Origin: Crassaminicella indica
GTDB taxonomy: Bacteria; Bacillota; Clostridia; Peptostreptococcales; Thermotaleaceae
Length of the DNA: 64,000 nt
Direction: 5' to 3'
Assembly: GCF_019203185.1 (NCBI RefSeq)
Contig: NZ_CP078093.1
Location: 496,001 to 560,000 of the forward strand
This document shows, in pieces, positions 1 to 64,000 of the stretch. The number at the start of each line of letters is the position of its first letter. Within the stretch, counting starts at the first letter, position 1. Below the pieces are notes generated by a model that ran no database searches, was not told the DNA's origin, and worked only from the letters and a program-made list of their open reading frames with translations. Both the position numbers and the translations under genes were made by a program.

Positions 1-1239
1 AAATTTTTCATTATTAATACTTTCTTTAAACCAAGACAATATTATTTCTTCATATAGATATTTCACTTCAAAATTTGGTATTTCTAATGTACAAAAACTT
101 CTCCCCATTTTTAAATTTTCATTTATAACTTTTAAATACCCACTAAAAAGCAAAAAACTCCATACATTTTCCGATCCATTTTCTACATCATTCATCACTA
201 TATCTTCATTTATTTGTTTTACAATAGCTTTTCCTTTTATCAAATCTTCAAGTTCTTTTTTTACTGTTTCTCCTGCTTTTGTCAATACTATTTTTACTAA
301 ATCATTACTGCTCGTATTTACCCAATAAGCTCTAAATCCTTTTTCATAGTTATCTACGTAATTAAGTATTGACCATGGATTGTATATTATATTTTCTCCA
401 AATATATATCCATTATACCATTTTCTAACTTCATCCATTTCAGACTCTATATTATAATACTTTAATATTTCTTCTACTTCACTTTCTAAAAAACCAAACT
501 TATCACTATAGTGATTTTTTAATATTGTACAAACCTTTAAATTATTAAGTCCTGAAAATATACTTTCTTTTGCTACTCTTAATATTCCAGTAAGAACTCC
601 CTTTTGCAAATACTCATTATCTTTAAGAGCACCACTCAAAAAATTTCTCATAAATTCTATTATTTCTTTATAGTATCCACTTAAATATCCACTTTGTATT
701 GGTGTATCATATTCATCTATCAACACAATTGTTTTTTGATTATAATATTCACTTAAAAACTTGCTTAAATTTTTAAGACTTGTTTCATACTGTCCTTGAG
801 AAGCCTCCATAGATAGTATTTTCTTAAAATAAGTTTCTTCTATACCTTTTAAATAATTATCTAGTAGATATTTGTGTTTATAATATTCAATAGATATAAT
901 TTCTTTCATTTTTTCATAACACTTTTGAAAATTTCCATCTTTTATATCTTTGAATGTTAGATATATAACTGGGTATTTTCCCTGCATACCCATTATATCT
1001 TTATACTTATTCACCTTTAAATTCTCAAATAAATATTTATTATCTTCATCACTTTTCTCAAAAAAATATCTAAGCATACTCATATTAAGTGTCTTTCCAA
1101 AACGTCTAGGTCTTGGCAGCAGTATTACTTCCGAACCATCATTTATTATTTCCTTTATAAATAAACTTTTATCTACATAATAATAATTTTCAGTTATCAA
1201 TTTTTTAAAATCACTTATTCCTATCGGTACTTTCTTCAT
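1..1239 (-). CDS. AAA-ATPase-like / DUF1703 protein, C-terminus cut by window edge
   Basis: Open frame of 413 codons that runs off the window start, so the C-terminus is missing. The start ATG at 1239 has a GGAGAG ribosome-binding site just upstream and opens MKKVPIGISDFKKLI, the usual beginning of the AAA-ATPase-like family (PF09820 type). A P-loop-like segment, LLPRPRRFGKTLNMSML, follows about 40 residues in, and an IVLIDEYDTPI stretch near residue 175 looks like Walker B. In this family a PD-(D/E)XK-like DUF1703 domain follows the ATPase; most of that region appears to be within the window. Such proteins are common in several copies in Clostridia and Bacteroides, with no settled function. 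The gene sits beside other nuclease-like and decayed genes, so an accessory role is likely. The family call is fairly secure; the function is unknown. Confidence 0.8.
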   Translation of the reverse strand, partial: MKKVPIGISDFKKLITENYYYVDKSLFIKEIINDGSEVILLPRPRRFGKTLNMSMLRYFFEKSDEDNKYLFENLKVNKYKDIMGMQGKYPVIYLTFKDIKDGNFQKCYEKMKEIISIEYYKHKYLLDNYLKGIEETYFKKILSMEASQGQYETSLKNLSKFLSEYYNQKTIVLIDEYDTPIQSGYLSGYYKEIIEFMRNFLSGALKDNEYLQKGVLTGILRVAKESIFSGLNNLKVCTILKNHYSDKFGFLESEVEEILKYYNIESEMDEVRKWYNGYIFGENIIYNPWSILNYVDNYEKGFRAYWVNTSSNDLVKIVLTKAGETVKKELEDLIKGKAIVKQINEDIVMNDVENGSENVWSFLLFSGYLKVINENLKMGRSFCTLEIPNFEVKYLYEEIILSWFKESINNEKF

Positions 1240-1502
1240 AAATTACTCTCCTCTAATTTAAGGTTATTACCTATTATTATATCATAACCAATCATCATTG
1301 ATCTATTTCTCAAAATCACCCCTTGTTTTAATGGATGTATCTCTTAAATAGCACTTTTTCACAAAAACGTTGTAATTTCAACCTCTACAAAACATCACTT
1401 TAAAATTTCAAATATTTTTGTAGGAACAAAAGTTTTTATCGATAATATCATTTATATTTTTTTACAAAGCTTCTTAAAAAATTAATCACTTCTATTTAAC
1501 TT

Positions 1503-2498
1503 TTACAACTTCTCACTCTCAAGTTCTTCCATCTTTTCCATTCTTAATTCATGCAGTGTCTTATTACTTCCTTTTAAAATAGTCCATTCATAAATATTTA
1601 CAGATGACCACTCCGTTATTTTCTCTCCCCATCGATTAAAAGACATTACTTCATCTTTGTACTTCACCTTTTGAATATCAATAACCTCTGCCTCTGAATC
1701 TGGATAGTTCCTAATCTCAACCATATCTCCTGATTTAATAATTCCCCATTCAAACAGCTTATTCATTCTAGGTAAATATTTTCTAGTTATTTTACTTTGT
1801 CCACTTGTAGTTGTCTTTTTATCCTCTATTTCAACATAATAATCGTATAGTTTTTGTAATGGTAATATCTGATTTGACTGCAATAGCATTTGCTCACCTA
1901 TTTTTACGGGAACAAGTTCAATACAGTTTATATCAACACCGTTTTCAATTAGCCAAGCTACTGCTGATAAAGTTTGAGCATCAAACCCTGAAGCAACTAA
2001 AATAATCCTCTGTTTTCTATTGAATGTCTTCAACGCATTGTTCTTTTCAAGAAATTCATTTAGTATTCTCTTTCCCTTTTCCTCTGGTGTAAGCTCACCT
2101 AATTCAAATTCATTATTGTACTTCAATATGTAAGGTGCAAATATTTTTTCTACTGCCTCATCAACATTTTTTATTTTTGCATAACTTGCAGCATATCTAA
2201 TAGCTTGAAATTCAAAGGGTTCTTGTCTCATTTTAACATCATCTAAATCTCTTTTTATTTCAATCAAAACTAAGTTTCCATCTTTATCTATTGCAGTTAA
2301 ATCACTTCTACCTTTTTCTGCATTTCTAACTTGTCTCCCAATTACTAACAGAGTTTCATCATCAATAATTATCTCAATATTTTTTCTTAAAAACTCTTCT
2401 ATATGTTCTTCTTTAATATTCAAATCCTTAAATTGCAAAATCTCTACATCTAAGTTGTTTACTTCAATTGAGCTATTTATATTTACAGGAATCAACAT
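1503..2498 (-). CDS. NucS/DUF91-like PD-(D/E)XK endonuclease family protein
   Basis: About 331 residues. I start at ATG 2498 (MLIPVNINSS) because a clean GGAGG lies 5-9 bases upstream; the frame is open about 100 bases further but without a better start. The N-terminal third carries the nuclease core GRSDLTAIDKDGNLVLIEIK, i.e. D...(hydrophobic)ExK, with an upstream FLRKNIEIII..E segment typical of the NucS/DUF91 fold. A basic linker and a C-terminal part containing a WGEKITEWSSVNIYEW stretch follow and are not recognised. NucS-like proteins cut mismatched or branched DNA in archaea and actinobacteria; clostridial relatives of this length are uncharacterised. It stands alone between an unrelated ATPase and an unknown gene. 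Nuclease fold likely, substrate unknown. Confidence 0.7.
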   Translation of the reverse strand: MLIPVNINSSIEVNNLDVEILQFKDLNIKEEHIEEFLRKNIEIIIDDETLLVIGRQVRNAEKGRSDLTAIDKDGNLVLIEIKRDLDDVKMRQEPFEFQAIRYAASYAKIKNVDEAVEKIFAPYILKYNNEFELGELTPEEKGKRILNEFLEKNNALKTFNRKQRIILVASGFDAQTLSAVAWLIENGVDINCIELVPVKIGEQMLLQSNQILPLQKLYDYYVEIEDKKTTTSGQSKITRKYLPRMNKLFEWGIIKSGDMVEIRNYPDSEAEVIDIQKVKYKDEVMSFNRWGEKITEWSSVNIYEWTILKGSNKTLHELRMEKMEELESEKL

Positions 2499-2668
2499 AA
2501 ATTTACCTCCAAATTCTAGTTTCATCAAATTTATCAAATTCTTTTTAAATAAGTAAGTAATTACAAGAACTCTACTCACACAACCTAATGAAGGCAAACA
2601 AAAAAAGAACCTTTACATTTATGCAAATTCAATATTTTTTTATTGAGCTTTGCTCTAAATGAAAGACT

Positions 2669-3199
2669 CTAACGATTTAATACTTCTCTAAAATATTCAG
2701 CAAGAATACCTTCACCTTTAAATCTATCAACTAATAATAGCTTTGACATTTTACAAGATTTTTCATATTCTTTAGGATTTTCATTATAATTGTGCCCTAA
2801 ATATACCATCTTAACAATTGAGTCACTAGTATCCAAATGATGTGCCTTCCTTAACATTTCTATACCTAATTGTTCCATCTCCTCATAATCTCCAAAATAA
2901 TAAGGAAACATAGATATCATATAACCAAATATCCATAGAAATTCAATCTCTTCACTAAAATTCATTAATCCAAATTGAGTTACCTCTTTTAAACTATTCT
3001 CAAATTTTTCTTGGTTTACTCCTTCTGAATTTATACAATCCCATTCAACCAAAACGTACCAACATAGAAATCCTAATCTAATTGTTACTTTTAAATCTAG
3101 TTGATTTTCCATCCATTTAGTATAAATATATGTTCTTGCTTCATTCCACTGTTGATTTTTTTCTAAAATATCAGCTTCATTCCATTCCCAATTAATCAC
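2669..3199 (-). CDS. hypothetical protein, 176 residues
   Basis: The start is a GTG at 3199 preceded by AGGTGA at good spacing, which supports a real gene. The product is acidic, rich in Trp, Glu and aromatic residues (MINWEWNEADILEKNQQWNEA), and predicted helical throughout, resembling a TPR-like helical repeat protein; no catalytic motif, signal peptide or membrane segment is visible. I do not recognise the family. Small helical Trp/Glu-rich proteins like this are often found as orphan immunity-like or adaptor proteins in Firmicutes, but nothing here identifies a toxin partner. It ends about 70 bases ahead of the nuclease-like gene and may be co-transcribed with it. Confidence 0.6.
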   Translation of the reverse strand: MINWEWNEADILEKNQQWNEARTYIYTKWMENQLDLKVTIRLGFLCWYVLVEWDCINSEGVNQEKFENSLKEVTQFGLMNFSEEIEFLWIFGYMISMFPYYFGDYEEMEQLGIEMLRKAHHLDTSDSIVKMVYLGHNYNENPKEYEKSCKMSKLLLVDRFKGEGILAEYFREVLNR

Positions 3200-3349
3200 T
3201 TTTTATCACCTATTTAAACTTCTTGTTTAGCCATACATCCTAATTTTCATAAGTATATCTATAAGTTACATTGTATAAATCAAGTATCTTTACTAGTTGT
3301 AAATCAAAAACTTTAAATGTTTTTATCAATTCATTTATAGGCATTCATC

Positions 3350-3551
3350 TTATTCGTCATCCATAGAAACGACTAATGCTCTATATTCAAGTATTTGAGC
3401 AATGTTTTCTCTTATTAGACTTTCCTTCTTCAGCTCTACAATAACAGGTCTATTATCTCTAGTATCCTTAAACAATAAATCAATGTATCTATTCAGCCCA
3501 TTCCTGCCAATATTAGTTAGTACGAGTTTATTTTGTTAGCTCATCTGTCAT
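3350..3551 (-). pseudogene. frameshifted PD-(D/E)XK nuclease fragment
   Basis: Reading leftwards from an ATG at 3551, the frame gives MTDELT and then hits a stop after a run of four A. Skipping one base restores a coding-like frame from about 3533 to the TAA at 3350-3352. That frame reads NIGRNGLNRYIDLLFKD, then RPVIVELKKESLIRENIAQI, and ends VVSMDDE. The D....VIVELKK pattern is a PD-(D/E)XK core (Asp, then Glu-x-Lys). Only about 65 residues remain, far short of any complete family member, so this is a remnant. It begins 3 bases after the neighbouring truncated gene stops. Evidence is direct translation; the parent family is uncertain. Confidence 0.6.
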
Positions 3552-3553
3552 AT

Positions 3554-4198
3554 TTAATTAATTTCTCTTTTTATTTTTTCTATATCTTCTTTACTTAGTT
3601 CTGATGCCTTTATAATTTTTTCAATATCTACTCCTAATAGCAATAAATTCCTTACCATTTCTTTCTTTCCTTGCTGTATTCCCTGCCGTATTCCACGCTG
3701 TATTCCACGCTGTATTCCTTGTTGTATCCCTTGCTGTATGCCCTGCTGTATTCCCTGCTGTATTCCCTTTTTTTCTCTATGCTTAAATTCTTCTTCTAGC
3801 TTTCTTCCTAAATTGCTTACCATATCATCCACCTCCATTTCTGATACTTCTACCAGTAATCTATATATATTCTCTCTTTTCTCTCCTTCAAACCTATTCT
3901 TAAATATATTTAAAAGCCAACTTCTAAACGATTTTTCCTGCTCCTTTGTTGCACTACTTCTTATTATTCTTCCTATTAATTTAAGTCTTTTTATTATTTC
4001 TTCTATTTCTACATCTTGATCTAATAAAAATACACTACTTACTACATTTGCTATATTAAATAATTCTTCCTTATCCATTCTATTTACATCAAATAATAAA
4101 TATTTAAAGTCTACAACATTTTCTTCGAATAATTCATATCCATTTAATATTTCTTTAAAGCTTCTTACTGCTGTCCATTTATTCTTTCCATTCACCAT
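3554..4198 (-). pseudogene. N-terminally truncated Rpn / PDDEXK-type transposase-like gene
   Basis: The 214 codons correspond to the C-terminal part of Rpn-family (recombination-promoting nuclease, YhgA-like) proteins: KWTAVRSFKEILNGYELFEENV, then LLFDVNRMDKEELFNIANVV. In intact relatives this follows an N-terminal PD-(D/E)XK domain. Here that domain is absent. The same frame stays coding-like upstream (DELFVCYNKYIPKKMV) to about position 4303 and then meets a TAA, so the ATG at 4198 is probably internal and the gene has lost its front. The C-terminus ends in a tandem GIQQ repeat, a known feature of the family. It lies on the far side of the transposon insertion from glmS, but the transposon end at 4540 does not cut it. 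It may be untranslated. Confidence 0.65.
3671..3768 (-). repeat. 12-bp tandem repeat encoding GIQQ units
   Basis: About eight imperfect copies of a 12-base unit (CTGCTGTATTCC on the plus strand) encode eight GIQQ/GIQR/GIRQ tetrads near the end of the Rpn-type remnant. The period is an exact multiple of three, so copy-number change would keep frame. It is a coding repeat, not a CRISPR array: there are no spacers. Confidence 0.85.
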
Positions 4199-4431
4199 CT
4201 TCTTTGGTATATATTTATTATAACATACAAATAATTCATCATAAGTCTTGTTTTTTATATTTGACTTATTTATATCTTCTTTAAAGTGTTTTGAAATGCA
4301 ATATTAACTTGCCTTCCAAATTTTTGAGTACCATAGAGCAGGAATTAAGGCTCAAGATTGGTTCCATTTATGTTTTCTACTTTTCTTTTTTTATTTCCAT
4401 TTTTTCTCCCCAATATCGTGAAAATAAAAAA

Positions 4432-4466
4432 GACACGTAACTAGATTTTACTCTAATTTACGTGTC
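4432..4466 (-). terminator. probable original glmS terminator, displaced by the transposon
   Basis: Perfect 9-bp stem GACACGTAA / TTACGTGTC; read on the minus strand it is followed by TTTTTTATTTT, a classic intrinsic terminator. It lies about 70 bp outside the transposon's far end. If the transposon and one copy of the 5-bp duplication are removed, it falls roughly 130 bp past the glmS stop on the glmS strand. A second A/T-rich stem, AGCAAAAAA / TTTTTTGCT (4509-4529), stands between it and the transposon end. Confidence 0.8.
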
Positions 4467-4534
4467 CTTAACGAACAAATTTATTTTGCTCCGAAGAGTT
4501 TTTTTTACAGCAAAAAAGATTTTTTTGCTAATAC

Positions 4535-4539
4535 ATCAC
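4535..4539. repeat. 5-bp target-site duplication, copy 1 (ATCAC)
   Basis: ATCAC directly abuts the transposon end that begins TGTA at 4540. The same five bases directly abut the opposite end at 27020-27024. A 5-bp duplication is the Tn7-family signature. Confidence 0.92.
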
Positions 4540-4687
4540 TGTAGGTTTAAAATAAAGTTTGATCAAAATATGCTCTAAAACCATTGAATCTTCGTCAAAC
4601 TTAAAGATAAATTTTAAAACAAAGTTTGATCATTATTCAGTTATCTAGAATTTATTAGATAATTATTTTTAAAACAAAGTTTGATCA
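4540..4687 (+). repeat. transposon left end: three spaced TnsB-type sites
   Basis: Three copies of AAAGTTTGATCA, each preceded by a TTTAAAA(T/C)A-type half, lie at 4554-4565, 4621-4632 and 4676-4687, pointing into the element. The first is fused to the TGTA terminus at 4540. The wide spacing (67 and 55 bp) contrasts with the packed repeats at the other end, as in Tn7. No gene lies between 4540 and the stop at 4821. Confidence 0.88.
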
Positions 4688-4820
4688 GAATAGCCTACTC
4701 ATTCTTATTTTCTTTCTATAGATTATATATATATTATTGATTTTTTTCTTCACCTATATTTCTATATTATATTCTGTAAAATCCATTTAAGCTATCTTTC
4801 AAAAACACTATTTTATTTAT

Positions 4821-6620
4821 TTAAGTCAATATTTCTTCACATTCCTTAATTTCCATTTCAATTTCTTTTTTTTCTTCGTCATTCTCAACTACACTTAATA
4901 CACTTTTGTTAATAGATAAAAAATACTCACATATTTCTTCTTTATATTCATTGCTGTTCAAATCTTTTTTTATTGCATCCTTAGTTTTTATACAATACTC
5001 ATATATTTTTCCACCACAATATCTTATATTCTCACAAATAGCTTTATACCATATTCTTCTCATCGAAATAGTCTTCTCCTCTTCTATATACTTTAAATAA
5101 ATTTCTATTAAGTTATCATGTACTCTTTCTCTAATTTCAAGAAATAATTTCATGACACTATCATCTCTATCTATGCGATAATATTCTATATAATTGAAGA
5201 TATTATTAATTTCTTTGCTATATGTGTCTATACATCTATCATCTTTAGGTTTTGCATTGCTATAATTTTCTATCATCTCATCTATTATTTGTGTCTTGAA
5301 AGCTTCATCAATATTTTCAATTAAGTAGTTAATAACATTTTTTATATATTTAAATTTAAATCTAAATTCTGTCTTCTCATTTATAAAGCATTCTTTAAAA
5401 ATTCCTTTAAAAATATATTTATTTGTTCTATTCTCTTTCATAGTCTGTATATAGTTTACGCACTCATCAGACCTCCCTTCTGCTGCTTGTAATATATTTC
5501 TACCCAACTCTTCTAATTTTTCACTATTTACTTTTTCTATTTCACTCATATCTAATTCTTTCAACGCTCTTACTGCAGGATTCTGATGAATATGCCAATC
5601 ATAACTTTTCAATTCTTTTATTATTCTATCTATTATTAAGTTTATTTCTATATCTTTTAAATTCAATCTATAAAATGGCATTTCAAAAATTGAATTTATA
5701 AACTTTTCTTTATTAATTTTCCCACGTAAATATCCACCTTTATATAGCATATTCAATCGCTCTATCCCTAAAGGTAAATAATATACTTTTTTATTATAAC
5801 CCACCCCATCTTCTTTTTGCATAAGTAATCTATTTACAATAGAATCTCTCATCTCTTGACTTGCAAATTGCCACAAATTAAAGTTTGTCAACAAAATTGC
5901 ACTACCTAAATCACTTATTGAAAAAGGTTTTATATTTTCTAATATTTCTTCATCCTCAAAAAAAGCATCCGAAAACCAAATCAATCTTCTAGTTACCCAC
6001 TGTCTTTCTGGTACATTAATTGTATCATTTAACTCTCTGGCTATCTGTTCAAATAATAACCTGTATGCTGATTTCTGTATTAGTTTTTTCCTTTTCTTAG
6101 CAAATTCATATACGCTGGCTTTATTATCATGTAAAAGGCTTTGTTCTGAACTCATCTTATCTATTAATTCTTTAACATATTCATGTCTTAACTTAAAGCT
6201 TTTTGACAACACTTCTTCAACCGCAATATTTAAAGCTGATACTAATTCAAACTGTTTAGGCTCTGCATTTCTAGGATGTGCATATACATGTCTCATTTCT
6301 CTTATATGCTGTATTCTTTTAATCGCAACTTCATTCAGAATATTTAATTTTTTAGCCTGTTGCATAATCATTTCATCTGTAGATTTATGATATTTCTCTT
6401 TGTCCTCAATATCATTTAATACTTTCAATGCTTGTCCATCATACTTAGACATATTTTTGATTTTCCCTTTAATTGATTCAGCAATACATATCCAAGTCAT
6501 TATATATGCCGCTCTATATGCTTTACTTCTAGTACATAGAATTATTTCATTCAACATTCTTCTATCATCTTCATCTAAAACTTTATTTTTTAATTCATCT
6601 AAATTACAAATATAATCCAT
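4821..6620 (-). CDS. HEPN-like domain protein, last gene of the defence cargo
   Basis: 599 residues, cytosolic, helical. Near residues 105-120 the sequence IREMRHVYAHP contains R-x4-H (RHVYAH), the signature of HEPN domains, many of which are metal-independent RNases in toxin and abortive-infection systems. The preceding helices (about residues 20-60 and 75-105) fit the usual four-helix HEPN layout. The remaining 480 residues are helical, rich in Lys, Glu and Ile, with no motif I recognise, perhaps a sensor or scaffold. It is the last gene before the transposon's left end, 134 bp after the SfsA-like gene on the same strand, so it may be a separate cargo gene or a late member of the DISARM-like operon. 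Known: HEPN RNases often accompany defence loci. Inferred: RNA cleavage here. Confidence 0.6.
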   Translation of the reverse strand: MDYICNLDELKNKVLDEDDRRMLNEIILCTRSKAYRAAYIMTWICIAESIKGKIKNMSKYDGQALKVLNDIEDKEKYHKSTDEMIMQQAKKLNILNEVAIKRIQHIREMRHVYAHPRNAEPKQFELVSALNIAVEEVLSKSFKLRHEYVKELIDKMSSEQSLLHDNKASVYEFAKKRKKLIQKSAYRLLFEQIARELNDTINVPERQWVTRRLIWFSDAFFEDEEILENIKPFSISDLGSAILLTNFNLWQFASQEMRDSIVNRLLMQKEDGVGYNKKVYYLPLGIERLNMLYKGGYLRGKINKEKFINSIFEMPFYRLNLKDIEINLIIDRIIKELKSYDWHIHQNPAVRALKELDMSEIEKVNSEKLEELGRNILQAAEGRSDECVNYIQTMKENRTNKYIFKGIFKECFINEKTEFRFKFKYIKNVINYLIENIDEAFKTQIIDEMIENYSNAKPKDDRCIDTYSKEINNIFNYIEYYRIDRDDSVMKLFLEIRERVHDNLIEIYLKYIEEEKTISMRRIWYKAICENIRYCGGKIYEYCIKTKDAIKKDLNSNEYKEEICEYFLSINKSVLSVVENDEEKKEIEMEIKECEEILT

Positions 6621-6754
6621 AGCCTATCTCTTCCCCTCTCGTATTCACTTTCTTTAATCTGCTAAAGAAATTTTCCTTCTCTATTATACCTTCTTGCTAT
6701 AAAAGTTTTAAACAAATAAAACATTCTTGATCTATTTCATTTTTCTTAATTCCT

Positions 6755-7471
6755 TTAAGCATTTATTTCTATCTCTTTATATAATTTAACCTCATTATTA
6801 CTGTAACAACTACTAAACGCCTTTATCTTCATTTCTTTTTTCATACATTTTTTTAATAGTTTAGAGTATTTTTCATCAAAGCTATTAATAGTTATGCTTT
6901 TTACAATAGGACTTAATGAAATGTAAAAATAATACACTTTATACCCACTTTTTAATAATTCTAATAATGCTCTTAGCTGATCAATGGCTCTTTGAGAAAA
7001 TACACTTGGAAATACAACATCCCTTCTAGCTGAAATAATACCTTTAGCTTCTACTACTACTTTTTCTTTTCCTTCTAACAAAAAATCTGCTTTATATCCA
7101 TTAACAAATTTTTCCTTATACAAATTTTCACATGAATGCTCATCTATTTTCTCGATAATATATTCTTCTACTAAATTGTTCACAATATTTAAATTCAGCA
7201 TAATGTATTTTCCATAGTATTCAACAGCAAACAAGCTATATTTAGTTCTTCTTTTTTTCCCTTTATTAAGTGTCAATAATACCTTTTTATTCTTTAATAT
7301 TAAATAATTTTCCAATCTAGATGCACTAGGCACATAACATTCTATTTCTTCATTGTTTATCAATACTTTACAAATGAATCTATTCTTGCTTTCATATAAA
7401 AATTTACCTTCAATTATTTTGCTACTAATCTTCAATACTTTATCTCCCTTAAAATATTTTTTGTAATTCAT
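6755..7471 (-). CDS. SfsA-like nuclease family protein
   Basis: 238 residues, about the usual SfsA length. An OB-like N-terminal half (ECYVPSASRLENYL, then KRRTKYSLFAVEYYGKYIML and NLNIVNNLVEEYI) aligns in order with SfsA. It is followed by the PD-(D/E)XK-type core: Asp in YKADFLLEGKEK, then VVVEAKGII with ExK, and the family's late segment VFPSVFSQRAIDQLRALLEL. SfsA was first named for a sugar-fermentation phenotype; the fold is that of a DNA/RNA nuclease. The gene starts 15 bp after the DrmC-like gene on the same strand, which suggests one transcript with the defence operon. SfsA is not a standard DISARM component. Divergent enough from housekeeping SfsA that its substrate may differ. Confidence 0.75.
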   Translation of the reverse strand: MNYKKYFKGDKVLKISSKIIEGKFLYESKNRFICKVLINNEEIECYVPSASRLENYLILKNKKVLLTLNKGKKRRTKYSLFAVEYYGKYIMLNLNIVNNLVEEYIIEKIDEHSCENLYKEKFVNGYKADFLLEGKEKVVVEAKGIISARRDVVFPSVFSQRAIDQLRALLELLKSGYKVYYFYISLSPIVKSITINSFDEKYSKLLKKCMKKEMKIKAFSSCYSNNEVKLYKEIEINA

Positions 7472-7486
7472 TTAATAGTAACGGTT

Positions 7487-8293
7487 TTATATTTCAAAAT
7501 TTTTCAAATCAATTTCATTAAATATTTCATTATAAATCCAATAATCTATAAGCTTTGTTAATGAATGAACCTGCTTTTTTTGTAATGGGATTCCTAGTTC
7601 AAATACGTTCTCCAATGCAACCTTACTAAAGTTAGCCGATCCCATATAGCCTTTATTATCATCAACCAGTACTAGCTTAGCATGAAATTTAAAGCTATCC
7701 TTCTTATCTTTATTTTTCGCTTGAAACAATCGCAGGTTATTATTGTCTATCTTATTAATTCTACTTAGCAAAAACTTAAATGCTTGTTTATTGCTATTTA
7801 TATTAATATCATTTGTAATAAAATCTATTGAAACTTCCCTTCTATTTTTCATTAAAGCTTCTATACTTATAAATAGCTTTTTAATTCCAGAAATCGTATA
7901 GTATGGCGAAAAAAATATTATTCTCTTTTCTGTAATCTGAATAAGGCGCTGTATCCAAATATTAAGATATATGTAATCCTTACATGCATCTTTAGGTGCA
8001 AAAGCTTCCTTTGGAGGAGTCCATAATAAGCTTTGTTGCTTTTCTCTATAAAAGCTATTGATATCAAGCTTTGTCATTTCATAAACTATTTCAAAATATC
8101 GCTGAAGTTCATTTTCTTTTAAAATTCTAAATATACTTTCCACCAGCCCACTATCGATATACTCATTGTTTAATTCAAGCCATTTTTCTAAAGTAAATCC
8201 TTTTTTACTATAGCACGCTCCTAAATATCTAAATATTCCAGCCCATTTCATTAATTGTTTCTCTAATCTATATTGATTAACTAATGCAATCAT
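7487..8293 (-). CDS. drmC: DrmC-like phospholipase D-family protein (DISARM)
   Basis: About 268 residues; a TTG five codons upstream (8308) is an alternative start just 3 bp after the DrmB stop. One clear PLD active-site motif near residue 200, FHAKLVLVDDNKGYMGSANFS, has His, Lys, Asp and GSxN in place. An earlier IIFFSPYYTISGIKKL segment matches the strand and helix preceding the HKD motif in the family. DISARM's DrmC is a single-HKD PLD protein of similar size, and the position after the DUF1998 gene is the expected one. A single HKD motif implies that the active site forms in a dimer, as in other small PLD nucleases. In characterised DISARM, DrmC is not always essential. The call rests on the motif plus gene order. 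Confidence 0.82.
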   Translation of the reverse strand: MIALVNQYRLEKQLMKWAGIFRYLGACYSKKGFTLEKWLELNNEYIDSGLVESIFRILKENELQRYFEIVYEMTKLDINSFYREKQQSLLWTPPKEAFAPKDACKDYIYLNIWIQRLIQITEKRIIFFSPYYTISGIKKLFISIEALMKNRREVSIDFITNDININSNKQAFKFLLSRINKIDNNNLRLFQAKNKDKKDSFKFHAKLVLVDDNKGYMGSANFSKVALENVFELGIPLQKKQVHSLTKLIDYWIYNEIFNEIDLKNFEI

Positions 8294-8311
8294 TTTAGAA
8301 TAATTCAACCT

Positions 8312-10234
8312 CTACACATCCCAGCTTTTAAGCATCTTATCTACTTCTATCGAATAGTACCCCTTGATAGCATAATTTTCTACCTCTCCACCATTTAATA
8401 AATTTCTACTTAAACCATGATTAAAATGTTGACATGAAAACTTTAAAAATAAACAAGCATGACATGCACCACTTTTTTCTTTGCATATTGGATCATACAA
8501 ACACGTTTGAGTCTTTTCATATGTATTCCTTAACCATCTAGCCAAATCATTTTCAAATGCAGCAATAAGTGCTCCCATACCACCACCTTGAAGCTTCGAT
8601 ACATATATAGCACCTGCCATACATGAAGGAAATAAATATTCTGACATACTATCTACATCCAGCCCTATGATCGATTTACCAGAATGAAATAGTACATGCA
8701 TAAAAGAATGTAACAATCGAAAAGTCAAAATAGAAGCCTTCATTCTATTATCATTCATATAGTCTTCTAATTTACATTTCGATAGATCTTCGTTAGAATT
8801 ATATGAAAAAACTAAATATTTATATAATATTGCATGCGCTTTAGCTTTTGTCATTTTTTTATTCATATCAATTGTTATAAGCTCATTTACCTTTAGCCAT
8901 GCTAATACTCTTAATGGATCTAGCTTAAATACAATCGCTTCATTTTCATTTTTAAATACAGGAATATGAATTTTATGCCTATTATTTTTAATCTTTTGTA
9001 CAAAAGGATTTAGAACAGCTTTAGAGCGATCGAAGCTTCTTCTTGTATAACCTATCCCCATTGTAATAACAGGAAATTTTTCAAATAGAGTTATGGTGTC
9101 AAGACCTAAATTCGTAGCTTCATCCTTTGCATTAATATAAGCAGTCTCTTGAATTGAATTATAGCTTTCTTGAGCTTCATTAAGCTTTTCATCCAATGTA
9201 CTTCCATTATTCTCATAACATGTATATAAAAATTCATGTAGAAGATTATCTTTTTTTATTAATTCTATTGGAACAGCTTGATCAAACAAACTCTGTATTT
9301 CATCCATCAAGTTCTTCTTTGAATCATTAGGTTGAATATTAGTTTCTTTTGCTAATTTCATTAACAGTTCTTTTTCTGCATTATTTTTAGCAGCTTCTAG
9401 CAATTTTCTTATTGTACTACTACTATCTTTTTCTAAAAAATTTTCATTATACCTTTCCTTATTAATTGAAGGCAATCCAAGTAATGCTCCAATTTGAACA
9501 TATGGAAAAATGTCTAATTCCTTTCTTTGGGACAATTTCTCATGCTCTAAATTAACAAAAGATAATAATGCTGGATAATAATTACTTCCATCTGCAATAT
9601 AAGATCCTCCTAAATAGTATTTATTATTATCTCTCATTGTTTTTGTTAAAGGTAAAGTTGTCCTTTTAGTACCCAAAGAACCAAGAGATTTTTTCTGTAT
9701 ATAATTATACCAAGTAGCCGTATCAAAGCGACGCGTATCTCTCATCCTTATACCCCTATATTTTTCTTCCCAAGTTTTCTTACCTTTATTTGTTTTAACA
9801 TTTAAAGCTTGTATATCTCCATTTAAATGTACTAAAGCATAAGGATACTGCTTCAGCTTGCCTTGACCACAAAATTTACATTTTAATTGAGGATTCCTTC
9901 TTTTTAATTCCTCGAGACTCTTATATTCATGTACATTTCCACATGCTTCATTATCACATTTGAATACTAAAGGAAATAATTCAAATTTAATTTCCTCCAC
10001 TTCTCCAAAGCAATACATATCATCTCTTTTTGGATATAAATCATTCTTTAAGTCATTGTTTATTATCCAATTATCTACAAAGCTATAAACATTTTGTAAC
10101 AAATGCTCAGTATTTTCATTTAATTCTTTCATTTTCATATCTGTAACTATGTACCATATTTTAGAATCAGCAAATAATGCTCCTGGTAAATATCTAAACA
10201 TTACTTGACTTGTTCCTCGTTTAAGACTTGGCAT
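8312..10234 (-). CDS. drmB: DrmB-like DUF1998 protein (DISARM)
   Basis: About 640 residues. The start is ATG 10234, or the GTG at 10240 that overlaps the stop of the helicase gene, pointing to translational coupling. Near residues 95-130 a pair of Cys clusters (CDNEACGNVHEY, then LKCKFCGQGKL) looks like a zinc ribbon. The last third carries the DUF1998 hallmark: RLLHSFMHVLFHSGKS, then a glycine stretch KLQGGGMGALI and a Cys-rich end (CLYDPICKEK, CHACLFLKFSCQHFNHGLSR). DrmB works with DrmA as the core DISARM complex on DNA. The gene lies exactly between the helicase and the PLD gene, the diagnostic drmA-drmB-drmC order. No truncation is evident. Confidence 0.87.
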   Translation of the reverse strand: MPSLKRGTSQVMFRYLPGALFADSKIWYIVTDMKMKELNENTEHLLQNVYSFVDNWIINNDLKNDLYPKRDDMYCFGEVEEIKFELFPLVFKCDNEACGNVHEYKSLEELKRRNPQLKCKFCGQGKLKQYPYALVHLNGDIQALNVKTNKGKKTWEEKYRGIRMRDTRRFDTATWYNYIQKKSLGSLGTKRTTLPLTKTMRDNNKYYLGGSYIADGSNYYPALLSFVNLEHEKLSQRKELDIFPYVQIGALLGLPSINKERYNENFLEKDSSSTIRKLLEAAKNNAEKELLMKLAKETNIQPNDSKKNLMDEIQSLFDQAVPIELIKKDNLLHEFLYTCYENNGSTLDEKLNEAQESYNSIQETAYINAKDEATNLGLDTITLFEKFPVITMGIGYTRRSFDRSKAVLNPFVQKIKNNRHKIHIPVFKNENEAIVFKLDPLRVLAWLKVNELITIDMNKKMTKAKAHAILYKYLVFSYNSNEDLSKCKLEDYMNDNRMKASILTFRLLHSFMHVLFHSGKSIIGLDVDSMSEYLFPSCMAGAIYVSKLQGGGMGALIAAFENDLARWLRNTYEKTQTCLYDPICKEKSGACHACLFLKFSCQHFNHGLSRNLLNGGEVENYAIKGYYSIEVDKMLKSWDV

Positions 10235-10236
10235 TA

Positions 10237-13200
10237 TCACTCACTTCCTTCTTTTTTGTTAAACTCATCAAAAGCAAATCTTAAAATATAATCCGTTTCA
10301 AAGTTTGACTGTAGGGTTAAACCTTCTTCAATATCTCTAAAGCTTGTTATTGGATTAAGTACATTTTCATCCTTTATCTTCATTGTTGATGGTTGCTTAT
10401 TTAAAATATAAATTTTATCTTGAAAAGCTTTTTCAATAGCTTTTTCAGCCTTTTCCCGTGCTACAATTGAGAATAAATCACTATCTACTCCAATAATTCT
10501 TTTTAAAGACTCTAATAGCTCATCTTCAATACGATTTCCTTTTGTATTTTGATCTGCTATATATTTTTGATATTGTCCACAGTTATAAAGAGTATACTTA
10601 TGTCTTTGCGAATGAACACAATATAGTAAACCTGCTAATAATCCAGATATACTTCTTTCAATAGCTTTAATCGCAAATCTATTAATAGGTACTGGGTCCA
10701 CTAATCGATCTAAAAATATATGGTTTTGAATAAAAAACTCATATTGAGACCTTTCTCTCAAATCATTAGCCCTAAAGCTAACAAGTACTAAGCCTGTATG
10801 TGATCTAGAAGAACGACTACTAGCCTGAATATATTCCGCATACTTCGATGGCATACCTGCCATAAAGAAAGCATTGATTCGCTCTAAATCTACACCATGA
10901 CTAATTAAACTAGTTGCTATTAAAGTATGCAACTTATTTTTATACTTCATATAACTTCCATCCGCTTCAATTTTATCAATAACCTTCACGATTTTATCCA
11001 TTTCATTATCGCCAGTTAATATCTCTGTATGCATATCAAAATCTAAATTTATATTTTTCTTCAAATCCAAATATACAGACTCATCCAGTCTTCGTTTCAC
11101 ATCATGTCCCATAGCTTTTTTGTTAACATATACTACTGAAAGGTCATAGTTTGATATAAATTCAAAAAATTCTTTTTCATCTTTAATACTTTCTAAGCAT
11201 ATTTTTTTCCAAGAATTCTTTGCCTGTGAGTATAGTCTCAAAATTTCTTTATGGTAAAGATATAAACATCTTCCTATTACTTCGTCTTGTGACCGAGCAT
11301 GAGAAAGAACACCCATATATAAACGTCTTTTTATAATAGGCTTACTCGTAGCATAAAAGGATTCTCCATTTTTAAAGCCCATTGAAGGATATTTCCTAGC
11401 GCGCCTTAAATACAAATGCTTTACATGCTTTTCATAAGCTTCAATAGTAGCTGTTGCAGCAATTATTTTAGGTAAATGAAATTTTTCTCTTCCAAACAAC
11501 CGAGAGCACTCATTAAGCATTCCTTCATAATGTCCATTTAAAACCCCTAGTTCCTCCTTCAATAAATGTAACTCATCCTGAATTAATAATGATGGTATAG
11601 GATCATAAAATACATTTTTCTTATGCTCTTCTAACTGAGCTTTGTATAATTTTGTTTCTTTTGCTTTAGCATCACATGCCCCATATTCATCATAGGTTCC
11701 AACAATACATCTATCTGAAAAATAACCATGCTTCTTGCAGAAGCCTCCTACTTGTCCAAAAATATGAGAAAACTCTCTATATCTACCAAGAATTGCAAGC
11801 TTATCTACAGTACCACATAAAACACTAGGTACAAATCTATATACTTCGGAATCTGTCATATATAATGGTAATTTCCCTTTCAAGCTACTTTTATAGACAA
11901 AGCAATCTTTATTAGTGCAAACATGCATAAATTTCCAATAATCATTATCAAACTCTAGTGTCAAATCTTTATTACACATAGGACATTTGTGAATCATCAT
12001 CCTCTTTTTCTTATTAATTTCATTTCTCATATATTCTGTTACTTTTCTTTTATTGACAAAATTATCTGTATTACTTCCACCTGCAAAAAAACCTATAGAA
12101 AATGGATCTCCTTTTTCTAATAATTCATTAGAAGTTTGCCTGTATTTTTCTGCATAAATTAATATTTTAGCTAGTCTATCCAACTGGTTTTTTGATAGCA
12201 TTCTTAGCGGAAATCTTATCCATGCTGTACATCCTCTTTTTTTGCCTCTTAATCTATCATAAAATAAGGCACATATAATCAATCCAAAATATGCTTCTGT
12301 TTTTCCTCCTCCTGTAGGAAACCATAGCACATCTGCATAGCTAGCAGATTCCTTTATTTCTTTACTTAAAATGTCTTTTTCTGGTAATTCTCTAACCAAT
12401 AAGCTGGGTAATATTCTAACCACAAAAACAATCTGAAATAGTCTCCATGATGAATATTTACTAGCTTCACTAAAAATCTTATTCATAATATTGAAAGCTA
12501 ACATTAGTCTATCGTCTCTTTCCAATGTATAAATACCTAACTCAAAAGACTCTATCTCTTTTTCAAAAGCTTCCATATCTTTTATACAGCTTTCTACCTC
12601 TTCCTTTGTATTTAATTGCTGTTCCTTGTCCCCATTATTATTTATGAAAGCTTGCCAATTACTTGAATATTTCTTCATTTCCAATGCAATTTGCTTTAAT
12701 ACTTTAATTGTATTTTGTTTATCAGCTAAATCATCAAATTTAACCGCTAGGTCTTCACGAGTTCTATAATGATTCTGAAAATACGAGGGCACCGTCTCTG
12801 TCGATAGTATTATATGATTCTTAATTTCTTCAGATATACCAACGCAATTTATCCCTTTAACTTTATATTTTTTATCATATTTATAATCCTTTGGTGCTCC
12901 ATCAAATTCAAAATATCTATGTATATTTTTATCGACTTTTACTGATAAATTACAATCAAAAAATTCTAAAGGATGCCCAGTTGGTTTTTCTTTTCCAGAA
13001 ATATCCACTTTAGGTGTCTTATTAATTAAAGAAACAACTATTTTAAATAGTGTTTTTCCAGATCTATCTTTATATGTTATTGGATCTATAACAATTTCTG
13101 CGTTCCATTCTGGTATATTAAAATTTTCATCCTTTATATTACTTATCATTTTATTAAATTCATCTTCACTATTTGGTACTTCATAAATAGGTACAAAGCC

Positions 13201-13842
13201 TCTAGCATTTATAAAGCTTTCTTTAATAGAAAAAAAATCCTTCATATCCACCTTGCTTTTAAACTGATCTATTATTATATCTTTAAGTAAAAAACTTTCT
13301 TTCTTAAGATTTTTTGTATTTATCTCAAAGTAATAGTCTTCTACTTCTATTTTCACTTGTCTATATTTCTCTAACAGCATTAAGCCCTTATCTTTTTTTA
13401 TGTTGCTAATATTATTTTCAGAATCCATCATATTGAATTCATCACTATTTAGCTCTATATCCTCCTCTTTATTCAAATATTCAAGTGTTTTTCGTTGTTC
13501 TTCATAGCTTGGGAAATATCTTGGATATAAATTAAAAGAAAAGCTTAGATATCCACTTATCTTTTCTTCCATTGGTTCAACTAAAAATTCCAACCCTAAA
13601 TTAACATTTTTAAAAAGGTTAACTCTTTGTATTTGAAAATCTACCTTATTCTCTTCATTAATATCATTGTTGAATTCTGAATCTGAAAATAATACTCCAG
13701 AGAAAAAACGTCTTGTAGGTTCTTCTCCAATAACTTCTATTTCATTTCTTCCTAAAAGCCCATCTTTTATGACATTATGTAAATGCTTTACTATTTTTAC
13801 CTCGTCATTAATTCTTTTTTCTACTTTTTCATTTTTCATCAT
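10237..13842 (-). CDS. drmA: DrmA-like SF2 helicase (DISARM)
   Basis: 1201 residues. After a 500-residue N-terminal region, Walker A reads LWFPTGGGKTEAYFGL (about residue 507). A zinc-binding pair follows near 620 (HKCPMCNKDL, then HVCTNKDC). The DExH box is LLIQDELHLLKEE (about 755), motif III IIAATATIEAYE, and the C-terminal helicase lobe has LIATSLISHGVDLERI followed by QASSRSSRSHTGL (about 1007), matching motifs V and VI. This is the layout of DrmA, the ATP-dependent motor of DISARM that binds unmethylated incoming DNA. The start MMKNEKVEK has AAGGGG about 10 bp upstream. It overlaps the preceding DrmE-like gene by 14 bp and abuts drmB by stop-start overlap, so the three are co-translated. 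Confidence 0.87.
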   Translation of the reverse strand: MMKNEKVEKRINDEVKIVKHLHNVIKDGLLGRNEIEVIGEEPTRRFFSGVLFSDSEFNNDINEENKVDFQIQRVNLFKNVNLGLEFLVEPMEEKISGYLSFSFNLYPRYFPSYEEQRKTLEYLNKEEDIELNSDEFNMMDSENNISNIKKDKGLMLLEKYRQVKIEVEDYYFEINTKNLKKESFLLKDIIIDQFKSKVDMKDFFSIKESFINARGFVPIYEVPNSEDEFNKMISNIKDENFNIPEWNAEIVIDPITYKDRSGKTLFKIVVSLINKTPKVDISGKEKPTGHPLEFFDCNLSVKVDKNIHRYFEFDGAPKDYKYDKKYKVKGINCVGISEEIKNHIILSTETVPSYFQNHYRTREDLAVKFDDLADKQNTIKVLKQIALEMKKYSSNWQAFINNNGDKEQQLNTKEEVESCIKDMEAFEKEIESFELGIYTLERDDRLMLAFNIMNKIFSEASKYSSWRLFQIVFVVRILPSLLVRELPEKDILSKEIKESASYADVLWFPTGGGKTEAYFGLIICALFYDRLRGKKRGCTAWIRFPLRMLSKNQLDRLAKILIYAEKYRQTSNELLEKGDPFSIGFFAGGSNTDNFVNKRKVTEYMRNEINKKKRMMIHKCPMCNKDLTLEFDNDYWKFMHVCTNKDCFVYKSSLKGKLPLYMTDSEVYRFVPSVLCGTVDKLAILGRYREFSHIFGQVGGFCKKHGYFSDRCIVGTYDEYGACDAKAKETKLYKAQLEEHKKNVFYDPIPSLLIQDELHLLKEELGVLNGHYEGMLNECSRLFGREKFHLPKIIAATATIEAYEKHVKHLYLRRARKYPSMGFKNGESFYATSKPIIKRRLYMGVLSHARSQDEVIGRCLYLYHKEILRLYSQAKNSWKKICLESIKDEKEFFEFISNYDLSVVYVNKKAMGHDVKRRLDESVYLDLKKNINLDFDMHTEILTGDNEMDKIVKVIDKIEADGSYMKYKNKLHTLIATSLISHGVDLERINAFFMAGMPSKYAEYIQASSRSSRSHTGLVLVSFRANDLRERSQYEFFIQNHIFLDRLVDPVPINRFAIKAIERSISGLLAGLLYCVHSQRHKYTLYNCGQYQKYIADQNTKGNRIEDELLESLKRIIGVDSDLFSIVAREKAEKAIEKAFQDKIYILNKQPSTMKIKDENVLNPITSFRDIEEGLTLQSNFETDYILRFAFDEFNKKEGSE

Positions 13843-16603
13843 ATTTCAATAACCCCTTTTTTTTAATCAGATGATAATTGTCTTTGCTAATTACCTTTTC
13901 TAAAATTGCAGAATGCACTAAATATTCCTTTTCGTATTCAAGCTGCTGCACTTCTAGTAATTCTAATACTTCTAATACATCTTGAGTACTTATATAAATA
14001 TCCTTTCCTAGACTAATCCATTCATTGGTATTAATTGTAATATTTGATGAAATATTATTTACTTGGTTCATTATAATTTTTCCTAGAGCTTTGCCTAATT
14101 TGATATATATCCCCCACAGCTCTTTCATTGCCTTGTAAATAGATTTAATACGCCTAGTATAATATTCATCCTTTAAAATTTTTGCTATGGCATATAAATT
14201 TTTTTCATCTCTTACTAACGACACTTTTCCTTCTATCCAATTGCCAATTGTTAAAACTGAAGAAATGTTTCCACCATATGCATTAATTTCTTCTAGTATC
14301 CTTTGATAAATAGCACTTTTACTTTGATATGAACTATAAAATTTCTTCCAAATTAATTTCATCATATCTTGCCATTCATTTACATTAAGCTCAATCCATT
14401 TCATTACTAATGTATTCGATGCCATATTTAAAAGCTCATCAAATATCTCCCTACGTTCCTTTTGCTTGAGCCTTATTAGAATGTCACCTCTTTTAAATTC
14501 AAAAGGTCCTATACTATCAACTTCATCTTTATCAAACCTTTTTACTCTAAATGCTTTATCCCTTGAGACAAATATTAATTGCTCTTCAATCCTTCCTTTT
14601 TTTTCATTTAATTTATTCACATGTAGCTTTACACATGATATATACTCATACCTTTTTTCTGCATAGCTTGTAATATCATAGCTTATCTGCTCACAAATAT
14701 TCATATCTATTTCTTCATCTAATTCATCTTCCATAAGGTTAAATAGCTTTTCATCTTCAAATAATTTATCTATTTTGTCTATTGGCGAATTTTCTTTTTT
14801 TTCATTCTTATACTGCTGCGTTACTTTATAATCTACAATACTTATGGATGTTTTATTATTTTTAGGTACTGTATCCCATATTTTGCTTTCTACTTTAAAT
14901 AAATTATTGAAGGCATTTTTTAAATATTTCACAAAACTTTTATTAAAAACCATATTGATTTGGTAATCAATAATCTTTTTTTCATAAAATCCACATACAA
15001 TATAAAACTTTGTTTTTGCTAAAAAATAAAATGAGCTTAGATATTTTTTATTCCACGGATTTGTTAATATAATAATACTTGGAGCATTATCCTCTTGGTT
15101 AAATATTTCTCTTATTTGTTTTCTTGCCCAATCTGATTGAGTTATGACTTCAATTCTAGATAAGTCTTTCGTACTTAAATATAAAGAAGCTCTTAACCAT
15201 AGTTTATATTCTTGAGCTACTAATTTCTCCCCTACAATAATAGTAATTTTATTTCTGTTAGAAACATTAGCCCTAACGATATTAGAAATAACCTCTCCTC
15301 GAGGACTACCTTCCTTCTTATAGTAGTACTCATATATTTCAAGTATTTTATGCTTTAAATGGGGCATCATAAATTTTTTTATGGTTTCTTCTTCTAAAGT
15401 ATCCGTTGGTATTTTTTCACAAGCATTAATTAATTGTCTTAAAGTAGCCTTTCCCTCTGCTAATCTAGTTCTTTCATACCATACTAAGGGTAAAGGCAAT
15501 GATACTAACTTAATCAACATATCTTTCATTCGCTTAAAGCCTTTACTTAGATTACCTTTTTTAGTATATGATCTCTTTAAAATAATGAAGGCATCTCTTA
15601 TTTTATTTTTCACCTTATTTGCTTCAATGATGTTGTAAATTTTAATATTCGACTCAGCTTTATCTAAATAAGGCAATGAAGCTTGGATATTCCACGATGC
15701 TGTTATGGAATTAGTCTTGAAGCATTCTTTTTTTACAAAAAAATTATTGAAGAGATAGATAGAATTTTGATTTACTGGAATGATATTATTGAAAGTAGCT
15801 ATTGCTTTATATGTTGATTGATCAAAATTAGGAGCTATTGCAATCACATGTTTAGAATGCTCCTGTGCCCATTTTATAATTTGTTCAGCCCTCCCCCTAT
15901 GTCTATAAGGTACTAAATCCACAATGATTACATCTGCCTCTTTCTTAATTTCCTCTGGAAGATTTTTTCTATATGCTCTATATAAAGCAATCCATGGTAA
16001 TGTTCCATCATCTTTGTTTTTTATTTTGCTATTTTCCCTTTTATTGTTAAAGGAAAACTTCTTAAACGTATTTGCTTCAATTGTGTATATATTAAAAAAA
16101 TCCCTTAAAAAATTTCCGTTTATACTGGTTCTCCAAATATGTGATAGCAATTCAATATTATCAGATATTATTAATATCCCTGAACCCACACTGAATTTGT
16201 ATTCATTATTCGATAACAAGCTACTAACTAAATGCTGTAGGATTAGATGATAGGACAATAATAGTGGAAACGCATATGAAAAAGGAGGCATAATAAAAGC
16301 AATATTCCCCTCATGTTTATTATTTTTTGAAAGCATATATGCTTTTAATGATACTGTTAATATAATATTGTCTATCTCATTTAAATTAACTTTAGCTTGT
16401 TTAGATTGAAAATTGATATTATTTATACTTTCAAATAAACAATACTTCTCATGGCTTAACATTCCTCTCCCTAAATCTTCATTTGATAAATCTATTAAAT
16501 TTTTAAAGTACAATTCATGTATCTCTTTATTCACCTGCAAGGATTCTGGAATTATACTACTAAGTGCTTGCTTTTTTCTTTGCTCTGATAATTGTCCATA
16601 CAA
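13829..16603 (-). CDS. DrmE-like DISARM protein
   Basis: About 924 residues if translation begins at TTG 16603, which has GGAGG 8-9 bp upstream; ATG 16627 and TTG 16642 extend the same frame but lack a ribosome-binding site. The N-terminal half resembles a degenerate helicase-like fold with no intact Walker A (GNIAFIMPPFSYAFPLLLS, VIIVDLVPYRHRGRAEQI). Near the C-terminus, an ISSVLTIGNWIEGKVSLVRD segment followed by a long helix (RRIKSIYKAMKELWGIYIKL) fits the end of class 2 DISARM DrmE proteins. DrmE has no assigned biochemical role. The position immediately ahead of drmA, with a 14-bp overlap, supports the call. The alternative, DrmD of class 1, is unlikely because DrmD is an SNF2 helicase with intact motifs, absent here. 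Confidence 0.62.
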   Translation of the reverse strand: MYGQLSEQRKKQALSSIIPESLQVNKEIHELYFKNLIDLSNEDLGRGMLSHEKYCLFESINNINFQSKQAKVNLNEIDNIILTVSLKAYMLSKNNKHEGNIAFIMPPFSYAFPLLLSYHLILQHLVSSLLSNNEYKFSVGSGILIISDNIELLSHIWRTSINGNFLRDFFNIYTIEANTFKKFSFNNKRENSKIKNKDDGTLPWIALYRAYRKNLPEEIKKEADVIIVDLVPYRHRGRAEQIIKWAQEHSKHVIAIAPNFDQSTYKAIATFNNIIPVNQNSIYLFNNFFVKKECFKTNSITASWNIQASLPYLDKAESNIKIYNIIEANKVKNKIRDAFIILKRSYTKKGNLSKGFKRMKDMLIKLVSLPLPLVWYERTRLAEGKATLRQLINACEKIPTDTLEEETIKKFMMPHLKHKILEIYEYYYKKEGSPRGEVISNIVRANVSNRNKITIIVGEKLVAQEYKLWLRASLYLSTKDLSRIEVITQSDWARKQIREIFNQEDNAPSIIILTNPWNKKYLSSFYFLAKTKFYIVCGFYEKKIIDYQINMVFNKSFVKYLKNAFNNLFKVESKIWDTVPKNNKTSISIVDYKVTQQYKNEKKENSPIDKIDKLFEDEKLFNLMEDELDEEIDMNICEQISYDITSYAEKRYEYISCVKLHVNKLNEKKGRIEEQLIFVSRDKAFRVKRFDKDEVDSIGPFEFKRGDILIRLKQKERREIFDELLNMASNTLVMKWIELNVNEWQDMMKLIWKKFYSSYQSKSAIYQRILEEINAYGGNISSVLTIGNWIEGKVSLVRDEKNLYAIAKILKDEYYTRRIKSIYKAMKELWGIYIKLGKALGKIIMNQVNNISSNITINTNEWISLGKDIYISTQDVLEVLELLEVQQLEYEKEYLVHSAILEKVISKDNYHLIKKKGLLKYDEK

Positions 16604-16878
16604 AACAAAAACCTCCAAAGGTTGCATTTTATTAGAATACAAACGTATTTATAATGTTTATTATTTCGACATTTGAAATAGAATCCCCTTCATATTTTTA
16701 CATATTTAATCATAATATGTATTTTTTACATGTTACTGTTTCTATATGAAATACATTCATTCTTAAAATCATTGAATTTCCTTTTAATAATGTAACAGTC
16801 ATATATTCATTAATAAGCTTATACCCAATAATTATTATATTTTGAAACATTGGCTCAATAATGTTTATCTAATTATAA

Positions 16879-16914
16879 AAGCTAATTAAGAAGATTCCAC
16901 TTCCTAATTAGCTT
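16879..16914 (-). terminator. terminator-like stem at the methyltransferase stop codon
   Basis: Arms AAGCTAATTA and TAATTAGCTT form a 10-bp stem, followed on the minus strand by TTATAATTAG. It begins at the methyltransferase stop codon (16913-16915). The tail is not a pure T-run, so efficiency is uncertain. Together with the roughly 310-bp gap up to the DrmE-like start it suggests that the methyltransferase and the drmE-drmA-drmB-drmC genes are separate transcripts. The rest of the gap (16604-16878) is AT-rich with no gene and no clear promoter that I can single out. Confidence 0.5.
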
Positions 16915-18178
16915 ATTCATAAAAATATTTAAAATTTTTCTTAATCTGGGCCTTTGTCGTAAATTTTGGTTTTCTTGGTTCCCCCTTAGATATAATTAAT
17001 ATCCTATCAACCTTAGTTGCTTCTCCCTTTCTTTCCTGCCCCCAAATTTTAGTAACCTTGTTATTGCCTTCTATTTTATCCTCTATAATCTCAACAAGCT
17101 GCAAATTAGTATATGGCTCTACATATTCCCAAACTTCTTCAGCTAGCTTTAACTCCTCCACATCTCCTATTACTATACAGGCTAATGCACCTGGCTTTAA
17201 TATTCGTTCCCAGCCACATATCAAATTCCTCATAAATATTAAATATTCCTCTAGCTTTAAACGATCTGATAATTTTATATTCGAGCCTTCTTCATAAGCT
17301 TTGTTTATTTTCAGCTGATCATCTACCATATCAAAATCTTTACCCAACATCCAAAGTCGTATCCAATTATATTTTCCATATCGAATTAATTTTAAATATG
17401 GAGGACTAGTTACAATTAAATCTATAGCTTCATCCTTTAATATTCTTCTATAGTTATTAATTTTTAAAGCATCATATTGATAGCTTTTACCTTTTCTTAA
17501 AGCCCTGTTCCATGGATATGTTTTAGCTATTCTATCTCTTAATAATTCAAATACATTTTGTTGTAATTTTACTAAATTATTTTCGGCTATATATTTTCTA
17601 ACATAATTAGGTGACATAGAAAAGGTATTGGGCATAGATATTGATAAATACATAGATGTGCCATCCTTTCTATGCTTGCCATGCATTATACCAAGCAAAA
17701 TAGCCATAATATATCGATCTATTTTCCTACGTATATCTAATTCATTCTTTAAGTATAACAGCATAGGCAATGTTACTTCCTCGTCATATAACATTCTTAT
17801 ATCAGGGTCAATCCTTAGAATACTCTCTCTAGAAATATATGTATTATTAAAATTTTCTTCTAATTCACATAACCGACGCATTATATTTTCATATTTAGGA
17901 ATATAGGTTTTAGCTCCAGTAAGAACACAAGCTAAAGGATTTAAATCATTACCAATTCCTACTCTATTATTTAAAGCAGCTTCTAAAACAGTTGTACCTC
18001 TGCCTGAAAAGGGATCATATACCTTTTCACCTTCCTCCGTAAATTGCTTTATAAAATAGTTTGGTAAAGAAGGGGGAAACATAGCTAAGTACGAGCAAAT
18101 ATTATGTGCTGGATTTTTCCACTTTTTTTTATTTGTTTTCCATATTGGCTTCAACCAAGCACGTTGCTTTCGAGCCAT
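16913..18178 (-). CDS. amino-methyltransferase (N4-cytosine or N6-adenine DNA methylase) of the DISARM-like locus
   Basis: 421 residues. The N-terminal region HNICSYLAMFPPSLPNYFI leads into motif I, VYDPFSGRGTTVLEAA (about residues 55-70), the AdoMet site. The catalytic motif IV is IVTSPPYLKLIRYG (about residue 260). The order, motif I before motif IV, is the alpha-like layout; TSPPY is most common in N4-cytosine and some N6-adenine enzymes. It would modify host DNA so that the DrmA-DrmB complex spares it. Characterised class 2 DISARM uses a C5-cytosine methylase and class 1 a much larger adenine methylase, so this small amino-methylase is atypical. It is divergent from the small gene at 18326 and ends in a terminator-like stem 310 bp ahead of the DrmE-like gene. 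The family is secure; base specificity is not. Confidence 0.85.
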   Translation of the reverse strand: MARKQRAWLKPIWKTNKKKWKNPAHNICSYLAMFPPSLPNYFIKQFTEEGEKVYDPFSGRGTTVLEAALNNRVGIGNDLNPLACVLTGAKTYIPKYENIMRRLCELEENFNNTYISRESILRIDPDIRMLYDEEVTLPMLLYLKNELDIRRKIDRYIMAILLGIMHGKHRKDGTSMYLSISMPNTFSMSPNYVRKYIAENNLVKLQQNVFELLRDRIAKTYPWNRALRKGKSYQYDALKINNYRRILKDEAIDLIVTSPPYLKLIRYGKYNWIRLWMLGKDFDMVDDQLKINKAYEEGSNIKLSDRLKLEEYLIFMRNLICGWERILKPGALACIVIGDVEELKLAEEVWEYVEPYTNLQLVEIIEDKIEGNNKVTKIWGQERKGEATKVDRILIISKGEPRKPKFTTKAQIKKNFKYFYE

Positions 18179-18200
18179 AAAATCAACCCCTTAAATTTAA

Positions 18201-18260
18201 TTATACACAGTATCTGGAAAATTACTATATAAACATTATAACATATTTTGTGTATAATGT
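18201..18260. promoter_or_regulatory. divergent promoter/operator between methyltransferase and small regulator
   Basis: TTATACACA at 18201-18209 is repeated in inverse form as TGTGTATAA at 18249-18257. A second, overlapping dyad ACATTATA / TATAATGT spans 18233-18260. A consensus -10, TATAAT (18253-18258), lies inside this dyad and faces the plus-strand gene. Dyads overlapping a promoter between divergent genes suggest an autoregulated switch, probably bound by the 107-residue protein encoded next to it. Confidence 0.5.
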
Positions 18261-18325
18261 ACATAAAACATATTGCATATACTCAAGTATTTTACTATAA
18301 TATATCATATAGGAGGTTGTAAATT

Positions 18326-18649
18326 ATGTCACGAAACAGATTGAAAATTCATCTAACCTTTAATAAGGCTACTCATAAAAAATTAGACTATATATCGACT
18401 AAGCTTTTTATCACTAAAGGTTCAATTATTGACGAATTAATAGAATATATTTTAAAAAAAGAACTAGCTTGCAAATACACACATTATGATAGAGATAAAC
18501 TTACTACTACAGTTAATCCTAGCTTTTGGATACAATTTAAGGAATATGCTGATGAGAATAAATTTAAATACAATCACCTAATTGAATTAGCAATGTCAAA
18601 GCGATATAGACATTACCTTAGAAAAATTCAAGCACTAAGAAAAACTTAG
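18326..18649 (+). CDS. small basic putative regulator (ribbon-helix-helix-like)
   Basis: 107 residues, Lys/Arg-rich, with AGGAGG 8 bp ahead of ATG. The opening RLKIHLTFNKATHKKLDYIS, followed by a helix pair (ITKGSIIDELIEYILKKE), has the strand-helix-helix pattern of ribbon-helix-helix DNA-binding proteins. A second similar half follows (TTTVNPSFWIQFKEYADENK, then HLIELAMSKRYRHYL), as if the protein were a tandem of two such units. It is the only plus-strand gene in the transposon and lies divergent from the methyltransferase across a dyad-rich region. Defence loci on mobile elements are often controlled by such small regulators to delay the nuclease until methylation is complete. The fold is inferred from pattern, not certain. 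Confidence 0.55.
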   Translation: MSRNRLKIHLTFNKATHKKLDYISTKLFITKGSIIDELIEYILKKELACKYTHYDRDKLTTTVNPSFWIQFKEYADENKFKYNHLIELAMSKRYRHYLRKIQALRKT

Positions 18650-18761
18650 TAAAAAAGAATGATACTTAAGGAGTTTAAATACCATTCTAGAATTTAAAAT
18701 TTTCACTTAATATTTAATTTTTGATAGGTTCACACATCAAAAACTTTTAATATTATTTATG

Positions 18762-20243
18762 CTAACTATTTTCTATAATTTTCTCATATATATACTCACA
18801 CTTATCGTATATACTACTTTTATCATACTTATGCCTAATTCTCTTAGAAAATATACCTTTTCCTTCTAATTTCTTCAAGCCTTGTGAGTCCCAAGTACCA
18901 TTTTTATTCACTAGCCCAAGAATTACTTTTAAATATACATTTCCCCAATTTATTGCTTTCACTGCATATAATAATAGTATAGATAAAGACCTTTCTTCTC
19001 TTTCTACTTCTAGCAAGCTAATTTCTTTTCCATTATTCATTGTTATCTTTCCTACTACATATTGTCTCTTTGTTTTTCCATCATGAAGCTTAGAAAATTT
19101 CTTACCTTTCTTTCCTTCTGGTAAAGCATTTATCATAACCTGGACATCTTTAATATTTGGTTTACTCTTTAATAGCTTCATAATCTCAATAAATTCTTCT
19201 AGCTCACCTTCTACACTTATATCATCTACGCTTTTATACTCTAATCCCCTAGCTCTGTCAATTCCCCCAGTATCCGCTGTAGTTCTTAAAGCTTCATTTT
19301 CGATTTCATAAAGCTTAGTATTTTCATCTTCATTGTCTCTAACATAGCTTTCTCCAATCTTTACTCTATTGATTTTACTATCCTTTGAGTAAGCATGCTT
19401 TATATTAGATGTTTCAACAAAATCTGACTCCGAATTTTTCGATCCATCTACTTTAGGATCTAATTTCTTATCATCCGTTTCCTTTAATGCTCTGTATTTT
19501 CTTTTTTTAGGTTGGTTGATTTTTCTAATATGCTTAATATATTTTGAACTTATAAATATCTCTTGTGCATTGATTTCCTTTTCCCTAAATTCCATGATTT
19601 CTAGAATTCTTATAATATGCTTCTTCTTTCTTATTCTCGCTTTAATATTAAAGCGATTAAATAAAAAATCAAAGCTTATATTTTCCTTTAACCATAGCTT
19701 CATTCCTACTTGATTAAACATTTTAAGTATACTCTCATTAGTTATGATCCAAGCTAAATGCTTCACATATTCTGTATTTAATAGCTTTCTCTCATATTCA
19801 TCAAAAAAATTTATATGTAAATTTCTTTGTTTATCATAGCTGTAAATAAAGTATTTATCAAGAGAGTCTAATTCAACAATTCTATTGAGTAAAAATCTAT
19901 TTGTAGCAATAATAGCTCTTATAATCTCTAATGCAGGAATTCTATATTCAACCTGGTCTTTGTGTCCCACAAATATTTTTGTAGGAATGTCTTTTTTGCT
20001 TCCTTCAGCTTCTAGTTCTAAAAAGTCTTCTACTATTTCAAATGCAATATCACTTAAATCTAAATCAATAATAGTAGCATCCTTTTTAATCTCACTATTG
20101 TTGATATTCCCATCCTTATAATATCTCCCAAAGGCTAAAAAATGGATAGTTGCCCAATCAAAAGTAATTTTTTTAATTTCCTTGTATCCCTTAAAATATA
20201 CATCTAGCATCCATTTATTGTTGAGCTTATAGGGCTTATCCAT
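18762..20243 (-). CDS. tnsE: TnsE-like transposition targeting protein
   Basis: From ATG 20243 the protein has 493 residues; Tn7 TnsE has about 540. YRIPALEIIRAI near residue 95 matches the equivalent YHIP segment of Tn7 TnsE. The C-terminal domain has LPEGKKGKKFSKLHDGKTKR followed by KEISLLEVEREERSLSILLL, the conserved DNA- and clamp-binding region. A low-complexity linker (about 245-320) separates the two. TnsE directs insertion into replicating conjugal plasmids. Oddly, the same frame continues upstream for about 24 codons with convincing coding sequence (IIVKNWPFQQGEKVKLYW) but no ATG, GTG or TTG, and ATG 20243 lacks a well-spaced ribosome-binding site. The true N-terminus may use a rare start or be reached by frameshifting from tnsD (see the G7 run). 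Confidence 0.85.
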   Translation of the reverse strand: MDKPYKLNNKWMLDVYFKGYKEIKKITFDWATIHFLAFGRYYKDGNINNSEIKKDATIIDLDLSDIAFEIVEDFLELEAEGSKKDIPTKIFVGHKDQVEYRIPALEIIRAIIATNRFLLNRIVELDSLDKYFIYSYDKQRNLHINFFDEYERKLLNTEYVKHLAWIITNESILKMFNQVGMKLWLKENISFDFLFNRFNIKARIRKKKHIIRILEIMEFREKEINAQEIFISSKYIKHIRKINQPKKRKYRALKETDDKKLDPKVDGSKNSESDFVETSNIKHAYSKDSKINRVKIGESYVRDNEDENTKLYEIENEALRTTADTGGIDRARGLEYKSVDDISVEGELEEFIEIMKLLKSKPNIKDVQVMINALPEGKKGKKFSKLHDGKTKRQYVVGKITMNNGKEISLLEVEREERSLSILLLYAVKAINWGNVYLKVILGLVNKNGTWDSQGLKKLEGKGIFSKRIRHKYDKSSIYDKCEYIYEKIIENS

Positions 20244-20317
20244 CCAATATAGCTTAACCTTTTCTCCTTGTTGAAAAGGCCAATTCTTTACAATTATGTT
20301 TTCTTTACCCCCGATGC

Positions 20318-22198
20318 TTATCCCCCCCTATTTATGTATGCTTCTAAGCTGTCCTTGATTTTATTAAAAGCCTTCGTTCTAATCCCTGCTAGTCTTTGGA
20401 TTTCCCATAATCGAACAGGCTCTTTTCTAGCTATTTTTTCATCTATTATTTTCTTGGATCTCCTTATTTGAAAGTCCGTTACGCTTTCCAAAATACTATC
20501 TAAAAATTCCTTTGTTTTTGGTAGCTTATCTAAATTTTTTTCAAGAGTAGGAAGAATACCTAACATTTTTCCTATATTAGATTTTGTGATTCTTATAGGC
20601 TTTTGGCTTGCTAATAGCTTCCTATGAGCTTCTTTTACAGCTTCTACTATTTCTGTATCTCTTACATCCCAAGCTACTCTTTGATCACTTTTATAATCAA
20701 TCTCCTGCTTATTCATCTTCTTTGGAAGGTTTGAAAAAAGCCATTCCTTTTCATGACTATATAAATAAGAGTACTCCTTCTGACATAGTCTTCTAATTTG
20801 CGTTCTTGAAAGACTTGGCTGCTCTCTTATGGTACCTATAATCTTATCCTTATATGCTTGTATATCAATTTCTTTTCCCTGAGCTTTATTAACTTTTACT
20901 TCCTTTACAATTGCTTTAGAGCCTTCAAAATAGTTAAGCCCTAATTTTTTATCAAAATTTTTTATTGTTTTAGGATCACACTTCATTAATCTAGCCACTT
21001 CTCTTAATCCATACTTTTCTTCTTTTAGATATGCTTTGAGTTTATTTTCCCATACATGTCCAAAGGCTTTAATTCTTCCCACCCTATATCGATCTTCTTC
21101 AAATTGATCTGGTCCTTTTCTAGAGTAAACAAAGCCACAAGTACAAGAAAAGGTTCCTACTGGCAGCCTAGTTTTATAATCAGCAGTTATTTTCAAATTG
21201 GTAACAACATCCTTTTTATAATGCTCTGCAACAGGATTCAAGCATGGCCAGGGACTTTCGCCAAAGGGAGAATAGCCTTCTTCCTTTGACTTGAAAAAAT
21301 GTTTTATATCCTCAGTTAGAAAATCGATAAAAAGTATATGTCTTATAGGATGTACTGTTCTTTTACTGTTTCTTGAAATGACCTTCAACCAATTATATTC
21401 ATCGTCCTGATCTATATCGGATTCAAGCTTATTTAGTAGCTCCTTTCCATAAAACCAAATAAACGCATTGTATAGCTTCTTTTGCTGTATTGTCTTATTG
21501 ACCGATAAAAAACCCTTTTTATCAAGAAGCTCTTTATACTTCTTTGCTACAAACTCTTTATCAAATGCTGCTAGATCATTATCTAGTAAATAACGTGCAG
21601 CTTGAGCTATTTTCACTAATTCTTTATCAATAGCTTTTCTTTCTATATCCAGCTCTAGTAACTTTTCATCTAGTCTTATAAATTCAATTCTACTTGCTTT
21701 TGTTTTATCTATTTTATATTTCTTTAGCTTTACTTCATGCTCAGGGCAAACAAACACCCCTTGGACTTGATGTATTCTGTGGATATAGGCTTCTCCATAT
21801 TTCTTTATCTCTTTCTGCGAGCATAGTGGACAATAATATATACCTTCTTTCTTGCATATACCTCCTGCTACCATACCAAGCCTTGTATAAATACCTTGTC
21901 CATCCTCAAATTTCATGGTATTTATTAAAGTATTTTTCCTTTCCTTTGGTAAAAACGGAGCATAAAAAGGAAAAAGTGTATGGTTTTTTATAAGGTAATC
22001 TGACGTATATTTTTTCCCTAGCTGCTTTGCTAAATGCTCTAGCTTGCATGGTAAATATAAGCTTGGGATAACACTATCCCTACCAAATAATTCTCTTAAG
22101 GTATCCTTGTAATCAATATTACCTATATAGTAGTGATACCTAGCTATAGCTCCATATAATAATTCATCTTCATGGGGGTCGGTGAAAAATGTAAGCAT
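20318..22198 (-). CDS. tnsD: TnsD/TniQ-family attTn7-binding protein
   Basis: 626 residues. The opening MLTFFTDPHEDELLYGAIAR is the TniQ/TnsD start. A zinc finger with C123-x2-C126 and C151-x2-H154 (YYCPLCSQ, then VFVCPEHEV) matches the CCCH finger of Tn7 TnsD. The later part has helix-turn-helix-like segments (LREVARLMKCDPKTIKNFDK; SRTQIRRLCQKEYSYLY) for sequence-specific binding. TnsD recognises the 3' end of glmS and recruits TnsC; the element's position 20 bp past glmS agrees with this. It starts 3 bp after tnsC ends and finishes on seven consecutive G (minus strand) just before its stop codon, which is unusual in such AT-rich DNA. Confidence 0.93.
   Translation of the reverse strand: MLTFFTDPHEDELLYGAIARYHYYIGNIDYKDTLRELFGRDSVIPSLYLPCKLEHLAKQLGKKYTSDYLIKNHTLFPFYAPFLPKERKNTLINTMKFEDGQGIYTRLGMVAGGICKKEGIYYCPLCSQKEIKKYGEAYIHRIHQVQGVFVCPEHEVKLKKYKIDKTKASRIEFIRLDEKLLELDIERKAIDKELVKIAQAARYLLDNDLAAFDKEFVAKKYKELLDKKGFLSVNKTIQQKKLYNAFIWFYGKELLNKLESDIDQDDEYNWLKVISRNSKRTVHPIRHILFIDFLTEDIKHFFKSKEEGYSPFGESPWPCLNPVAEHYKKDVVTNLKITADYKTRLPVGTFSCTCGFVYSRKGPDQFEEDRYRVGRIKAFGHVWENKLKAYLKEEKYGLREVARLMKCDPKTIKNFDKKLGLNYFEGSKAIVKEVKVNKAQGKEIDIQAYKDKIIGTIREQPSLSRTQIRRLCQKEYSYLYSHEKEWLFSNLPKKMNKQEIDYKSDQRVAWDVRDTEIVEAVKEAHRKLLASQKPIRITKSNIGKMLGILPTLEKNLDKLPKTKEFLDSILESVTDFQIRRSKKIIDEKIARKEPVRLWEIQRLAGIRTKAFNKIKDSLEAYINRGG
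20322..20328 (-). other. G7 run at the end of tnsD: possible frameshift or slippage site
   Basis: On the minus strand the last tnsD codons read AGG GGG GGA TAA. A -1 slip on the seven G, or one extra G in the transcript, gives AGG GGG GGG ATA AGC and continues without a stop directly into the tnsE frame. Direct observation of sequence; programmed slippage is inference. Confidence 0.5.
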
Positions 22199-22201
22199 TT
22201 T

Positions 22202-23899
22202 TTATTCCGCCTTTATAAACTCCTTTACAGGATCTTTAATATATCCTTTTTGCTTAAGTAGTTCATAGGCATGTACCTTTTTTTGCTTTGCAATTTTGAA
22301 TATTTTCCTTAAATCCTTTTCTTCATAGGGTACATCCTTACGGATATTTTTCCCTATTTTCTTTTTTTCATTAGCATTGATTGCTTTTTTGATGACTTCT
22401 GCTTTTATTACATTGAAATCATCATCTACTCCAAATTTTTGAACTGTTCTTTTCACCAAATCCCCTAATTCCTTTTCAGTAAGCTCATCAAAGATCCCCA
22501 ATGTACATACTTCTACTATTAGGTTCTCTACTATATTATTTCTTTTCATTTCAAAATATTTTTCTTGATGCTTTGCCATTTCCTTAATCTTTCCTGCTAA
22601 ATCAATATCTCTTTTATGACTGAAGGAAATATCATCTAAATTTATGGCTATGTCTTCATAGTTATTCATCTGTTCCCTATTATTGCTTCTAAGTGCCTTG
22701 ATCATTGGTTGAATCATGTGTAAATCTTCCTTTGAAGCTTTTTTGATGATTGCCTTTGTTAACTTTTCCTTATCAGTATTCAAGGCTCTTTCCTGTGCTA
22801 GAGTAAATAAATTCACTGCTACAGAAGTAATTCCCTGACATTGATCATAGAATAAATCCTTCATTTCCTGTGTAAGCTCTGTTTTCTCCCTAAGCCACTG
22901 AAACTCCCAAAGGGTTTCAATAAAAAAATCCCATTCATCACTTTCTCGACTCATACGATCCCATATAATATTTCCTTCACTTCCAGCTCTTCTAGCCTGT
23001 CTAAAATCCTTTTTAAATATTTTAAGGGCTTTAAAGGTTCCTATTAGTACTGTTGGTATTCCTACTGTGTTTGTTAAGGTTACAAAGAAATTCAGCATTT
23101 CATCAGAATCATTTTTTGCATTTATTAAATGTTGAATCTCATCTATGACCAAAATTCCAATTCCATATATATTAGCAAGTGATGTCATGTGTAGCAACAT
23201 AGAAGAAGTGATCCGATTTAAATACCCATACTTTTCAAGATATCGAGTCCCAAGAAGATCATCTATAGCCTTGAAAAAGCTTTTACAAAGGGTTGATAAG
23301 CTTCCGTCATAGGGACAATCAATTTTTAACCACACAAGCTGTGTTCTGCTTAATAGCTTTCCCTTATACTCTTCATGCTTGATGATTTGAGGATACATCA
23401 ACAGTAGCCTTTCTATTGCTGTAGTTTTTCCTATCCCAGATATACCAATGATAGATAGAGAATCTGCTGTAGAACGTATATGCTCCATATTTGATATTAA
23501 AGCTTGCTCTCTTTCTTCCTTTTTTTCAGAACGCACTTCATTTAATATCTTTAATCTTTCAAAATAACTTTTATCCAAAGGATTTCTTGCTAAATATCCT
23601 CTTCTAATCATTGAAGATAGCTTACCTTCTATAGAAAAATGATCTGGCAGTGGCTGTATAAAATTTTTAAGTCTTTTAATCATATGAAATCTTAGATTTT
23701 TACTTTTAAATCTTTCATTTTCTTGAAGAATTGGATATCTTGTAAATTGATCTATAATCTTTTCCTCTGTAAAAATTGCAGGTAACGCTTCTATATATGG
23801 ATTATCCGCATAATCAATAATTTCTTGCTCTTTGTATTCTGCAAGCTCTATCCTTCCCTTGAGTAAAGGATTACTTTTACTTCTTTCCAAGCTTCTCAT
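22202..23899 (-). CDS. tnsC: TnsC-like AAA+ regulator ATPase
   Basis: 565 residues, close to Tn7 TnsC's 555. Walker A IIGISGIGKTTAIERLL (about residue 153), Walker B IGILVIDEIQHLI (about 246), sensor-like TVLIGTFKAL (about 290). TnsC forms an ATP-dependent filament that links the target selectors TnsD or TnsE to the TnsAB transposase and mediates target immunity. The start overlaps the end of tnsB by 23 bp, and tnsD begins 3 bp after its stop, so the genes are translationally linked. The N-terminal region (residues 1-130) contains the usual TnsA/TnsB contact region by position only. Intact by motif. Confidence 0.94.
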   Translation of the reverse strand: MRSLERSKSNPLLKGRIELAEYKEQEIIDYADNPYIEALPAIFTEEKIIDQFTRYPILQENERFKSKNLRFHMIKRLKNFIQPLPDHFSIEGKLSSMIRRGYLARNPLDKSYFERLKILNEVRSEKKEEREQALISNMEHIRSTADSLSIIGISGIGKTTAIERLLLMYPQIIKHEEYKGKLLSRTQLVWLKIDCPYDGSLSTLCKSFFKAIDDLLGTRYLEKYGYLNRITSSMLLHMTSLANIYGIGILVIDEIQHLINAKNDSDEMLNFFVTLTNTVGIPTVLIGTFKALKIFKKDFRQARRAGSEGNIIWDRMSRESDEWDFFIETLWEFQWLREKTELTQEMKDLFYDQCQGITSVAVNLFTLAQERALNTDKEKLTKAIIKKASKEDLHMIQPMIKALRSNNREQMNNYEDIAINLDDISFSHKRDIDLAGKIKEMAKHQEKYFEMKRNNIVENLIVEVCTLGIFDELTEKELGDLVKRTVQKFGVDDDFNVIKAEVIKKAINANEKKKIGKNIRKDVPYEEKDLRKIFKIAKQKKVHAYELLKQKGYIKDPVKEFIKAE

Positions 23900-26039
23900 C
23901 CCTTTTTCTTTTGATTTTTTCCATCAAGGTTAATCGCCTTGTATCCTGTTCTTCCTCATCCTCTTTTACAGCTTCTTTATTAAAGGCTTTTATGATTCCT
24001 TCCTTTTCTTCTCTTCCTATTTCAAAGGCTTCTTTTTTTCTGTTAATTTCTTTTTCTAAAGCTCTATTTTCTCTGATTCCTTTAAGCTTCTTTGATTTTG
24101 AAATAGTTTCTACAATAGTATTTTTCTTTTCTTTCTCTGCTTTTTTTACAAGGTCTTCTATTTCCTTATCTAAATCTATATTTAATTGATTTTGTTTATC
24201 CTTTTCCCATTCTATAAGCTCTTCCTTTAATTCTTCTTGAAATATAATTTCTTCTAGTCTACAATCCTTATATTGAAGGCTTTTCTTTAAAAGATGACAT
24301 ACTTCATAGCCTTTTCCGTCTTCATTAAGAATATATATAGCATTCATATTTCTAGGGTCATATACAACATCAACCCATCTCTGCTTAGCTTTTACAAACC
24401 ACTGCTCCTCAATGGCTTTTTTAGAGCTATAGAATAGCTTCTTAAACTTTAATCCTGCTCGTGATATGCTTGCTTTACCCTTTGGTAGAAGATTTAGCTT
24501 CATAATATCCCTATCTATGACTCTTAATCTTCCTTTTTTATTTTTAATTCCCCAATTCCATAAATTGATTGGAGTTGGATTTAATTCATCAGAAATCATT
24601 TCTTTATCCATATTGTAATTGGTAATAATCTTATGATTATGATGCAGTACCATCTTTATAAGTATTTGAGTAAATTCTTCTAGTGTTAGTGTTGCATCTA
24701 ATCTATAATCTCGATCTCCTCTTTCCCTAAACTCCTTTTGTATTGCCCCTGGTGTTTTATGCTTGAGCTTTTCATTAACGGTTCTAAAGCTTCTCTCAAC
24801 AATTCCCTTTAAATCTCCTCTGTAAGGCGGTGTATTTTCTATTTTCACATTTAAATTATTTATTAAATTTTCAACAGAATAGCCTTCAAATTCTCCTCGG
24901 TCAGCTATGATTGTTTCTGGTAGATGCTCACATGGCCATTGTTCCTTTGTAATATGAATATCATACTCCTTACAGAATTCTACCTTATCTGCTATCATAT
25001 TATCTAATGCCATCATAGCCCCCATCCAAGATGGCCCTTCTAAACCTGTATAAATCCCTGTAACCAACCTAGAGTACACATCTATTACCATATATATTAT
25101 GGGTCTACCTATAATCCTATTTCTGTTCAAGGAGCTTACAATATATATATCTGCTACTGTAGCATCAATCTGAAATCTAGTTCCTGGTCCATCCGTTTCC
25201 ATAGCAGTAGTTCCTAATATAGGTCTATACTTCAATTTATATTCCTTTTTGCTCCCCCTAAAGGTTACATTCTTTTGTATATCCTCGTAATTTTTAAACC
25301 AGTAATAAAATTGTCTATAGGAAGGAATTCTAGCTTTACTCCATACCTTATATTTAATTTCTCCATTCTCTACATATTTGTCTGAAAAGAATTCCTTTAG
25401 CATAGAATTATATGCAGCCTTTATAGTAGGTTTTTCCTTCTTTCTATAAAATTTATCTATAGATAGGTTTATAATTTTCTTTATATCCTCTGTTATATTT
25501 ATTCCTTCTTGTACTTCTCCCATATAATCTACTTTTTTAGGCCTTCCAACCTTCTTGCTTTTTAAATTTCTTTCTTTCCCCTTTGCTCCTGAATTTTTGT
25601 AATCAGGTAATAGAGCATTTTTAGTCATTCCTCTTTCCCAAAATCTATTAAATATTCTTTTTAGACTAACTCTAGCTATGTTTTCTTTATCTGCTATCTC
25701 TTTAAATAGCTTTTCTCTTCCCTTTTTCTCTAGAAAAGCTTCTTTATTACTCTCCCAATATTTTTTTATGATCTCCCATTGTTGATCTCTCTTATATCTT
25801 GCATTTTCTGATAGATCCTTTTCATCAATGTTATTAAGATATGGATCTGGAATTTTAATAAGTACTCCAGTTGCAATTTCTTCTTCTAATTTGTCTATAT
25901 GCTCTTTTTTTGGCATGCACATGGTCATGCCCATTATTACATAGTATAAATACATGCTTTCATGATCAATATATAATATCCTTAGCTTTTCTCCATTTTC
26001 TTTATTGGTATATTGGAGTGTCATATTCTCTAGAATCAT
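23877..26039 (-). CDS. tnsB: TnsB DDE transposase
   Basis: 720 residues, near Tn7 TnsB's 702. An N-terminal DNA-binding region (about 60-260, with a helix-turn-helix-like IADKENIARVSLKRIFNRFW) precedes the RNase H-fold core. Acidic catalytic residues lie in RFQIDATVADIYIV (about D291), TIIADRGEFEGYS (about D378) and GDLKGIVERSFRTVNEKL (about E413). TnsB binds the end repeats and cuts and joins the 3' strands. A basic, Glu/Lys-rich C-terminal tail, as in Tn7, would contact TnsC. It overlaps tnsA by 4 bp (ATGA) and tnsC by 23 bp. All three catalytic positions are present. Confidence 0.95.
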   Translation of the reverse strand: MILENMTLQYTNKENGEKLRILYIDHESMYLYYVIMGMTMCMPKKEHIDKLEEEIATGVLIKIPDPYLNNIDEKDLSENARYKRDQQWEIIKKYWESNKEAFLEKKGREKLFKEIADKENIARVSLKRIFNRFWERGMTKNALLPDYKNSGAKGKERNLKSKKVGRPKKVDYMGEVQEGINITEDIKKIINLSIDKFYRKKEKPTIKAAYNSMLKEFFSDKYVENGEIKYKVWSKARIPSYRQFYYWFKNYEDIQKNVTFRGSKKEYKLKYRPILGTTAMETDGPGTRFQIDATVADIYIVSSLNRNRIIGRPIIYMVIDVYSRLVTGIYTGLEGPSWMGAMMALDNMIADKVEFCKEYDIHITKEQWPCEHLPETIIADRGEFEGYSVENLINNLNVKIENTPPYRGDLKGIVERSFRTVNEKLKHKTPGAIQKEFRERGDRDYRLDATLTLEEFTQILIKMVLHHNHKIITNYNMDKEMISDELNPTPINLWNWGIKNKKGRLRVIDRDIMKLNLLPKGKASISRAGLKFKKLFYSSKKAIEEQWFVKAKQRWVDVVYDPRNMNAIYILNEDGKGYEVCHLLKKSLQYKDCRLEEIIFQEELKEELIEWEKDKQNQLNIDLDKEIEDLVKKAEKEKKNTIVETISKSKKLKGIRENRALEKEINRKKEAFEIGREEKEGIIKAFNKEAVKEDEEEQDTRRLTLMEKIKRKRDEKLGKK

Positions 26040-26884
26040 GATATGTTCAGCTCCTTATTTAGCTCTTCCCTTGATAACTGGACTTTCATCACTTTATTTA
26101 TATCCAAAGGCTGAGACAAGTCTACCTTTAATATTTTTCTTATGAGCAAATGCTTAAACATACATATTCCTGTCCCTGCTGCTAAAAATAAATCCTTATC
26201 AAACTGACTTGAAATGCTTCTTATACTTTCCTTGCTATCTATAACTCGTCTAATATATTCAACAAGTATATCTCCTATATACTCTTTATCTAGCTCTTTT
26301 AGAGAATCTATTTCATCAATATTATAATAGCTGTATATATAGCTTATATTCTTAGCCATAGTATTATTAATTTCTTTTTCTGTAGCAATGCCCCAATCAA
26401 TCCCTTGCTTTTCCCAATATCGTCTTTCAATCTCAAATTTTTCTATAACCCTCTCATCCATGAGTTTCTCTGAAGGCTTTATTGTTCTTGCTACATCTAT
26501 GTTTTTACCATCTACTCTTTTAGTTACTAAAAAATCCGTAGTCATTACTGTATATTCATTTGTCCTTGGATCAGTAGGATGCTTGATACCTAATTCATCA
26601 GCAATTAGGATTGTTTCTTCTATTGGTAATAAAGGGAATTGCTCTCTGATGTCTATTACTTCATCTGAAAAATCTGAAATATAAAAATAATTTTTTTCTA
26701 GATCTGATAGAAAATCATATTGTCGATTAATTTTGATTCCAACTAACCTACTTTCTCTTCCTGTTGAAGGCACATCCTGAATTAAAAGCCATGGTTTATA
26801 GGCTTCTTCTATACCTTGTCCTCGCCCTTCTTTGATAAGCTTTTCTATTCTTTCTCTGTTTATATATCTTTCTCTTTTACTCAT
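26036..26884 (-). CDS. tnsA: TnsA endonuclease subunit
   Basis: 282 residues against 273 in Tn7. The restriction-endonuclease-like active site is visible: E63 in DFLSDLEKNYF, D117 in VMTTDFLVTKR and K136 in DVARTIKPSEKL, nearly the positions of E63, D114 and K132 in Tn7. TnsA cuts the 5' strands so that, with TnsB, the element moves by cut-and-paste rather than by cointegrate formation. A C-terminal helical domain (residues 165-282) fits the TnsA C-terminal domain that binds TnsC. It is the first gene inside the glmS-proximal end. The ribosome-binding site GAGGTGA is 9 bp ahead of ATG but is buried in a 15-bp stem (26890-26933). Confidence 0.95.
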   Translation of the reverse strand: MSKRERYINRERIEKLIKEGRGQGIEEAYKPWLLIQDVPSTGRESRLVGIKINRQYDFLSDLEKNYFYISDFSDEVIDIREQFPLLPIEETILIADELGIKHPTDPRTNEYTVMTTDFLVTKRVDGKNIDVARTIKPSEKLMDERVIEKFEIERRYWEKQGIDWGIATEKEINNTMAKNISYIYSYYNIDEIDSLKELDKEYIGDILVEYIRRVIDSKESIRSISSQFDKDLFLAAGTGICMFKHLLIRKILKVDLSQPLDINKVMKVQLSREELNKELNIS

Positions 26885-26889
26885 AAAGA

Positions 26890-26933
26890 AAAATCACCTC
26901 TTTGCATTTATTCTAACACAAAGAGGTGATTTT
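26890..26933 (-). promoter_or_regulatory. RBS-sequestering hairpin with an extended -10 in its loop, tnsA leader
   Basis: Perfect 15-bp arms (CAAAGAGGTGATTTT at 26919-26933 and its complement at 26890-26904) with a 14-base loop. The arm nearer tnsA contains its GAGGTGA. The stem is followed on the minus strand by TTCTTT, so it may also terminate transcription. The loop (26905-26918) contains TGTTAGAAT, an extended -10; a transcript starting there would lack the first arm and leave the ribosome-binding site free. Read-through RNA from glmS would include both arms. Confidence 0.65.
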
Positions 26934-26937
26934 AATT

Positions 26938-27019
26938 CAAACTTTATTGAAAACATTCATTCTTTATTGTAAATAATCAAACTTTGTTGTAAATATTCAA
27001 ACTTTATTGTACGAATACA
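26938..27019 (-). repeat. transposon right end: four abutting TnsB-type sites, 20-bp period
   Basis: Copies of C(A/T)(A/T)(A/T)CTTT(A/G)TTG start at 26938, 26958, 26978 and 26998, an exact 20-bp step. The outermost runs to the TACA terminus at 27019. Read inward on the minus strand they share AATAAAGTTTG with the left-end sites. Dense sites here and spaced sites at the other end mirror Tn7 right and left ends. TnsB binding would cover any promoter for tnsA. Confidence 0.9.
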
Positions 27020-27024
27020 ATCAC
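27020..27024. repeat. 5-bp target-site duplication, copy 2 (ATCAC)
   Basis: ATCAC directly follows the transposon terminus, 20 bp from the glmS stop codon, matching 4535-4539. Confidence 0.92.
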
Positions 27025-27044
27025 CAACTATCAACAACTAACCC

Positions 27045-28874
27045 CTATTCAACAGTTACACTTTTTGCTAAATTTTTTGGCTTATCCACATCACACCCTC
27101 TAGCTACTGCAATATAATATGCTAAGATTTGTAGTGGAATTACACTTAATATTGGACTAAGCTCATCTAATGTATCTGGAATATAGATAACCTTATCTGC
27201 TGATTTTTCTATTTCTTTATTCCCTTGTTTTGCAACACCTATCACATAAGCACCTCTTGCTCTTACTTCTTGAATGTTTGAAAGCATTTTATCATAAAGC
27301 TTATCTTGTGTAGCAAGGGCTATCACTAATCTACCCTCTTCAATAAGTGCAATAGTTCCATGCTTTAATTCTCCTGCTGCAATAGCTTCTGAGTGAATAT
27401 AAGAGATTTCTTTTAATTTTAATGATCCTTCGTAGGCTACATAAACATCTAATCCTCTACCAATATAGAATACATTTTCACTATTGAACTGTTCGTCTGC
27501 AAGCTGTTGAATAACTTCATTATTTTCTAATATCTTTTCAATCTTACCCGGCATAGCTTTCAATTCTTCAATATATTTTTTATATTCTTCATTTGTCAAA
27601 CTCCCCTTAGTCATTGCCATATGAAGAGCTATTAAATACATAGATACAAGCTGAGTTGTGTATGCCTTTGTTGAAGCTACAGCAATCTCAGGTCCTGCCC
27701 AAGTATAGAATACATCATCAGATTCTCTTGCTACAGATGAACCGACTACATTGACTACTGATAAAATTCTTGCACCTTTTCTCTTTGCTTCTCTTAATGC
27801 TGCAAGTGTATCCAAAGTCTCTCCCGACTGACTTACTGCAATAAACAATGTATTTTCATCAATAAATGGCTCTCTATATCTAAATTCTGATGCAACCTCT
27901 ACATCTACAGGAATCTTTGCAAATTTTTCAATAGCATATTTTCCAATAAGTCCTGCATGATATGCAGTACCACAAGCTACAATATACACCTTATTAATCT
28001 TATCTAAATCATCTTTCGTAAGCTTAATACCATCAAGTACTATATTGTCTTCTTTGTCTAACCTTCTGTGAAGAGTATCATATACTCCCTTTGGCTGCTC
28101 ATTAATTTCTTTCATCATAAAATGAGCATAGCCTTCTTTTTCTGCTGCTTCTGCATCCCAAGTAACTTTAAATACATCTCTTTTTACTTCTTGTCTTAAT
28201 TCATTAAATATCTTCACTCCATCTTTTGATAGAACTACTATTTCATCATTCTCAATCAAATACATATCTTTTGTATATTTAAGAAGTGCTGGTATATCTG
28301 ATGCAATAAAGTTTTCATTTTCTCCAATTCCTACAATCAAAGGACTGTCTTTTCTTACCGCTACGATTTTATCTGGTTCGTCTTTGCAGATTACACCTAT
28401 TGCATAAGCTCCTTCCATCTTTTCAATTGCTTTATATACTGCATCTAATAAATCGCCTTCATAAAAATAATCTATTAAGTGTGCGATTACTTCTGAATCT
28501 GTTTCAGATTTAAAATGATCTCCATTAATCTCAATTAACCATTCTTTTAATTTCATATAGTTTTCAATAATCCCGTTGTGAATCAGTGCAATGCTTCCAG
28601 AGCAATTTGTATGAGGATGAGAATTCACATCTGACGGCTCCCCATGAGTTGCCCATCTTGTATGCCCAATCCCAATAGTTCCTTGTATTTTTTCTTTATT
28701 TAAATGCTCTTTTAATATACTCATTCTTCCTTTAAATTTTCTAACCTTTATTTCTCCTTCATCAAAAATCGCAACACCTGCTGAATCATATCCTCTATAT
28801 TCAAGCTTTGATAATCCATTTATCAAAATAGGTGCTGCCTGTTTTTCTCCTATATATCCAACGATTCCACACAT
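27045..28874 (-). CDS. glmS: glutamine-fructose-6-phosphate aminotransferase (isomerizing)
   Basis: 609 residues, full length. It makes glucosamine-6-phosphate from fructose-6-phosphate and glutamine, the first step of amino-sugar and peptidoglycan precursor synthesis, in the cytosol. It starts MCGIVGYIG, with Cys2 as the glutaminase nucleophile; the glutaminase domain spans about 1-225. Two SIS domains follow (VACGTAYHAG, AVSQSGETLDTLAAL near residue 345, and WAGPEIAVASTKAYTTQL). The C-terminus KNLAKSVTVE is the usual one, so the TnsD-recognised 3' end is intact and the transposon did not damage the enzyme. A glmS ribozyme precedes it. Its natural terminator has been moved 22 kb away by the insertion. 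Confidence 0.97.
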   Translation of the reverse strand: MCGIVGYIGEKQAAPILINGLSKLEYRGYDSAGVAIFDEGEIKVRKFKGRMSILKEHLNKEKIQGTIGIGHTRWATHGEPSDVNSHPHTNCSGSIALIHNGIIENYMKLKEWLIEINGDHFKSETDSEVIAHLIDYFYEGDLLDAVYKAIEKMEGAYAIGVICKDEPDKIVAVRKDSPLIVGIGENENFIASDIPALLKYTKDMYLIENDEIVVLSKDGVKIFNELRQEVKRDVFKVTWDAEAAEKEGYAHFMMKEINEQPKGVYDTLHRRLDKEDNIVLDGIKLTKDDLDKINKVYIVACGTAYHAGLIGKYAIEKFAKIPVDVEVASEFRYREPFIDENTLFIAVSQSGETLDTLAALREAKRKGARILSVVNVVGSSVARESDDVFYTWAGPEIAVASTKAYTTQLVSMYLIALHMAMTKGSLTNEEYKKYIEELKAMPGKIEKILENNEVIQQLADEQFNSENVFYIGRGLDVYVAYEGSLKLKEISYIHSEAIAAGELKHGTIALIEEGRLVIALATQDKLYDKMLSNIQEVRARGAYVIGVAKQGNKEIEKSADKVIYIPDTLDELSPILSVIPLQILAYYIAVARGCDVDKPKNLAKSVTVE

Positions 28875-28969
28875 ATTAATTCTCCTCTCAAAATATTAAT
28901 TTTTATTTTTGACAATAAAATACCGTGGGTAGAATTTTTAAAAATTTTCCTACCTTTTTACATAAAATC

Positions 28970-29144
28970 CACGCAAGCTAATAAATATCCATCACCCAAG
29001 CCTATTTGTCCCTTCGATCACTCGAAGGTTTTGTAAGCTCTTTATCGGTGGTGACACACCGCAGGGTATCCGCCGAAAAACTCGATAAACCCTGTCCTCG
29101 TCAACTTAAATCCTTTTTCCGATCGGATTTTAAGTTCTGGCGCT
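28970..29144 (-). ncRNA. glmS ribozyme (glucosamine-6-phosphate-activated self-cleaving riboswitch)
   Basis: Minus-strand sequence begins AGCGCCAGAACTTA (from 29144). It is followed, after a variable P1/P2 stem, by GTTGACGAGGACAGGG, TTATCGAGTTTTTCGGCGGA and TACCCTGCGG, the conserved catalytic core of the class. A downstream stem, ACCTTCGAGTGATCGAAGG, fits P4. Cleavage is expected just 5' of GCGCC at 29143. It lies about 100 bp ahead of glmS on the same strand. When glucosamine-6-phosphate is high, the mRNA is cut and degraded, lowering GlmS. The 3' boundary is approximate. Confidence 0.92.
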
Positions 29145-29231
29145 TTTATTTTATATATTGTTGTATTTTTTCTCCTATAGACCTCACCCCTTTCTGCATT
29201 TTCTTATTTATTCATATATAAGAAAATACCT

Positions 29232-29303
29232 TTGATAACTTTTGTAAAAAACTTTCTGAAATAGAACAGATTTTAGTTTTTTCAAAAGTTATCAGGTATA
29301 ATA
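29232..29303. repeat. hairpin related to the core of the 235-bp foldback repeat
   Basis: GATAACTTTTGTAAAAAAC and its inverse GTTTTTTCAAAAGTTATC form a long stem around a short centre. The same stem bases (including ACTTTCTGAAAT versus ACTTACTGAAAT) form the core of the repeats at 45297 and 60668, but the outer terminal repeats are missing here. It lies between glmM and the glmS ribozyme and could act as a terminator of glmM. Confidence 0.6.
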
Positions 29304-29359
29304 CTTACAAAGTAATTCATATTATTATAATTTATGCAAAAAATTGAATTTTGATAAAA

Positions 29360-30706
29360 CTATTTCAATCTTTTTTCAATAATTTCTGCTAATTCCTCAC
29401 TTAAAAGCTTTAATTGTTCGAGATCTTTTCCCTCAAGCATAACTCTTACCAAAGGTTCTGTTCCAGAAGGTCTAATAAGCACTCTTCCTTCTCCATCCAT
29501 AATTTTTTCAAGCTTTTTGATTTCATCTACGATCACAGTATCTTCCATGTATTTCATCTTCTTATCATTGCTTACCTTTGCATTTACAAGTACCTGCGGA
29601 TAAGTAGTCATAGCACTTGCAAGCTTTGATACAGACTGTTTTTTCTCTTTTACCACGCTTAAAAACTGTAGTGCTGATAAAAGTCCATCTCCTGTTGTAT
29701 TATGTTCTAAAAATATGATGTGTCCTGATTGTTCTCCTCCAAGAACATATCCCTCTTCTTTCATTTTTTCTAAAACATATCGATCTCCAACCTTTGTTTT
29801 TTCTACTTTACATCCGACTTCGTTTAATGCTTTTTCAAGCCCCATATTACTCATAACAGTAGCAACAACTGTATCTTTAGCTAGCTTTCCTTTTTCCTTT
29901 AAACTTGTACCACATATTGTAAGAATTTTATCTCCATCAACAATTTGTCCCTTTTCATCTACAACAATCAATCTGTCTGCATCTCCATCAAAGGCTAATC
30001 CTACATCAGCCCCCCAATCAAGAACAACTCTTTGGATTTCTTCAGGATGTGTCGAACCACAATTTAGATTTATATTAAGACCATCTGGCTTATGATGAAT
30101 AATTTTTATCTCAGCACCTAAAGCCGATAATACAGCTGGTGCTGCTACATACGCTGCCCCATTAGCACAGTCTACAGCAATCTTCATACCTCTTAAATCC
30201 ACATCAATCGTACTCTTTAAAAAGTTTGCATACTGCTTGATTGCATCATCAATTTCAATCTTTCTTCCAAGATCCTTCCCCCATGGATTTACATCTATTT
30301 CTTCATCCTTTAAAATTATCTCTTCTATCTTTTCTTCAACTTCATCCAAAAGCTTAAACCCATCTTTATTGAAAAACTTTATTCCGTTATATTCGACTGG
30401 ATTATGAGAAGCAGAAATAACGATACCTGCATCTGCGCCATAATGTCTTGTCAGATATGCTACTGCTGGTGTAGGTACAACTCCTACGCACAAGCAATCT
30501 GATCCTGTTGATAAAATTCCTGCAACTAATGCTGATTCTAATAAATCTCCTGATATTCTTGTATCCTTACCGATAACAATTTTTGCTTTCTTTTTTCCGT
30601 TTGTAAGTACAAAAGACCCGATTCTTCCTAGTTTATATGCTAAATCTGCTGTCAATTCTTTGTTTGCTATACCCCTTACACCATCAGTCCCAAACAACTT
30701 TCCCAT
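29360..30706 (-). CDS. glmM: phosphoglucosamine mutase
   Basis: 448 residues, the normal length. It interconverts glucosamine-6-phosphate and glucosamine-1-phosphate, next step after GlmS. MGKLFGTDGVRG start, the phosphoserine loop GIVISASHNPVEYNG (Ser100 phosphorylated), the metal loop AFDGDADR (about 240), the sugar loop GGEQSGH (about 325) and the phosphate loop RPSGTEP near the end are all present. It is transcribed toward glmS, with the ribozyme and a repeat-type hairpin between them. In most Firmicutes cdaA and cdaR directly precede glmM; here they are about 11 kb upstream, separated by a terminator, cstA and a catabolic operon. Confidence 0.97.
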   Translation of the reverse strand: MGKLFGTDGVRGIANKELTADLAYKLGRIGSFVLTNGKKKAKIVIGKDTRISGDLLESALVAGILSTGSDCLCVGVVPTPAVAYLTRHYGADAGIVISASHNPVEYNGIKFFNKDGFKLLDEVEEKIEEIILKDEEIDVNPWGKDLGRKIEIDDAIKQYANFLKSTIDVDLRGMKIAVDCANGAAYVAAPAVLSALGAEIKIIHHKPDGLNINLNCGSTHPEEIQRVVLDWGADVGLAFDGDADRLIVVDEKGQIVDGDKILTICGTSLKEKGKLAKDTVVATVMSNMGLEKALNEVGCKVEKTKVGDRYVLEKMKEEGYVLGGEQSGHIIFLEHNTTGDGLLSALQFLSVVKEKKQSVSKLASAMTTYPQVLVNAKVSNDKKMKYMEDTVIVDEIKKLEKIMDGEGRVLIRPSGTEPLVRVMLEGKDLEQLKLLSEELAEIIEKRLK

Positions 30707-30842
30707 TTGAGTAGACTCCTCTCATCATAGTCTATCTTTTCATTTTAATTATTATAGATAGACATTATCAAAATATAAATAGTAAATCTATATTATTTTA
30801 TCATATTCAAGTGTTGTATTCAATTTTACAGTAAAAAAAGAA

Positions 30843-30860
30843 AGATGGCAAACGCCATCT
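30843..30860 (-). terminator. intrinsic terminator after cstA
   Basis: AGATGGC / GCCATCT stem with a 4-base loop, followed on the minus strand by TTCTTTTTTT. It ends the cstA transcript 10 bp past its stop. Confidence 0.85.
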
Positions 30861-30869
30861 CTATTTATG

Positions 30870-32483
30870 TTATGCATCTATTTTTTCTGAAGGCTTTCTT
30901 AATATTTTAATTCCTGCAACAGCTAATATAATTGCTAATAGCAATAAAAATACTGCAAATAATATAAGAATCCCATTTCCTGAAGCTAAGTTTGCTTTTA
31001 ATAGTTGAAGAAGAGCAGTTACAGTAACTAAGAACATAAAAGTCATAGGCACTGTAAACATCATATAATTTTTTCCACTATTCTTTAACCATACAGCAAG
31101 AGTAATAAGTGCTAGTGCTGCAAGTAATTGGTTAGCTGAACCAAATATTGGCCAAATAGAAGTCCAGCTTCCTAATGCTAACATTCCTCCCAACCCAACT
31201 GTAATAGCTGTTGCTACAAAACGATTTGTCAATATAGATTGTGTTTCTTTTGTTGAATCTTCAAAGAATTCTTGGAATATAAATCTTCCAAGTCTTGTAC
31301 CTGTATCTAAGCTTGTTAATGCAAAAGCAGATACAGCTAAAGCAACAAATGATTTTCCTACCCCATAGTCTATACCAAATTTAGACATAAACACACCAAT
31401 ACCATCTGAAAATACATTTACAGGTCCACCTGCTGCTGCTAATTCTGCAAATTTTTCCTTTGAAATATAAGCTGCTGTGATAATAGCAATTACTGCTAAT
31501 ACACACTCAATAAGCATTCCACCATATCCAACAGGCTTTGCATCAGCTTCATTATCCATTTGCTTAGAAGTTGTTCCTGAGCCAACTAATGAGTGAAATC
31601 CTGAAATAGCACCACAAGCTACTACAACAAATAGCATTGGGAACATATTCCAACCATTAGCTGCTGTAAATCCTGTAAAAGCTGGTAATTGTATAGTTGG
31701 TCTATAAAATAATAGTCCTAATACTGCACCGATAAGCATTACGTATAATAAGAATGAGTTCAGATAGTCTCTTGGTTGAAGTAATATCCATACAGGTGTT
31801 ACAGATGCAATGAAAATATATGCTAATAATATACCAACCCATACATTTTTACTTAATACAAGTGGAAACTTATTTCCAACAACAATACATGCAAATAAAA
31901 GAATTACACCTATTACACTAGATATTCCTATTGGTGCACCTTTTCTATATACAAAGAATCCAAATAAAACAGCCAATATGATAAATAACACAGATGCAGA
32001 GGCTGCTGCTGGAACACTTACAAATGTATTTGCAACAATATTTGTAAACGCTGCAACAACTAATAGCAATGTAAGCCATGCAAATATTGCAAATAGTTTT
32101 TTCATACTTTTACCCATGTTTGCTTCAATTATTTGACCGATAGATTTACCATCATGTCTTATAGATGCAAACAGTGAACCATAATCCTGTACGCCTCCAA
32201 AGAAAATACCTCCTATTAAAATCCAAAGCATTACAGGTACCCATCCAAATACTGCTGCTGCAATAGGACCTACTATTGGACCTGCTCCAGCAATAGATGC
32301 AAAGTGGTGTCCCATAAGTACAGGTGCTTTTGCTGGTACATAGTCTACCCCATCATTCATTGTATGAGCAGGTGTTTTTCTTGTTGGGTCAACCCCCCAC
32401 TGTTTTGCAAGCCAACTGCCATAGGTTACATAGGCAATACCAAAAATCAAAATACTCACAATAATTAACCACAATGAGTTCAT
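30870..32483 (-). CDS. cstA: carbon starvation protein CstA family transporter
   Basis: About 537 residues from ATG 32483, chosen because AAGGAGG sits 6 bp upstream; an ATG two codons earlier overlaps that ribosome-binding site. Polytopic membrane protein with many hydrophobic segments (for example SLWLIIVSILIFGIAYVTYG at the N-terminus and ILILFAVFLLLLAIILAVAG near the end). The family motifs HHFASIAGAGPIVGPI and GFHSLVGSGTTSKQ are present. Relatives import peptides or pyruvate under carbon limitation. It is flanked by a terminator and, upstream, by a small unknown gene on the same strand. The peptide role would suit an amino-acid fermenter with the neighbouring 2-oxoacid operon and M42 peptidases, but that is inference. 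Confidence 0.95.
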   Translation of the reverse strand: MNSLWLIIVSILIFGIAYVTYGSWLAKQWGVDPTRKTPAHTMNDGVDYVPAKAPVLMGHHFASIAGAGPIVGPIAAAVFGWVPVMLWILIGGIFFGGVQDYGSLFASIRHDGKSIGQIIEANMGKSMKKLFAIFAWLTLLLVVAAFTNIVANTFVSVPAAASASVLFIILAVLFGFFVYRKGAPIGISSVIGVILLFACIVVGNKFPLVLSKNVWVGILLAYIFIASVTPVWILLQPRDYLNSFLLYVMLIGAVLGLLFYRPTIQLPAFTGFTAANGWNMFPMLFVVVACGAISGFHSLVGSGTTSKQMDNEADAKPVGYGGMLIECVLAVIAIITAAYISKEKFAELAAAGGPVNVFSDGIGVFMSKFGIDYGVGKSFVALAVSAFALTSLDTGTRLGRFIFQEFFEDSTKETQSILTNRFVATAITVGLGGMLALGSWTSIWPIFGSANQLLAALALITLAVWLKNSGKNYMMFTVPMTFMFLVTVTALLQLLKANLASGNGILILFAVFLLLLAIILAVAGIKILRKPSEKIDA

Positions 32484-32510
32484 AAACATCCTCCTTTATA
32501 TTTTTTTATT

Positions 32511-33005
32511 TTAAAGCTTATAAACCTCACTAACCTCCTTTCCTTTTTTATTAGTAATAATATCTCCATTGCCTAAATGGACTAAAATCAATCTTATATC
32601 TACCCAGCCTTTCAGTCCAAAGGCAAAGCTTTTATGAAATTTGAATTTTCTGACAATATTTGATATTTTTTTATCTTCTTCTTGATCTGTTACCAGCACT
32701 CCTGTAATAACACTTGACATATGCTCTGAATGAGGATGTACAAAATCACCTACAGAAAGCTTTAAAATTTCTATGAATTTTTTTAGTTTTTCCTCTGTCA
32801 GCAAATCTAAATATTTTATAAAGCAGTATTCATGGTTTTCAAATGCATAAATAGGTATTTTTTTCGTTGCCATATACTTCTCATTTCTTATATGGTATTT
32901 TGCATATAAATCTATTTGTAAATCTTTATACCCATAATCTCTTTCAATATCAAAATGTCTCTTTAGCTTTTTTTCTATTTTTTCTATATATTCTGTATAT
33001 TTCAT
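32511..33005 (-). CDS. hypothetical protein, 164 residues, upstream of cstA
   Basis: ATG 33005 has GGGAG about 7 bp upstream. The product starts MKYTEYIEKIEKKLKRHFDI and carries a mid-region HPHSEHMSSVITGVLVTDQ and a late FHKSFAFGLKGWVDIRLILV. It has no transmembrane segment or signal peptide. I do not recognise a family with confidence. It ends 27 bp before the cstA start on the same strand, so it is probably co-transcribed with cstA and may belong to its regulation. The stretch 33006-33196 upstream is AT-rich, with no further gene. Confidence 0.7.
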   Translation of the reverse strand: MKYTEYIEKIEKKLKRHFDIERDYGYKDLQIDLYAKYHIRNEKYMATKKIPIYAFENHEYCFIKYLDLLTEEKLKKFIEILKLSVGDFVHPHSEHMSSVITGVLVTDQEEDKKISNIVRKFKFHKSFAFGLKGWVDIRLILVHLGNGDIITNKKGKEVSEVYKL

Positions 33006-33196
33006 ATACTATCTCCCGTCTATGTATCTTTTTCATCTTTATATTTGAAGAATTAGAAAAAAAAACCTGTTTTGCCTATTATACAAAAATTCATATAATA
33101 TTTAAAGAGTTTTTGAAAATCCCTCATCTCATTTTCATGAAATGCATTATTTTATACATGAAATACATTTATTGCGCATGAATGGTATTTTGAAAA

Positions 33197-33220
33197 ATGA
33201 CGAGTATCTCTACTCGTCAT
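33197..33220 (-). terminator. intrinsic terminator at the end of the 2-oxoacid oxidoreductase operon
   Basis: ATGACGAGTA / TACTCGTCAT, a 10-bp stem with a 4-base loop, followed on the minus strand by TTTTTC. It lies just past the gamma-subunit stop at 33226. Confidence 0.85.
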
Positions 33221-33225
33221 CATCT

Positions 33226-33768
33226 TTAGCTTCTTACGTACACTGCACCCTTTTCAAGAGCTTCTTTATTCAATGGAAGGAGATGTTCTTTACTAGGACC
33301 AAATACTTTTTTAAAAGCAGCAAGAATAGATTCTATTTTTACAGTTTTAGTTATTTCTAAAAATGCACCAAGCATAACCATATTTGCAACTTTTCCATTT
33401 CCTAATTCATTTGCTATTTCATTTGCAGGTATATAATAAGCGCTTACATCTTCTCTTGATGTTTTTTGATCTATTAGTGAAGAGTTGACAAGTAATAATC
33501 CATCTTTAACAAGAGTCTTTTCAAATTTAATAAGTGAAGGAAGATTCATGACAATAGCAGCAGTAGATTGGGTTACAATAGGAGAACCTACTGGATGCTC
33601 TGAAACTACTACCCCACAGTTTGCAGTACCTCCACGCATTTCCGGCCCATAAGATGGCAACCACGAAACATGCTTTCCTTCAAGCATTCCTGCATATGTT
33701 AAAAGCTGCCCCATTGACATAACACCTTGACCACCAAATCCAGCACAAATAATTTCTTGTGTTGCCAT
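33226..33768 (-). CDS. 2-oxoacid:ferredoxin oxidoreductase, gamma subunit
   Basis: 180 residues. EIICAGFGGQGVMSMGQLLTYAG at the N-terminus and SYGPEMRGGTANCGVVVS are the hallmarks of the gamma subunit of POR/VOR/KOR enzymes. This subunit closes the CoA-binding side of the complex that oxidatively decarboxylates 2-oxoacids to acyl-CoA, reducing ferredoxin. It is the last gene of an eight-gene operon and begins 1 bp after the beta-subunit stop. The four separate subunits (alpha, beta, gamma, delta) are typical of the valine-type (VOR) and some pyruvate or ketoglutarate enzymes. The buk and ptb genes in the same operon favour branched-chain 2-oxoacids as substrates. Confidence 0.9.
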   Translation of the reverse strand: MATQEIICAGFGGQGVMSMGQLLTYAGMLEGKHVSWLPSYGPEMRGGTANCGVVVSEHPVGSPIVTQSTAAIVMNLPSLIKFEKTLVKDGLLLVNSSLIDQKTSREDVSAYYIPANEIANELGNGKVANMVMLGAFLEITKTVKIESILAAFKKVFGPSKEHLLPLNKEALEKGAVYVRS

Positions 33769-33769
33769 A

Positions 33770-34516
33770 CTACTTCACCTCCTCTGGTGTACGGAAATTT
33801 CCTAACGGATAGTATGGAATCATATTCTCTCTTAACCATTTTAAAGCTTCTGTAGCACTTAATCCCCAGTTTGTAGGACAAGTTGATAATACTTCTACAA
33901 TACCAAAACCTTTTCCTTCCATTTGAACCTCAAATGCTTTTTTTATCGCTTTTTTAGCTTTTCTTATATTGCTAGGAGTATCTACTGCAACCCTTTCTAC
34001 AAATACTGCCCCTGTAATAGTTGCAAGCATTTCAGAAACTTTAAGAGGCATACCAGCATGATTCGCATCTCTACCATAAGGAGATGTAGTAGATTTTTGT
34101 CCGATTAGTGTAGTTGGTGCCATTTGTCCACCTGTCATACCATAAATAGCATTATTTACAAAAATAGTAGTGATTTTTTCACCTCTATGAGCTGCATGAA
34201 CTATTTCTGCAGCACCAATAGATGCTAAATCCCCATCTCCTTGATAGGTAAATACAGCAGCATTAGGATGTACTCTTTTTATTCCTGTTGCAACAGCTGG
34301 TGCACGTCCATGAGCAGCTTCATGCATATCACAATTAAAATATTCATAAGCAAGTACAGAACATCCAACAGGAGCAACACCTATTGCCTTTCCTAATAGG
34401 TCCAATTCTTCTAAAGCTTCTCCTACTAATCTATGAATAATCCCATGTGTACATCCCGGACAATAATGAGTAGGTATATCCTTTAAACCCTTTGTTCTTT
34501 TAAATACAACTGTCAT
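33770..34516 (-). CDS. 2-oxoacid:ferredoxin oxidoreductase, beta (TPP-binding) subunit
   Basis: 248 residues. HYCPGCTHGIIHRLVGEAL opens the protein. The thiamine pyrophosphate motif is YQGDGDLASIGAAEIVHA, with the second half VNNAIYGMTGGQMAPTT containing the metal-binding Asn-Asn. It pairs with the alpha subunit encoded immediately upstream (single-base stop-start overlap) to form the active site. This small beta subunit without an iron-sulfur domain implies that electrons leave through the separate ferredoxin-like subunit encoded at 35578. The KSTTSPYGRD segment is common to VOR/IOR-type beta subunits. Confidence 0.92.
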   Translation of the reverse strand: MTVVFKRTKGLKDIPTHYCPGCTHGIIHRLVGEALEELDLLGKAIGVAPVGCSVLAYEYFNCDMHEAAHGRAPAVATGIKRVHPNAAVFTYQGDGDLASIGAAEIVHAAHRGEKITTIFVNNAIYGMTGGQMAPTTLIGQKSTTSPYGRDANHAGMPLKVSEMLATITGAVFVERVAVDTPSNIRKAKKAIKKAFEVQMEGKGFGIVEVLSTCPTNWGLSATEALKWLRENMIPYYPLGNFRTPEEVK

Positions 34517-35577
34517 TACCTCTCACCTCCTAAAATTTCCTTTACTTTTCCTACTATTTCATCTGGTGATGGAACCATTCCTCCACTTCTACCATAGAAA
34601 TGAACTGGTAGTCTGCCCTTATTAGCAATCTTTACATCATCTATCATTTGACCCATACTCATTTCAACACATAGTAAAGCTTTTGTAGTATTAGGAATTT
34701 CATCAAATGCTTTCATCGGATATGGCCATAAAGTAATAGGTCTAATAAGTCCTACATTTATTCCCTCTTCTTTTAATGCTGCAATAGCATTTTTTACAAC
34801 CCTTGAAGTTGTACCATATGAAACAATCACAACTTCTGCATTTTCCATATTGTATAATTCATAGCGAACTTCATTTTTTTCCATTTGCTTATATTTTTCT
34901 TGTAGCCTAATATTATGTTTTTCTAGCTCTGCTGGATCTAATGCTAAGGAATTAATGATGTTTGGTTCTCTTTCTCCCTTTGTTCCATCTGTAATCCAAT
35001 CCTTTTTAGGAAGTTCTCTTTTTTTAATATCTTTGAATTCAATAGGCTCCATCATTTGTCCAATCATACCATCTCCAGAAATAATAACTGGATTTCTATA
35101 ATAATCTGCTACATCAAAAGCTTCCATAGTCAAATCTACTGCCTCTTGAAGAGTTGCTGGAGCATATACTAACAATCGATAATCTCCATTTCCTCCTCCT
35201 CTTGTATTTTGAAAATAATCTGCTTGAGCTGGCTGAATACCACCAAGTCCTGGACCTCCACGAGATATGTTTACAATTACACAGGGAAGCTCTGCTCCTG
35301 CAATATAACTTATTCCTTCTTGTTTTAATGCTATTCCTGGAGATGATGAGGATGTCATTACTCTTGCTCCTGCTCCTGCTGCTCCATATACCATATTTAT
35401 TGCTGCTACTTCACTTTCTGCTTGTACAAAGCATCCTCCATTTTTTTGAAGCTCTCTTGCCATATATTCAGGTAATTCATTTTGTGGCGTAATCGGATAG
35501 CCAAAGAAGAATTTACATCCGCCTTTTATTGCTGCAGCAGCAATTGCTTCATTACCTTTCATCAATATTTTTGACAT
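34516..35577 (-). CDS. vorB: 3-methyl-2-oxobutanoate:ferredoxin oxidoreductase alpha subunit (VorB type)
   Basis: 353 residues. The start MSKILMKGNEAIAAAAIKGG and the pyrimidine-binding domain FFGYPITPQNELPEYMAREL, with Glu in QAESEVAAINMVYGA activating thiamine pyrophosphate, define the alpha subunit. GARVMTSSSSPGIALKQEG and SRGGPGLGGIQPAQADYFQ are conserved. The length and single-domain structure match proteins named VorB. Its product with the beta subunit is an acyl-CoA, here probably isobutyryl-CoA and other branched acyl-CoAs from transaminated valine, leucine and isoleucine. It starts right after the ferredoxin subunit stop, in the same operon as ptb and two buk genes. Confidence 0.88.
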   Translation of the reverse strand: MSKILMKGNEAIAAAAIKGGCKFFFGYPITPQNELPEYMARELQKNGGCFVQAESEVAAINMVYGAAGAGARVMTSSSSPGIALKQEGISYIAGAELPCVIVNISRGGPGLGGIQPAQADYFQNTRGGGNGDYRLLVYAPATLQEAVDLTMEAFDVADYYRNPVIISGDGMIGQMMEPIEFKDIKKRELPKKDWITDGTKGEREPNIINSLALDPAELEKHNIRLQEKYKQMEKNEVRYELYNMENAEVVIVSYGTTSRVVKNAIAALKEEGINVGLIRPITLWPYPMKAFDEIPNTTKALLCVEMSMGQMIDDVKIANKGRLPVHFYGRSGGMVPSPDEIVGKVKEILGGER

Positions 35578-35817
35578 TTACTTATCCTCCTTTCCCATTT
35601 CTCTCTCAACAGTAATTACCAAATCAGGACACATAGTAGCACAATTACCACAGCCAATACATTTATCCATTTCCTTTACAGTAGCAGGATGATAGCCTTT
35701 AATATTGATTCTTTCTCGATCCATGACTACAATGTTTACTGGACAGACCTGTGTACATAGTTCACAACCCTTGCATAAATTTTCTTTAAAAGAAACTCTA
35801 CCTCTTGCTTTTGCCAT
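35578..35817 (-). CDS. 2-oxoacid oxidoreductase delta subunit, 2[4Fe-4S] ferredoxin type
   Basis: 79 residues with two CxxCxxCxxxC clusters: CKGCELCTQVCPVNIV and CIGCGNCATMCPDLVIT. It carries electrons from the TPP/CoA active site to soluble ferredoxin. The gene is directly upstream of the alpha subunit in the operon, at the usual place for the delta subunit. An upstream GGAGGG fits its ATG at 35817. Confidence 0.92.
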   Translation of the reverse strand: MAKARGRVSFKENLCKGCELCTQVCPVNIVVMDRERINIKGYHPATVKEMDKCIGCGNCATMCPDLVITVEREMGKEDK

Positions 35818-35838
35818 TGATTCAACCCTCCTTAATTT

Positions 35839-36513
35839 TTACATCCAACTTTCCCTCATATACATTTTTATAGGAAAAAGCTCTCCTTCCATAGAACAAG
35901 GAATATCTCTTGCAACCTTTTCCAAAGTACTTATATATTTAATTGGGATATTTAGACTCTCTGAAACCTGTCTTGCTAAACGCTGTCCTTTCAATACATC
36001 TTCTACTGTTGTTTCTTTTAGAAGATGTGTATTGTTTACAAGCCCTGTAACCTTTGCACCTATCGCAGCTTCAATAGTTTTTATATGATAAATTGCGCCC
36101 TTTACATCAGCTGTTTGAGGCCTATTGGCATTAAGTACTGCAAACATATCATACTTACCCTTCTTCAGATAATTTGCATACCTTCCTAAAGCCCTAGCCC
36201 CTACAGCATCTCCACCCACATCTAAAATTAGTTCATAGCTTTCATCCTGCAAAGGGTGCAGAATAGATGCTGCAACAGCTGGCAAATCAACACCTGTTGA
36301 TCTTTCAAGACTACTGGCTATCACCTTTATCCCTAAAGCTTCAAGAAACTCTTGTTTTTCTCTGCTTCGAAAATATGGATTGACAATGTCTAAATCTGCC
36401 AAAGCTACTTTTTTCCCTAAAGCTCTAAGCTTTATAGCATAATTTACAGCAAATTCAGTTTTTCCACTACCATAATGTCCAATAATAATTCTGACTCTTT
36501 TATCATTTAGCAT
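35839..36513 (-). CDS. P-loop (MinD/CobQ-like) ATPase of the 2-oxoacid operon
   Basis: 224 residues. The Walker A motif is IIIGHYGSGKTEFAVNYAI near the N-terminus, followed by the deviant-Walker style segment ALADLDIVNPYFRSREK and a YELILDVGGDAVGARALGRY Walker B-like stretch. A GLVNNTHLL segment may bind the nucleotide base. Similar genes lie next to POR/VOR clusters in other Clostridia, but their task is not established; insertion of iron-sulfur clusters or enzyme activation are possibilities by analogy with MinD-like maturation factors. It sits between buk and the ferredoxin subunit in the operon with short gaps. Fold certain, role unknown. Confidence 0.8.
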   Translation of the reverse strand: MLNDKRVRIIIGHYGSGKTEFAVNYAIKLRALGKKVALADLDIVNPYFRSREKQEFLEALGIKVIASSLERSTGVDLPAVAASILHPLQDESYELILDVGGDAVGARALGRYANYLKKGKYDMFAVLNANRPQTADVKGAIYHIKTIEAAIGAKVTGLVNNTHLLKETTVEDVLKGQRLARQVSESLNIPIKYISTLEKVARDIPCSMEGELFPIKMYMRESWM

Positions 36514-36524
36514 AAGCTCACCTT

Positions 36525-37601
36525 TTATTCATATTCTTTTGCCTGCTCTTCCCCTCTTAATACTCTTAAAGCACCTTGAGCTAAAGCAATCATTTCTTCT
36601 TCTCCAGGATATACTATTACCTTACTAATAAATGAAACATGCTCTTTTATCCATTCTACAAATACTTTATCATAAGCAATACCACCTGTTAGTACAATAG
36701 CATCTACTTCTCCCTTTAGCACCGCAGCACAGCTTCCAATTTCTTTTGCTACTTGATAAGCCATAGCCTTATATACAAGCTCTGCTTTTTTGTCTCCTGC
36801 TTCAATCATCTTTCCTACTTCTCTACCATCATTCGTTCCAAGATATGCTACAAGACCACCTTTTCCTTTAATCTTTTTCTTGATTTCATCTATTGTTACT
36901 TCTTCTGAAAAGCATAGTTTTGCCAAATCTCCTACAGGAAGTCCTCCACTTCTTTCTGGAGAAAATGGTCCTTCTCCATCTAAAGCATTATTCACATCTA
37001 CTACTTTTCCACATTTATGAGCACCTACAGAAATACCTCCTCCCATATGAGCTACAATAAAATTTCCTTCTTCATATTTTTTTGAAAGCTCCTTAGCTGC
37101 ACGTCTTGCAACAGCCTTTTGATTTAAAGCATGGAATATACTTTTTCTTTCAATCTCAGGCATTCCTGATATTCTTGCTATATCATCCATTTCATCTACC
37201 ACTACTGGATCTACGATAAACTTTGGAACATCTAGCTGTTTTGCAATTTCATTTGCAAGTATTCCTCCAAGATTAGAAGCATGCTCTCCTAAAACACCTA
37301 ATCTTAAATCCTCAAGCATTTTTTCAGATACTTTATAAGTACCTCCCATAATGGGCTTTAATAATCCTCCTCTTCCTACAACTGCATTTATTTTTGTAAT
37401 ATTTATGCCGTTTTCATTCAAAGTGTCTAATATGACTTGTTTTCTAAATTCATATTGATCATAGATTCTTTCATATTTATTGATTTCATCAGCACTATGC
37501 CTTAATGTTGTCTCAAGTACTGCTTTTTCATCATCAAATACAGCAATTTTTGTTGATGTTGATCCTGGATTAATAGTCAAAATTCTTAATGCTTTTGTCA
37601 T
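36525..37601 (-). CDS. buk: butyrate kinase (branched-chain fatty acid kinase), copy 1
   Basis: 358 residues of the ASKHA acetate-kinase superfamily. [20 protein letters not shown] at the N-terminus is the phosphate-1 loop. [38 protein letters not shown] and [14 protein letters not shown] follow in order. It converts acyl phosphate and ADP to the free acid and ATP. It is third in the operon, between ptb and the P-loop gene. The second copy at 38542 is clearly homologous but diverged. Substrate is probably isobutyryl or other branched acyl phosphates because of the oxidoreductase in the same operon. Confidence 0.94.
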
Positions 37602-37629
37602 AATATGCTCTCTCCTTTAGTCTTATTTC

Positions 37630-38541
37630 TTAATCTCCGTTTTTTGCCGCCATTAAAACAGCCAAAGCAATAGAGTTTAATTTTGTTTCATTACTATCTG
37701 CACGAGATGTAAGCACTACTGGTGCTTTTGCTCCCACAATCACTCCAGCATTTTTTGTATCAGAGAAAAATACCATAGATTTGTATAAAACATTCCCAGC
37801 TTCTATATTTGGAACTAATAAAATATCAGCATGACCTGCAACTGGATGATGTATTCCTTTATGCTCAGCAGCTTTAATGCTTACAGCATTGTCTAATGCA
37901 AATGGGCCACCTACTAAAGCACCTTTGATTTTTCCATTTTTATTCATTTCTTCTAATTCCTTAGCATCTACTGTTGCCTGCATTTTAGGATTTACTTTTT
38001 CCTTCGCACATATAACAGCTACTTTAGGCTCCTTTATATCTAGTGCATGAGCTACTTCTACAGCATTTTCTATGATTTGTTTTTTCACCATAACATCTGG
38101 TGCGATATTCATAGCTGCATCTGTTACAAAAATCAGCCGATCATAGCTTGGTACCTGAAATACAGCTGTATGACTAAGGACATTTCCTGTTCTTAAGCCT
38201 ATTTCTGGATGAAGGACTGCCTTTAAAATAACAGCTGTATCTACCAACCCCTTCATAACAATATGGGCTTTGCCTGTTGAAACAAGCTCTACTGCTTTTA
38301 AAGAAGCCTTCACAATATCCTTTTCATCAATCATTTCAAATGTTGATAAGTCTATATCATTTTCTTTAGCTATTTTTTTAATTTTTTCTGTATCTCCAAT
38401 AAAAATCGCCTCTGCAATTCCTAAGTTTTTTGCATCCCTTACAGCAGTCAATACTTCTAAATCCTCAGCAACTGCCACAGCAATAGTCTTTGGCCCTCTC
38501 ATTTTTGCAAACTTAATAATCTCATCCATATTTTTTATCAT
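37630..38541 (-). CDS. ptb: phosphate butyryltransferase (phosphotransbutyrylase)
   Basis: 303 residues of the phosphate acetyl/butyryltransferase family: MRGPKTIAVAVAEDLEVLTA at the start, then IVMKGLVDTAVILKAVL, LIFVTDAAMNIAP and a C-terminal VPNIEAGNVLYKSMVFF. It swaps CoA for phosphate on acyl-CoA, giving the acyl phosphate used by the two kinases on either side. The start directly abuts the stop of the upstream buk gene, so expression is coupled. The length is that of Ptb rather than Pta. The operon setting again suggests branched-chain acyl-CoA as the main substrate. Confidence 0.94.
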   Translation of the reverse strand: MIKNMDEIIKFAKMRGPKTIAVAVAEDLEVLTAVRDAKNLGIAEAIFIGDTEKIKKIAKENDIDLSTFEMIDEKDIVKASLKAVELVSTGKAHIVMKGLVDTAVILKAVLHPEIGLRTGNVLSHTAVFQVPSYDRLIFVTDAAMNIAPDVMVKKQIIENAVEVAHALDIKEPKVAVICAKEKVNPKMQATVDAKELEEMNKNGKIKGALVGGPFALDNAVSIKAAEHKGIHHPVAGHADILLVPNIEAGNVLYKSMVFFSDTKNAGVIVGAKAPVVLTSRADSNETKLNSIALAVLMAAKNGD

Positions 38542-39624
38542 CTACTTCACCTCTTGTTCATAAATTTTAACTTTTTCCTCCCCTGAAAGTACTCTATGTA
38601 CTCCTTCATTAAGAGCTGTCATTTCATCTTCCCCTGGATGAATAATTACTTGTGCAATAAACCCTATTCTATTCTTTATAAACTCTGTCAATCTCTTTGA
38701 ATAAGCCATCCCACCTGTTAAAACAATAGCATCTACCTCTCCTTTAAGAACTGTTGCCATAGCACCTATTTCTTTTGCAATCTGGTAGCCCATTGCTTCA
38801 TAAACTAATTTTGCTTTCTCATCTCCATCATCAATCATTTTTTCAACCTCTCTTGCATCATTAGTACCGAGATATGCAACCAATCCTCCCTTTCCAGTAA
38901 TCTTTTTCTTTATCTCACCTAAAGTATAATTCCCTGAAAAACACATTTTTACCAAATCTCCTACAGGGACACTTCCGCTTCTTTCTGGAGAGAATGGTCC
39001 CATTTCATTAGCATTATTAGCATCAATCATTTTTCCTTTTTGAATCGGTACAATAGAAATCCCTCCACCTAAATGGGCAATAACCATATTCAAATCATTT
39101 ACATGACAGTTCTTTTCCTTTGCTACCCTATAAGCCACTGCTTTGATATTTAAAGCATGTAAAAGAGAGCGTCTTTTTATATCGGGTAATCCTGATATTC
39201 TAGCTACTTCATGAAATTCATCTACTGCTACAGGATCTACAATAAAGCTTTTCACATTAGCTTCATCTGCAATACTCTTTGCAATGATGCCTCCTAAATT
39301 TGAAGCATGCTCTCCCTGTACCCCTATCTTCAAATCATGAATCATAGGATCTGTTACAATATACGTTCCACTTGGCATAGGCTTTAATAAGCCTCCACGA
39401 CCTACTACAGCTTTTAATTCTTTAATGCTAAAGCCTTCTTCTTCCATCCATTCGAGTATCATTTTCTTTCTATATGAAAATTGTTCTGCAATTTTCGAAA
39501 ACCTTTCTAATTCTGTTGATAAATGGTTCAAATTTTTCTGCACCATATTATTGTATCCTTTAAATATTGCTACCTTTGTAGAAGTTGATCCTGGATTAAT
39601 CACTAAAATATATTCTCTCGACAC
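38542..39624 (-). CDS. buk: butyrate kinase (branched-chain fatty acid kinase), copy 2
   Basis: About 360 residues. I start at GTG 39624 because GGGGTGA lies 5 bp upstream and the product then begins near the family's usual N-terminus ([20 protein letters not shown]); a GTG three codons earlier is possible. AHLGGGISIVPIQKGKMID and IVLTGGMAYSKRLTEF place it in the same family as the kinase at 36525, and clear differences across the length argue for an old duplication. It is the first gene of the operon, about 40 bp after the sigma-54-type promoter at 39663-39677. Two kinases around one Ptb may differ in substrate preference. Confidence 0.93.
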   Translation of the reverse strand: MSREYILVINPGSTSTKVAIFKGYNNMVQKNLNHLSTELERFSKIAEQFSYRKKMILEWMEEEGFSIKELKAVVGRGGLLKPMPSGTYIVTDPMIHDLKIGVQGEHASNLGGIIAKSIADEANVKSFIVDPVAVDEFHEVARISGLPDIKRRSLLHALNIKAVAYRVAKEKNCHVNDLNMVIAHLGGGISIVPIQKGKMIDANNANEMGPFSPERSGSVPVGDLVKMCFSGNYTLGEIKKKITGKGGLVAYLGTNDAREVEKMIDDGDEKAKLVYEAMGYQIAKEIGAMATVLKGEVDAIVLTGGMAYSKRLTEFIKNRIGFIAQVIIHPGEDEMTALNEGVHRVLSGEEKVKIYEQEVK

Positions 39625-39662
39625 TTCTCTCACCCCATAACGATTTCTTTATTTTATATATT

Positions 39663-39677
39663 GCAAGTTATATGCCA
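39663..39677 (-). promoter_or_regulatory. sigma-54 (-24/-12) promoter of the buk-ptb-vor operon
   Basis: Minus-strand TGGCATATAACTTGC matches TGGCAYR-N4-TTGC, with exactly 10 bases between GG and GC. It lies about 40 bp ahead of the first buk gene and points into it. An enhancer-binding protein gene lies just upstream, and an array of dyad sites is found 140-210 bp upstream. Confidence 0.85.
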
Positions 39678-39815
39678 TATCCCTGCATAAATATAGAATA
39701 TTTTTTCTTATATTTCCTTTTATCCTCCGTATTTGAAATTGCTTTATTTGATATATTTATTTTTCACATTTCCTTTTCTTTTTCATATTTTATGAATAAA
39801 AGAACAAAGTATTCA

Positions 39816-39873
39816 ATGCAATATTTTTCATGCAAAATTTTGCATTGAATGCTTTTCATGCAAATTTTTGCAT
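39816..39873 (-). promoter_or_regulatory. 14-bp-period dyad array: likely enhancer (UAS) for the sigma-54 regulator
   Basis: Four 16-bp near-palindromes start at 39816, 39830, 39844 and 39858, each step exactly 14 bp. The best are ATGCAAAATTTTGCAT and ATGCAAATTTTTGCAT. They lie about 140-195 bp from the -24 element, the usual distance for enhancer-binding proteins. The remaining part of the gap 39634-39952 has no gene. Confidence 0.7.
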
Positions 39874-39888
39874 GATATATTTTATGTA

Positions 39889-39952
39889 TACATAAACAAT
39901 ATCAACATGAACTGTTCTTTATATTTTATTTTAAATTTGTTTACCTATATAT
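39889..39952 (+). repeat. internally deleted copy of the foldback MITE-like element
   Basis: Starts with TAAACAATATCAACATGAAC, close to the left end of the 45297 element (TAAACAACATCAACAT). It jumps directly to its right end: GAACTGTTCTTTATATTT, then TTGTTTACCTATATA. The middle of about 170 bp is missing. It abuts the stop codon of the sigma-54 regulator at 39953. Confidence 0.6.
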
Positions 39953-41674
39953 TTACTCAATATTATATTTCTCTAGCTTGTAATATAAATTTCTTATAGA
40001 TATACCTAAATCCTTTGCAGTTTTTGTTTTGTTATAATCATTCTCATGGAGTACCTTCAAAATATATGCTTTTTCACTAAACGTTACAATTTCTTCTAGC
40101 GTTTTCTTCTGTTGATTTTTTTCCAAAAATACATCTACAGAAGCACTCAATCCTTTTTCTATCTTTTCTTTAGTAGCTGGAAGATGTTTAGTTCTTATGA
40201 CCATTTCATTAAATTTCATATTTATCATGGCACGCCCTATAAAATTTTCAAGCTCTCGTATATTTCCTGGCCAATCTAAATGCATCAATTTCTTTAACGC
40301 ATTTGCAGATATATCTTGAACAAATCTTCCATACTCTTGATTATATTTTTTGATAAAATGCTTTACCAACAATGGAATATCTTTTTTATGATGCCTTAAT
40401 GGTGGTATAATAATTGGAATTACATTAAGTCTATAATATAAATCTTCCCTAAATTTCCCTCTCTTTATAGCTCTTTCTAAATCTAAATTAGTAGCAGCAA
40501 TCACTCTTACATTAATGTTGATAGCTCTACTTCCTCCAACCCTTACAATTTCCTTTTCCTGCAATACTCTTAAAAGCTTTGCTTGTGTATTTAAGCTCAA
40601 TTCTCCTATTTCATCTAAAAATATTGTCCCTCCATTTGCCTGCTCAAACAGCCCCTTTCTTCCCCCTTTTCTTGCTCCTGTAAATGCTCCTTCATCATAG
40701 CCAAAAAGTTCACTTTCCAATAGGTTTTCACTAATTGCTGCACAATTTACCCTAACAAATTGTCGATATTTTCTATTGCTTTCGTTGTGAATTGCATGAG
40801 CAAAAATTTCCTTTCCTGTTCCACTCTCACCTCTTAAAAGCACAGTTGCAGGGGTTACTGCTGCTTTTTTTGCCCTTTCAATAGCAGACAATAACTGCTC
40901 ATCTTTTCCAACAATGTCCTCAAATGTATATTTTGCCTCCAATTTTCTTATAATTTTTTTTGCTTGATCTAATTCATATGTAAGTCTTTTAATCTCGGTC
41001 AAATCATGCAATACTGCTACACTCCCTCTTAATTCTCCATCTACAATAATAGGTGCAGCATCTGCTAATACCTCCTTTCTTGAAGGTCCTACCTTTAGCC
41101 TAGCATTCTTCACAGGACCCTTTGTATTTAAAACCTTTAGATGAATACTCTCGCCCTCTGCAATATCAACAGTACAGACTTCTCCAATAATTTCTTCTTC
41201 CTTAAGTCCTGTTAATCTCGTATAAGCAGGATTAATCATTACACCTATACCTTTTTCATCTACAACAGATATGGCATCCTCTGTAGAATGAAATATCGCT
41301 TGAAGCATACTCTGCATTTCCTTTAGATTTGTAATTTCCTCTGCTAATTCCTTAACCTCTGTAATATCCCTAAAAACAGCCACAGCACCAATAATCTTTC
41401 CACTATCATCCTTTACAGGCATACGATTTGTAACAATAGATATATCACCTAACGGCTGTTTTTTATTTAGCTCTGATTTTCCTGTCTTTAAAATCAGAGG
41501 CAGTCTAGAATTAGGTACAACCTCTATAATATGCCTACCAATAATATTCATCTCTTCAAGCTTTGTAAGCTTTTTGGCAGCTGCATTAAATAGAGTGATA
41601 ATTCCATTTTCATCTACTGCAATCATCGCATCATGAGTAGAATCAAGTATTACCTCTAACTCTCTTTTCATCAT
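39953..41674 (-). CDS. sigma-54-dependent transcriptional activator with two PAS domains
   Basis: 573 residues. PAS domains at about 1-105 ([20 protein letters not shown]) and 125-225 ([20 protein letters not shown]); the AAA+ domain at about 255-485 with Walker [20 protein letters not shown], the sigma-54 contact loop [14 protein letters not shown] and [15 protein letters not shown] Fis-type helix-turn-helix at the end reads [20 protein letters not shown]. It should activate the adjacent buk-ptb-vor operon by binding the array at 39816-39873 and contacting RNA polymerase-sigma-54 at 39663-39677. This recalls the BkdR-type activators of branched-chain 2-oxoacid operons in Bacillus. The PAS domains may sense a metabolite or redox state. 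Start [11 protein letters not shown] is the only good one. Confidence 0.94.
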
Positions 41675-41699
41675 CCTTCTCCTTTACATTTAAAAACAA

Positions 41700-41724
41700 C
41701 CTGGATAATATAAAACTATCCAGG
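41700..41724 (-). terminator. intrinsic terminator after cdaR
   Basis: CCTGGATA / TATCCAGG stem, followed on the minus strand by TTGTTTTT. It lies just past the cdaR stop and separates cdaA-cdaR from the downstream regulator gene. Confidence 0.82.
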
Positions 41725-41732
41725 CATTCTTT

Positions 41733-43037
41733 CTAAATTTCAGAATTAATAACTTCCTCTGTTCTATCTGTTGGTGTGATTTCTTCTCTCTTCTTTATTA
41801 TCAAATCTACTTCTTCAGGAATAACCCTGATTCCCTCAACCTTTTTATTTATATCATATGCAATGCGAATAGCATACAAGCCTTCTGATAAATCACTACC
41901 ATTAATATAAAGCTTTATATTTTCTTTGTTGATTGTATCTACCATGCTCTCTACAGCTCTTATCTCAACCTTTATATTTTCTGGCAGCTTGCTCAAATCT
42001 ACAGTATAATCTTTCTTCAAGTCTTTGATATTTATTTCTTCTTTTTTGAAGAATATCTCCTTTGTTTTTATTGGTTCAACCTTTATAAAAACAGTAGGAT
42101 TTTCCTCTAAACCTTTAGTACTAACTCCTTCTGGCAATATCAATACAATTTCCTTTCGAACAGTTTTATCCAAACCGCTTAGATAAATTTTTTCTGCTTT
42201 AATTTTTTGTATATCTTCTATTATTTCCTTTTTCCCTTCAATCATGATCTTTTCTTGACTTAGAGTAACATTAGTGATCTTAAAGCCTTCCTTTGCTTCC
42301 CCTTCATAAGCTATATCGATAGGCACTTCTTTAACTCTTAATATAGGTAGCGTTACATTTGCATATTTATTTTTCACATCTACTCCACTTACTTCCTTTC
42401 CTTCTCTATTCACAGCTTTAAGTGGAAGCCTTTCTATTATATCTTCCTCTCTATTTGATAAATCAATATCTGCTACAACCTTTGTTACTGCATTTACTAA
42501 GCTCTCTGGTCCTTCTACCATAACTTTATCAGGGGATATGCTAGCAGCTCCTGGTTCAAATCCTTCTAAACTCTTTCCAATAAAATGGACTTTTACTGGC
42601 TTTTGCGCCTTTACTATTTCATCTAGTGTAATCTTTATTTGCTTTGGAGATATATCTACAATCTCTGCATTAGGTGGTGCACTAACCTCAACAGGCACAC
42701 TATTTACTCCCTCATGAAATCCTCTTAAATCAGCTCTTACCAATATATCCTTATGGCTAATTTTATATATTTCATTTCTTCTGCCACTAATTTTAACATT
42801 TACCGTAAAATCCTTTTGTCCCATAATCATAAGACCAGACTGCTTTAGATCTTCTATATTTAGAAGCTGTACCTCTACATTATTGATCTCCATGATACTC
42901 TGCGGATTTACCTCCCCCATTACATAAAGCCACAAACTCACCGCAAAAAGTATCGATATCATCTTTGGAGTTGTATTTTTACTAAAAAATCTGCTATTTT
43001 CTATATTCCATTTAATTTTTCTCCAAATATTATTCAT
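41733..43037 (-). CDS. cdaR: CdaR (YbbR-domain regulator of diadenylate cyclase)
   Basis: About 434 residues from ATG 43037, which has GGAGG 7 bp upstream; the frame extends further into cdaA without a better start. One N-terminal membrane anchor (KMISILFAVSLWLYVMGEVN) is followed by four extracytoplasmic YbbR repeats of about 80-90 residues, each with the pattern ...EVQLLNIED, VKVHFIGKSLEGFEPGAASI, SPDKVMVEGPESLV. The protein sits outside the membrane and modulates CdaA, with which it overlaps by 8 bp. The tail is Glu/Thr rich. In most Firmicutes glmM follows directly; here a terminator follows. Confidence 0.93.
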   Translation of the reverse strand: MNNIWRKIKWNIENSRFFSKNTTPKMISILFAVSLWLYVMGEVNPQSIMEINNVEVQLLNIEDLKQSGLMIMGQKDFTVNVKISGRRNEIYKISHKDILVRADLRGFHEGVNSVPVEVSAPPNAEIVDISPKQIKITLDEIVKAQKPVKVHFIGKSLEGFEPGAASISPDKVMVEGPESLVNAVTKVVADIDLSNREEDIIERLPLKAVNREGKEVSGVDVKNKYANVTLPILRVKEVPIDIAYEGEAKEGFKITNVTLSQEKIMIEGKKEIIEDIQKIKAEKIYLSGLDKTVRKEIVLILPEGVSTKGLEENPTVFIKVEPIKTKEIFFKKEEINIKDLKKDYTVDLSKLPENIKVEIRAVESMVDTINKENIKLYINGSDLSEGLYAIRIAYDINKKVEGIRVIPEEVDLIIKKREEITPTDRTEEVINSEI

Positions 43038-43851
43038 CCTTTTGCCTCCAATTCCATCTGAACAAAGGCTTATCATTTTCATGTTTATAAGCATTTTTCA
43101 GCACAGCTCTTAATGTCTTTCCATCTAAATATCTAGATAGCTTTCCATCCATAGCAATAGATATAGCTCCTGTTTCTTCTGAAACCATAATAGCAACTGC
43201 ATCGCACCTTTCACTGATTCCTATTCCAGCTCTATGTCTTGTTCCTAGTTCTTTACTTAAATTGGGGTTTTCTGTAAGCGGCAGCACACAACCAGCCGCC
43301 ATTATTTTGTCCTTTCTAATAACTACTGCACCATCATGAAGAGGCGTATTAGGAATAAAAATATTTATCAATAGTCCCGAAGAAACCTTCCCTTCTATAG
43401 CTGTCCCTGTTTCAATAATATCACCTATGCCTGTTTCTCTTTCAAGAATCATTAAAGCTCCTATTTTTAGCCTTGATAAATATATAGCTGCTTCTACAAT
43501 CTCATCAATATTATCACTTAAATCTTCGTGCGTCATTTCCATAATAGATTTCGTAAATAGCTTTGTTCTTCCTATATGCTCAAGTGCACGCCGTAGTTCT
43601 GGTTGAAATACAATTAATAGTGCAATAACACCTACTGTCATAGTATTTTTTAAAATCCAGTTTGTAACATATAATCTTGCCCACTGACTAAGCTTCGTGG
43701 CAATAAGAAGTACCACTAACCCCTTTAATACTTGTTCAGCACTTGTATGCCGAATGAGCATAAAAAGTTTATAAAAAACAAAAGCAACAATTGCCATATC
43801 TATTACATCTCGCACTCCTATATTTAAAAATATCTCCATTACTTCTTTCAA
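43030..43851 (-). CDS. cdaA: diadenylate cyclase CdaA (c-di-AMP synthase)
   Basis: 273 residues. I keep the TTG at 43851 (GAGGTG 6 bp upstream); ATG 43839 is an alternative. Three N-terminal membrane helices (DMAIVAFVFYKLFMLI, LKGLVVLLIATKLS, TVGVIALLIVFQ) precede the DAC domain, with DGA at 173-175 (LHDGAVVIRK) and RHR at 205-207 (ELGTRHRAGIGISE), the nucleotide-binding and catalytic motifs. It makes c-di-AMP from two ATP and controls potassium and osmotic balance and wall synthesis. It is followed by cdaR in an overlapping pair, divergent from apgM. Confidence 0.95.
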   Translation of the reverse strand: MKEVMEIFLNIGVRDVIDMAIVAFVFYKLFMLIRHTSAEQVLKGLVVLLIATKLSQWARLYVTNWILKNTMTVGVIALLIVFQPELRRALEHIGRTKLFTKSIMEMTHEDLSDNIDEIVEAAIYLSRLKIGALMILERETGIGDIIETGTAIEGKVSSGLLINIFIPNTPLHDGAVVIRKDKIMAAGCVLPLTENPNLSKELGTRHRAGIGISERCDAVAIMVSEETGAISIAMDGKLSRYLDGKTLRAVLKNAYKHENDKPLFRWNWRQKDE

Positions 43852-44043
43852 TCACAACACCTCTTCAAGGAATAATATACATATTGTCTTTATTAATTAT
43901 TCTAATATACACAGTAAAAACCCTTCAAGTCCTATAAAAAATTTTTATTTTTTAAATTAATTAATTATTTTACATGATTTTGAATTAAAATACTTTTACA
44001 TGATTATTTTATTTTGTGGAAAAATAAATAATGAGGTGATAAT

Positions 44044-45261
44044 ATGAATTATGAACAAATTATTCAAAGTACTATAAAATCAAATAATTCAAAGATCGTT
44101 TTACTCGTGCTAGATGGTGTTGGCGACATTAGAAGCCCAAAGTTTAAAAATAAAACCCCTCTTGAATACGCACATACTCCTAATTTAGATAAATTAGCAA
44201 AAGCATCTGTTACAGGACGTATGCATCCAATACTTCCAGGTATCACTCCTGGAAGTGGTCCAGGTCATCTTGGTCTCTTTGGCTATGACCCTATGTACCA
44301 TACAATTGGCAGAGGAGTTTTAGAAGCCGTTGGTATTGGTTTTGAGTTGAAATCTTATGATGTCGCTGCAAGATGTAATTTTGCTACGATGAATGATGCA
44401 GGGCTTATTATAGATCGCAGAGCAGGGAGAATCCCTACAGAAACAACTATCGAATTATGTAATATACTAAAAAGCATTAAAGAAATTGATGGTGTAGAAA
44501 TTATCATAAAGCCCGGAAAAGGCCACCGATTTGTTACCATCTTTAGAAGCAAAGAAAAAGAAATCGGATCAATGATCAATGATATAGATCCTTTAGTAGA
44601 GGGAAAAGCACCCCTTACAGCTATTGGGAAAAATCCCCCTTCTCAATTTCTTGCAAATGTAATCAACCAATTTATTAAAGAAGGCTATGCACTGCTCAAG
44701 GATAAAAGTCCTGCAAATGCATTTTTAATGCGAGGAATTGCATCAAAACCCAAAATTGCTTCAATGAGAGATAAATATTTACTAGAGTCTGCTGCTATTG
44801 CTACATATCCTATGTATAGAGGTATTGCTTCTTTACTTGGAATGACATTGCTACCTGCTCCTGATTCCATAGAAGGATTATTTGAAACTTATATAAATGC
44901 ACACAATAAATATGATTTCTTCTTTATTCATGTAAAAGGTACAGATCAAGCAGGAGAAGATGGAAACTTTGATTCAAAGGTAAGCTGCATTGAAAAAGTA
45001 GATAAAGCACTGCCTATTATTCTAGAAAACAAGCCTGATGTTTTAGCAATAACAGCTGATCATTCCTCTCCATGTGCAATGCGCTCTCACAGCTGGCATC
45101 CTATTCCTATACTTATCCACAGTCAATTTGCTGGAGTAGATGATGTAAAAGTTTTTCATGAAAACGCTTGTAGTAATGGAGGATTGGGATTTTTTGAAAG
45201 TAAATATTTAATGGGAATACTTTTAGCAAATGCTAAGAGGCTGGATAAGTTTGGTGCTTAA
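44044..45261 (+). CDS. apgM: 2,3-bisphosphoglycerate-independent phosphoglycerate mutase, archaeal type
   Basis: 405 residues of the alkaline phosphatase superfamily ApgM branch, shorter than the bacterial GpmI. IVLLVLDGVGDIR carries the first metal-binding Asp. ITPGSGPGHLGLFGYDP contains the phosphoserine loop, RCNFATMND and RRAGRIPTE follow, and HVKGTDQAGEDGNFDSKV plus ITADHSSPCAMRSHSWHP carry the remaining metal ligands. It interconverts 3- and 2-phosphoglycerate in glycolysis. GAGGTG lies 7 bp before ATG. It stands alone on the plus strand, divergent from cdaA across 192 bp of AT-rich DNA, and is followed by a foldback repeat. Confidence 0.95.
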   Translation: MNYEQIIQSTIKSNNSKIVLLVLDGVGDIRSPKFKNKTPLEYAHTPNLDKLAKASVTGRMHPILPGITPGSGPGHLGLFGYDPMYHTIGRGVLEAVGIGFELKSYDVAARCNFATMNDAGLIIDRRAGRIPTETTIELCNILKSIKEIDGVEIIIKPGKGHRFVTIFRSKEKEIGSMINDIDPLVEGKAPLTAIGKNPPSQFLANVINQFIKEGYALLKDKSPANAFLMRGIASKPKIASMRDKYLLESAAIATYPMYRGIASLLGMTLLPAPDSIEGLFETYINAHNKYDFFFIHVKGTDQAGEDGNFDSKVSCIEKVDKALPIILENKPDVLAITADHSSPCAMRSHSWHPIPILIHSQFAGVDDVKVFHENACSNGGLGFFESKYLMGILLANAKRLDKFGA

Positions 45262-45296
45262 TATTTTTATGCTATAATGATATAGATCTAATATAT

Positions 45297-45532
45297 ATGG
45301 GTAAACAACATCAACATAAAAAAAGAAATATATAAAGATAAGTGAATGACTTCGATAACTTTTGTAAAAAAACTTACTGAAATTTCATGAAAAATACGTT
45401 AAGAACCTTCATTGTTTGAACGAAGTGAGTTTTGAAGGTTTAGTATTTTTTCATGAAATGAAGTTTTGTTTTTTCAAAAGTTATCTGGAATGAACTATCT
45501 TTTATATTTCATTTTAAAGTTGTTTACCTATA
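45297..45532 (+). repeat. foldback MITE-like element, copy A
   Basis: About 236 bp with terminal inverted repeats GGTAAACAAC / GTTGTTTACC embedded in TATA-rich flanks, and an extended internal palindrome (CGATAACTTTTGTAAAAAAA ... TTTTTTCAAAAGTTATC). A central stem, AACCTTCA / TGAAGGTT, also forms. It is nearly identical to the reverse complement of 60668-60902. There is no coding capacity. It lies between apgM and the M42 peptidases. Confidence 0.85.
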
Positions 45533-45567
45533 TATATAAATTCTTAAAAACAGAAAGGAGGAAAATA

Positions 45568-46620
45568 ATGGATGTCAAACAAGTATTAAAAGAAATGATA
45601 GAAAATCCTAGCGTCTCAGGCTTTGAAAGCTCTATGGCTAATAGGATTGAAGCCTATTTAAAGGATATAACAGATAATATCAAAAGAGATAAACTAGGAA
45701 ATCTAATCGCTTATAAAAAAGGTACTGCAAAAAATCCTATTAAAATTATGTTAGCTGCGCATATGGATGAAATCGGTCTTATGGTAAAGGATATTGACAA
45801 AAATGGATTCATCAAGGTTACCAATATTGGTGGAGTAGATCAAAGAACTCTTCTTGCTCAGGAAGTAATCATTCATGGAAAAAAAGATTTATTTGGCGTT
45901 ATTGCTACAAAAGCACCTCACCTTCAAACTCCTGAAGAACGAAAGAGTGCTGTAGCAATAGAAGATTTACTTATCGATATTGGACTTACAAAAGAGGAAG
46001 CTGAACAATTCATAAGTATTGGTGATCCTATTACCATAAATAGACAAATGATTCCTCTACTAGGAGATACAATTGCAGGCAAAGCCCTTGATGATAAAGC
46101 TGGGATTGCTGCAATGATAGAATGCTTTAGAGAACTAAAAAAAATAAATCATCAATGTGATGTTTTTGGAGTAGCGACAGTCCAAGAAGAAGTAGGAACT
46201 AGAGGAGCTATAGTAAGTACTTTTGGCATATCCCCCCATATTGGCATCGCTGTAGATGTAGGTTTTGGAAAAACTCCAGAATTATCTAAAGATGATACCC
46301 TAGAGTTAGGAAAAGGTCCAGGTATTACTTTAGGTGCAAATATTCATCCAAAAATACATAAAAGATTCAAAGAAATTGCAAAAGAATATAATATTCCATT
46401 TCAAATTGAATTAAGTCCTGGTAACTCTGGAACAGATGCTCAATCTATGCAAATCACCCAGTCTGGCGTAGCAACTGGTGTACTCTCTATTCCTCTTAGG
46501 TATATGCATACCTCTGTTGAAACAATCAACCTACAAGATATAAAAAATACAGGCAGACTACTTGCTTATTTTATTGCAAGCTTAGATGATGAGGATTTGG
46601 AGGGATTTTTATGCTTCTAA
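45568..46620 (+). CDS. M42 family metallopeptidase (glutamyl/leucyl aminopeptidase type), copy 1
   Basis: 350 residues from ATG 45568, with AGGAGG at good spacing; the frame extends upstream into the repeat and that part is not coding. The M42 motifs AAHMDEIGLMV (metal His/Asp), KALDDKAGIAAMIE (bridging Asp), ATVQEEVGTRGA (catalytic Glu pair), AVDVGFGKTPE and a final RYMHTSVE (His) are complete. These are cytosolic dodecameric cobalt/zinc aminopeptidases that finish peptide breakdown. It is the first of three adjacent paralogues, overlapping the next by 10 bp. The upstream repeat ends 35 bp before the start. Confidence 0.92.
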   Translation: MDVKQVLKEMIENPSVSGFESSMANRIEAYLKDITDNIKRDKLGNLIAYKKGTAKNPIKIMLAAHMDEIGLMVKDIDKNGFIKVTNIGGVDQRTLLAQEVIIHGKKDLFGVIATKAPHLQTPEERKSAVAIEDLLIDIGLTKEEAEQFISIGDPITINRQMIPLLGDTIAGKALDDKAGIAAMIECFRELKKINHQCDVFGVATVQEEVGTRGAIVSTFGISPHIGIAVDVGFGKTPELSKDDTLELGKGPGITLGANIHPKIHKRFKEIAKEYNIPFQIELSPGNSGTDAQSMQITQSGVATGVLSIPLRYMHTSVETINLQDIKNTGRLLAYFIASLDDEDLEGFLCF

Positions 46621-47636
46621 AAAAGCTTTGCGAGCTTTCTGGTGTTTCAGGAAATGAAAAAGAAGTAAGAGACTTTATTTATGAGGAAATAAAACCTTAT
46701 GTAGATGAAATAAAAATTGATTTTTTAGGAAATCTTATTGCAATAAAAAAAGGAAAAGAAAACTACCCATCTATCATGCTCTCAGCACATATGGATGAAG
46801 TAGGCATGATGGTAAAAGCTATTGATGAAAATGGATTTATTAAGTTCCTACCTGTAGGGGGTATGGATGATCGTATTTTTGTTTCCAAAGTAGTTGAAAT
46901 CGGTAAAAATAAAATTAAGGGTGTCATTGGTGCGAAGGCCATTCATCTTCAAGAACCAGAAGAAAGAAAAAAAGCCCTAAAGTACAAAGAGCTTTACATA
47001 GATATTGGTGCAAGTTCAAAGGAAGAAGCTGAAAAATTAGTTTCAAGAGGAGATTATATTCATTTTGTAAGCAATTATACAGAGTTTGGCAACCATCTTA
47101 TAAAGGCTAAAGCTTTAGATGACAGAGCAGGCTGTGCAATGATAATGGAAATACTTAAAAACGAATATAACTCTACAATTTATGCAGTATTTTCTGTACA
47201 AGAAGAAGTAGGATTGCGTGGTGCTGGAGTTGCAGCCTATAGACTAAATCCTGATATGGCTCTTGTACTTGAAGGAACTACTTGCTACGATGTAACAGAT
47301 ATAGATGAGCCAGATTTTGCTACTCGTCTAGGTGCAGGACCTGCCATTTCATTAGTAGACAGCGGTTCATATTTTGACAAAAATATAATTAAAAAATTAT
47401 TGCAAATTGCAAAAGATCATAAGATCAATATACAATTTAAACAAACAACAAAAGGAGGAAATGATGCAGGAAGAATCCATTTAACAAGAAATGGCATTCC
47501 CACCTCAGCTATTTCTGTCCCATGTAGATATCTTCACTCTCCTATTTCTGTAATTCACAAGGAGGATTTTGAAAACGCAATAAAGCTTGTAGCTCTTTTC
47601 CTTGAATCAGTAAAAAAGGAGGATAACAATGAATAG
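46611..47636 (+). CDS. M42 family metallopeptidase, copy 2
   Basis: 341 residues. GGAGGG precedes ATG 46611 inside the end of the previous gene, so translation is coupled. LSAHMDEVGMMVKAI, KALDDRAGCAMIME, SVQEEVGLRGAGVAA, ALVLEGTTCYD and CRYLHSPISVI carry all metal and catalytic residues. It differs from copies 1 and 3 throughout, so the three are old paralogues, which in archaea and Clostridia have different residue preferences and may co-assemble. Cytosolic; no signal peptide. Confidence 0.92.
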   Translation: MLLKKLCELSGVSGNEKEVRDFIYEEIKPYVDEIKIDFLGNLIAIKKGKENYPSIMLSAHMDEVGMMVKAIDENGFIKFLPVGGMDDRIFVSKVVEIGKNKIKGVIGAKAIHLQEPEERKKALKYKELYIDIGASSKEEAEKLVSRGDYIHFVSNYTEFGNHLIKAKALDDRAGCAMIMEILKNEYNSTIYAVFSVQEEVGLRGAGVAAYRLNPDMALVLEGTTCYDVTDIDEPDFATRLGAGPAISLVDSGSYFDKNIIKKLLQIAKDHKINIQFKQTTKGGNDAGRIHLTRNGIPTSAISVPCRYLHSPISVIHKEDFENAIKLVALFLESVKKEDNNE

Positions 47637-48615
47637 CGAATTATTAAAAAAACTTACTAATGCGTACGGTCCTGCAGGAAATGAAGAACAGATTCGTCAT
47701 CTGATTCAAACTGAAATTCAGGATTATGTAGATGAAATAAGCGTTGATAGAATGGGAAATCTTATAGCCATTAAAAGAGGAAATGGAAAACGCGTGATGC
47801 TTGCCAGCCATATGGATGAAATTGGTGTTATCATAACAGGTATTACAGATGAAGGATTCTTAAGATTCTCAAATATAGGAGGAGTTTCTCCATATATTTC
47901 TCTTAGTCAAAGAGTTTTATTCTCTAATAAAACCATAGGCATCATAGGCATGGAGCATTTAGAGGATATGAAAAAGCTAAAGCTTGAGAAAATGTATATT
48001 GATATTGGTGCAAAAAATAAAGAAGAAGCACTAAAAAAAGTAAATATTGGAGATGTGGCTTCATTTTACAGCTCCTTTACAGCTCTTGGCGATTTTATTA
48101 CTGCAAAAGCTTTAGATGATCGAATTGGTTGTTTTATTGCCATCGAAACAATCAAAAACTTAAAAAATTCTCCAAATGAACTATACTTCGTCTTTACCGT
48201 TCAAGAGGAATTAGGTTTAAGAGGAGCAAAAACTGCTGCTTTTTCAGTAGATCCTGATATAGCTATTTCTATAGATGTTACAAGTACGGGAGATACCCCT
48301 CATGCAAAACACATGGCTGTTAAACTAGGAAGTGGTCCTGCTGTAAAAATAAAGGATCATTCATTACTTAGTCATCCTGCTGTTAAAAATCTAATGATTA
48401 ATACAGCAAAAGAAAATAACATTCCTTATCAACTAGAAGTATTAGAATTTGGTGGTACAGACTCAGGATCAATACACTTAACTAGAAGTGGTGTTCCTTC
48501 AGGTGTTTTATCTATTCCTTGTAGATATGTTCACACCCCTTCAGAAATGGTTTCTAAAGAAGATGTAGAAAATGCTATTATTCTTTTGACGAAGATATTG
48601 GAAAATGAAATATAA
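47629..48615 (+). CDS. M42 family metallopeptidase, copy 3
   Basis: 328 residues; AAGGAGG precedes ATG 47629, and the start overlaps the stop of copy 2 by 8 bp. LASHMDEIGVIITGI, KALDDRIGCFIAIE, FTVQEELGLRGAKTA, AISIDVTSTGDTP and CRYVHTPSEMV keep the family's metal and catalytic residues. It is the last gene of the plus-strand operon and is followed by a bidirectional terminator that also stops the tRNA transcript coming from the right. Confidence 0.92.
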   Translation: MNSELLKKLTNAYGPAGNEEQIRHLIQTEIQDYVDEISVDRMGNLIAIKRGNGKRVMLASHMDEIGVIITGITDEGFLRFSNIGGVSPYISLSQRVLFSNKTIGIIGMEHLEDMKKLKLEKMYIDIGAKNKEEALKKVNIGDVASFYSSFTALGDFITAKALDDRIGCFIAIETIKNLKNSPNELYFVFTVQEELGLRGAKTAAFSVDPDIAISIDVTSTGDTPHAKHMAVKLGSGPAVKIKDHSLLSHPAVKNLMINTAKENNIPYQLEVLEFGGTDSGSIHLTRSGVPSGVLSIPCRYVHTPSEMVSKEDVENAIILLTKILENEI

Positions 48616-48649
48616 AAAAAAAAACGTTCATACCAAATAACTTTTGAAA

Positions 48650-48680
48650 AAAACTATGTCAATCATATTGACATAGTTTT
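48650..48680. terminator. bidirectional terminator between M42 operon and tRNA/rRNA cluster
   Basis: AAAACTATGTCAAT / ATTGACATAGTTTT, a 14-bp stem with a 3-base loop and A/T tracts on both sides. It serves converging transcripts. The preceding AATAACTTTTGAAAAAAACT resembles one arm of the foldback element core. Confidence 0.82.
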
Positions 48681-48705
48681 TATATAATCACTTCAAAAAA
48701 TAAAA

Positions 48706-48780
48706 TGGAGCGGAAGACGGGATTCGAACCCGCGACCCTCGCCTTGGCAAGGCGATGCTCTACCACTGAGCCACTTCCGC
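48706..48780 (-). tRNA. tRNA-Gly(GCC)
   Basis: Minus-strand cloverleaf GCGGAAGTGGCTCAGTGG..., anticodon GCC in CTTGCCAAG, GGTTCGAATCC T-arm, CCA encoded. Last gene of the rRNA/tRNA transcript. Confidence 0.96.
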
Positions 48781-48788
48781 TTAATTAT

Positions 48789-48872
48789 TGGTGCGGGTGG
48801 AGGGACTTGAACCCCCACGCACAAGGCGCTAGATCCTAAGTCTAGTGCGTCTGCCAATTCCGCCACACCCGC
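48789..48872 (-). tRNA. tRNA-Leu(TAG), copy 1
   Basis: Class II tRNA with long variable arm, GCGGGTGTGGCGGAATTGG..., anticodon TAG in ACTTAGGAT, CCA encoded. Same sequence as the gene at 54466. Confidence 0.96.
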
Positions 48873-48900
48873 AAATACTAATATTTTTTAAAATAATAAA

Positions 48901-48920
48901 GTTAACACAATCGTGTTAAC
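48901..48920 (-). terminator. hairpin between tRNA-Val and tRNA-Leu
   Basis: GTTAACAC / GTGTTAAC with a 4-base loop, followed on the minus strand by TTTATTATTTT. It may partly terminate the rrn transcript before tRNA-Leu and tRNA-Gly, or be a processing signal. Confidence 0.5.
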
Positions 48921-48926
48921 TAAAAT

Positions 48927-49002
48927 TGGTGGGCGCAATAGGGATCGAACCTATGACCCCCTGCTTGTAAGGCAGGTGCTCTCCCAGCTGAGCTATGCGC
49001 CC
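48927..49002 (-). tRNA. tRNA-Val(TAC), copy 1
   Basis: GGGCGCATAGCTCAGCTGG..., anticodon TAC in CTTACAAG, CCA encoded. Duplicate of 54829-54904. Confidence 0.96.
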
Positions 49003-49006
49003 AAAA

Positions 49007-49081
49007 TGGTGACCCATCCGGGAATCGAACCCGGGTTACCGCCGTGAAAGGGCGGTGTCTTGACCGCTTGACCAATGGGCC
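49007..49081 (-). tRNA. tRNA-Glu(TTC), copy 1
   Basis: GGCCCATTGGTCAAGCGG..., anticodon TTC in CTTTCACG, CCA encoded. Duplicate of 54909-54983. Confidence 0.96.
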
Positions 49082-49085
49082 TTAA

Positions 49086-49160
49086 TGGCTCCAAGGGTGG
49101 GACTCGAACCCACAACCTATCGGTTAACAGCCGAGTGCTCCACCATTGAGCTACCTTGGA
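49086..49160 (-). tRNA. tRNA-Asn(GTT), copy 1
   Basis: TCCAAGGTAGCTCAATGG..., anticodon GTT in CTGTTAACC, CCA encoded. It directly follows the 5S gene; duplicate of 55165-55239. Confidence 0.96.
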
Positions 49161-49167
49161 ACACAAA

Positions 49168-49282
49168 CCAGCGGCGACCTACTCTCCCAAGGCGTCTCCG
49201 CCTAAGTACCATCAGCGCTGAAGGGCTTAACTTCTGTGTTCGGTATGGGAACAGGTGTGACCCCTTCGCTATTGCCACTGGA
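49168..49282 (-). rRNA. rrf: 5S ribosomal RNA, operon 1
   Basis: Minus strand begins TCCAGTGGCAATAGCGAAGG and contains CCCATACCGAACACAGAAGT, the universal 5S core. Ends are approximate. Identical to the 5S at 55247; the 62407 copy differs by one base. Confidence 0.95.
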
Positions 49283-49320
49283 TTACTATATTATACCCTC
49301 AAAACTAAACAATGCATATT

Positions 49321-52244
<2,924 letters not shown>

Positions 52245-52291
52245 AGTAAAAATTGTATTTTATATGCATTGTTCAGTTTTCAAAGTACATG

Positions 52292-52367
52292 TGGTGGAGA
52301 CGAGGGGGATCGAACCCCTGACCCCCTGCGTGCAAGGCAGGTGCTCTCCCAGCTGAGCTACGTCCCC
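52292..52367 (-). tRNA. tRNA-Ala(TGC) in the 16S-23S spacer, operon 1
   Basis: GGGGACGTAGCTCAGCTGG..., anticodon TGC in CTTGCACG, CCA encoded. A common spacer tRNA; only Ala is present, no Ile. Confidence 0.96.
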
Positions 52368-52422
52368 ATAATTAACTTTTGAAGGTTTGATCCTTCAAAA
52401 CTATACAGTATAAGTTAAGCCT

Positions 52423-53957
<1,535 letters not shown>

Positions 53958-54039
53958 AAAAGAATTCGAATTGAACGTTTCTCGTTTATAACGAGTATCT
54001 GGCTTAATTTCTTACACTGTATAGTTTTCAAAGATCAAA

Positions 54040-54115
54040 TGGTGCCCAGAGGCGGAATCGAACCACCGACACGGGGATTTTCAGTCCCCTGCTCTACCGA
54101 CTGAGCTATCTGGGC
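54040..54115 (-). tRNA. tRNA-Phe(GAA)
   Basis: GCCCAGATAGCTCAGTCGG..., anticodon GAA in CTGAAAATC, CCA encoded. Last of the 14-tRNA array and immediately ahead of the 16S leader. Confidence 0.96.
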
Positions 54116-54119
54116 ATTT

Positions 54120-54196
54120 TGGTCGAGGTGGCAGGATTTGAACCCGCGGCCCTCTGGTCCCAAACCAGATGCGCTACCAAACTGCGCTACACCTCG
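54120..54196 (-). tRNA. tRNA-Pro(TGG)
   Basis: CGAGGTGTAGCGCAGTTTGG..., anticodon TGG in TTTGGGAC, CCA encoded. Confidence 0.96.
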
Positions 54197-54209
54197 ATAT
54201 TTTTTCATG

Positions 54210-54299
54210 TGGCGGAGGGGGTGGGATTCGAACCCACGGCCCCTTGCGGAGTCACTGGTTTTCAAGACCAGCTCCTTAAACCACTCGGACACCCCTCCG
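54210..54299 (-). tRNA. tRNA-Ser(TGA)
   Basis: Class II, CGGAGGGGTGTCCGAGTGG..., anticodon TGA in CTTGAAAAC, long variable arm, CCA encoded. Confidence 0.96.
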
Positions 54300-54303
54300 T
54301 ATT

Positions 54304-54379
54304 TGGTGACCCATCCGCGGCTCGAACGCGGGACACCTTGATTAAAAGTCAAGTGCTCTACCGACTGAGCTAATGGGTC
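54304..54379 (-). tRNA. tRNA-Lys(TTT)
   Basis: GACCCATTAGCTCAGTCGG..., anticodon TTT in CTTTTAATC, CCA encoded. Confidence 0.95.
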
Positions 54380-54384
54380 TAGTA

Positions 54385-54461
54385 TGGCGGGTCCACAGGG
54401 ACTCGAACCCCGGACACACGGCTTAGAAGGCCGTTGCTCTATCCAGCTGAGCTATGAACCC
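54385..54461 (-). tRNA. tRNA-Arg(TCT)
   Basis: GGGTTCATAGCTCAGCTGG..., anticodon TCT in CTTCTAAGC, CCA encoded. The acceptor contains a G-T pair. Confidence 0.95.
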
Positions 54462-54465
54462 ATAT

Positions 54466-54549
54466 TGGTGCGGGTGGAGGGACTTGAACCCCCACGCACA
54501 AGGCGCTAGATCCTAAGTCTAGTGCGTCTGCCAATTCCGCCACACCCGC
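54466..54549 (-). tRNA. tRNA-Leu(TAG), copy 2
   Basis: Same sequence as 48789-48872; anticodon TAG, long variable arm, CCA encoded. Confidence 0.96.
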
Positions 54550-54560
54550 GATATAAAATT

Positions 54561-54645
54561 TGGTGGAGGAGAGTGGATTCGAACCACTGAAAGCTTAGCT
54601 AACGGATTTACAGTCCGCCCCCTTTGGCCACTCGGGAACTCCTCC
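54561..54645 (-). tRNA. tRNA-Tyr(GTA)
   Basis: Class II, GGAGGAGTTCCCGAGTGG..., anticodon GTA in CTGTAAATC, CCA encoded. Confidence 0.96.
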
Positions 54646-54653
54646 TAATTCTT

Positions 54654-54728
54654 TGGAGCTGGCGAAGGGAATCGAACCCCCAACCTGCTGATTACAAGTC
54701 AGCTGCTCTACCGTTGAGCCACACCAGC
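54654..54728 (-). tRNA. tRNA-Thr(TGT)
   Basis: GCTGGTGTGGCTCAACGG..., anticodon TGT in CTTGTAATC, CCA encoded. Confidence 0.96.
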
Positions 54729-54736
54729 ACATTTAT

Positions 54737-54813
54737 TGGCGACCCGGAAGGGGCTCGAACCCTCGACCTCCAGCGTGACAGGCTGGCATTCTAACCAACT
54801 GAACTACCGGGCC
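54737..54813 (-). tRNA. tRNA-Asp(GTC)
   Basis: GGCCCGGTAGTTCAGTTGG..., anticodon GTC in CTGTCACGC, CCA encoded. Confidence 0.96.
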
Positions 54814-54828
54814 ATAATCAAATTTTAA

Positions 54829-54904
54829 TGGTGGGCGCAATAGGGATCGAACCTATGACCCCCTGCTTGTAAGGCAGGTGCTCTCCCAGCTGAGCTATGC
54901 GCCC
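54829..54904 (-). tRNA. tRNA-Val(TAC), copy 2
   Basis: Same sequence as 48927-49002; anticodon TAC, CCA encoded. Confidence 0.96.
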
Positions 54905-54908
54905 AAAA

Positions 54909-54983
54909 TGGTGACCCATCCGGGAATCGAACCCGGGTTACCGCCGTGAAAGGGCGGTGTCTTGACCGCTTGACCAATGGGCC
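54909..54983 (-). tRNA. tRNA-Glu(TTC), copy 2
   Basis: Same sequence as 49007-49081; anticodon TTC, CCA encoded. Confidence 0.96.
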
Positions 54984-54987
54984 TTAA

Positions 54988-55063
<76 letters not shown>

Positions 55064-55069
55064 ATATTT

Positions 55070-55158
55070 TGGTGCCGGGGACCGGAATCGAACCGGTACG
55101 GTCTGTAAGGACCGCAGGATTTTAAGTCCTGTGCGTCTGCCAGTTCCGCCACCCCGGC
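55070..55158 (-). tRNA. tRNA-Leu(TAA)
   Basis: Class II, GCCGGGGTGGCGGAACTGG..., anticodon TAA in ACTTAAAAT, long variable arm, CCA encoded. Confidence 0.96.
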
Positions 55159-55164
55159 ATTCTT

Positions 55165-55239
55165 TGGCTCCAAGGGTGGGACTCGAACCCACAACCTATC
55201 GGTTAACAGCCGAGTGCTCCACCATTGAGCTACCTTGGA
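55165..55239 (-). tRNA. tRNA-Asn(GTT), copy 2
   Basis: Same sequence as 49086-49160; anticodon GTT, CCA encoded. First of the array after the 5S gene. Confidence 0.96.
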
Positions 55240-55246
55240 ACACAAA

Positions 55247-55361
55247 CCAGCGGCGACCTACTCTCCCAAGGCGTCTCCGCCTAAGTACCATCAGCGCTGA
55301 AGGGCTTAACTTCTGTGTTCGGTATGGGAACAGGTGTGACCCCTTCGCTATTGCCACTGGA
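55247..55361 (-). rRNA. rrf: 5S ribosomal RNA, operon 2
   Basis: Identical to 49168-49282. It is preceded by two promoters in the 23S-5S spacer rather than by the short spacer seen in operons 1 and 3. Confidence 0.95.
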
Positions 55362-55380
55362 TTTTTTGAGGACAAGATAT

Positions 55381-55409
55381 ATTTTATCTCGTTTTTCGCA
55401 GTTTGTCAA
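55381..55409 (-). promoter_or_regulatory. promoter inside the 23S-5S spacer, proximal
   Basis: TTGACA, 17 bp, TAAAAT on the minus strand, directed into 5S and the tRNA array. The 17-bp spacing and perfect -35 match the rrn promoters at 60.3-60.5 kb. The 5S gene starts about 20 bp downstream. Confidence 0.8.
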
Positions 55410-55488
55410 CACTTTTTTTAAAGAATTTGCATTTTTTTAATCCTACACAAATCCTTATACATACTAATGTTGAGTTAAGACGAAATTT

Positions 55489-55517
55489 ATTTTACCACCT
55501 TGCTAGAATTTTGTCAA
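55489..55517 (-). promoter_or_regulatory. promoter inside the 23S-5S spacer, distal
   Basis: TTGACA, 17 bp, TAAAAT on the minus strand. Its spacer bases (CAAGGTGG before -10) resemble the rrn promoter at 60383. Together with 55381 it forms a tandem promoter pair in an insert of about 160 bp that the other 23S-5S spacers lack. Confidence 0.8.
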
Positions 55518-55555
55518 CTGCTTTTTTATACCCTCAAAACTAAACAATGCATATT

Positions 55556-58479
<2,924 letters not shown>

Positions 58480-58526
58480 AGTAAAAATTGTATTTTATAT
58501 GCATTGTTCAGTTTTCAAAGTACATG

Positions 58527-58602
58527 TGGTGGAGACGAGGGGGATCGAACCCCTGACCCCCTGCGTGCAAGGCAGGTGCTCTCCCAGCTGAGCTACGTCC
58601 CC
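58527..58602 (-). tRNA. tRNA-Ala(TGC) in the 16S-23S spacer, operon 2
   Basis: Identical to 52292-52367; anticodon TGC, CCA encoded. Confidence 0.96.
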
Positions 58603-58657
58603 ATAATTAACTTTTGAAGGTTTGATCCTTCAAAACTATACAGTGTAAGTTAAGCCT

Positions 58658-60192
<1,535 letters not shown>

Positions 60193-60306
60193 AAAAGAAT
60201 TCGAATTGAACGTTTCTCGTTTATAACGAGTATCTGGCTTAATTTCTTACACTGTATAGTTTTCAAAGATCAAATTTTTACTCAATCGCCGTTCAGCGAC
60301 TTTTTT

Positions 60307-60335
60307 ATATTAGCACTTTTTGTCGAATCTGTCAA
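60307..60335 (-). promoter_or_regulatory. rrn promoter P3
   Basis: TTGACA, 17 bp, TAATAT on the minus strand, nearest of three to the 16S gene. Confidence 0.8.
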
Positions 60336-60382
60336 GCACTTTTTTTATTAATTCTTTGTGCTTTTCATCAGCGACAAAATAT

Positions 60383-60411
60383 ATTTTACCATCTCATCTC
60401 AAGCATGTCAA
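60383..60411 (-). promoter_or_regulatory. rrn promoter P2
   Basis: TTGACA, 17 bp, TAAAAT on the minus strand. The sequence just past the -10 (ATATTTTGTC) resembles that past the 55381 promoter (ATATCTTGTC). Confidence 0.8.
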
Positions 60412-60463
60412 CTAGAAATTTTTTCTAGCTTTCAAAAACTATTCTCTAAATGAGACAAGTAAT

Positions 60464-60492
60464 ACTATACCATCATACATGAATACAGTCAA
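60464..60492 (-). promoter_or_regulatory. rrn promoter P1
   Basis: TTGACT, 17 bp, TATAGT on the minus strand, farthest from the 16S gene. The three promoters are spaced about 80 bp apart. Confidence 0.75.
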
Positions 60493-60667
60493 TACTTTTT
60501 TTATGGTATTTTATGTATTTACACAACACTTATTTGAACAAATTGCATATTGCATAAAACTTACGCTAAATCCGAATAAAAAAACTCAATTCTCTTAAAG
60601 ACAAAATGAAGTCTATTGTATATGCAAAAAGCTTTTATAAATAATTAAACTTTGAAGTTGGATCCCT

Positions 60668-60902
60668 ATAGGTAAACAACTTCAAAACGAAATATAAAAG
60701 ATAGTTCATTCCAGATAACTTTTGAAAAAACTAAACTTCATTTCATGAAAAAATACTAAACCTTCAAAACTCACTTCGTTCAAACAATGAAGGTTCTTAA
60801 CGTATTTTTTATGAAATTTCAGTAAGTTTTTTTACAAAAGTTATCGAAGTCATTCACTTATCTTTATATATTTCTTTTTTTATGTTGAAGTTGTTTACCT
60901 AT
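60668..60902 (-). repeat. foldback MITE-like element, copy B
   Basis: About 235 bp, nearly identical to the reverse complement of 45297-45532, with the same GGTAAACAAC / GTTGTTTACC ends and internal palindrome. With copy A it brackets the two-operon ribosomal block as an inverted pair. It lies between the rrn promoters and the aminotransferase gene. Confidence 0.85.
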
Positions 60903-61031
60903 ATATATAAAATGGATTTAATGAAAAAAAGTTTTATATTGAAAGAAAAAATTTTGTTCCTTTCCATTGAAAAAAATCATATATTCATATATATTATCTA
61001 TAAATCTTTATTCCATAAAAGGAGGTTTCTC

Positions 61032-62210
61032 ATGCTATCTTCAAAGTTAAAAGAAATTACCCCTTCTTTTACTATAGGAATCAGCACAAAAGTAAAAGAA
61101 CTCAAAGGTCAAGGACAAGATATTATTAATTTAAGTATTGGAGAACCAGATTTTTTAACACCTCAAGCTGCTAAAACTAATGCTATAAAAGCAATAAATA
61201 CGAATAAAACAAAGTATGATTCAGCAGCTGGATTACTCACATTACGTAAAGCTATTCAAAACAAACTTCAAGTTGAAAACAATATTTCATATGAATTAGA
61301 TGAAATTATTGTATCAAATGGTGCAAAGCATGCTATTACTAATACACTTATTGCTTTATTAGATCATGGTGACGAAGTGATTATTCCTAAACCTTATTGG
61401 GTTAGTTATCCTGAAATGGTTAAGCTTGTAGGAGGCAAACCTATTTTTATGGATACAAAAAAGGAAAATCATTTCAAGGTTACACCTAAAGCTATTGAAC
61501 ATATTATTACTCCTAAAACGAAAATGATTTTTATTACAACCCCTTCTAATCCAACAGGAGCTGTATATTCAAAAGAAGAATTAAAAAGAATTGTTGATGT
61601 TTGTCTTAAGCACAATATCTATATTTTATCAGATGAAATATATGAAAAAATTTGTTACACTAATTCTTTTGTGAGTATAGCTTCGTTATCTGATGAAGCA
61701 AAAAATATCACCATTACCATTAATGGACTTTCTAAATCTGCCGCTATGACTGGATGGAGAATTGGATACTCTGCTACAAATAAAACATTAGCAAAGGCTA
61801 TTGCTACTGTACAAGGTCATCTCGTATCCCATCCTAGTACTATTTCCCAATGGGCTGCTGTTTCTGCTTTAAATTCCTGTCATACAGAAATGGTTGAAAT
61901 GATAAATACTTATCAAGCCAGAAGAGATTTAGCTGTAGAAGCACTCAAAAAAATTAAAGAGCTTGAATTTATTGAACCTCAAGGCGCTTTCTATTTGTTT
62001 ATTGATATATCCAAACTAAAAAATAAATTGAAATGGAATAATAGCTTTTCTGTTGCTTTTTCCGATATGTTATTAAACAAAGGAAAGGTTGCCGTTGTTC
62101 CAGGAATCGCCTTTGGAATGGATGATTTTATTCGTATCTCCTACGCATGTGATACAGAAGAATTATTAGAAGGAATAAGCCGAATTCAAGCTTTTATAGA
62201 AAACCTATAA
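61032..62210 (+). CDS. class I/II pyridoxal-phosphate aminotransferase (aspartate aminotransferase-like)
   Basis: 392 residues from ATG 61032, which has AAAGGAGG 7 bp upstream; the frame is open for 50 more codons into the foldback repeat, but that part is Ile/Phe/Lys-rich and not family-like. NLSIGEPDFLTPQAAK, then VSNGAKHAITNTLIAL, TTPSNPTGAVYSKEEL, YILSDEIYEKICY and NGLSKSAAMTGWRIGY (Lys of SKSAAMTGWR binds PLP) are in family order. It transfers amino groups between aspartate or aromatic amino acids and 2-oxoglutarate. It is alone on the plus strand between ribosomal clusters. Substrate not decidable from sequence. Confidence 0.93.
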   Translation: MLSSKLKEITPSFTIGISTKVKELKGQGQDIINLSIGEPDFLTPQAAKTNAIKAINTNKTKYDSAAGLLTLRKAIQNKLQVENNISYELDEIIVSNGAKHAITNTLIALLDHGDEVIIPKPYWVSYPEMVKLVGGKPIFMDTKKENHFKVTPKAIEHIITPKTKMIFITTPSNPTGAVYSKEELKRIVDVCLKHNIYILSDEIYEKICYTNSFVSIASLSDEAKNITITINGLSKSAAMTGWRIGYSATNKTLAKAIATVQGHLVSHPSTISQWAAVSALNSCHTEMVEMINTYQARRDLAVEALKKIKELEFIEPQGAFYLFIDISKLKNKLKWNNSFSVAFSDMLLNKGKVAVVPGIAFGMDDFIRISYACDTEELLEGISRIQAFIENL

Positions 62211-62220
62211 TACGATAAAA

Positions 62221-62254
62221 AGAACACTACTTTATTTTTAAAGAGTGTTCTTTT
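62221..62254 (+). terminator. terminator of the aminotransferase gene
   Basis: AGAACACT / AGTGTTCT stem with an AT-rich loop and TTTTATGTTT after it, 10 bp past the stop codon. Confidence 0.75.
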
Positions 62255-62275
62255 ATGTTTATAATATAAAAAAAA

Positions 62276-62312
62276 TGTGAATAACTTTAAATTTTCTATA
62301 TACTTATCCACA
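62276..62312. other. two consensus DnaA boxes in opposite orientation
   Basis: TGTGAATAA at 62276-62284 (inverse of TTATTCACA) and TTATCCACA at 62304-62312, both exact matches to TTATNCACA, in a 110-bp AT-rich gap between the aminotransferase terminator and the rrn terminator. No dnaA or dnaN gene is in view. Could be a DnaA-binding control or titration site. Confidence 0.45.
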
Positions 62313-62365
62313 GTATTTTCTAAAAATTGTTGATTTATCTTTCAATAATAAAAAAATAAAAAAAA

Positions 62366-62397
62366 GACCTAAAACGAACCCGTTTCGTCCTAAGTCC
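62366..62397 (-). terminator. terminator of ribosomal operon 3
   Basis: Minus-strand GGACTTAGGACGAA pairs (with G-U pairs) with TTCGTTTTAGGTC, followed by eight T. It starts about 10 bp past the 5S gene. Confidence 0.8.
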
Positions 62398-62406
62398 TTT
62401 ATATAA

Positions 62407-62521
62407 CCAGCGGCGACCTACTCTCCCAAGGCGTCCCCGCCTAAGTACCATCAGCGCTGAAGGGCTTAACTTCTGTGTTCGGTATGGGAACAGGTGTGAC
62501 CCCTTCGCTATTGCCACTGGA
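62407..62521 (-). rRNA. rrf: 5S ribosomal RNA, operon 3
   Basis: Same as the other two 5S genes except for C instead of T at 62436 (plus strand). No tRNA genes follow it; the operon ends here. Confidence 0.95.
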
Positions 62522-62558
62522 TTATTATATATACCCTCAAAACTAAACAATGCATATT

Positions 62559-64000
<1,442 letters not shown>

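Follow-up and report, generated by a model that had tools for sequence, protein, structure and literature searches.

A Tn7-like transposon of Crassaminicella indica with a DISARM-type gene set between an amino-methyltransferase and an SfsA-family nuclease

The element and its genes

Within the 64,000-nucleotide stretch of the Crassaminicella indica genome that we analysed (contig NZ_CP078093.1, positions 496,001 to 560,000; hereafter, the window), positions 4540-27019 constitute a complete Tn7-like element of 22,480 bp, with tns genes and cargo on the minus strand apart from one small divergent gene (Table 1). The left terminus, TGTAGGTTTAAAATAAAGTTTGA, has its first base at 4540, while the right terminus, TGTATTCGTACAATAAAGTTTGA on the reverse strand, has its last base at 27019. 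ATCAC flanks the element on both sides and the glmS stop codon falls at 27045, which places the insertion ~25 bp past glmS, the usual attTn7 position. All the hallmarks of the Tn7 family are present—TnsABC, TnsD/TniQ and TnsE, paired ends, a 5-bp duplication and an attTn7 insertion—and the complete vehicle proposed in the initial annotation is borne out, TnsE included. Tn7 itself shares the five tns genes, the TGT ends, the duplication length and the distance from glmS; the present element differs in its low-GC host and its DISARM-type cargo, and DISARM is not among the systems named in a survey of what Tn7 elements carry (Benler 2021; PMC8649781). The element does not include the genes at 1503-4198.

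Table 1. Features of the Tn7-like element in the window. G443 is the genome of a sister species carrying a related element.
Feature	Position	Strand	Basis
Left target-site duplication, ATCAC	4535-4539		sequence; identical to 27020-27024
Left element end	4540-4700		TnsB-site-like repeats AAA(T/C)AAAGTTTGATC; 91% identical to G443 left end
HEPN-like protein, 599 aa	4821-6620	-	PADLOC PD-T7-3 4e-11; RHVYAH (R-x4-H)
SfsA-family PD-(D/E)XK nuclease, defence-type subfamily	6755-7471	-	Pfam PF03749 6e-16; SfsA_N 1.5e-10; matches 4da2
DrmC, phospholipase D-like nuclease	7487-8308	-	PADLOC 5e-13; Pfam PLDc_2 4.5e-9
DrmB (DUF1998/MZB)	8312-10240	-	PADLOC DrmB 9e-36
DrmA, YprA-like SF2 helicase	10237-13842	-	PADLOC DrmA 2e-116; NCBIfam 6e-109; solved DrmA 7s9v 3e-49
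DrmE, 937 aa	13829-16642	-	NCBIfam DrmE_fam 8.6e-69; Pfam DrmE_C 1.4e-14
Terminator-like hairpin	16879-16914	-	methyltransferase 3' end; G443 homology breaks off here
Amino-methyltransferase (N6A or N4C), 421 aa	16913-18178	-	Pfam N6_N4_Mtase 5e-20; PF01555 type
107-aa gene	18326-18649	+	divergent; ribbon-helix-helix-like by eye only; 96% nt identity in sister element
TnsE	18762-20243	-	Pfam TnsE_C 1.5e-16; 87% aa identity in G443
TniQ/TnsD	20318-22198	-	gene order; conserved in sister tns set
TnsC	22202-23899	-	gene order and ATPase motif; conserved in sister tns set
TnsB	23877-26039	-	gene order; conserved in sister tns set
TnsA	26036-26884	-	gene order; conserved in sister tns set
Right element end	26930-27019		four TnsB-site-like repeats
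Right target-site duplication, ATCAC	27020-27024		21-25 bp beyond glmS stop

The cargo runs from the 107-aa gene, a possible regulator without a Pfam match, through the amino-methyltransferase gene, drmE, drmA, drmB, drmC and sfsA to the 599-aa HEPN-like gene. Every gene named in the initial annotation lies where it had been placed, on the minus strand, and the same holds for the DISARM order that it described: DrmA, with the motifs GGGKT, DELH, ATATI and YIQASSR, and DrmB occupy separate adjacent genes and are followed by the phospholipase D-like nuclease DrmC, which carries a single HKD motif, HAKLVLVDDNKGYMGSAN. By contrast, in YprA systems of the ARMADA/Druantia type the helicase is by definition fused either with DUF1998 or with a nuclease at its C-terminus (PMC12458937). 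Neighbouring genes in the run from drmE to drmC either overlap or are separated by 3 nt, and the gap between drmC and sfsA is 15 nt. None of the three core proteins reaches its curated NCBIfam cut-off for DISARM (DrmA, 365.6 vs 950; DrmB, 53.4 vs 240; DrmC, 51.5 vs 133), and as judged from the profile matches they are homologues of DISARM proteins that stand outside the curated families. Taken with the PADLOC matches and a DrmE that does exceed its cut-off, this points to a real but distant relative of DISARM.

The protein described as DrmE-like proved to be a true DrmE, scoring 232.7 bits against the NCBIfam DrmE_fam cut-off of 80 and matching Pfam DrmE_C, although it is read as 937 aa from a TTG start rather than as the 924 residues first assigned. 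Its identity to three canonical class 2 DrmE proteins is only 18-23%, and tblastn against plasmids returned no match. A structure predicted from 36 sequences (pLDDT 79) resembles RIG-I/MDA5-type SF2 helicases and FANCM in Foldseek, with a best E of 7e-9 and a probability of 1.00 at TM scores of only 0.15-0.39, and neither a Walker A motif nor a DEAD box was found in the sequence. DrmE is probably a dead two-RecA SF2 helicase fold on this modelling, and would then be predicted to act as a structural or DNA-binding partner.

The methyltransferase, with DPFSGRGT preceding TSPPY, is the sole methylase in the cargo. As the initial annotation had it, an amino-methyltransferase stands in the place of a C5-methylase: the cargo lacks the C5-cytosine methylase DrmMII of class 2, and at 421 aa and of PF01555 type the enzyme is likewise not the large adenine methylase DrmMI of class 1. 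The hairpin that follows it suggests possible expression independent of drmE, and a 134-nt gap separates sfsA from the HEPN gene, from which we infer three likely transcription units: the methyltransferase, drmE-A-B-C-sfsA, and the HEPN gene.

Relatives of the drm genes and the two accessory genes

DISARM is known as two classes, defined by their methylases. Relatives were collected with an alignment as query: among 84,980 species genomes there were 575, of which the best 80 were taken as loci, and viral contigs added 19 more. For the viral contigs an alignment was needed because a single DrmA protein as query gave poor, uninformative patterns. DrmA found no match among phages. A profile built from the window's DrmE and its three nearest relatives reaches canonical class 2 DrmE (E ~1e-140) and detects DrmE in 57 of these loci, mostly directly upstream of drmA. 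Four kinds of methylase accompany drmE: C5 enzymes, PF01555 enzymes (the window, L037 and L039), DUF1156-like enzymes and Eco57I/N6_Mtase enzymes. In the DrmA tree a 20-member clade (local support 97) unites the window with L038, L037, L039 and 16 others, apart from the class 1 and class 2 reference proteins; the tree was built with FastTree and has long branches, such that support at its deep forks calls for care. Of these 20 loci, 18 have an amino-methyltransferase and none was found to have a C5-methylase; of the two exceptions, L038 is truncated by a contig end. That the system fits neither class, as first proposed, holds under the two-class scheme but not in the sense of a one-off, since by gene content DrmE with an amino-methyltransferase is a widespread lineage. 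The literature that we searched, which leaves out most subscription journals, held no description of this pairing; many uncharacterised DISARM-like classes are mentioned by Bell et al. 2025 (PMC12458937).

Set against class 2 (DrmMII, DrmE, DrmA, DrmB and DrmC), the present system has the DrmE-A-B-C order and a DrmE above the family cut-off, but an amino-methyltransferase instead of a C5-methylase, a divergent DrmE, and a DrmA from another clade. With class 1 (DrmD, DrmMI, DrmA, DrmB and DrmC) it shares DrmA, DrmB, DrmC and exocyclic amino-methylation chemistry, whereas no gene for the SNF2-like DrmD occurs within 4540-27019, the methyltransferase is of a different kind, and DrmE is present. 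Closest in layout are DISARM-like loci with drmE and DUF1156-like or Eco57I-type methyltransferases, which have the drmE-A-B-C order and an amino-methyltransferase, and of which the DUF1156 type shares the DrmA clade; these employ another methyltransferase family and lack SfsA, HEPN and TnsABCDE. A second DISARM-like set adjoins tnsABC on a Streptomyces cellulosae plasmid (the L015/L044 element), and the whole 15.9-kb block recurs in S. poonensis at 96% identity; the exact ends of this element were not located.

The SfsA-like protein with a PD-(D/E)XK core is as first described: its Pfam domain scores 58.9 bits against a cut-off of 22.8, and the catalytic D129 and E141-x-K143 correspond to a D and an ExK that are invariant in five aligned subfamily members. 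Housekeeping SfsA occurs in 151 of 291 genomes of the class, and among the matches listed is at most 33% identical to the window protein, which scores 81.1 against an NCBIfam equivalog cut-off of 126.45. A stray housekeeping copy was considered and ruled out, as this is the genome's only SfsA, falls below that cut-off, and has its closest kin in defence operons. For example, a closer subfamily (130-158 bits) lies directly behind a large protein in three genomes (L170, L171 and L172) and two viral contigs (L256 and L258); those of L171 and L172 are SspH-like FtsK/HerA ATPases in operons of DruA/SspF-SspH type, those of L256 and L258 match them in phmmer searches, and that of L170 is assigned only from its size, its position and a similar N-terminal start. 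A prophage-like contig (L257) has the subfamily directly after a 690-aa PF01555-type methylase. The SspFGH-like operons thus resemble the present one in placing the same SfsA behind a large motor ATPase, and differ in being of phosphorothioate type, by family name, and in lacking drm genes. Conserved catalytic residues and varied neighbours together suggest a defence nuclease that has joined different systems.

The R-x4-H motif claimed for the HEPN-like protein is there, as RHVYAH, and the PD-T7-3 proteins that the HEPN-like protein matches, over residues 5-168 only, are classed as HEPN (PMC10952713). A model made with no alignment has a pLDDT of 47, too low to be informative, and searches of the class and of plasmids turned up relatives only as fragments. 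The gene is probably a separate transcription unit: a promoter-like site (6712-6683) accompanies the gap before it, although such sites are weak evidence, their counts being no higher than in shuffled sequence. The initial annotation counted SfsA and HEPN as extra parts of the DISARM operon and suggested looking for their recurrence beside drm genes. Single-sequence searches with both, and an SfsA profile, found neither in any of ~100 related drm loci, the outcome that the initial annotation had named as counting against its reading, which argues that they are not conserved DISARM parts; moreover, a related element without drm genes retains SfsA and lacks the HEPN gene.

A sister element with a different motor

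That element, found in a sister species of the same genus (G443), provides the decisive comparison. It is of the same transposon lineage, spans 18,128 bp and is flanked by the duplication TTTAT. Nucleotide identity is 96% for tnsA and tnsB, 95% for tnsC, 94% for tniQ, 91% for tnsE, 96% for the 107-aa gene, 91% for the methyltransferase gene (93% at the protein level) and 85% for sfsA, while chromosomal glmS is 88% identical; the 91-96% of the tns, 107-aa and methyltransferase genes suggests horizontal spread. The G443 element lies within tniQ of another Tn7-like element that adjoins glmS, and joining its flanks restores one open frame of 639 codons, so that one lineage occupies two different sites.

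Homology stops at the hairpin 3' of the methyltransferase gene, reappears only for sfsA, and then again at the left end. The interval between methyltransferase and sfsA is free of drm genes and instead encodes HerA (DUF87 1e-14; PADLOC HerA 7e-20) and NurA (PF09376 1.5e-4); the G443 genome has no match to the window's DrmE. After sfsA, PDC-M45 genes and a RES gene take the place of HEPN. On this comparison DrmEABC and HerA-NurA are exchanged between the same methyltransferase and SfsA, a swap drawn from two elements, one sister element being known here, and from distant relatives. For instance, methyltransferase relatives occur on a Deferribacter desulfuricans megaplasmid (46%; order MTase-HerA-NurA, where an insertion sequence interrupts herA) and on a Halorarius halobius plasmid (31%; HerA-NurA-MTase). 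These systems and G443 share the methyltransferase family with the window, and G443 also the SfsA and the transposon; the motor is HerA-NurA there and DrmEABC here. Viral-contig matches to the methyltransferase alignment proved to be generic phage methylases and were set aside.

Because this methyltransferase family adjoins HerA-NurA on both plasmids, the simplest history is probably that HerA-NurA was the older partner and that DrmEABC is a newcomer that replaced it here; the reverse, with HerA-NurA the replacement in G443, is also conceivable. The gene content suggests that different defence machineries can take each other's place beside one shared, self-marking methyltransferase.

Competing readings and what the exchange may mean

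The account to which we give slightly better than an even chance is that of an intact Tn7-like transposon carrying a module-swapped DISARM-type restriction system, with an amino-methyltransferase mark, an exchangeable motor, SfsA as accessory nuclease and HEPN as passenger. The methyltransferase would mark host DNA as self; DrmA-DrmB, joined by a catalytically inactive, helicase-like DrmE, would load on unmarked DNA, such as phage or plasmid ends, and translocate; and the translocated DNA would be exposed to DrmC, probably also to SfsA, and degraded. HerA-NurA would supply motor and nuclease behind the same mark in the sister element, and the HEPN protein would be an independent RNase-type defence gene that is carried along. 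DrmAB is autoinhibited, opens on 5'-overhang DNA, and has an ATPase activity that is lowered by methylation, and DISARM is reported to restrict phages without methylation targets (PMC9142583). The latter counts against the module-swapped reading, since DrmEABC might work without the mark; SfsA, too, might serve the methyltransferase alone.

In a less likely yet serious reading, two systems sit side by side: the methyltransferase and SfsA, as cutter, form a small restriction-modification pair, and DrmEABC is a self-contained anti-phage insert between them that ignores the mark. The joint retention of methyltransferase and SfsA in G443, their adjacency on the prophage-like contig and the homology break at the hairpin all speak for such a pair, but an amino-methyltransferase also accompanies L037, L039 and 15 more loci of the DrmA clade, from which DrmEABC probably needs one, and this cargo has a single candidate. 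The position of SfsA just 15 nt behind drmC, and behind an SspH-like ATPase rather than a methyltransferase in five other loci, tells against the pair as well. The tight, single-strand drmE-A-B-C-sfsA run might instead indicate a plain DISARM of which SfsA and HEPN are genuine additional subunits; this we consider improbable, given their absence from the ~100 relatives, the SfsA shared with a sister element that lacks drm genes, and a HEPN gene set off by its gap and missing from that sister. That these are decaying passengers without a working defence is very improbable: all eight cargo genes are open, the enzyme genes retain their motifs, both ends of the element are intact, and its lineage also occupies another site in the sister species.

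Under the module-swapped reading, methyltransferase and SfsA could further be the fixed parts of one composite system with an exchangeable motor, DrmEABC in one Tn7-like element and HerA-NurA in its sister, a possibility that we hold tentatively. If so, a single methylation mark would be recognised by unrelated DNA motors, with DISARM as just one of several plug-ins.

What makes this DISARM-type variant of interest is the motor exchange behind an unchanged methylase. A Tn7 vehicle for such systems is now on record, a defence-type family of SfsA nucleases comes into view, and DrmE gains a likely identity, from its predicted structure, as a catalytically dead SF2 helicase fold. The pairing of at least four methylase families with drmE lineages bears on how DISARM distinguishes self from non-self, and the exchange of motors behind a constant methylase poses a direct question: can a single mark shield DNA from two motors that are unrelated?

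Mobile settings of related gene sets

In the same-genus genome G443, the sister element, which has HerA-NurA in place of DrmEABC, lies within tniQ of a Tn7-like element already resident there and is flanked by the duplication TTTAT, so that the targeting gene of one Tn7-like element is interrupted by another. HerA-NurA is also found on two cyanobacterial plasmids (L259 and L260), where HerA is 48% identical to that of the sister element, a small helix-turn-helix gene precedes the pair, and no methylase adjoins it.

A DISARM-like set adjoins tnsABC in two Streptomyces records, between which it is 96% identical, apparently an independent capture by a Tn7-like element. Within a proteobacterial and acidobacterial DrmA clade, an Eco57I/N6_Mtase methylase accompanies drmE at four loci (L085, L102, L103 and L115), which is a further drmE-methylase pairing.

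Surroundings of the element in the window

A NucS-like nuclease gene and a fragment of an Rpn-family gene lie just beyond the left end of the Tn7-like element. A 442-aa open frame occupies an AT-rich stretch flanked by two GC-rich blocks, one at 49-60 kb that carries tRNA genes and one starting at about 62.8 kb.

Coordinates of the features discussed
Feature	Location	Remarks
Sister element, G443	L160+L161, contig C24, concatenated 14176-32303	
Streptomyces DISARM-like set	L015 4128-20051; L044 3535-19447	
Amino-methyltransferase and SfsA genes	L257 5778-8663	prophage-like contig
NucS-like nuclease gene	window 1503-2597	weak match
Rpn-family gene fragment	window 3554-4198	repeated GIQQ units
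Open frame, 442 aa	window 60882-62210	AT-rich stretch

SfsA in other operons

On a prophage-like contig, an SfsA gene directly follows an amino-methyltransferase gene, and the two perhaps form a minimal restriction-modification pair. Elsewhere, the defence-type SfsA gene stands directly behind an SspH-like ATPase in DruA/SspF-SspH-like operons (L170, L171, L172, L256 and L258), and may be an unrecorded component of such systems.

Follow-up and report, generated by a model that had tools for sequence, protein, structure and literature searches.

A terminator hairpin before tnsA in a glmS-targeting Tn7 element of Crassaminicella indica that probably encloses the tns promoter

Protection of transposase genes from transcription that reads in from outside is known from several mobile elements. 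IS10/Tn10 is said to be protected in this way, with the folded read-through RNA hiding the ribosome-binding site (RBS) of the transposase gene, as Davis, Simons and Kleckner reportedly described in 1985. IS200 reportedly carries both a terminator and an RBS-masking structure upstream of its transposase gene, as two separate structures, in an account ascribed to Beuzon et al. in 1999. Terminators directly upstream of transposase genes have also been surveyed as mobile attenuators, which are thought to stop expression when the element lies in a transcribed region (Naville and Gautheret 2010, PMC2965389, which cites both of the papers just named); the text of that survey mentions neither tnsA nor glmS. 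In the right end of VchCAST (Tn6677), a palindrome 97-107 bp from the end possibly promotes tnsABC transcription (Walker 2023, PMC10201428), and what is reported for the sequence of one of its arms is an effect on the orientation of integration, not protection from read-through. In the Tn7 literature searched, we came across no account of a hairpin such as the one described here, or of a terminator that encloses a promoter, and this arrangement is apparently undescribed in Tn7; an early paper may nevertheless describe it.

We analyzed 64,000 nucleotides of the C. indica genome (contig NZ_CP078093.1, positions 496,001 to 560,000; hereafter, the window, whose first letter is position 1). The hairpin in question sits inside a complete Tn7-type element of 22.5 kb (4540-27019), not in the host glmS region. 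This element, made up of TnsABCDE and DISARM, is inserted 20 bp past the glmS stop and encodes TnsA, TnsB, TnsC and TnsD homologues in that order (Pfam matches: TnsA, Mu-transpos_C for TnsB, TniB/AAA for TnsC, TnsD and TniQ, and TnsE_C). On the minus strand, tnsA (26036-26884; Pfam TnsA N and C domains) is proximal to glmS and is followed by tnsB, tnsC, tnsD and tnsE (18762-26039; Pfam), and glmS itself (27045-28874, minus strand; assigned by its orthologues) lies upstream and points at tnsA. The element has TGT...ACA ends. The right terminus, TGTATTCG, reads in from 27019 (27012-27019, minus strand) and is followed by four TnsB-type repeats 20 bp apart (26935-27008, minus strand), the last of which supplies TTGAAT. 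The left end (4540-4686, plus strand) consists of a TGTAGG terminus at 4540 and three TnsB-type repeats (4551-4686) that run opposite to those of the right end, and a 5-bp target duplication, ATCAC, flanks the element at 4535-4539 and 27020-27024. The cargo (4821-18178) is a DISARM-type defense cluster with DrmA, DrmB and DrmC (PADLOC), a DrmE C-terminal domain (Pfam) and an N6/N4 DNA methylase, together with one protein that has a weak PD-T7-3 match. A glmS ribozyme (RF00234, 118 bits; 28987-29155) lies upstream of glmS, which places the source of read-through itself under glucosamine-6-phosphate control.

Immediately 5' of tnsA, the minus strand reads TTAAAATCACCTCTTTG-TGTTAGAATAAATG-CAAAGAGGTGATTTTTCTTT-ATG. 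Arm 1 of the hairpin (AAAATCACCTCTTTG, 26919-26933) pairs with arm 2 (CAAAGAGGTGATTTT, 26890-26904) in 15 of 15 Watson-Crick pairs around a 14-nt loop (TGTTAGAATAAATG, 26905-26918), all on the minus strand, and so the perfect 15-bp stem claimed by an earlier, sequence-only reading of this DNA held up. The same reading had correctly placed the tnsA RBS, GAGGTGA, in the stem: it occupies 26894-26900, within arm 2. When the transcribed minus strand was folded, 19 pairs formed and the loop shrank to 6 nt, at -23.4 kcal/mol. A T tract (TTTTTCTTT, 26885-26893, minus strand) overlaps the end of arm 2 and abuts the ATG at 26884, giving the stable hairpin with a T run directly after it that defines an intrinsic (Rho-independent) terminator. 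The stem G+C content of only one-third is a point against the explanation favored below. The fold of the tnsA leader had a z score of -4.5, and none of 200 shuffles folded equally well; no other terminator-like site was present in 26000-29000. The hairpin is thus real. An Rfam search of the region returned no family that covers it, and two matches to animal miRNA families, both far below threshold, were dismissed as chance.

We consider it likely, at a probability of roughly 0.7, that this hairpin is an element-borne intrinsic terminator with the tns promoter nested inside it, by which read-through RNA would be terminated and RBS-masked and self-initiated RNA would be spared. The terminator would lie between the right end and tnsA, and the nested promoter would use the last TnsB site as its -35, arm 1 as the spacer, the loop as the -10 and the beginning of arm 2 as the start, with the first transcribed bases predicted at about 26903. 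Arm 1 would then be present only in RNA arriving from upstream. RNA reading through from glmS would contain both arms, fold and terminate at the U tract, and in any that escaped termination the stem would sequester the tnsA RBS. Transcripts initiated by the element itself would lack arm 1, pass the hairpin site without termination and expose the RBS. The hairpin would be a new terminator for glmS as well. As in IS10, read-through RNA would fold and hide the RBS, and self-initiated RNA would be free of the upstream arm; unlike in IS10, the hairpin here also has a terminator tail, the -10 lies in the loop and read-through would come from a fixed neighbor, glmS. Compared with the two structures of IS200, one hairpin here could do both jobs. 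Mobile attenuators likewise place a terminator before the transposase gene, but the survey of them describes neither a nested promoter nor a fixed target (PMC2965389).

The arrangement recurs in relatives. From genome and plasmid collections we gathered 154 distinct regions upstream of tnsA, in an opportunistic survey with thresholds set by ourselves. Within 150 nt upstream of tnsA, a strict terminator hairpin occurred in 38 of 44 glmS-adjacent elements (glmS within 400 nt) and in 46 of the remaining 110, against 0.7 and 1.5 expected from dinucleotide shuffles, although these counts include close kin, are inflated by kinship and do not represent independent events. Further glmS-adjacent elements (L149, with the canonical Tn7 end, L178 and L179) have bulged hairpins by folding that the strict definition missed, and in all 10 Tn7 relatives from Gammaproteobacteria, with arms that differ, a fold forms immediately ahead of the ATG (z from -3.6 to -8.2). 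The hairpin was absent from several more distant Tn7-like elements (L187, L188, L153, L155 and L156). On a TnsA tree, hairpins that directly precede the start codon are found mainly in three groups, namely the window together with L002 and L010, 20 Bacilli loci that form a clade, and the Tn7 clade of Gammaproteobacteria; in a sister clade of 10, the hairpin mostly lies farther from the start. A like hairpin also occurs on plasmids away from glmS, which indicates that it moves with the element, and in both the glmS and the plasmid copies it is, like a mobile attenuator (the 5' terminator of an insertion sequence), a terminator carried by the element upstream of its transposase gene.

Several side observations came from the same survey. 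In one case (L012, ~5866 in G003:C24), tnsD of a glmS-adjacent Tn7 element is interrupted by a second element, which has a TnsA 94% identical to that of the window and a hairpin that would there face the tns operon of the outer element. Six clostridial elements with no glmS found alongside (L025, L028, L023, L037, L024 and L026) share a conserved stretch before tnsA, GCCATTGACACAGACATC...GTCAGTGGCATTTTTT, that has no sequence relation to the other hairpins. Broken copies of tnsA were found in many Bacilli genomes (L160-L176; G741, G430 and G493), often several per genome and some still with the right end and hairpin, which suggests repeated insertion and decay. In a genome of the same genus without a TnsA match, two TnsB-type repeats beside glmS (AAATAAAGTTTGATC and AAATAAAGATC; L229, ~3350-3450) are possibly the remnant of a Tn7 right end that has been lost.

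The position behind glmS gives the hairpin a second potential role. The insertion leaves 22.5 kb between glmS and its old downstream DNA, which now lies past the left end and contains hairpins with T runs (AGCAAAAAAATCTTTTTTGCT; GACACGTAA...TTACGTGTCTTTTTT), and therefore parts glmS from its likely terminator. The tnsA hairpin, ~110 nt past the glmS stop, is the first strong hairpin there, and with so much DNA placed after glmS it probably doubles as a replacement terminator for that gene. It might even be kept mainly for this purpose, to make the insertion harmless to the host, with low tns expression as a by-product. Such an account would fit the terminator-like hairpins displaced past the left end, the genomes of the same family in which the glmS terminator lies within 15 nt of the stop and would be disrupted by insertion (L233 and L235), and the insertion of Tn7 into the glmS terminator in E. 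coli, as given in the title of Gay 1986, cited in PMC2918618. It leaves unexplained, however, the -10 in the loop, the RBS in arm 2 and the retention of the hairpin in plasmid copies away from glmS, and we regard it as unlikely to be the main reason. Both purposes would be served by one and the same device, and this rival is consistent with a terminator that also shields tns.

The promoter is less evident in the window than in its relatives. The loop does contain an extended -10, TGTTAGAAT (26910-26918, minus strand), as the sequence-only reading had stated, and its match is fair; its nearest -35, TTGAAT, is poor and lies at a 19-bp spacing, and the site ranks only eighth best in the upstream 150 nt. 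Better consensus promoters lie upstream of the hairpin, at 27034-27006 (TTGATA-17-TACAAT) and 26993-26966 (TTTACA-16-TACAAT), and transcripts from either would run into the hairpin and be blocked in their turn. In the clade of the window, one of three loci had a nested -10 with a -35 at 16-18 bp, against 0.9 in shuffles. The other clades gave a different picture, with such a promoter in 10/10 loci of the near clade (3.0 expected), 34/39 of the Bacilli clade (4.1 expected) and 7/10 of the gammaproteobacterial Tn7 elements (1.1 expected), or 51 of 59 loci outside the clade of the window. When the whole upstream region was considered, the -10 of the best sigma-70 site fell in the hairpin loop at 39 of 52 L013-like loci (2.9 expected). 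It did so at only 1 of 21 hairpin loci that were neither glmS-adjacent nor L013-like (1.9 expected), and there the nested promoter fails. In relatives, the -35 (TTGATA, TTGCAC or TTGTAA) sits where the last TnsB repeat ends and arm 1 forms the spacer; bound TnsB would thus cover the promoter. TnsB is known to be autoregulated, and a TnsB site that overlaps the nested promoter is consistent with this. The earlier claim that self-initiated RNA starts past the first arm thus gains from the nested promoters of relatives, but the promoter evidence in the window itself is weak.

The upstream promoters of the window also bear on a further explanation, in which the hairpin attenuates, or controls the translation of, RNA from tns promoters in the right end in response to TnsB or a host factor, and glmS read-through is incidental. 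Those promoters do have the better consensus, but in relatives the best promoter lies inside the hairpin and not upstream of it, we noticed no alternative antiterminator pairing, and the element's own RNA would always be blocked. We therefore give this explanation little weight.

For the preferred reading of a promoter nested in a terminator, the fate of the RBS could be followed by folding. In the window, opening the RBS costs 16.7 kcal/mol in the long RNA and 1.6 kcal/mol when the RNA starts at arm 2; in silico, the site is thus predicted to be sequestered when RNA reads through and open when the element starts its own RNA, as IS10-type protection requires. The corresponding costs in the Bacilli clade were 12.5-20.2 and 4.2-7.8, a smaller gain because the short RNA keeps some structure. 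The RBS lies inside arm 2 in the window, in L010, in the Bacilli clade and in several gammaproteobacterial elements, and masking was found at 46 of 84 strict-terminator loci, mostly from one Bacilli clade. In the sister clade, the RBS lies past the T tract, unmasked by the hairpin, and the hairpin, T tract and nested promoter are retained. This suggests that termination would be the function shared between lineages and RBS masking an addition to it. The logic of IS10-type protection, which the sequence-only reading had put forward, is therefore supported by relatives, but the emphasis moves to the terminator, with RBS masking limited to some lineages.

That reading had further presented the hairpin as a device of this transposon. 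The arrangement is present in this element but not special to it, as the canonical E. coli Tn7 has the same one. There, as in the window, a hairpin (AGTCCAGT-TATGCT...-ACTGGACT, followed by TTTTG) lies between the TnsB sites and tnsA, whose ATG is 136 bp from the end in both, with the hairpin at 95-128 in Tn7 and 87-130 in the window. Within this hairpin lies the -10, TATGCT, separated by 17 bp from a TTGTAA with which the last TnsB site ends. The arms are unrelated to those of the window, and the Tn7 stem is shorter and bulged and its RBS weaker. Among 5,426 E. coli genomes, at least 110 carry this right end together with its hairpin. In an E. coli K-12 MG1655 record (CP010444; L149, 2491-2640), the Tn7 right end and hairpin lie behind glmS with no TnsA annotated, probably as a mini-Tn7 insertion.

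Pairing between the arms is conserved where their sequences can be aligned. We aligned 10 sequences, those of the window and of relatives with the ACCTCTT/AAGAGGT core, and observed that 97.9% of cells were paired, compared to 89.3% in shuffled alignments (none of 500 as high) and 45.7-64.5% when the arms were slid against each other. Four pairs had changed on both sides, double-change cells numbered 12 against 2.8 in shuffles, and one stem pair occurs as A-U, C-G and G-C; the compensatory changes that had been proposed as a check are therefore present. Covariation in an automatic MAFFT alignment of the Bacilli clade was marginal (21 of 500 shuffles), because odd-length hairpins shift the register, and with the arms registered by hand, a registration that leans on structure, 30-33 of 33 sequences were paired at every pair. 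The gammaproteobacterial arms are unrelated in sequence (for example, AACCCAGC/GCTGGGTT, AAACACCTGTT/AACAGGTGTTT and GGCCAACATCGACT/AGTCGATGTTGGCC), yet all end a few nucleotides before the ATG. The same form in different letters across lineages argues for selection on the structure of the hairpin.

The replacement of the arms also weighs on the idea that the inverted repeat acts as DNA, either as a right-end site for a transposition protein or in control of orientation. The hairpin is close to the TnsB sites, and the single palindrome arm of the VchCAST right end provides a precedent (PMC10201428). Against this, the arms differ wholly between lineages and what persists is the pairing, the T tract and the distance to tnsA; moreover, in E. 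coli Tn7 a right end of 90 bp is enough for transposition (PMC2918618), and the hairpin, which begins at 95, is thus outside the minimal end. We judge a role as DNA to be quite improbable.

We compared the hairpin with a host background of 864 kb (800 kb of genome plus the window) containing 526 candidate gene starts. A strict terminator hairpin anywhere in the preceding 150 nt was found at 74 of 526 ordinary host starts, but only one of the 526, that of tnsA, has a hairpin whose T tract ends no more than 12 nt from the start codon. Counting perfect inverted repeats (15 bp or more, loop of 20 or less), we found 39 in the 800 kb of host, as ordinary terminators would give, and none in six shuffles of the window. 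A chance hairpin without function, for which the AT-rich sequence and a perfect 15-bp repeat about every 20 kb of host might speak, can be dismissed given its unique position among the 526 starts, the conserved pairing and the recurrence in 38 of 44 elements.

Overall, and with somewhat less assurance than for the window itself, we lean toward the view that Tn7 elements that target glmS, over a range that extends from Firmicutes to Gammaproteobacteria and takes in canonical Tn7, have in common a promoter-in-terminator module placed between the TnsB sites and tnsA. One segment would end glmS RNA, block read-through expression of tns and start tns RNA under TnsB control, and selection would keep the module as its sequence is replaced. 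Tn7 lands behind a gene that must be transcribed and has its transposase genes in the same orientation as that gene, and how it escapes activation by glmS was not described in the literature searched. If the view is correct, the nested promoter and terminator would explain both this escape and how glmS copes with the loss of its terminator. Some Tn7 vectors may also carry an unexpected promoter and terminator, as the hairpin of the mini-Tn7-like CP010444 insertion suggests.
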